DNA from: a virus
Virus record (IMG/VR): IMGVR_UViG_3300032278_002058
Span: 1-20,189 of that record
Reading direction: 5' to 3' (one strand)
Length of the DNA stretch: 20,189 nt
Shown: positions 1 to 20,189 of the stretch, piece after piece
Layout: each line of letters starts with the position of its first letter
Numbering within the stretch: position 1 is the stretch's first letter
Translations under genes and position numbers: made by a program
The notes under the pieces: model-generated
Database searches by the model: none
What the model saw: only the letters and a program-made list of their open reading frames with translations
What the model was told of the DNA's origin: nothing

Positions 1-10
1 TGTTTTGTTT

Positions 11-391
11 ATGGCTGGAATGAATCTTGACAACAGTTTGGCTGCAATCAATGAGGCCGTATTGATGCGCCAAATCGGGAAGGTCGAAGCTGCCGATCTT
101 GTGGACCAACAAACTCGCGATAATCAGGCAATCGCTGACTTCACAATGACTAGCCCTGAAGCTGTCGGTGCGTTCATAGAGGCAGGAGCGTTGTCCGAAA
201 TGTTGAGTTACATCAAATCTTTGAACAGCATCGAGGATGAACCTATGGTTCAGTTCGGTCAGCAGATGATGCCTGTTGACGAGGGTCACTCCAGAGCAGA
301 TCTACAAACGGCTCTGTATAAATTGCAAACTGATTATGGCGATGAGGCTCTCGACGCCTTTATGGCCCAATTCGACCAGCCTGCTCGCTAA
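11..391 (+). CDS. Small acidic protein upstream of the giant virion gene (possibly 5'-partial)
   Basis: I do not recognise this protein. It is about 126 residues from the ATG at 11. An in-frame TTG at 5 and an ATG at 20 are alternative starts, and the frame is open to the left edge, so the true start may lie outside the window. It is acidic and alanine-rich, predicted mostly helical, with no cysteine, no membrane segment and no catalytic motif that I can see. Its TAA stop shares one base with the ATG of the 2794-residue gene (TAATG at 389-393), which suggests translational coupling and a shared role in virion assembly. By position it could be a head or tail accessory protein or a chaperone for the giant protein. 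That role is inference only. Confidence 0.75.
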   Translation: MAGMNLDNSLAAINEAVLMRQIGKVEAADLVDQQTRDNQAIADFTMTSPEAVGAFIEAGALSEMLSYIKSLNSIEDEPMVQFGQQMMPVDEGHSRADLQTALYKLQTDYGDEALDAFMAQFDQPAR

Positions 392-3300
392 TGGTTAAGG
401 TCCCGCGTCCAGGGAGCTTCAAAGCCCCTCAGCGGCCTCCCAGGGCCGAATTGTTGGCTGCCGTTAGGAAAGGTGCCCCAGTTTCCATAACGTCCCCTGC
501 AGGGCCTCCCAGGCGGCCTCAGGCCCCAAGACCTCCAAGGCTGCCTGCGAGCACACAGCAGGGCGGTATGGGTGGCATTATGGGTGCCGTCATCGACGTA
601 ATAGACAAACCTCGAGCCCTCGTAGCTTCAACAGCCAAAATGGGTATCGACGTACTCCAAGGCGACGCGAGTAGCCCCTGGGATGCGTTAAGACTTGTCC
701 TTGCTGTACCAACGGCGGGTCTGTCGTTAGCGACAAGTGAAGACTGGCGGAAACGTATAAACGATAACTACATGATGAGTGAGCTCCTGGTTGAAGATTT
801 CGGTATGGACCCACAGAGTTTGGCAACTAAAGCTCTTGGCTTCGGACTTGATGTCGCAGCCGACCCACTCATGTACATTCCTGGTGCCGGTGCAGCAGGA
901 CGAGCCGCCGGTATGGGGTGGATGAAGGTCGCCAAAGCATTAGACCAAAGAGCGGTCGGGTTCGCCATGGTTGGCGATATCAAAAAAGCGAACGCTTTGA
1001 AAGAATCTGCGGTTGCTGTAACCAGAAACCGTTCAGTTTTGGCTGCCGGTAGAGAAGGTTTAGAAGAATTAGGGTTCAAAGCTGGGGCATCGCTCGTTGC
1101 GCCAGGCACAGGACGCATTGGGCGTCATATCGTTGAGAAACCATTAAATCTGTTGACAGGGGGCAAGCTCACTAAAGCGTTAGCGAAGAAACGTGCAAAA
1201 CAGATCCCTGATTTCATGTTTGATGGCGCAAAGTATGATGCTGCCCGAGTCGCTGAAAGTTCAGCAGCGTCCGCTCAAGATCAGATCGTTGAAGCGATGG
1301 GGCTTCTTGGTCGCAAACACACTCGCAAACAACTCAACAAATTTTCGAAAGAAATCGTGGACGCTGCACGGTTTGCCAGAACCATGGCCGTTGAACTCCC
1401 AGGGTCCATTAAAGCGTTCGCTGGCCCAATGGGGTACATAGCGGGGCGTCCTGGTCGTTTGTGGGGCACATTGATGAACCAGAAACCGTTCACAGCGTTA
1501 AGCAAAGCGATAGGTGGCACAGCGGGGCCTCTTAAAGCATTGACGAGAAGAAGCAACCCTGACGATGTGATCGTTGGGATGCGTGCTCTTGACGCTCGAG
1601 GTGCCTCAAAAGTTGCGACAAATGTTTTTCGAGCTAGATCTGGCAGACTTTCCCAATCTCTGAAATCATCTGTCGTAGCGAAGAACGCTGACAGAGCGAA
1701 ACGGGGTCTCCCAGAGATTACCCCTGAACAAATAATGTACATGTCGGATACGCCTGCTTCGGCCATTGACCCCGACTTAGCCGATTTTCATGGCGAGCTC
1801 ACCCAATTTTGGGAAGACAAACTCAACTTGTACAACGAGCTAATTGGGCATCGAGGCAGCATCGAAGGGCTCGCAGATGAGCTTTACGCTGCACGTTTCC
1901 TTGACTTGAACACCGAGATCGGTCGAAAGATCAAAGGTATCGAAGTTGAAGACCTGGAAGGTGAATGGGCGTTCCGAGGAATGTCAGGCGACGATCCCAC
2001 CAGGTGGCGTCGCTGGCGTACAGGCGAAACCTATATGGGGGTTCCCCTCGAAGATCCCAATATTGTTGGTAAGTCCATTCGGCAACAGATGCTTGACATT
2101 GGGCGAGAAGTTATAGGCCCACAGTATGAAGACATGTTTGTTAAAGACTTCTTCGAAGTTGTTTCCCGTTACGACAAAGCAATGTCGGACAGGTTCTTTC
2201 ACCAGAAATGGTTTAACCAAATGGAGCAAGCGGGCTTGCTGCAGGTCGGATGGAAAGGCAAAGGCGGCTACCTGAATCTCAGTCGAGAACAGGCTGAACG
2301 GCTTGATGAAATGCTTTCCAATTTGATAGAAATGAGGCGAGGTGATTCCCCTGAATATCAGGCAATGCAACGAAAGATGGCTAAAGCAGTTAATGCTGCC
2401 CGTCGAGCCAACGGACATCTCACAACCAAAAGCGAAGCATTAAACGATTTGAATGACGGTCTGGTCATAATCACCGACCACGTTATCAACTTTGATGAAG
2501 TCATAAAAAAGCATGCAGATTACAGGGTTCTTAACGCATCGCAACGCAAACAACTAGACGATTACGTTAAACGCTTTGACCCTGATAATGAAGAGCGCAA
2601 CCTATTGGAAGCGTCAAGGGCGGGTGAGATTGATCCGCCTTTAAGTGGCGAAGCTAAACGCGTCCTTATCGGTGTCATGCAAGACCAAACCCAAGCAGTG
2701 GGGAAGCTGCGGTGGGTTATGGATGAAACCAAGAAGCTAATAGAACTCGAGGCGGAACGTGCGGGTCGAGTTGTTGATCTCGACGACAGAGAATACATCG
2801 AAATGCTCGACGCTCAACTCAACAACATCGAACATGAGGTTCGAAAAAAAGTAGCAAGAATCGTTGACGACGCCGAAAGCAGTGCCGAGGTGACAGCGTT
2901 CAAAGAACTTGATGCTTTAATGTCTGGTGACGCCGTTGTCCAGGGCATGGAACTGAAAGGTCTTCCCGAAGGTTTTAGCGCACCTGTGGACCTTTTGGGG
3001 AACTATCCGCGCAGAGGATACTTTCCAGAGTGGTCTGCGAGCACCCAAGGGCATCTGGACGAAGCAGACATTGTTGCGTTCAATCCTGATACAGAGGAAG
3101 CACTGATTCGCACCCCCGACAATGCCGGTTTGGTTGGTTTAGAACCTGACGCCGTTTACCGTGTCGAAGCCTACGCTCAGCGCGACGCCCCGTTCGGTCA
3201 TTTCGAAGTCCCACGATCTGAACCAGAATTTAGAGGCAACTTCGGAAGTGACCTCGATAAGCCCTATGTGTTTCGTGTGGAGGAAGCTAAAGGTTCGTGG

Positions 3301-6300
3301 CGTACTCTCAAAAACGAGGTCCAAACCGTTGCAACAAGATTAGAGCGAGATGTAAGGGCCTACTATCGTGGCATAATCGGCGAGGATATCGCTCCTCCTC
3401 CCAAAAAAGTGTGGGCTTACGAGCCAGGTCTCGGGAAAAGGCAGATTAGAGATACTGCACAGGATTGGGATTGGATTGAGGAGATTTCCCCTGAGCGGAT
3501 GCGTGCCATAAGCAATGAATGGTTCGGTGGCCCAGACGCACTCGGAATGGACGATGTTCGTGGCCGACTAGCAGACGCCTATTTGGCGGAAGACTCTGGC
3601 TCAATGGGCTTACAAGTCGGAGATTTCCTTATGGAGTCAACCACTCAGCTAACAGGATTGAGAGCTATCGGTAAAGGAAGAGGTCACGTTCTTGGAAAGA
3701 AAGACTCTTTCGGTACAGTAGACGCAGCAGTCACTCGAATCGCTGAAGACTTAGGTGTTGACGTAGAACTTGTTCGCGCTGTCGCTACTGGTGGTGTGGA
3801 GAACGCTGGGGCTGAAGACCTCATAAAGATAGACCGGTACGTTAAAGGACTTGCTCTTGATGACGAATCGAAAGAACAGATACTTCGAGTAACCGATGAT
3901 CTTGTCACTGATGAACAACACATCGCCGTGGACTCGGGGGTTGCAATAGCAGGCAAACTTCCCCAGCGCTTCGGTAACCCATGGGCGGACACGTCAGAGA
4001 TGGTTATGGGTCCTAGAGCGGCTGATCCTTTAGCTGCGGACACAACATTCGATGACTGGTTCGATGCCGTCGAGGAGCGGGTGATCAGACCTGAAAGCTA
4101 TGAGGGATCTCCTAGTTTATCGACGGTTGAAGCTGACAGAGAACTGTTTGACGCAATTAAGAGGGAAGCCAGGGGTGAGGGTGAGACAGTGATGGAAGCC
4201 TCAGGGCCCAAGCACTATCCTCTCTACGAGATCCCCGTCCTCCTTAAAAAAATCATTGGGGACTTACTTCAGACGGTCGAGGACGGGCTAGGGGATGTAA
4301 TTCCGCCCGAGGTCCTTGCAAGAATGGGTATAGACGATGTGTGGAAATTTTGGGATTCGTTTGGGCGAGAAGGCCCACCCCCAAGTTTTTGGCAGTCGGG
4401 TCAAGCACAAGACCTTTTCCAGTCCTTGACTCGCTCGCTTGCAGACGATGGTTGGATACCAGGCAAAACTGATCCCGTAGAGTATGTGACTCCCAACATG
4501 ATGCGGGCATGGCTATCACTGCCCCTAGGGAGTGGGGCAGATCAGGCATCGGCTCTCATGGCGTTGCACGGTAAGGCAGGTTGGTGGACACCTGAAGAGG
4601 TGAGGATGGCTACTCAACTCAACATGGAAAGTAAGGGTGGGTCCACATCTTCACTCGAGTATTTGCTGCAACCTTTGTATGCGGCAAACAATCAGCTTCC
4701 AGGGGCAGGGGTATTGGCCTCAAGTCTCGAAAATGTGGCACCAGGGTCTTTGACAAGAGAAATAGATTTAGCGGAACACCTCGATGTTATTGGGGCGGAA
4801 CTAATTGTTAACCCAGGGGCCGCCCGAGAGTATTTTGCTCATCTTCAATCCATTGGCCGCAATATTCGAGAAGTGGAAGTTGCCGAGGATCTTTCCGAGG
4901 ACGCGTTGCGTGCCTTTGGGAGTGCCGCTTCGGGTGACTTCCCGTTACCTAGCGGTATCGGGCTCGAAGTGCGAGGGGTACGAGGGAAACACACCGGTTC
5001 TACTATGTCTACCGCAGACACATACGATGATGTTGTTAAAGTCCGTGACCCTTTAACCGACGCAGAAGGCCCACAGAGAGCAACTAATTCCAAGGAACGG
5101 GATGCGGTACAGGCTCTCGAAACAGCCGATAAGCCTGTCGGGGAGATGACTGCGACGGAATGGGGAACTTACCGGCAGCGCTTAGAGAACCAAATTCGTG
5201 ACCAAATTGGTGCCCTCTATCCCCTCAAGACTCGCAGCCGCCCCACTCATATGTGGAGTGATCCGAGCCAGGTCAGATACAGGTTCCAGTCAAAAAACAT
5301 GAGGCCCGAAACGTGGGACGAGTTAATCGCTGGGTTGAAAGAAAAGTATCCACTATTCGGCGACGAACTTGAAAGGTGGGAAACGGAGCTTGCAGCGGGC
5401 ACAACGTGGGGGCAAACACCAGTCGAGGCTCCTCCTGTTTCAGAAATGTTTGGGGATATCTCTTGGACTTCTGAACGTCGAAAAGGTCTCGTCGCTTTAG
5501 ATCATGGACCGATAGCGGTAAAAGAAGGATCGGGAAATGCTAAAAGAGAACTTTGGGAAATTTATCCCGTCAAATTGAAAGCAATGTTGGAAGGGTTAGG
5601 TTACGAGGTTACTGCCACGAGCCCTAAAGGCATCATAGAAGAGGTCTTCGAGAATCGTGCGGGCACCTCGAATCTGTTGCGGGGAGAAATTGGTTCCAGA
5701 GGGCCTCATGCCGCACGAAAACAACCCACTCTGCGACCTTACGATACCTACATTCAGAAAACTCGTGAGGCTCGACTCAGGGGTCCTTTGATTCGGGCAT
5801 TAGCTGGCGACTTGGGGGCAATAATTGCTGAGAGAGAAGGCTTAGCTGCGGGCGTGGAAGCCGCATTGAAGACAGAACTGAGCTTGGCACGGTACAGTGG
5901 CGAAGCCCAAGACATTGTCGACCATTTGATGGAAAGCCACGCATTTCAAAGAGAGTGGATCGGGTCGGGGCATCAGTCTCCAATTACGACATCAAGATTG
6001 AATGACGGGGAAGAGTATTTTGCGCTCAGTAAAGCGTTTGATGATTCTGACTTGCGTAACGACCCCAGATGGAGCGGTCTGCTAGACGAAGTGGAAGAAC
6101 TCCTCGCTCTTGACACCAAAATGAAAACCGATATCGAATCGAAGATCTGGGAAACGATGCCAGATCCACAGAGAATCTCAGGTGGCAACGAGTACCGCCA
6201 GTTTTGGCGTGACCGAGGCTACCAGATGACTGATGAACCACAAATCAAAGGACACGGTTTTCCGTGGGAACCGCCAGGTATGAGACCTACGAGCACTGCG

Positions 6301-8775
6301 GTGCGGGGACGCACCGGTTTCCCTGGGGTTGCCGATCGGCCAGTAGCGTCGCAACTTCCAAGAGATGTGGGACCGAGGAGACCTCCACAGAGGAATCGTT
6401 GGGGGTATGAGAGTCCCGCCCATTCGCGGTTGGGGCAAGATGTGGACCCCAGAGTTGTAGAAAAAAATGTTGAAGCAGCGCTCCCCAAGGGAGGGGATGG
6501 GCTGTTCGGAACTCCGCAGAACAGAACGTACGCCAAAAATGTGGCTGTTCTCAAAGCGTTGGATGAGCTTCTTGGCTCCGAAATAGTTCTCGCGCAGTCC
6601 ACTGATGTGCTTCAGAATTGGCGAGCGGAACAAGTTCGTCTGGGAAAGGTTGAACATATCGTACGGAAGTATGAGCCGTTGTTGGCTGAAATTCGGGCAA
6701 CTTTGAGAACTGCGGAGATAGCGGACGAGGTGGCGGCGGCAGCTACATCTAAGTCGCTTCTGAGCAAAGCGAGTCCTTTGGCTGCGAAAGCAAAGACCGC
6801 TGCGAGAGGGACGACCCGTCGCCCCAGAATCGTTGCTGGAGCTCCCGTCAAGGATCGTGCAACTATCGGCCAGTTCGGGTTAGCTCCTAAACATCTTGCT
6901 GGTGATTTAGCGCTAGATGTGCGGGAACAAATAGCTTTGCGAAACATGTTAGACAACATCACAGCCAAAATTGAGAACGCAAAGTTTCAGGTCGAGCAAG
7001 CTCAAGACGCGGCTGCAGCGACGAAACAGGCAGCAGAAGAAGCAACAGACGATGCTACCGATCTTTGGATGTTGACGATGCTCAAAAACCAGGAAGCGCA
7101 ACAACAAATCAGTGACCTCAGCTTAGAGTTACAGCGGTTAGCGAAATCACCAAACGTCGTCGACCAGATAAGTGCGGCAGCCACACAAGAAGAAGCCATT
7201 CGTGCAGTAATGAACAACCGTGTTATGGGTGCAGCGTTCGCTGACATGTACGGGGAAGCAACGAACAACTTCCTGAGAAGCTACCGGCAAATGAAACCTT
7301 CCCTTGCCCCAGGTGGGCGAGGTGGAGGACCAGGCGGTCCCACCTATTGGATGGGTGGCATGAGCGAAGACGGCTGGAAATTGTTTGAGGAAGCGATCGA
7401 GGCAGGAGCAGGGCTCTCTGATCCGAGGAAACTAAACGGGGCGCTTCAAGCGTACCTGAAAGTTGCCAACTGGTGGAAAGCTCAAGCAGTGGCGTCTCCT
7501 GGTTTCATTATGCGAAACCTGATGGGTGGCGCACTGGTGAACAGTTTGGTCGCCGGTGTAGAAATGGGGACCCACAGTCGGGTCGGTGCCATGGCTCAAA
7601 TGGCGCAGGCAAGAGGAGCGAACGACGTTGTTTACGGTGCACGACTTCTTGCCAACGACGGAAAAACGGTTCGGTTGCAAAACTTGTTTGGGGTTAACCG
7701 TAACGCCACAGCAGACGATTGGGCTGTGTTCGCTGACCTTCTCGAAAGTGGTGTAGTTGGGCAAGGGCAAGCCTGGTCGGAAGTGAAGAGCGCTATCACC
7801 GAAGGTCTTGTGCCTTTGCAACGAACTAGACATTTCGGGTTCATGGAAGGGCTAATACAGGGAAGTTGGAAGCCGACTGCGGATTTCAAACTGTTTACGG
7901 CTGTCCGAACCCAGAACGAACGAGCAGAATTTGTTCTTCGTTCCGCTTTAGGGTTCGACATTATGAAGAAAGGTGGCAGCGTCGAGGACGCCATGCACGC
8001 CATCAACAAATACCATTTCGACTACCAGGATCTCACCAACATAGAACGCAACATCAAAGCCGTCATTCCTTTCTACACCTGGCAAAAAAACATTATTCCT
8101 GTTCTCGTCGAATCTCTCGGCCAGAAACCGCAAGCATGGACAGGGTTTCTTCGAGCGAAAGCAGCTTTGGAACTTGGCGAAGACGAGGAGCGAGTTGTCC
8201 CCGACTACTATGCGGAGCTTATGGGGATGGCGTTGCCTTGGAAAACGAGCGGTTTCTCTGGTGGCAGAATCTATGCGGTACCTGACACCCCGTTCCGTCA
8301 ACTGTTTCAGTTCACAAAAGAGCCAACATCGCCTGCGCGAGAAGTCTCAGGGTCGATCTTTCCGTGGTTCAAAACACCTATAGAGATCTGGTCAAAGAAA
8401 CAACTCTTTGCGGACATTCCATTCAGTGGCAGATACCAGCAGGTGCCCAACGTCTTCTCGGTGACTCCTGGTTTGATGGATATTTTGGGGGCCGCTGGTA
8501 AAGCCAAAAAGAATGCTCGAGGTGAGTGGAAGATGCGTGACCACGACATTTATTTGGTGGAGCAGTTCTCCCCCATTCTTGGTCGCGCTCGACGCCAATT
8601 TCCGAACGAGAAAGCGAAAGAGCGTCGCATGTGGATGACTTGGGTCTCATTCCTTACAGGCGGCGGTTTCCGTGTCAACGACTCCGCTGAACGCAGAAAT
8701 CAGCTTATCAAAGACCAAGTGGGGCATTCGAACGACATGCGAGACAAGAGAGATATCGCAAACCGAGAAGTTTAA
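391..8775 (+). CDS. Giant virion protein, DNA-ejection/internal-virion or polyvalent type (2794 aa)
   Basis: This single uninterrupted frame is by far the largest gene here. Residues 1-57 are Pro/Arg-rich. Residues 60-180 hold a hydrophobic segment ending in a GFGLDVAADPLMYIPG motif, which I recall near the N-terminus of other very large phage structural proteins. A YPRRGYFPEW patch lies near residue 872, and residues 1955-2020 form a Pro/Gly/Arg-rich linker. Residues 2170-2270 are an alanine- and glutamine-rich coiled coil, followed by a glycine-rich hinge at about 2306-2325. The C-terminal part contains SPGFIMRNLMGGALVNSL (about 2368-2385) and VIPFYTWQKNI (about 2558), a pairing resembling the C-terminal regions of phage polyvalent or ejected proteins. 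I see no T7-like RNA polymerase motifs, no lytic transglycosylase motif and no protease motif. It sits directly before the lysis genes, as late structural genes often do. Family membership is inference; a coding virion protein is near certain. Confidence 0.8.
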   Translation: MVKVPRPGSFKAPQRPPRAELLAAVRKGAPVSITSPAGPPRRPQAPRPPRLPASTQQGGMGGIMGAVIDVIDKPRALVASTAKMGIDVLQGDASSPWDALRLVLAVPTAGLSLATSEDWRKRINDNYMMSELLVEDFGMDPQSLATKALGFGLDVAADPLMYIPGAGAAGRAAGMGWMKVAKALDQRAVGFAMVGDIKKANALKESAVAVTRNRSVLAAGREGLEELGFKAGASLVAPGTGRIGRHIVEKPLNLLTGGKLTKALAKKRAKQIPDFMFDGAKYDAARVAESSAASAQDQIVEAMGLLGRKHTRKQLNKFSKEIVDAARFARTMAVELPGSIKAFAGPMGYIAGRPGRLWGTLMNQKPFTALSKAIGGTAGPLKALTRRSNPDDVIVGMRALDARGASKVATNVFRARSGRLSQSLKSSVVAKNADRAKRGLPEITPEQIMYMSDTPASAIDPDLADFHGELTQFWEDKLNLYNELIGHRGSIEGLADELYAARFLDLNTEIGRKIKGIEVEDLEGEWAFRGMSGDDPTRWRRWRTGETYMGVPLEDPNIVGKSIRQQMLDIGREVIGPQYEDMFVKDFFEVVSRYDKAMSDRFFHQKWFNQMEQAGLLQVGWKGKGGYLNLSREQAERLDEMLSNLIEMRRGDSPEYQAMQRKMAKAVNAARRANGHLTTKSEALNDLNDGLVIITDHVINFDEVIKKHADYRVLNASQRKQLDDYVKRFDPDNEERNLLEASRAGEIDPPLSGEAKRVLIGVMQDQTQAVGKLRWVMDETKKLIELEAERAGRVVDLDDREYIEMLDAQLNNIEHEVRKKVARIVDDAESSAEVTAFKELDALMSGDAVVQGMELKGLPEGFSAPVDLLGNYPRRGYFPEWSASTQGHLDEADIVAFNPDTEEALIRTPDNAGLVGLEPDAVYRVEAYAQRDAPFGHFEVPRSEPEFRGNFGSDLDKPYVFRVEEAKGSWRTLKNEVQTVATRLERDVRAYYRGIIGEDIAPPPKKVWAYEPGLGKRQIRDTAQDWDWIEEISPERMRAISNEWFGGPDALGMDDVRGRLADAYLAEDSGSMGLQVGDFLMESTTQLTGLRAIGKGRGHVLGKKDSFGTVDAAVTRIAEDLGVDVELVRAVATGGVENAGAEDLIKIDRYVKGLALDDESKEQILRVTDDLVTDEQHIAVDSGVAIAGKLPQRFGNPWADTSEMVMGPRAADPLAADTTFDDWFDAVEERVIRPESYEGSPSLSTVEADRELFDAIKREARGEGETVMEASGPKHYPLYEIPVLLKKIIGDLLQTVEDGLGDVIPPEVLARMGIDDVWKFWDSFGREGPPPSFWQSGQAQDLFQSLTRSLADDGWIPGKTDPVEYVTPNMMRAWLSLPLGSGADQASALMALHGKAGWWTPEEVRMATQLNMESKGGSTSSLEYLLQPLYAANNQLPGAGVLASSLENVAPGSLTREIDLAEHLDVIGAELIVNPGAAREYFAHLQSIGRNIREVEVAEDLSEDALRAFGSAASGDFPLPSGIGLEVRGVRGKHTGSTMSTADTYDDVVKVRDPLTDAEGPQRATNSKERDAVQALETADKPVGEMTATEWGTYRQRLENQIRDQIGALYPLKTRSRPTHMWSDPSQVRYRFQSKNMRPETWDELIAGLKEKYPLFGDELERWETELAAGTTWGQTPVEAPPVSEMFGDISWTSERRKGLVALDHGPIAVKEGSGNAKRELWEIYPVKLKAMLEGLGYEVTATSPKGIIEEVFENRAGTSNLLRGEIGSRGPHAARKQPTLRPYDTYIQKTREARLRGPLIRALAGDLGAIIAEREGLAAGVEAALKTELSLARYSGEAQDIVDHLMESHAFQREWIGSGHQSPITTSRLNDGEEYFALSKAFDDSDLRNDPRWSGLLDEVEELLALDTKMKTDIESKIWETMPDPQRISGGNEYRQFWRDRGYQMTDEPQIKGHGFPWEPPGMRPTSTAVRGRTGFPGVADRPVASQLPRDVGPRRPPQRNRWGYESPAHSRLGQDVDPRVVEKNVEAALPKGGDGLFGTPQNRTYAKNVAVLKALDELLGSEIVLAQSTDVLQNWRAEQVRLGKVEHIVRKYEPLLAEIRATLRTAEIADEVAAAATSKSLLSKASPLAAKAKTAARGTTRRPRIVAGAPVKDRATIGQFGLAPKHLAGDLALDVREQIALRNMLDNITAKIENAKFQVEQAQDAAAATKQAAEEATDDATDLWMLTMLKNQEAQQQISDLSLELQRLAKSPNVVDQISAAATQEEAIRAVMNNRVMGAAFADMYGEATNNFLRSYRQMKPSLAPGGRGGGPGGPTYWMGGMSEDGWKLFEEAIEAGAGLSDPRKLNGALQAYLKVANWWKAQAVASPGFIMRNLMGGALVNSLVAGVEMGTHSRVGAMAQMAQARGANDVVYGARLLANDGKTVRLQNLFGVNRNATADDWAVFADLLESGVVGQGQAWSEVKSAITEGLVPLQRTRHFGFMEGLIQGSWKPTADFKLFTAVRTQNERAEFVLRSALGFDIMKKGGSVEDAMHAINKYHFDYQDLTNIERNIKAVIPFYTWQKNIIPVLVESLGQKPQAWTGFLRAKAALELGEDEERVVPDYYAELMGMALPWKTSGFSGGRIYAVPDTPFRQLFQFTKEPTSPAREVSGSIFPWFKTPIEIWSKKQLFADIPFSGRYQQVPNVFSVTPGLMDILGAAGKAKKNARGEWKMRDHDIYLVEQFSPILGRARRQFPNEKAKERRMWMTWVSFLTGGGFRVNDSAERRNQLIKDQVGHSNDMRDKRDIANREV

Positions 8776-8798
8776 CGGGACACACTGAGCATTGTGTA

Positions 8799-9557
8799 GT
8801 GAAGTATATTTCTCGCACCGAATGGGGCGCAACGCCACCAGCAAAGCCTTTCTCTAGGCTACGCCCATCAAGGGTTGTTGGGATCGTTTTGCATCACAGT
8901 GGTGTGAAGAACGGCCCCTCAGGGGAAAACGCTGTGCGAGCTTATGAGCGTTTCCACATGAAAACCCGTGGGTGGCGTGGTATCGCTTACAACTGGCTGA
9001 TTTCTGACGGCGTTCTTTATGAGGGCCGTGGCGCAGGTGTGATCTCAGGTGCAACCAGAGGATGGAACTCTCGAACTGAAAGCATTTGTTATGCGGGATG
9101 GGGTTCTACAGTGGTTGACGAGCAGAGCCTGCGCCTAATTCGCGCTAAAGTGGAGGAGATCCAGGCACGTTACGCTGGAAAACTGTGGGTTAAACCCCAC
9201 TCGAAACTTGGGTCCACATCGTGCCCTGGGTCTTTTCTTACTTCTTGGTTACAGCAAGGAATGCCGGTGAATGGTTTAGAAAGTCAAGACACGATACAAC
9301 GCGCAGCCGTGTATCTCGAAAGTATTAAAGCCCAGATCGCTCGACGGTCTTTGAGTCGTTGGCGGCGTTCCCGTGGGGAAGCTGTGCGTGTGGTTCAAGA
9401 ACGTCTGGCGGAACGCGGATTTGACCCTGGTCCCGTTGACGGCATTTGGGGGCGCAAAACTACGGCTGCTTTGCGACAATTTCAAAGATCTCAGGGCTAT
9501 TTGAAGCCCGATGGTGTGTGCGGTATAAGAACCTTCCACGCTTTATTTCTTCAATAA
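8799..9557 (+). CDS. Endolysin: N-acetylmuramoyl-L-alanine amidase (PGRP/Amidase_2) with C-terminal peptidoglycan-binding domain
   Basis: This is a 252-residue lysin that cleaves the bond between MurNAc and L-alanine in peptidoglycan. The N-terminal domain (about 1-165) is a zinc-dependent PGRP/T7-lysozyme fold. VLHHSG gives the first zinc ligand (His32 or His33), YNW follows at 64-66, and H134 and C142 in KPH...GSTSCPG supply the remaining ligands. Residues about 189-252 form a PG_binding_1 domain with the pattern VQERL..RGFDPGPVDGIWG..T..ALR.FQ. There is no signal peptide, so export should depend on a holin, and a holin candidate lies 410 bp downstream. The GTG start at 8799 is the only start codon in frame before the conserved N-terminus, and no clear Shine-Dalgarno sequence precedes it, so it may rely on translation from the gene before it, 23 bp upstream. 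Confidence 0.95.
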   Translation: MKYISRTEWGATPPAKPFSRLRPSRVVGIVLHHSGVKNGPSGENAVRAYERFHMKTRGWRGIAYNWLISDGVLYEGRGAGVISGATRGWNSRTESICYAGWGSTVVDEQSLRLIRAKVEEIQARYAGKLWVKPHSKLGSTSCPGSFLTSWLQQGMPVNGLESQDTIQRAAVYLESIKAQIARRSLSRWRRSRGEAVRVVQERLAERGFDPGPVDGIWGRKTTAALRQFQRSQGYLKPDGVCGIRTFHALFLQ

Positions 9558-9568
9558 GGAGATAGGAC

Positions 9569-9754
9569 ATGCCTAAGGGCAAAGGATACGGACAATTCGG
9601 AGAAACTTTCGGGGATGCGGACGAGTACTTGTACAATTCGTCGTCACCTGACAACAATGCTGACATGGCTGCTAAAGCTAAAAGTGATGCGGCTTGGCTC
9701 CGATCAACTGCACTGGGAAATCAGGCGTATGGTGGACGCCCGTTCGGCAAATGA
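9569..9754 (+). CDS. Small hypothetical protein (61 aa) in the lysis cassette
   Basis: The protein starts MPKGKGYGQFG and is rich in Gly, Asp, Ser and Ala. It has no membrane segment or cysteine and no domain that I recognise. The ATG at 9569 has a strong ribosome-binding site, AAGGAG at 9556-9561, which overlaps the TAA stop of the endolysin. The two genes are therefore almost certainly co-transcribed. Its TGA stop overlaps the ATG of the next tiny gene (ATGA at 9751-9754). Short glycine-rich proteins of this look are frequent beside lysis and tail genes in phages, and a minor virion component is possible. No function can be assigned from sequence. Confidence 0.8.
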   Translation: MPKGKGYGQFGETFGDADEYLYNSSSPDNNADMAAKAKSDAAWLRSTALGNQAYGGRPFGK

Positions 9755-9834
9755 GAAAGCCTCGGAAACTTAAACGACCTCAGAAACCTAAAGCGCCGAC
9801 ACATAAGACCGCACGGAAGAGGACACGATACTAG
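9751..9834 (+). CDS. Very small, highly basic peptide (27 aa)
   Basis: This is a 27-residue frame starting with the ATG of an ATGA overlap and ending at TAG 9832-9834. About half of the residues are Lys or Arg, beginning [12 protein letters not shown], with several prolines and no acidic residues. The four-base overlap upstream and the one-base gap to the next ATG at 9836 fit the spacing of real coupled genes in this cassette, and that spacing is the main support. It could bind nucleic acid or the inner membrane face, but I know of no family. A fortuitous frame bridging its two neighbours is the alternative. Confidence 0.5.
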
Positions 9835-9835
9835 T

Positions 9836-9970
9836 ATGCCTTTGAGGAAAGGGTCTTCAAGAGACACAATCTCCCACAACATAGGGAAACTCATTACTGA
9901 AGGTTACCCGAGGGACCAAGCAGCAGCTATTGCACATTCCGAAGCTGGAAAGTCGAGAAAAAAGAAATGA
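9836..9970 (+). CDS. Small phage protein of the MPL+KGSS...QAAAIA..EAGKS+KK type (44 aa)
   Basis: The 44-residue product begins [20 protein letters not shown] and ends [11 protein letters not shown]. This layout is MPL-K-G-S-S, a central helix, a QAAAIA segment and an AGKS-KKK basic tail. I recall similar short proteins from many tailed phages, including marine ones, where they sit near lysis or structural genes; their function is not known to me. The start is one base after the TAG of the preceding tiny gene, and the stop overlaps the holin start (ATGA at 9967-9970), so the gene is embedded in a coupled cassette. Similarity is from memory of the pattern, not from a search. Confidence 0.75.
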
Positions 9971-10155
9971 CCGAAATGAACAAAAAAGTTGATTGGGGTG
10001 ACTGGTTTGAACGAACAGTCTGGACAGCCGTCGAGGCTGGCCTTGCTATTCTTGTTGTTACTGATGTTTCAAGCCTCAAAGCGGCGGGGACAGCCATGGC
10101 TGCAGCAGCAATCGCAGGCATCAAATCGCTCGCCAGAGCTAAACTCGGACGATAA
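9967..10155 (+). CDS. Putative holin (r1t-like, 62 aa)
   Basis: This is a small membrane protein with a charged, tryptophan-containing N-terminus ([17 protein letters not shown]). Two hydrophobic stretches follow, at about residues 18-33 and 39-56, then a basic tail ([10 protein letters not shown]). The order W-ERT-W-(hydrophobic)-D-V-(small hydrophobic helix)-K-SLAR resembles the r1t holin family found next to endolysins in phages of Gram-positive hosts, which oligomerises in the membrane to release the endolysin. The ATG at 9967 is part of an ATGA overlap; a second in-frame ATG nine bases later could give a shorter form, as dual-start holins do. Location about 400 bp after the endolysin supports the call. 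Confidence 0.75.
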
Positions 10156-10159
10156 AGAG

Positions 10160-10495
10160 ATGGAAGATCTCGAAGAAAAGTGGGCCCTCTGGATGACCCA
10201 AGAGGGAAAGATCGTTGAAGATGACGTAGAACAACTCTTCATTCAGAATCGCAACATCTTCGAGATAGACGACGGAACTCACGCTAAATGGGTGAAGAAC
10301 GCGAATAACGAGAGTTCGCGTTTAGGGATGCTTCTTGTCTTAACTATCGACGAGGTTGCCGAGCTCACGTGCGCTTGGGAAGACGCCCAAGATGGAAACA
10401 TGAACGCTGGATCATTTGTTGCTGAATGGTTGAATCACTTTATGGCGTTCATGGACGCTGCGAGTGATATCCATTCAGATGCGGAGGACGATTAG
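10160..10495 (+). CDS. Acidic hypothetical protein (111 aa)
   Basis: I do not recognise this protein. It begins MEDLEEKWALWM and ends HSDAEDD. It is strongly acidic, with a helical hydrophobic centre (GMLLVLTIDEVAELTCAWEDA) but no clear membrane-spanning segment. The start is four bases after the holin stop, with only a poor AAAGAG directly before the ATG; coupling with holin translation would explain that. The frame is open further upstream inside the holin gene, but the upstream translation there is a shadow of the holin. The 3' end overlaps the end of the oppositely oriented sigma-like gene by 47 bp. By position it could modulate lysis, but nothing in the sequence shows this. Confidence 0.75.
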   Translation: MEDLEEKWALWMTQEGKIVEDDVEQLFIQNRNIFEIDDGTHAKWVKNANNESSRLGMLLVLTIDEVAELTCAWEDAQDGNMNAGSFVAEWLNHFMAFMDAASDIHSDAEDD

Positions 10496-10886
10496 TCAAC
10501 GTACGCAACCTGCGTTGAACAGTCGGCTCGAGCTCCAAGAGGTTTGCTAAACGAACTTTCAAACCGTCGCGTCTTCTCGCAACAGTGGTTTTGGGGATAC
10601 CGCTTAGTTCTTCTGTTTCGCGAAGCGAATAGTCCCCCACAAAGATACAGTCGATAACGACTCTGTCGATTTCATCTTCGCAGCATTTGAGAAGGATTTC
10701 TTCGACAGCGCTCTCAAGTTCTTTATCCACTGTGATTGCCTGTTCTTGCGCCCAGCGGGTCTTAGCTGAAGGAAGCCACCATTCTGTTCGAGGGTCGTGA
10801 TAGGTGACACGTTTCGAGTTGGGTTGGGGCCGTGCGTCTCGACGTGCAGACAGATAGGGAACATCACTCCAACTAGATATGCTCAC
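10449..10886 (-). CDS. Sigma-70 region 4-like helix-turn-helix protein (145 aa)
   Basis: The C-terminal half contains a helix-turn-helix of the sigma region 4 or LuxR-like type: DEIDRVVIDCIF then YSLRETEELSGIPKTTVARR (about residues 72-106), followed by LKVRLANLLE. In sigma factors this unit binds the -35 element. The N-terminal 60 residues, with a WWLPSAKTRWAQ patch, match nothing I know, and no region 2 is visible, so it is not a full sigma factor. I chose the GTG at 10886, four bases after the preceding gene's stop. The frame is open upstream, but that part overlaps the preceding gene in another frame. It is the last gene of the minus-strand set, and a transcriptional regulator of the phage programme is a fair inference. 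Confidence 0.7.
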   Translation of the reverse strand: MSISSWSDVPYLSARRDARPQPNSKRVTYHDPRTEWWLPSAKTRWAQEQAITVDKELESAVEEILLKCCEDEIDRVVIDCIFVGDYSLRETEELSGIPKTTVARRRDGLKVRLANLLELEPTVQRRLRTLTNRPPHLNGYHSQRP

Positions 10887-10890
10887 GCCA

Positions 10891-11352
10891 CTACCTAAGC
10901 GGCGGAACGGTATGAGTATCCCATGGAAGGTCACCAGGACGAATTTTGATGAACGCTTTCCCACGTTTCGTATCATTGTAAGAATCCAATGTGACATTAA
11001 GCCCATCTATGATCTCCCAAATTCCTTCTAATGGCACCCACACGCTGTCTGATCTAGCGGAACTCCATAACCAAAAAAATACTGGGATCTGGTTGTTCCA
11101 CAGGTCAAGTGCCCGCAGTTTCTCGAACTTGATTTTGAGGCCGTTCTTTCCGAAACCCTGGACCTCTACCAGTGCTGTGGGGAGCAGGTAGTCGGGGGTG
11201 TACCTCATCATTAGCGGTAACCGTTCGACCCCCCATCCCAAGGGTGGTTTGTTCAATCCGTATCGGAGAGCCGTGGGGTAAGCTGCCTCGAACTGGCCTT
11301 CAGCAATGTCGCCCCAAGTGCCGTTGAAGCGTTCGTGGAGGGTTTGGTTCAT
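10891..11352 (-). CDS. PD-(D/E)XK-like nuclease or nuclease-derived protein (153 aa)
   Basis: The middle of the protein reads RYTPDYLLPTALVEVQGFGK (residues 50-69). That is an aspartate (D54), a beta strand, then E63-V-Q65, followed by a lysine-rich helix (LKIKFEKLRALDLW) and a strand IPVFFWLW. This is the D...ExK layout of the PD-(D/E)XK nuclease fold, with Gln in the place of the usual Lys, which occurs in some members. The family is known for endonucleases and repair nucleases. The start overlaps the RusA gene stop (ATGA at 11349-11352). Placement between a junction resolvase and a regulator fits DNA processing. The substitution means activity is not assured. Confidence 0.6.
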   Translation of the reverse strand: MNQTLHERFNGTWGDIAEGQFEAAYPTALRYGLNKPPLGWGVERLPLMMRYTPDYLLPTALVEVQGFGKNGLKIKFEKLRALDLWNNQIPVFFWLWSSARSDSVWVPLEGIWEIIDGLNVTLDSYNDTKRGKAFIKIRPGDLPWDTHTVPPLR

Positions 11353-11708
11353 AGTTTGATTGCGTCCACTCGACGTACCTGGGAGTCGTTTAAGAAAGCG
11401 CCCCCCTCACCTTGGAGCCCATCGAGTGTCAATTTGACCAGGTTGTCTACGTCGCCACCCCAGTTTTTGTTGTCGAAAGTCATTGGTGCCACCCACACAG
11501 AGGTGCTTTCTTTGCTGTAAACGATAACCACAGACACAGAACCTTCGAAAGTTGGGTTCCCTGAGGCTTCCCAGGCGTCTCGAATGCATTGTTCTGCTTC
11601 TTTAGTGGCTTTAGGTGTGAATGCGTGCCCTCGTTTGGTTAGCCGTGGCCGTTCTTTGGGTTTAGGTCGAGAGGAGATGTGAACAAAGTAGCTTTCGTCA
11701 AGATCCAT
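11349..11708 (-). CDS. rusA: RusA-family Holliday junction resolvase (119 aa)
   Basis: The protein matches RusA in length (119 residues against about 120) and layout. A basic N-terminus RPKPKERPR is followed by a helix KATKEAEQCIRDAW. Then comes GGDVDNLVKLTLDGLQG (residues 84-100), carrying the catalytic-type acidic pair D86 and D88 plus K92, and finally FLNDSQVRRV with D108 as the third acidic residue. RusA dimers cut four-way junctions symmetrically, which serves recombination and removal of branched replication intermediates before packaging. The start overlaps the primase stop by 11 bp, and its own stop overlaps the next start. This is one of the surest calls on the minus strand. Confidence 0.92.
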   Translation of the reverse strand: MDLDESYFVHISSRPKPKERPRLTKRGHAFTPKATKEAEQCIRDAWEASGNPTFEGSVSVVIVYSKESTSVWVAPMTFDNKNWGGDVDNLVKLTLDGLQGEGGAFLNDSQVRRVDAIKL

Positions 11709-12678
11709 GTGTGGGTCCCCTAAATTTTAGTTTGAACTTTTGTTGTTCTGTTTGGGCGTGTGTTAGAGCTTTCGAAACTAACGTGTCGTATTGTAGGTCG
11801 CTATCGTTTCTGTCTGTGTATTTCTTTCCCCATTGGGAATCCCAGGTAGTAAGCACTGACCGCATTTCATTTGCGTCATGTCCTGCGAATGCGAGCCCTA
11901 CTGCAATGGTCCACAGTGCCCCTGAACGGTCAACAACTTCGCGGCTTCGAGTTGGGCCATGGTTCAGCATGTCAGATAGCCAGACAGGGTATTCTCTGCG
12001 GAAACCTAAGCGTTTCTGTCGCAGTGGCGCAGGCGTCGGTTTGGGTTTGCTTAGAGTGCAAACTTTTTGGAGGTGCTCACTGGTGGTTCTGCCGGTGTGT
12101 GCGGCGTCCACAAAATCTTCGAGCGTTAGGGACCAGGAACCCTTCCGAACGCCCTGACGGCCTTGTGTGCGGGTTCGTGGGTAAGGTAAACGGATGCAGT
12201 TGCCAAAGGTTTTGCCTTCGAGGGAAACTTGTTTCGGAAATACCTCTGTGGTGGGGGCTTCAACCACATCGCAGATGGCGGTCAAAGCGTTACGCATCAG
12301 TGACGCCTCGACGGGTGCTTCCACATAGACCCACAGATGCACCCCTTTGGATCTTGACATCTCAACGAATGAGGTGATGTCGAGGTAAGCGAGTGCTTGC
12401 TCAACATTGAATGCGTGGATCAAAGAATCTTCGTCACCTATGTCCCAGTCGATTGCCCCAAACCATACTTCTGCGGGGTTACCTGCGAGTGGGTATGTGG
12501 CTAACGGTTCTTCTCCGAAGAGGTGCGCTTCGACGTTAACGAACCAGGCTGCGCCTGTGTGACCTGTCGGGTTTCCTGCAGCGTCTTTGCGTGGACGCAC
12601 CTGGGTGCCACCAACATCGGCGATTGCTCCTCCTTGGTGGAGCTCCGCGAAACGTCGAACTAGATCGCCGTCATTCAT
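11698..12678 (-). CDS. Archaeo-eukaryotic primase-superfamily primase (326 aa)
   Basis: Residues about 65-170 carry the AEP catalytic core. FGAIDWDIG holds the metal-binding pair D77 and D79, and SRSKGVHLWVYV holds the S-x-H type nucleotide-binding motif (H114). EVFPKQ and FGNCIRLPYP (about 145-166) form the third motif, typical of the TOTE/plasmid-type primase-polymerase branch. The C-terminal third (LWTIAVGLAFAGHDANEMRSVLTTWD) resembles the helical PriCT-type extension that follows such cores. AEP primases make primers, and some also act as polymerases. The helicase gene lies just upstream in the same set (one small gene between), so together they probably start phage DNA synthesis. The start overlaps the preceding small gene by 8 bp. 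Confidence 0.85.
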   Translation of the reverse strand: MNDGDLVRRFAELHQGGAIADVGGTQVRPRKDAAGNPTGHTGAAWFVNVEAHLFGEEPLATYPLAGNPAEVWFGAIDWDIGDEDSLIHAFNVEQALAYLDITSFVEMSRSKGVHLWVYVEAPVEASLMRNALTAICDVVEAPTTEVFPKQVSLEGKTFGNCIRLPYPRTRTQGRQGVRKGSWSLTLEDFVDAAHTGRTTSEHLQKVCTLSKPKPTPAPLRQKRLGFRREYPVWLSDMLNHGPTRSREVVDRSGALWTIAVGLAFAGHDANEMRSVLTTWDSQWGKKYTDRNDSDLQYDTLVSKALTHAQTEQQKFKLKFRGPTHGS

Positions 12679-12847
12679 GCACCCTCATTACAGCTATGCA
12701 AGGATCGGCACCTTCCCAAAACAGTTCTGCTTCTTCTTCTGTCAGCCATGTGTCGTGCGTGGAACACACGGGAGGTTCAGCCCAACCTCGCTCTAAACCG
12801 TGAGCGATCCATTCGAGTTTCTCTATGTGGTCGCTGTCACCGCTCAT
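12671..12847 (-). CDS. Small conserved actinophage-type protein, GW..PPVCSTHD family (58 aa)
   Basis: The product is 58 residues from the ATG at 12847. The core reads WIAHGLERGWAEPPVCSTHD, followed by EEEAELFWEGADPCIAVMR. I recall this pattern (G-W-..PPVC-THD...E-E....G.DPC...R) from short proteins common in actinobacteriophage genomes, with no known function. Two cysteines and two or three histidines could bind a metal. I chose this ATG over an upstream one at 12898 because AGGGA lies a suitable distance before it and the upstream residues lie inside the helicase gene. It overlaps the helicase stop by 11 bp and the primase start by 8 bp, so it belongs to the same translation-coupled group. 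Confidence 0.75.
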   Translation of the reverse strand: MSGDSDHIEKLEWIAHGLERGWAEPPVCSTHDTWLTEEEAELFWEGADPCIAVMRVHE

Positions 12848-13850
12848 AAGAAGGTTCCCTGTCAGTGGTGTACTCCGAAATTGCCCCACAGTCTTCATCT
12901 ATGTAGTAAAGCAAATCTTCGAGACGATTAGGTGGGCGTTTGTTTTTGACAAGACTGATGTTTATTGAGTTGCGGTGGAATGCTGTTTCGCCTGCAGTCA
13001 AGTTCTTTCGATCTCGCTGCCGGTAAACCTCGATGACTTGGTGAGATTCTTGTTCGCCGCCGAAACGGGCAACAGAGATACCTCCAGAGGTACCTCGTTC
13101 GTTCGCTCGTCCTGACTGGTGAACGACTGCAAGGGGCAGATCGGCTTCTTTGCACCAGCGTTTACAGGCTTGCGCGAGACGGATGACGGCTTGGCTTCCT
13201 GATTCTTTCGCATCTGGGACCAACAGTTCTAGGTAGTCGACCATTGCCATGGTGGTGGGCATCTGCCAGTAATCTTCGGCTTCGAACATCACATCGTGCA
13301 TGATGCGAAAACTGGGAGAACCGTCATGGATAATGAACCTGTCGAACAGGTTGCCTGGTTCCCCAAGTTCTTGTAAATGTTTCTTAACTTCAGGGTCGCC
13401 GCTACGGAGGGCGTGTTCCACCTCTGCTCCGTTGACCCCAAACATGATTGAGTACAGTTTCGCTACGACCAGTTCTCGTGGTTCGTCGGGAGAAAAGATC
13501 AGAATGCGGGCGTTGTCGTCGTTCAAAACGCAATTAACAATAGCTTGATACAAAAACTGTGACTTACCTGAGTGGCTTCGCCCCACACACAACAGCATCT
13601 CTCCCCGACCAAGGCCGCGAGTGAGAACGTCAAGCCTGTGGAACCCTGTCATCCACCGTGACTGCGGGTTCTCCGAGTAATCGAGCCAACCATCAATAGC
13701 GGTGGAGGTGGCCTCGATAAGGGATGATGGGGCCGACACCGTAGAAGAAGTTTCGGAGTTTGGAGACTCATCCTCTGAAACATTATCTAGGCGCTCATTT
13801 AAGAGCGATTCGATCAGGGAGGCTTCTAGCAGTGTCGGCCCGTCGCTCAT
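12837..13850 (-). CDS. DnaB/RecA-fold replicative helicase (337 aa)
   Basis: This is a RecA-fold ATPase resembling the C-terminal half of DnaB. The Walker A motif GRSHSGKS is at 90-97, preceded by FHRLDVLTRGLGRGEMLL, which is the typical entry to this domain. FSPDEP at 119-124 takes the place of the DnaB SxEM motif. Walker B MAMVDYLELL is at 201-210, and VVHQSGRANERG at 242-253 matches the DnaB H3/H4 area with its sensor glutamine. The first 55 residues are acidic and low in complexity, and the DnaB N-terminal collar domain is missing, so loading or hexamer formation may differ. The start overlaps the preceding gene by four bases. It is expected to unwind DNA 5' to 3' together with the primase encoded downstream. 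Confidence 0.87.
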   Translation of the reverse strand: MSDGPTLLEASLIESLLNERLDNVSEDESPNSETSSTVSAPSSLIEATSTAIDGWLDYSENPQSRWMTGFHRLDVLTRGLGRGEMLLCVGRSHSGKSQFLYQAIVNCVLNDDNARILIFSPDEPRELVVAKLYSIMFGVNGAEVEHALRSGDPEVKKHLQELGEPGNLFDRFIIHDGSPSFRIMHDVMFEAEDYWQMPTTMAMVDYLELLVPDAKESGSQAVIRLAQACKRWCKEADLPLAVVHQSGRANERGTSGGISVARFGGEQESHQVIEVYRQRDRKNLTAGETAFHRNSINISLVKNKRPPNRLEDLLYYIDEDCGAISEYTTDREPSYER

Positions 13851-14368
13851 CCTACACGCTCACGAAGACCCGAAAGGGCTTGGGAGCGGCTAGCAAATGT
13901 GACGACTCCTTCAGCGGTGTTGAAGGCGGAGGGCATGCTGTCAGCCCACAGTCCTTCTCCTTTGAAGTTTTCGTTCCCGCAGTCGTTGCGGAATTTGAAG
14001 TCAGGCCCTTTGCCTCCACCTGACTTTGATCGGCTGTCGCCGAAATTGTTGAATACAGCGCTGGGGTTTGCCCAAAGGAAATCCCACATTGCTTGCTTGC
14101 TTGCATTGCCAAGCATTCCGCTGCTACCTTCCACCGCCGGTGGTGTAGCTAACGTCGGAGTTGCGTTACCGTCAGATTGGGGAACGCTTCCCGAAGTAGA
14201 CGCAACGCTTTTAGAGTTGGAGTCTTCGACCTCTTCCAAGAGTGCCGAAAGAACCGACTCGAATGTGGCTGCCCAAGCGTTTTGATCGCCTGAACCTGCG
14301 TGTATTCGTCCCGCCACATGGGCGGCTGTTTGGATAATCCCCGTTGCGGGGTTGTAATCACTAGCCAT
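13847..14368 (-). CDS. Hypothetical protein with linker and C-terminal W..NP...PDFK...LW module (173 aa)
   Basis: This is not a family I can name. The N-terminal 45 residues are helical. Residues 46-90 are a low-complexity Ser/Thr/Pro/Gly linker. Residues 94-146 form a compact module reading MWDFLWANPSAVFNN, then PDFKFRN and GEGLWAD. I recall short modules with an NP..w.DNR...PDFKHK...ALWL look in phage replication-associated proteins, but cannot place the function. A tethered DNA-binding or protein-docking element is one possibility, and the location between the Cas4-like nuclease and the helicase fits a replication accessory factor such as a single-strand binding protein. The ATG is preceded by TAGGAG at a good distance. 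Gene certainty is high; the function is unknown. Confidence 0.75.
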   Translation of the reverse strand: MASDYNPATGIIQTAAHVAGRIHAGSGDQNAWAATFESVLSALLEEVEDSNSKSVASTSGSVPQSDGNATPTLATPPAVEGSSGMLGNASKQAMWDFLWANPSAVFNNFGDSRSKSGGGKGPDFKFRNDCGNENFKGEGLWADSMPSAFNTAEGVVTFASRSQALSGLRERVG

Positions 14369-14398
14369 GCTTACTCCTAATTGTTTGTGGATGGCTGA

Positions 14399-15196
14399 CT
14401 AAAATGGGTCGTCGCCAAGGAACTTGCCGCGGCAGGTATCCCAGGCTCCGCACCACTTGGGTGAACAATACCACGAATCCCACTGCTTCACTGCGGATGG
14501 TAAGTTCGCTTCGATCTGAACGGCAATCGAAAGGCACAGATCTATGAGTGCCTCATGGTCCGACGCCCCCCTCACCATATGGTTCCACTCCACATTGGGG
14601 GCAGCTATGTGACACAGAGAGAACCGAGGAATTTCTAAGGCCCACGTATAAACATGGGACTGAAGGTCTGATCTTTTCGGCAACCACATGTCCTGAGCAC
14701 GAGGGGTTTTGGATGGGTTCTTCCAATCAACGAGCCATTCGTCTTGCACCCAGTCGCACGTTCCAGAGAGACGGATGACACGATCCTTGTCCTCCCACAG
14801 CACCTTATTGAAATGCTCCTCCACTGCGTTGGGACAGCTAAGTTCGGGGAGCACATCAGTGAACCACACTTCGAGGTTGCCTCGCACAGTGTCCCGCACA
14901 AAGTCGGGGTCCTTCATCCAGACTGTCCCGCCCTCCGCACCGAAAAGTTCGAACTCGTTGTTTCCGCAGTCCAGCAGATCTTCGACAGCGGGCTGCCTGT
15001 TGGTCTCCAACCATTCGTTGCCGAACCATTCGATAGCACCGTGGACGGCGTTCCCCCGCACCAAGTTGCTGTTGTTCACCTCAGGGGGCATGAGCCCCAG
15101 GTGTTTACGGCGGGCGGACTCAGGGCAAAGGAACCATTGCTTTAAGAAGCTCTGCCGAAACTGGTGCTCATGTCTGGGTGCTGTTAGGGCTGCCAT
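14399..15196 (-). CDS. Cas4/RecB-like PD-(D/E)XK exonuclease with iron-sulphur cysteines (265 aa)
   Basis: The order of motifs matches the Cas4/AddB/RecB nuclease group. The N-terminus has QSFLKQWFLCPESARR with C24 and then GNAVHGAIEW (H52). Next comes LSGTCDWVQDEWLVDWKNPSK, which gives the catalytic D148 and the D157-W-K159 motif, followed by the QSHVYTWAL helix (Q179). The C-terminus has WYCSPKWCGAWDTC, with C244, C249 and C255. C24 with these three is the four-cysteine set that holds a 4Fe-4S cluster in Cas4 and AddB. The enzyme likely degrades DNA ends and feeds strand exchange or replication restart. No cas1, cas2 or repeat array accompanies it, so a CRISPR role is unlikely. The start overlaps the zinc-ribbon gene by 13 bp. 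Confidence 0.88.
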   Translation of the reverse strand: MAALTAPRHEHQFRQSFLKQWFLCPESARRKHLGLMPPEVNNSNLVRGNAVHGAIEWFGNEWLETNRQPAVEDLLDCGNNEFELFGAEGGTVWMKDPDFVRDTVRGNLEVWFTDVLPELSCPNAVEEHFNKVLWEDKDRVIRLSGTCDWVQDEWLVDWKNPSKTPRAQDMWLPKRSDLQSHVYTWALEIPRFSLCHIAAPNVEWNHMVRGASDHEALIDLCLSIAVQIEANLPSAVKQWDSWYCSPKWCGAWDTCRGKFLGDDPF

Positions 15197-15486
15197 AGTG
15201 GACGTCCTTCTTCCTTGTTTTCTGCCAGTCGAGCGTCTGCCGCATCTTCTTCGGACCAGCGGTAGTCACTGCCTTCTTCTTCTTCGACTTCGTGTATTTT
15301 GTCGTAACACGGCGGACAGAAGTAATGGCCCGCTCGAGCTCCTCGCAGGATCTCGCGTTCATCTGGGTCGAAGTAGCCCCACACGTTCTGCAGGAGGTCC
15401 CCCCCAATGTATTTGTCCCAGTCTTTCTTCCACACAGTGACCGTGTCGGTCTGTCCACACATATGACATGTCGCTGAAGCCTGCAT
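15184..15486 (-). CDS. Zinc-ribbon protein of the phage CxxC...REILRG...CPPC type (100 aa)
   Basis: Two cysteine pairs, CHMC at 7-10 and CPPC at 57-60, should form one zinc site. Between them is WDKYIGGDLLQNVWGYFDPD followed by EREILRGARAGHYF. The order Y..G..LQ...GYF.PDEREIL.G....CP.C resembles a small zinc-finger family that I know from many phages (iQ..fP.L...REfLisG.cp.CwD); its function is not established. The C-terminal 40 residues are very acidic. A good AGGGAGA site precedes the ATG. It is the first gene after the inverted-repeat element and overlaps the nuclease gene by 13 bp, so it heads the replication block. Confidence 0.82.
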   Translation of the reverse strand: MQASATCHMCGQTDTVTVWKKDWDKYIGGDLLQNVWGYFDPDEREILRGARAGHYFCPPCYDKIHEVEEEEGSDYRWSEEDAADARLAENKEEGRPLWQP

Positions 15487-15500
15487 ACTGTCTCCCTTGA

Positions 15501-15550
15501 CGCTAGCTGCTAGCGCGCCCCGACGGGGCGGCTCGCGCTCTCGCGCTAGC
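15501..15550. repeat. Nested inverted repeats and tandem octamers in the 80-bp gap between two minus-strand genes
   Basis: Four overlapping symmetric elements are visible. CGCTAGC-T-GCTAGCG (15501-15515) is a perfect palindrome around one base. GCTAGCGCG (15509-15517) pairs with CGCGCTAGC (15542-15550). CGCCCC-GAC-GGGGCG (15516-15530) is a tight hairpin. CTCGCGCT occurs twice in tandem (15532-15539 and 15540-15547). The outer and inner stems share bases, so they are alternative folds. There is no T-run on the minus strand after the hairpin, so this is not a standard intrinsic terminator. It lies just before the ribosome-binding site of the zinc-ribbon gene; an operator, an RNA processing site or a weak attenuator are the options. 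Confidence 0.65.
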
Positions 15551-15566
15551 TCATTCTAACGAACGC

Positions 15567-15911
15567 TCATCGGCGTGTGTGGGACCCACAACTCCACCAC
15601 CGAAAGGAACGGCCCCCCGCACCCCATATATGGTACGCCATCGCTGCATTGGTGCGGACCTGATAGCGGGCCCCCCACATATCCTTACCAAAATGGGCCG
15701 CCCCCCACCAATTCTGGTTGATCTGCCAAACAGAATGGTCAACTCCGTTGTAAGCGCGCCGGTTGAACTGGCTCTCGCACCACGCGACACTTAGAGCCTC
15801 AACGACGGGCCAGTCGTAGGAGCTTGCTGCCTCAACAATGTCGAGGTGGTCGGGGCTTGAAGCGTTAACTCCAGCGATGTCGATGAGTAGCCAGATAGCT
15901 ACCCAACTCAT
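15567..15911 (-). CDS. Exported lysozyme-like (transglycosylase/Rpf-fold) protein (114 aa)
   Basis: Residues 1-17 (MSWVAIWLLIDIAGVNA) look like a short signal sequence ending in a VNA cleavage site, although the basic n-region is missing. The remainder follows the lysozyme-like fold. VVEALSVAWCESQFNRRAYN carries the likely catalytic E46, VWQIN at 61-65 is the conserved strand, and WGAGGRSFRWWSCGS closes the domain. C45 and C108 could form a disulphide. Such domains cut the glycan strand in lytic transglycosylases and resuscitation-promoting factors. At 114 residues it is essentially a bare catalytic domain. It overlaps the preceding gene (ATGA at 15908-15911). Its place in the early or replication side, away from the endolysin and holin, is unusual. 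Confidence 0.78.
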   Translation of the reverse strand: MSWVAIWLLIDIAGVNASSPDHLDIVEAASSYDWPVVEALSVAWCESQFNRRAYNGVDHSVWQINQNWWGAAHFGKDMWGARYQVRTNAAMAYHIWGAGGRSFRWWSCGSHTRR

Positions 15912-16120
15912 TCGTCAAGAGGAAACAATGGCACTATGTTGTCAGGAAGGTCCCAGTGATTGGTACCGACGATGCCAGCCATGATGACAGCAGCCAACGC
16001 CGTTTCCCAGTCGTTAGCTTTGGCAGCGCAGAACTCGGACATGTGTCGCATCATGTGAATCCCGTCATGTACGTCATCGCACAAAGCGAGTAGTAAGTCC
16101 TGTTTCTCTGTTTCGTTCAT
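15908..16120 (-). CDS. Hypothetical protein (70 aa)
   Basis: The sequence starts MNETEKQDLLLALCDDVHDG and contains HMMRHMSEFCAAKANDWETALAAVIMAG, so it is probably two or three helices with a moderately hydrophobic second half but no convincing membrane span. Two cysteines and four histidines are present without a clear zinc pattern. I do not recognise the family. The four-base overlaps on both sides (with the four-cysteine protein upstream and the lysozyme-like protein downstream) strongly support it as a real gene in this set. No function can be inferred beyond co-expression with its neighbours. Confidence 0.7.
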   Translation of the reverse strand: MNETEKQDLLLALCDDVHDGIHMMRHMSEFCAAKANDWETALAAVIMAGIVGTNHWDLPDNIVPLFPLDE

Positions 16121-16362
16121 CGTTCTATCCCCGCTCTGGCAAACTGCTCATCGCTCCATGGGAGATGACTGTTCGCTCGAATGATGTCCACTTGAGAGAA
16201 CGCCGGTTCTTCTTTCGTGCCACGGGAGGCGTGCCCCCCTGCACCGACACGGCGGTAGTACTCGGTGCATTTAACGCAGCGATTTTTTTTGTATCCGTCA
16301 CACACACCACCACACACAGGTAGATACGCTGGTTTGTGGTGGCCTCCCTTATGTTCGCTCAC
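16117..16362 (-). CDS. Small four-cysteine (zinc-binding) protein (81 aa)
   Basis: The N-terminal half carries CGGVC and CVKC pairs (C17, C21, C29, C32) with flanking Lys/Arg/His residues, including HKGGHHK at 4-10. This is a compact zinc-knuckle-like arrangement with an eleven-residue span between C21 and C32. The C-terminal half, FSQVDIIRANSHLPWSDEQF, looks like a helical segment with an S-D-E-Q helix cap. I do not know a named family. Overlaps of four bases at each end (ATGA) place it firmly in the minus-strand set. A nucleic-acid or protein-contact role is plausible for a small zinc protein in a phage early region, but that is inference. Confidence 0.72.
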   Translation of the reverse strand: MSEHKGGHHKPAYLPVCGGVCDGYKKNRCVKCTEYYRRVGAGGHASRGTKEEPAFSQVDIIRANSHLPWSDEQFARAGIER

Positions 16363-16589
16363 CCTTCACCACCCAATACTGGATCAGGGCTATAGGCCAT
16401 GCGAGCTAGTCGATCCCTAGCGTCGGCCACGTTGTAGTGCGCCATACCGTCAGGCGTGACCCAACATTTCCTGCCGTCCTCTAAGGCAATCACGATCGTG
16501 TACCTTTCGTCACCTTCATACAGCATGTCGTTCGGACATTTTGCTAAAAGGTGACAGTTACATACTTTAATGACTTCTGATTCTCCCAT
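16359..16589 (-). CDS. Hypothetical cysteine-containing protein (76 aa)
   Basis: The N-terminus holds CNC at 10-12 and CP at 18, followed by DERYTIVIALEDGRKCWVTPDGMAHYNVADARDRLARM. That reads as a small beta-rich unit (YTIVIALEDG-KCWVTPDG) followed by a helix. A fourth cysteine is at position 42. I do not recognise a family. The ATG at 16589 has a clear GGAGG seven bases upstream, so this gene does not depend on coupling with the membrane protein gene 38 bp before it. It overlaps the next gene by four bases. Confidence 0.72.
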   Translation of the reverse strand: MGESEVIKVCNCHLLAKCPNDMLYEGDERYTIVIALEDGRKCWVTPDGMAHYNVADARDRLARMAYSPDPVLGGEG

Positions 16590-16627
16590 GAGGGTGCCTC
16601 CGTTGCTCGTTGGCTCCCCATATTACA

Positions 16628-16882
16628 CTATGCCCCCACCAATTTCCGTAATGGGTCAGGGTGCCCCCCAAACAGATGCCAAGTGAGCGCCCCCCACATA
16701 ACCACTAACAGTTCCCTGCACCCTGGCCGACGGGCAGCCCCAACAAAAGCGGCGGACATAGTTTGTCGTCTCGATGACAACGCCCACCCGTCGAAGGCGA
16801 TGACCACCAGGGCCACGATCACCCAGCCAACAATTCCACCACGGTCATTAGTAGGCACACATACTTGCCGCCGCTGTCCCAT
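16628..16882 (-). CDS. Small membrane protein of a common actinophage type (84 aa)
   Basis: A first hydrophobic segment, GGIVGWVIVALVVIAFDGWALSS (about 15-37), is followed by TMSAAFVGAARRPGCRELL. A second, weaker hydrophobic stretch then reads VVMWGALTWHLFGG. The string D.WAL....TMSA.F..A...P......W..LT.HLFG matches a short family I recall from many actinobacteriophages, where it is uncharacterised and often lies near early genes. AAGGA is placed about eight bases before the ATG at 16882. It is the first gene of the long minus-strand set and is divergent from the DUF932 gene, with 54 bp between the starts, so promoters for both directions must lie within or close to that gap. Confidence 0.78.
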   Translation of the reverse strand: MGQRRQVCVPTNDRGGIVGWVIVALVVIAFDGWALSSRRQTMSAAFVGAARRPGCRELLVVMWGALTWHLFGGHPDPLRKLVGA

Positions 16883-16893
16883 ATGTGTATCCT
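16865..16893 (+). promoter_or_regulatory. Candidate promoter for the right-arm plus-strand genes
   Basis: TTGCCG (16865-16870) and TATCCT (16888-16893) are separated by 17 bp, giving four of six matches to each of the -35 and -10 consensus boxes. They lie about 45 bp before the DUF932 start. The sequence overlaps the first codons of the divergent membrane-protein gene, so the two transcripts could interfere. This is a consensus match only and could occur by chance. Confidence 0.3.
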
Positions 16894-16936
16894 TGTAACT
16901 GTGGGCCAGGGAGGCTCACCACAATAAGGAGACATT

Positions 16937-18094
16937 ATGTCCGCAGACATTTACGACGACGACCTAGCCGTCTACGCCCGAACGGCGTGGCATCAAAAAG
17001 GGTTTGTCCACGGCGAACTACTCGACAACGACGACTACTTGAATCACCCGTGGCCGTTCCACGCCGAGCGAGGCGAACTGTACATCCACAACCCAACATG
17101 GGTTCAGTGGCAGCAACTACTCACCGACGAAAAATTTCACGCCAGTGCTCTACGAACTCAGAGCGGTGCGTTAGGCCCCCAAATGCGTGCGACACGAGTC
17201 GCCCTTCGAGCTCACCCGTTGAACGTAAACAAAATCAACGGCATGCCAAGAGACCCCGATGAGTACATACCGTTAAGCAGTTTCGAAGGCGTCACCCAAA
17301 CACAGGCGATCCGCCGATCAGACAACGGCTACCCACTAAACATCGGGATCACCGAGCATCGAGCCCTCACCCAATACCACATGTTTGACGAAGTGGTCGC
17401 AAGCCTCTTGGAACGAGGATTCGCTACCGGTGTCGAATCGAAAGGCACCCTGCAGCATGGCCGAAAAGGGTATGTGACTCTGCAAGTGGGTGAACCTATC
17501 GACATTGAGAACTATTCGAAAATCAATCGGTACTTCACACTGGCCGACGCCCACGACTCGACTGTGTCACTGTCGGCTCGACCCACACTGGGAGTCGTAG
17601 TTTGTGCGAACACGTTCGCCGCCTATGTGTTGAACAACGACACAGCCACCTGGACTATCCGCCACACACGCAACGCCCAAGAATACTTGGACGCCGCCAT
17701 CGGGATCTTTTACGAGAACCTGGAACTCCAGCAAGAGATCAACAAAGAAGTGGAACGGTGGATTGATACTTCATTCACTGAGGGACAGTTCATGGATATG
17801 ACCAGGAACCTGATGCCACCTTGCCCCGAAATATCTTCCGAAGTGGAAGGGTCCGCCCGAGCACACACACAGTGGACCAACCGGTTCAAAGCGATCACCG
17901 CCCGATACCGTGGCGATGACCTCGACGGCTTCATCAGGGAAACAAAGTGGGGAGCGTTGATGGCGATTCAAGGCTACGAGCAGCACGTACAGAAAGGCAA
18001 AGGACGCTCCACCCAGGGCAAGCATGTGGACCAATTAGTATTCGGCGACATGCCCCTCACCACAAAAGCAGCACAACTGCTGGTGCAAGTATGA
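16937..18094 (+). CDS. DUF932 / phage-plasmid-like protein (385 aa)
   Basis: The product has the length and layout of the DUF932 (TIGR03299-like) family. An N-terminal RTAWHQKGFV matches the conserved tryptophan-glycine entry of the family. A long central beta-rich region includes YPLNIGITEHRALTQYHMFDEV and the VVCANTFAAYVLNND stretch, which in family members reads CxNt. The C-terminal part has TKWGALMAIQGYEQHV, equivalent to the family's T.W...NA..EY.DH segment. DUF932 proteins are abundant in phages and plasmids; a link to DNA metabolism is proposed but the biochemical role is unsettled. AAGGAG is five bases before the ATG. The stop overlaps the next gene's start (ATGA at 18091-18094). Confidence 0.87.
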   Translation: MSADIYDDDLAVYARTAWHQKGFVHGELLDNDDYLNHPWPFHAERGELYIHNPTWVQWQQLLTDEKFHASALRTQSGALGPQMRATRVALRAHPLNVNKINGMPRDPDEYIPLSSFEGVTQTQAIRRSDNGYPLNIGITEHRALTQYHMFDEVVASLLERGFATGVESKGTLQHGRKGYVTLQVGEPIDIENYSKINRYFTLADAHDSTVSLSARPTLGVVVCANTFAAYVLNNDTATWTIRHTRNAQEYLDAAIGIFYENLELQQEINKEVERWIDTSFTEGQFMDMTRNLMPPCPEISSEVEGSARAHTQWTNRFKAITARYRGDDLDGFIRETKWGALMAIQGYEQHVQKGKGRSTQGKHVDQLVFGDMPLTTKAAQLLVQV

Positions 18095-18321
18095 GCGATT
18101 GTGTGCGGTCGGGGTTCTGTTGCAAGCAGGGTGTTTGCCCGTTCGGAACGTGGGACCACGCCGCACGCCAATGCGCCCACCTCATAGGTGACCGGCCAGG
18201 CAACTACGAGTGCGGCATCTACGAGGACATCAGACAACACGAAAGTGCAATCTGGTCTCCAGCGTTCGGGTCAGGGTGCAGCAGCACACTGAACCCCGAT
18301 AGGGTGCTCCTCATCGCATAG
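18091..18321 (+). CDS. Seven-cysteine small phage protein, SGFCCK..CPFG...PAFGSGC type (76 aa)
   Basis: The ATG sits in an ATGA overlap with the DUF932 stop. Seven cysteines occur at 4, 10, 11, 16, 28, 41 and 63 within the pattern C....SGFCCKQGVCPFG...QC..L........YECGIYEDI......PAFGSGC. I recall this pattern from short proteins in tailed phages and marine metagenomes; the spacing suggests one or two metal sites, zinc or iron-sulphur, but the role is unknown. A longer upstream frame starting at 17947 exists, but that part is a shadow of the DUF932 gene. Co-translation with DUF932 is likely. Confidence 0.8.
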   Translation: MSDCVRSGFCCKQGVCPFGTWDHAARQCAHLIGDRPGNYECGIYEDIRQHESAIWSPAFGSGCSSTLNPDRVLLIA

Positions 18322-18576
18322 CGCCCCCCATATAGCTCCCCCCCACATATATTACGGGGGAACCTCAGTGGCCCTCGATCCTCCCTCGGTCGGGGGTCGC
18401 TGTTCGTTTTCGACCCAAAATAGAGCTCCCGCGTCGACGCTCGACACCGCCGCCGCCGACAACTACCCAGGCCCACATGCCAAATCGCCAATACCGCCGC
18501 AAATCTAAAGGCTGGTATTTGTCCCACCCGTGTGGTCTAATAGGTACGAACAACTAGCGACCAGGGAGGCCGCATC
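18322..18576. other. Non-coding stretch with C-tracts, a palindrome and a hairpin, upstream of the coiled-coil gene
   Basis: This is the longest gap between genes before the terminator. It holds C6 (18324-18329) and C7 (18338-18344) tracts, the latter able to pair with GGGGG at 18356-18360. GGGTCG (18394-18399) can pair with CGACCC (18411-18416), and GCGTCGACGC (18431-18440) is a perfect palindrome. TAATAG at 18538-18543 could be a -10 box, but no good -35 box lies at the proper distance. Two minus-strand frames cross it, but their Arg/Gly/Cys-rich translations do not look like proteins. It probably carries the promoter and perhaps an operator for the next gene. Confidence 0.5.
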
Positions 18577-19272
18577 ATGCAGATAGAAGTCACACTCGGG
18601 AACACCTTCATAGAAATAGAAGAAGGCCATCTGGAGGCAATCGCCGAACGAATACCTAAAGGCGAGTTGACCTACGAGTCGATAAGAGAAAACGCCGACC
18701 AGTTAGCCGAAACAGTCGCCGACCGAATCAACTTTGTGGATGAAGACTCAGCGGGCGAGATAGCCGACCAAGTTGTTTGGGATCACTCACGAATCGACGA
18801 CATCTCAAGCCGTGTCGAAGAACTCGAAGGCGACAACGAGAATTTCTCCGACTGGTGGAACAACAACAAACACAGCGAAGTAGCCGCGCTGCTTGGTGAG
18901 TACCGACCAGGCAACGGATGCGACGCCGGTGACGCATTCACTGAGGCCCTGGAACGTGGTCTCGAATACATCAAAGAAAACAAAGACGTTGATGAGGCAC
19001 CGAGCGGCGAACTTGCCCCAGGGGGAACGTGGGCCCGTGTTAGCGAACTCGAAAAAAAGGTGGACGAACTCCAAGAGGTTCTCGCCGTCGCATTAAAGGC
19101 CGTTTCGTTTGGTGGTCGAGTAGCTGGTAGCCAACTAGGTACCGCAATGTTTGAGGAGGCCACTAAGCGAGCCACCGAAAACAGTCGCAACGCCTACGAC
19201 AACGACGTAGCCGACCAGCAACGCCGAACTGACATATCGGCACTGTTCGCGGCCCTAGAAGGTGAACTGTGA
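18577..19272 (+). CDS. Acidic coiled-coil hypothetical protein (231 aa)
   Basis: The protein is very acidic (Glu and Asp make up roughly a quarter) and mostly helical. A short N-terminal beta strand, IEVTLGNTFIEIEEGHL, precedes helices. DISSRVEELEGDNENF and RVSELEKKVDELQEVLAVALKAV (about residues 151-173) are heptad coiled-coil segments. Only one cysteine is visible and there is no membrane segment. No enzyme motif is seen, and I do not recognise a family; DNA mimicry or a scaffold for other proteins would suit such charge, but that is speculation. AGGGAGG is seven bases before the ATG. Its stop TGA overlaps the GTG start of the next gene, so it leads a three-gene group. Confidence 0.8.
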   Translation: MQIEVTLGNTFIEIEEGHLEAIAERIPKGELTYESIRENADQLAETVADRINFVDEDSAGEIADQVVWDHSRIDDISSRVEELEGDNENFSDWWNNNKHSEVAALLGEYRPGNGCDAGDAFTEALERGLEYIKENKDVDEAPSGELAPGGTWARVSELEKKVDELQEVLAVALKAVSFGGRVAGSQLGTAMFEEATKRATENSRNAYDNDVADQQRRTDISALFAALEGEL

Positions 19273-19502
19273 AAAGCAACCTGGCGATGATTTGCCCACG
19301 GTGCGACCGTAACCCGATGGCCGACCCGCAAGCACTGAACGCCTTATCGAGGCACCACGAAGATGTCTACGTGTGCTCACCATGCGGCGAGGACGAAGCC
19401 GTGGTCGACTGGTGCTTTCCCCCAACAGCCAACGAAACGTGGCCGATACAGCGGGACCTACTCAGCTTCGAGCGAGTATTCGCGGAGCAGCACACAAAAT
19501 GA
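19269..19502 (+). CDS. Zinc-ribbon protein CPRC...ALSR...CSPCGEDEA (77 aa)
   Basis: Two CxxC pairs, CPRC at 9-12 and CSPC at 36-39, lie 23 residues apart with NALSRHHEDVYV between and GEDEAVVDW after. I recall this pattern (CPRCgR.P...NALSR.....yiCs.CG.DEAl) from actinophage and actinobacterial sources as a common short zinc-ribbon family of unknown role. The GTG at 19269 overlaps the preceding stop (GTGA); the ATG at 19287 is an alternative that would keep all four cysteines. The stop overlaps the next gene start by four bases. A small DNA- or protein-binding role fits a zinc ribbon. Confidence 0.82.
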   Translation: MKSNLAMICPRCDRNPMADPQALNALSRHHEDVYVCSPCGEDEAVVDWCFPPTANETWPIQRDLLSFERVFAEQHTK

Positions 19503-19663
19503 GCACCATGATCAAAGAACGGTGCCCGCGCTGTATGGCGATTTGGGAACGGCAACTCCCAAGCGACCCACCGGCGGCAATGATGGCGGCGCTCGGGCTA
19601 GACCGAACCGAACGCCTCACAACACCCGCCAGCCTGTGTGAGGGGTGCAGCATCAGCCGCTAG
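19499..19663 (+). CDS. Small zinc-ribbon protein CPRC...CEGC (54 aa)
   Basis: The product has CPRC at 9-12 and CEGC at 47-50, the expected spacing for a single zinc site, with a helical PPAAMMAALGLD and TERLTTPASL between the pairs. The ATG belongs to an ATGA overlap with the preceding gene. A longer frame beginning at 19373 is a shadow of the previous gene. No named family comes to mind; it is a third consecutive small product of the group starting at 18577. The intrinsic terminator begins 24 bp after its stop, so it is the last gene of this transcript. Confidence 0.75.
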   Translation: MSTMIKERCPRCMAIWERQLPSDPPAAMMAALGLDRTERLTTPASLCEGCSISR

Positions 19664-19687
19664 ACACGACCCCCCACACACACAAAA

Positions 19688-19723
19688 GGACCGCCGCTCG
19701 CAAGGGCGGCGGTTCTACTTTTT
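19688..19723 (+). terminator. Strong rho-independent terminator after the right-arm genes
   Basis: ACCGCCGC (19690-19697) pairs perfectly with GCGGCGGT (19706-19713) around an eight-base loop. The stem is extended by flanking G-T, G-C and A-T pairs back to 19687, and TTCTACTTTTT follows. This is a textbook GC-rich stem and T-tract in plus-strand orientation, placed just after the last zinc-ribbon gene. Confidence 0.9.
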
Positions 19724-19743
19724 GGCAAGAATAAAGACACGGT

Positions 19744-19922
19744 GTGGACCCAAACAAAACCCAGCTGACCCTCTGGCTGTAGACGCTCGAGGACGAGCTC
19801 GTTCAACTCGACCTAGGGCCCAGCGAAAGAAACCGCGGCAGAGCTCCCGACCAAAACGAAAGAATCGCGCCGCTCGAGCCCGAAAGCCCGAACGACGCGA
19901 TCCCAAAAACCCCAGGTGCTAG
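19744..19922 (+). pseudogene. Coding-like frame interrupted by an amber codon (uncertain remnant)
   Basis: From GTG 19744 the frame reads VDPNKTQLTLWL and hits TAG at 19780-19782. The same frame then continues without a stop as TLEDELVQLDLGPSERN and on to IAPLEPESPNDAIPKTPG. Codons here favour G in position one, avoid G/C in position two and favour C in position three, as real genes do. After the TAG there is no ATG, GTG or TTG start until the far 3' side. At 19898-19904 a CCCAAAA heptamer is in the correct register for a -1 slip, which would end translation at TAG 19922. It could be a decayed gene, a sequence error or chance. TAG is a normal stop elsewhere in the window. Confidence 0.3.
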
Positions 19923-19948
19923 GGCCAGGCGGCGACGCTGTAAACCGC

Positions 19949-20188
19949 TTAGACGTCTCCCAGTGAGGAGCGAAAGAGATCGTCGCGAGTCAATCCGCCG
20001 CTTTTCGGCATTTTGCCTTTCTTCTTCAAAACGACTAGGTCGCCTGGACGGTCTAGCCATCGTTCATCGTTCTGGTCACCGTCAACAACTCGACGCACGT
20101 TTTGCAACGGGGAATCGTTCGCACTTCGCCGAATTTTGGCGGAGCTCGAACGATTCACAACAACCGCGACAGGAACCACCGCCAGGAG
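19949..20188 (-). CDS. Hypothetical basic protein, probably 5'-partial at the window edge
   Basis: The minus-strand frame is open to the right edge; the first available start inside is GTG at 20179, giving 76 residues, but the gene may begin outside. The translation is polar and basic, with NVRRVVDGDQNDERWLDRPGDL, then VVLKKKGKMPKSGG and DDLFRSSLGDV at the end. Codon usage favours G in position one, which supports coding. There are no cysteines and no domain that I recognise. It converges on the right-arm transcript, and 285 bp including the terminator lie between the two stop codons. It is the first sign of another minus-strand gene block beyond the window. Confidence 0.5.
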   Translation of the reverse strand, partial: LLAVVPVAVVVNRSSSAKIRRSANDSPLQNVRRVVDGDQNDERWLDRPGDLVVLKKKGKMPKSGGLTRDDLFRSSLGDV

Positions 20189-20189
20189 C

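Follow-up and report, generated by a model that had tools for sequence, protein, structure and literature searches.

The window, a 20,189-base virus record from a marine-type bacteriophage, encodes a miniature lysozyme-type protein of 114 residues (hereafter the mini-lysozyme) that lies among replication genes and, by analogy with Tgl of staphylococcal phages, may serve as an accessory lysin that helps the main endolysin, a role to which we give slightly less than even confidence. The novelty lies in the unusual conserved leader and unusual placement of this putative phage accessory lysozyme; accessory lysozymes as a kind are already known. Annotators usually infer phage lysis from nothing but the holin-endolysin cassette, and here, in two phage groups, the replication operon can house a second, probably glycan-cutting enzyme at a distance from that cassette. 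Should this enzyme be an accessory lysin, the lysis genes of these uncultured phages are under-annotated; should it act early, it gives a way to study how phages cope with slow-growing bacteria and their walls; and whichever role holds, its conserved leader is a testable oddity.

The mini-lysozyme gene (15567-15911, minus strand; lysozyme superfamily, SLT_3-like) had been picked out as a 114-residue reading frame in a sequence-only reading of the window, and the frame is a real gene: across the 28 pairs formed by eight sequences (the window and seven homologues) omega was 0.046-0.256, with dN of 0.004-0.182 and dS of 0.014-3.579, and such low pairwise values mark a selected protein and not a chance frame. 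Its start overlaps by 4 nt the end of an upstream gene for a 70-residue protein without family hit (15908-16120, minus strand), which makes translational coupling probable. The next gene encodes a small cysteine-containing protein of 100 residues with no family over cut-off (15184-15486, minus strand), and after it comes a PD-(D/E)XK exonuclease (14399-15196, minus strand), the marker of the replication operon; the minus strand also encodes a DnaB-like helicase and an AEP-type primase. The window's lysis genes are on the plus strand, where the earlier reading had put them: an endolysin with Pfam matches to Amidase_2 and PG_binding_1 (8799-9557), among whose Pfam matches there is no glycosidase family, and a holin (9967-10155; phrog_443, E 1.6e-5). 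Its placement of the mini-lysozyme gene on the replication-side strand, away from these genes, was likewise borne out.

The intergenic stretch that follows the mini-lysozyme gene (15487-15566, minus strand) holds a TATAAT-like box at 15553-15558, then a G+C-rich segment and the start of the next gene. In an alignment of seven loci, from which the near-copy L003 was left out, the box reads TAGAAT in the window and TATAAT in the other six (L001, L002 and L004-L007), and a near-palindrome in the last codons of the mini-lysozyme gene, TGTGGGTCCCACA, is kept in six of the seven. From its sequence, the replication genes may have a transcript of their own that starts in the box region; because a promoter scan found no sigma-70-type pair in 14000-18600, the box counts as a conserved motif only. 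The box separates the mini-lysozyme gene from the next one, and the joint expression with small zinc proteins named in the sequence-only reading is presumed. A structured RNA at 15484-15620 gave no Rfam match at gathering scores, and the RNAalifold consensus of that segment, in which 3 of 28 pairs had two-sided changes with a covariation term of +0.17, lent it no support. Two other plus-strand genes of the window may be recorded here: one at 16937-18094 for a DUF932 protein (E 3.5e-30), with relatives in several related contigs (cluster c9), and one at 391-8775 for a protein of 2794 residues that takes up about 42% of the window and has no Pfam family over cut-off.

Judged by its sequence, the mini-lysozyme is a lysozyme-superfamily protein whose nearest Pfam family is SLT_3 (PF18896). 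SLT_3 was the best family for an alignment of 26 sequences that includes the window protein: all 26 matched it at E <= 1 (best E 5.7e-10), while at the same threshold 18 of the 26 matched SLT and four matched the c-type lysozyme model. The window protein alone scores below the curated cut-offs of both SLT_3 (19.1 bits, cut-off 27) and SLT (15.9 bits, cut-off 21.3), and its SLT_3 match spans residues 36-107, with the conserved leader outside; the SLT_3 cut-off was passed in 5 of 23 records and also by the proteins of L086 and L091. Searched against the PDB, the family profile found c-type lysozymes with a best E of 4.8e-4 and only lysozymes below that among the matches listed. These results uphold the earlier description of the protein as lysozyme-like.

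The residues expected of an active site are conserved. W7, D11, C45, E46, S47, A53, D58, Q63, W69, W106 and C108 are invariant in all 26 sequences, and in the alignment with c-type lysozymes the Glu of the latter falls on E46 and the Asp of their D-Y-G strand on D58. The corresponding minus-strand codons are at 15774-15779 for C45 and E46, the presumed catalytic glutamate, at 15738-15740 for D58, at 15723-15725 for Q63, and at 15588-15590 for C108, presumably the disulphide partner of C45. The glutamate is therefore as intact as the earlier reading had it; the VWQIN strand, also called intact, is so at its Gln (Q63), while the neighbouring strand residues vary. In four deep relatives (L086, L091, L092 and L093) the Glu and Asp stand 17 residues apart, as E35 and D52 do in hen lysozyme; in the remainder the spacing is 12 or 14, the window having 12. 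The mini-lysozyme further differs from the c-type lysozymes (GH22), which have four disulphides, in being a phage gene product with a shorter domain and one invariant cysteine pair. Cysteines number two in 15 of the 26 rows and four in 11, and no row has an odd number.

A lysozyme fold is likely, a judgement taken from these alignments rather than from the model. The AlphaFold model built from 19 sequences was of moderate quality (pLDDT 60.7, pTM 0.62), and an earlier one from nine sequences was unusable (pLDDT 43.9). The sequence-only reading had proposed a structural comparison with Rpf and SLT domains. Foldseek returned no match to the mini-lysozyme model at E <= 0.001, and a second-look aligner returned eight entries (Slt70 twice, the catalytic domain of a Ralstonia chitinase three times, guinea-fowl lysozyme, phi6 lysin and an Rpf domain) at Z of 3.2-6.0, values that by the tool's own note may reflect a common arrangement. 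All eight are of lysozyme, transglycosylase, GH23 chitinase, phage lysin or Rpf type, and we take them to share the lysozyme fold.

The hydrophobic leader (codons 1-16, MSWVAIWLLIDIAGVN; 15864-15911, minus strand) appears to fit neither a classical signal peptide nor a definite transmembrane helix, and the description of the protein as signal-bearing was not confirmed. The window leader has no K or R among its first six residues (as in 16 of the 26 rows; the other ten have one), D11, which like W7 is invariant in 26 of 26, lies inside it, and its best 19-residue Kyte-Doolittle mean is 1.33, within a span of 0.78-1.54 for the 18 complete-start rows of a 19-row alignment. The 26-row alignment holds no conserved signal-peptidase site (AXA). 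Because the leader is unlike a textbook signal peptide, export is something that we infer. Mean column entropy over 19 rows, nine of which are close relatives of one another, was 0.41 in the leader core (residues 5-11), 0.89 in the catalytic stretch (residues 31-69) and 0.90 in the whole leader (1-16); ordinary signal peptides usually lack such sequence conservation. The identical-codon fraction among nine representatives was 0.33 in the leader versus 0.37 and 0.34 in the domain, so that synonymous codons are as variable in the leader as elsewhere and the leader is conserved as protein; constraint at the DNA level was ruled out by this nine-representative comparison. The two invariant cysteines, the never-odd cysteine count and this protein-level conservation are hints of export, and the invariant pair together with an RpfB-like cysteine layout would argue for a location outside the cytoplasm; in RpfB the cysteines form a disulphide.

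The gene was found in 44 distinct viral contigs belonging to two phage groups, A and B. It lies on the replication-gene strand in 33 of them; in 10 it closes the operon that bears the endolysin gene, and in one it lies elsewhere. The first two positions we call early and late, labels read from gene content. Upstream of the operon marker gene (c4 in group A, c23 in group B) are 31 of the 33 replication-strand copies. Group A, the window's kind, numbers 12 contigs. In 11 the gene shares its strand with the exonuclease gene c4 and lies upstream of it; in L009, the exception, it adjoins a C5-methylase gene and c4 is on the other strand. An independent scan with the exonuclease as query recovered eight group-A loci, seven of them carriers, and the eighth says nothing on presence because its sequence starts 203 bases ahead of the exonuclease gene. 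Accessory genes near the mini-lysozyme (L009:8402-10333, L059-L062, L133 and L134) encode a PAPS-reductase-like protein, c38, and a C5-cytosine methylase; c38 occurs on either strand relative to the group-B marker c5, and its copy in L061 matches PADLOC SspD (E 1.4e-16).

Group B is defined by marker gene c5, which encodes an RNase_H_2 protein. Among the best 80 of 202 loci in a scan with c5 as query at least 32 are carriers, a lower bound because many loci are incomplete at contig ends; in 20 the gene lies upstream and in two downstream of c23 on the replication strand, and in 10 it is on the opposite strand at the endolysin-operon end. These 32 contigs hold 25 different frames (26 of 33 if L146 is added). 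L146 was left out of all counts because its match is weak (E 8e-4) and its protein is a different, longer one: encoded at L146:8143-8691 (minus strand) on the early strand of a group-B contig, this protein has an SLT match over cut-off, starts right at the contig edge, resembles a classical signal peptide in its opening stretch (LATPAQA) and may be a functional substitute. The reading of c23 as a Cas4-like exonuclease was rejected, since it had no PDB sequence-search match and no BLASTP similarity to the window exonuclease; we accordingly name no function for c23 and recognise the group-B operon by the single-stranded-DNA-binding protein gene on the c23 strand (identified in L048, E 2.1e-16). 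Among the 80 loci are 18 contigs of at least 28 kb, all searched whole. Nine hold a copy, and in the other nine none was detected despite the presence of c5; all are linear and may be incomplete. One of the contigs lacking a detected copy, G013, has an SLT_3 match inside a frame of 576 residues.

In group B the late position had at first seemed to prevail, an effect of having retrieved those loci with the mini-lysozyme gene itself as query; the c5-query scan reversed this (22 copies on the early strand versus 10 late). Where endolysin and mini-lysozyme are both visible, they are on opposite strands in all eight group-A loci and in 14 of 24 group-B loci, the other 10 having them on the same strand. 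In the late loci the genes that run from c10 as far as the mini-lysozyme follow one another almost without gaps, and the gaps between endolysin and c10 are small, or about 200 bases where gene calling skipped the small gene c25, which we take as a candidate holin. The late label changes three times on the gene tree as drawn, and since well-supported branches force only one change, all ten late copies may go back to a single relocation.

From the position of the gene in the window the sequence-only reading had argued for a job other than final lysis. This does not follow: ten of the 44 copies end an endolysin-bearing operon, so that early placement is unnecessary for the gene's job and off-cassette placement is common but not obligatory, and Tgl has an early-type promoter yet is interpreted as an extra endolysin (PMC7150955). 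The particular jobs which that reading named, altering the host wall, blocking superinfection or helping another exported factor, may nonetheless apply. We suggest instead that the mini-lysozyme would work as a miniature muramidase, built from a conserved hydrophobic leader and a lysozyme-type domain of some 90 residues in which the Glu/Asp pair is intact and one cysteine pair is invariant. The leader would send it to or across the membrane by a host secretion route, the C45-C108 disulphide would form outside, and the enzyme would cut the glycan strands of the host wall, whereas the main endolysin, an amidase released by the holin, would cut another bond type. Made early or late, the mini-lysozyme might remain tethered to the membrane or otherwise restrained; once the holin collapses the membrane potential, it and the amidase endolysin together would destroy the wall. 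An endolysin built of amidase and PG-binding domains counts for a complementary glycan cutter, and an accessory lysin suits the late-operon copies (10 of 44) better than an early-only role does.

The closest experimentally studied parallel is Tgl of the kayviruses (Staphylococcus phage MSA6 and relatives), a secreted lysozyme-like enzyme with an early-type promoter, whose producing cells lyse in the presence of nisin, and which its authors read as an additional endolysin acting with LysK, partly on the basis of its location in the lytic module (PMC7150955). Tgl and the mini-lysozyme would share a phage lysozyme-like domain, an N-terminal export region (putative here) and a gene separate from that of the amidase endolysin, and the Glu and Gln of the mini-lysozyme match Tgl in alignment. 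Tgl lacks an Asp at D58, however, and its 230 residues include a middle region and a signal peptide of the AXA kind, unlike the mini-lysozyme with its 114 residues and no wall-binding region (PMC7150955). Profile comparison by hhalign was marginal (probability 20%, E 1.1e-3; 0.65% and E 0.088 for the window amidase as control), so that we would say the mini-lysozyme works like Tgl and not that it is a member of the Tgl family. The precedent is also weaker than at first look because tgl lies a few genes from lysK on the same strand within the lytic module, whereas most carriers have the mini-lysozyme off the cassette; the window gene is outside any lytic module, and the 10 late carriers of the 44 have it in one only in the wide sense of sharing an operon with the endolysin gene.

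Microbacterium phage Shocker encodes a VanY-type protein that cuts peptide bonds and an SLT-type protein, gp38 and gp39, in separate adjacent genes that are both annotated as endolysin, and by analogy we count this pair as a precedent for an accessory lysin, Shocker gene 37 resembling the C-terminal part of the window's giant protein (27% identity over 40% of the query); gp39 differs in adjoining gp38 and has no meaningful profile similarity to the mini-lysozyme family (hhalign probability 1.1%). In SAR endolysins a weakly hydrophobic segment at the N-terminus sits in the membrane at first and leaves it later; the leader may be compared with it in hydropathy (best 19-residue values of 0.78-1.54 in 18 rows). 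Against an accessory lysin we count the 33 of 44 copies off the lysis genes, the nine of 18 long group-B contigs with no detected copy, the uncharged n-region of the leader in 16 of 26 rows, the want of a conserved signal-peptidase site and of a wall-binding region, the marginal similarity to Tgl, the empty Foldseek search, and the late copies' possible origin in one move.

The main rival to an accessory lysin is an early modifier of the host wall, made along with the products of the first genes and exported, which would loosen or remodel the wall, exclude superinfection or stimulate a slow-growing host as Rpf does; we regard this as possible but, on present evidence, unlikely. Its strength is position, 33 of 44 carriers having the gene on the replication strand, 31 of them upstream of c4 or c23, and a residue layout shared with RpfB, in which the relevant residues are C291, E292, Q310 and C355 (PMC10716330). 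The Cys-Cys and Glu-Gln spacings are 64 and 18 in RpfB and 63 and 17 in the window protein, and throughout the family a Cys directly precedes the Glu, the Gln follows 17-22 residues on and the second Cys 60-68 after the first. Two further papers add that a wall-cutting motif in the TM4 tape-measure protein aids infection of stationary cells (PMC1796659) and that four of six host rpf genes rise in Rhodococcus infected by phage WC1 (PMC10986025). The mini-lysozyme differs from Rpf in carrying a c-type-lysozyme-like D-x-x-x-x-Q strand, and the Rpf family PF06737 was unmatched in 12 members at E <= 10 and in 26 at E <= 1, in searches where HMMER filters drop most weak matches; a distant relative, the lyZ1 protein of MW202577, weakly matched the Rpf model (E 0.0062, below cut-off). 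The ten copies that end an endolysin-bearing operon are poorly placed for an early-only role. A bolder form, which we hold to be improbable, is that a first-made, exported, stand-alone mini-lysozyme acts like Rpf on the living host wall, keeping slow-growing cells growing and permissive or blocking rival injection through a reshaped wall, with the W7/D11 leader as a dedicated targeting device.

The leader itself could be the working part: in a membrane-associated enzyme the W7/D11 helix would bind a partner such as the holin, the host divisome or a secretion protein, and the lysozyme domain would act locally. The low entropy of core residues 5-11 relative to residues 31-69 and the invariance of W7 and D11 speak for this, but the hydrophobic stretch is short and weak in the 18 complete-start rows and no partner was found, and we consider the idea quite improbable. 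A lysozyme-fold protein with no enzymatic role, for example an inhibitor or binding module, is very hard to reconcile with presumed active-site Glu, Asp and Gln that are invariant in 26 of 26 sequences under purifying selection. Least probable is a lysozyme that belongs to the virion and enters the cell along with the injected DNA: many virion proteins contain lysozyme-type domains, the ten late copies lie in the endolysin-bearing block and a separate frame of 711 residues in one related contig matches SLT_3 weakly, but a 114-residue protein with its own leader, beside replication-type genes on its strand in group A, makes a poor candidate.

The hosts of both phage groups are probably Actinomycetota, to judge from gene content. 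WhiB-family matches occur in 5 of the 18 long group-B contigs (four over cut-off), and among 14 control genomes only Corynebacterium was positive; the group-B late-block protein c6 matched 31 records, 29 of them Streptomyces phages. A WhiB-bearing phage fragment has been reported and assigned to the marine actinobacterium Ca. Actinomarina (PMC3861242). For group A we infer an actinobacterial host only weakly: WhiB was found in none of four long contigs, the C-terminal part of the giant protein matched three records, two of them from the one Microbacterium phage Shocker, and the window endolysin says little on the host because it matches 317 records of mixed hosts. A phage-integrase family gene in a group-A relative (L009:5660-6592, minus strand; E 1.1e-17) suggests that some of these phages are temperate.

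Beyond the carriers, tblastn confirmed no relatives in host genomes in two genome-contig scans, which used short peptide patterns that can miss distant copies, and a plasmid search with one member (L001) gave no match. The window protein had no hit in PHROGs, NCBIfam or PADLOC, and no description of the family was found in the titles and abstract openings of open-licence literature; PMC9004378 contributed nothing on the question. In INPHARED, tblastn gave no match for the window (E <= 0.01), L009 (E <= 1) or L122 (E <= 0.1) and weak matches for L015 (best E 0.1), L086 (E 0.01) and L091 (E 0.02, to 'lyZ1' of MW202577). The lyZ1 protein is a credible distant relative (hhalign E 4.8e-8); its gene lies at L156:1973-2419 in MW202577, a Manatee Spring phage, where plus- and minus-strand gene blocks meet.
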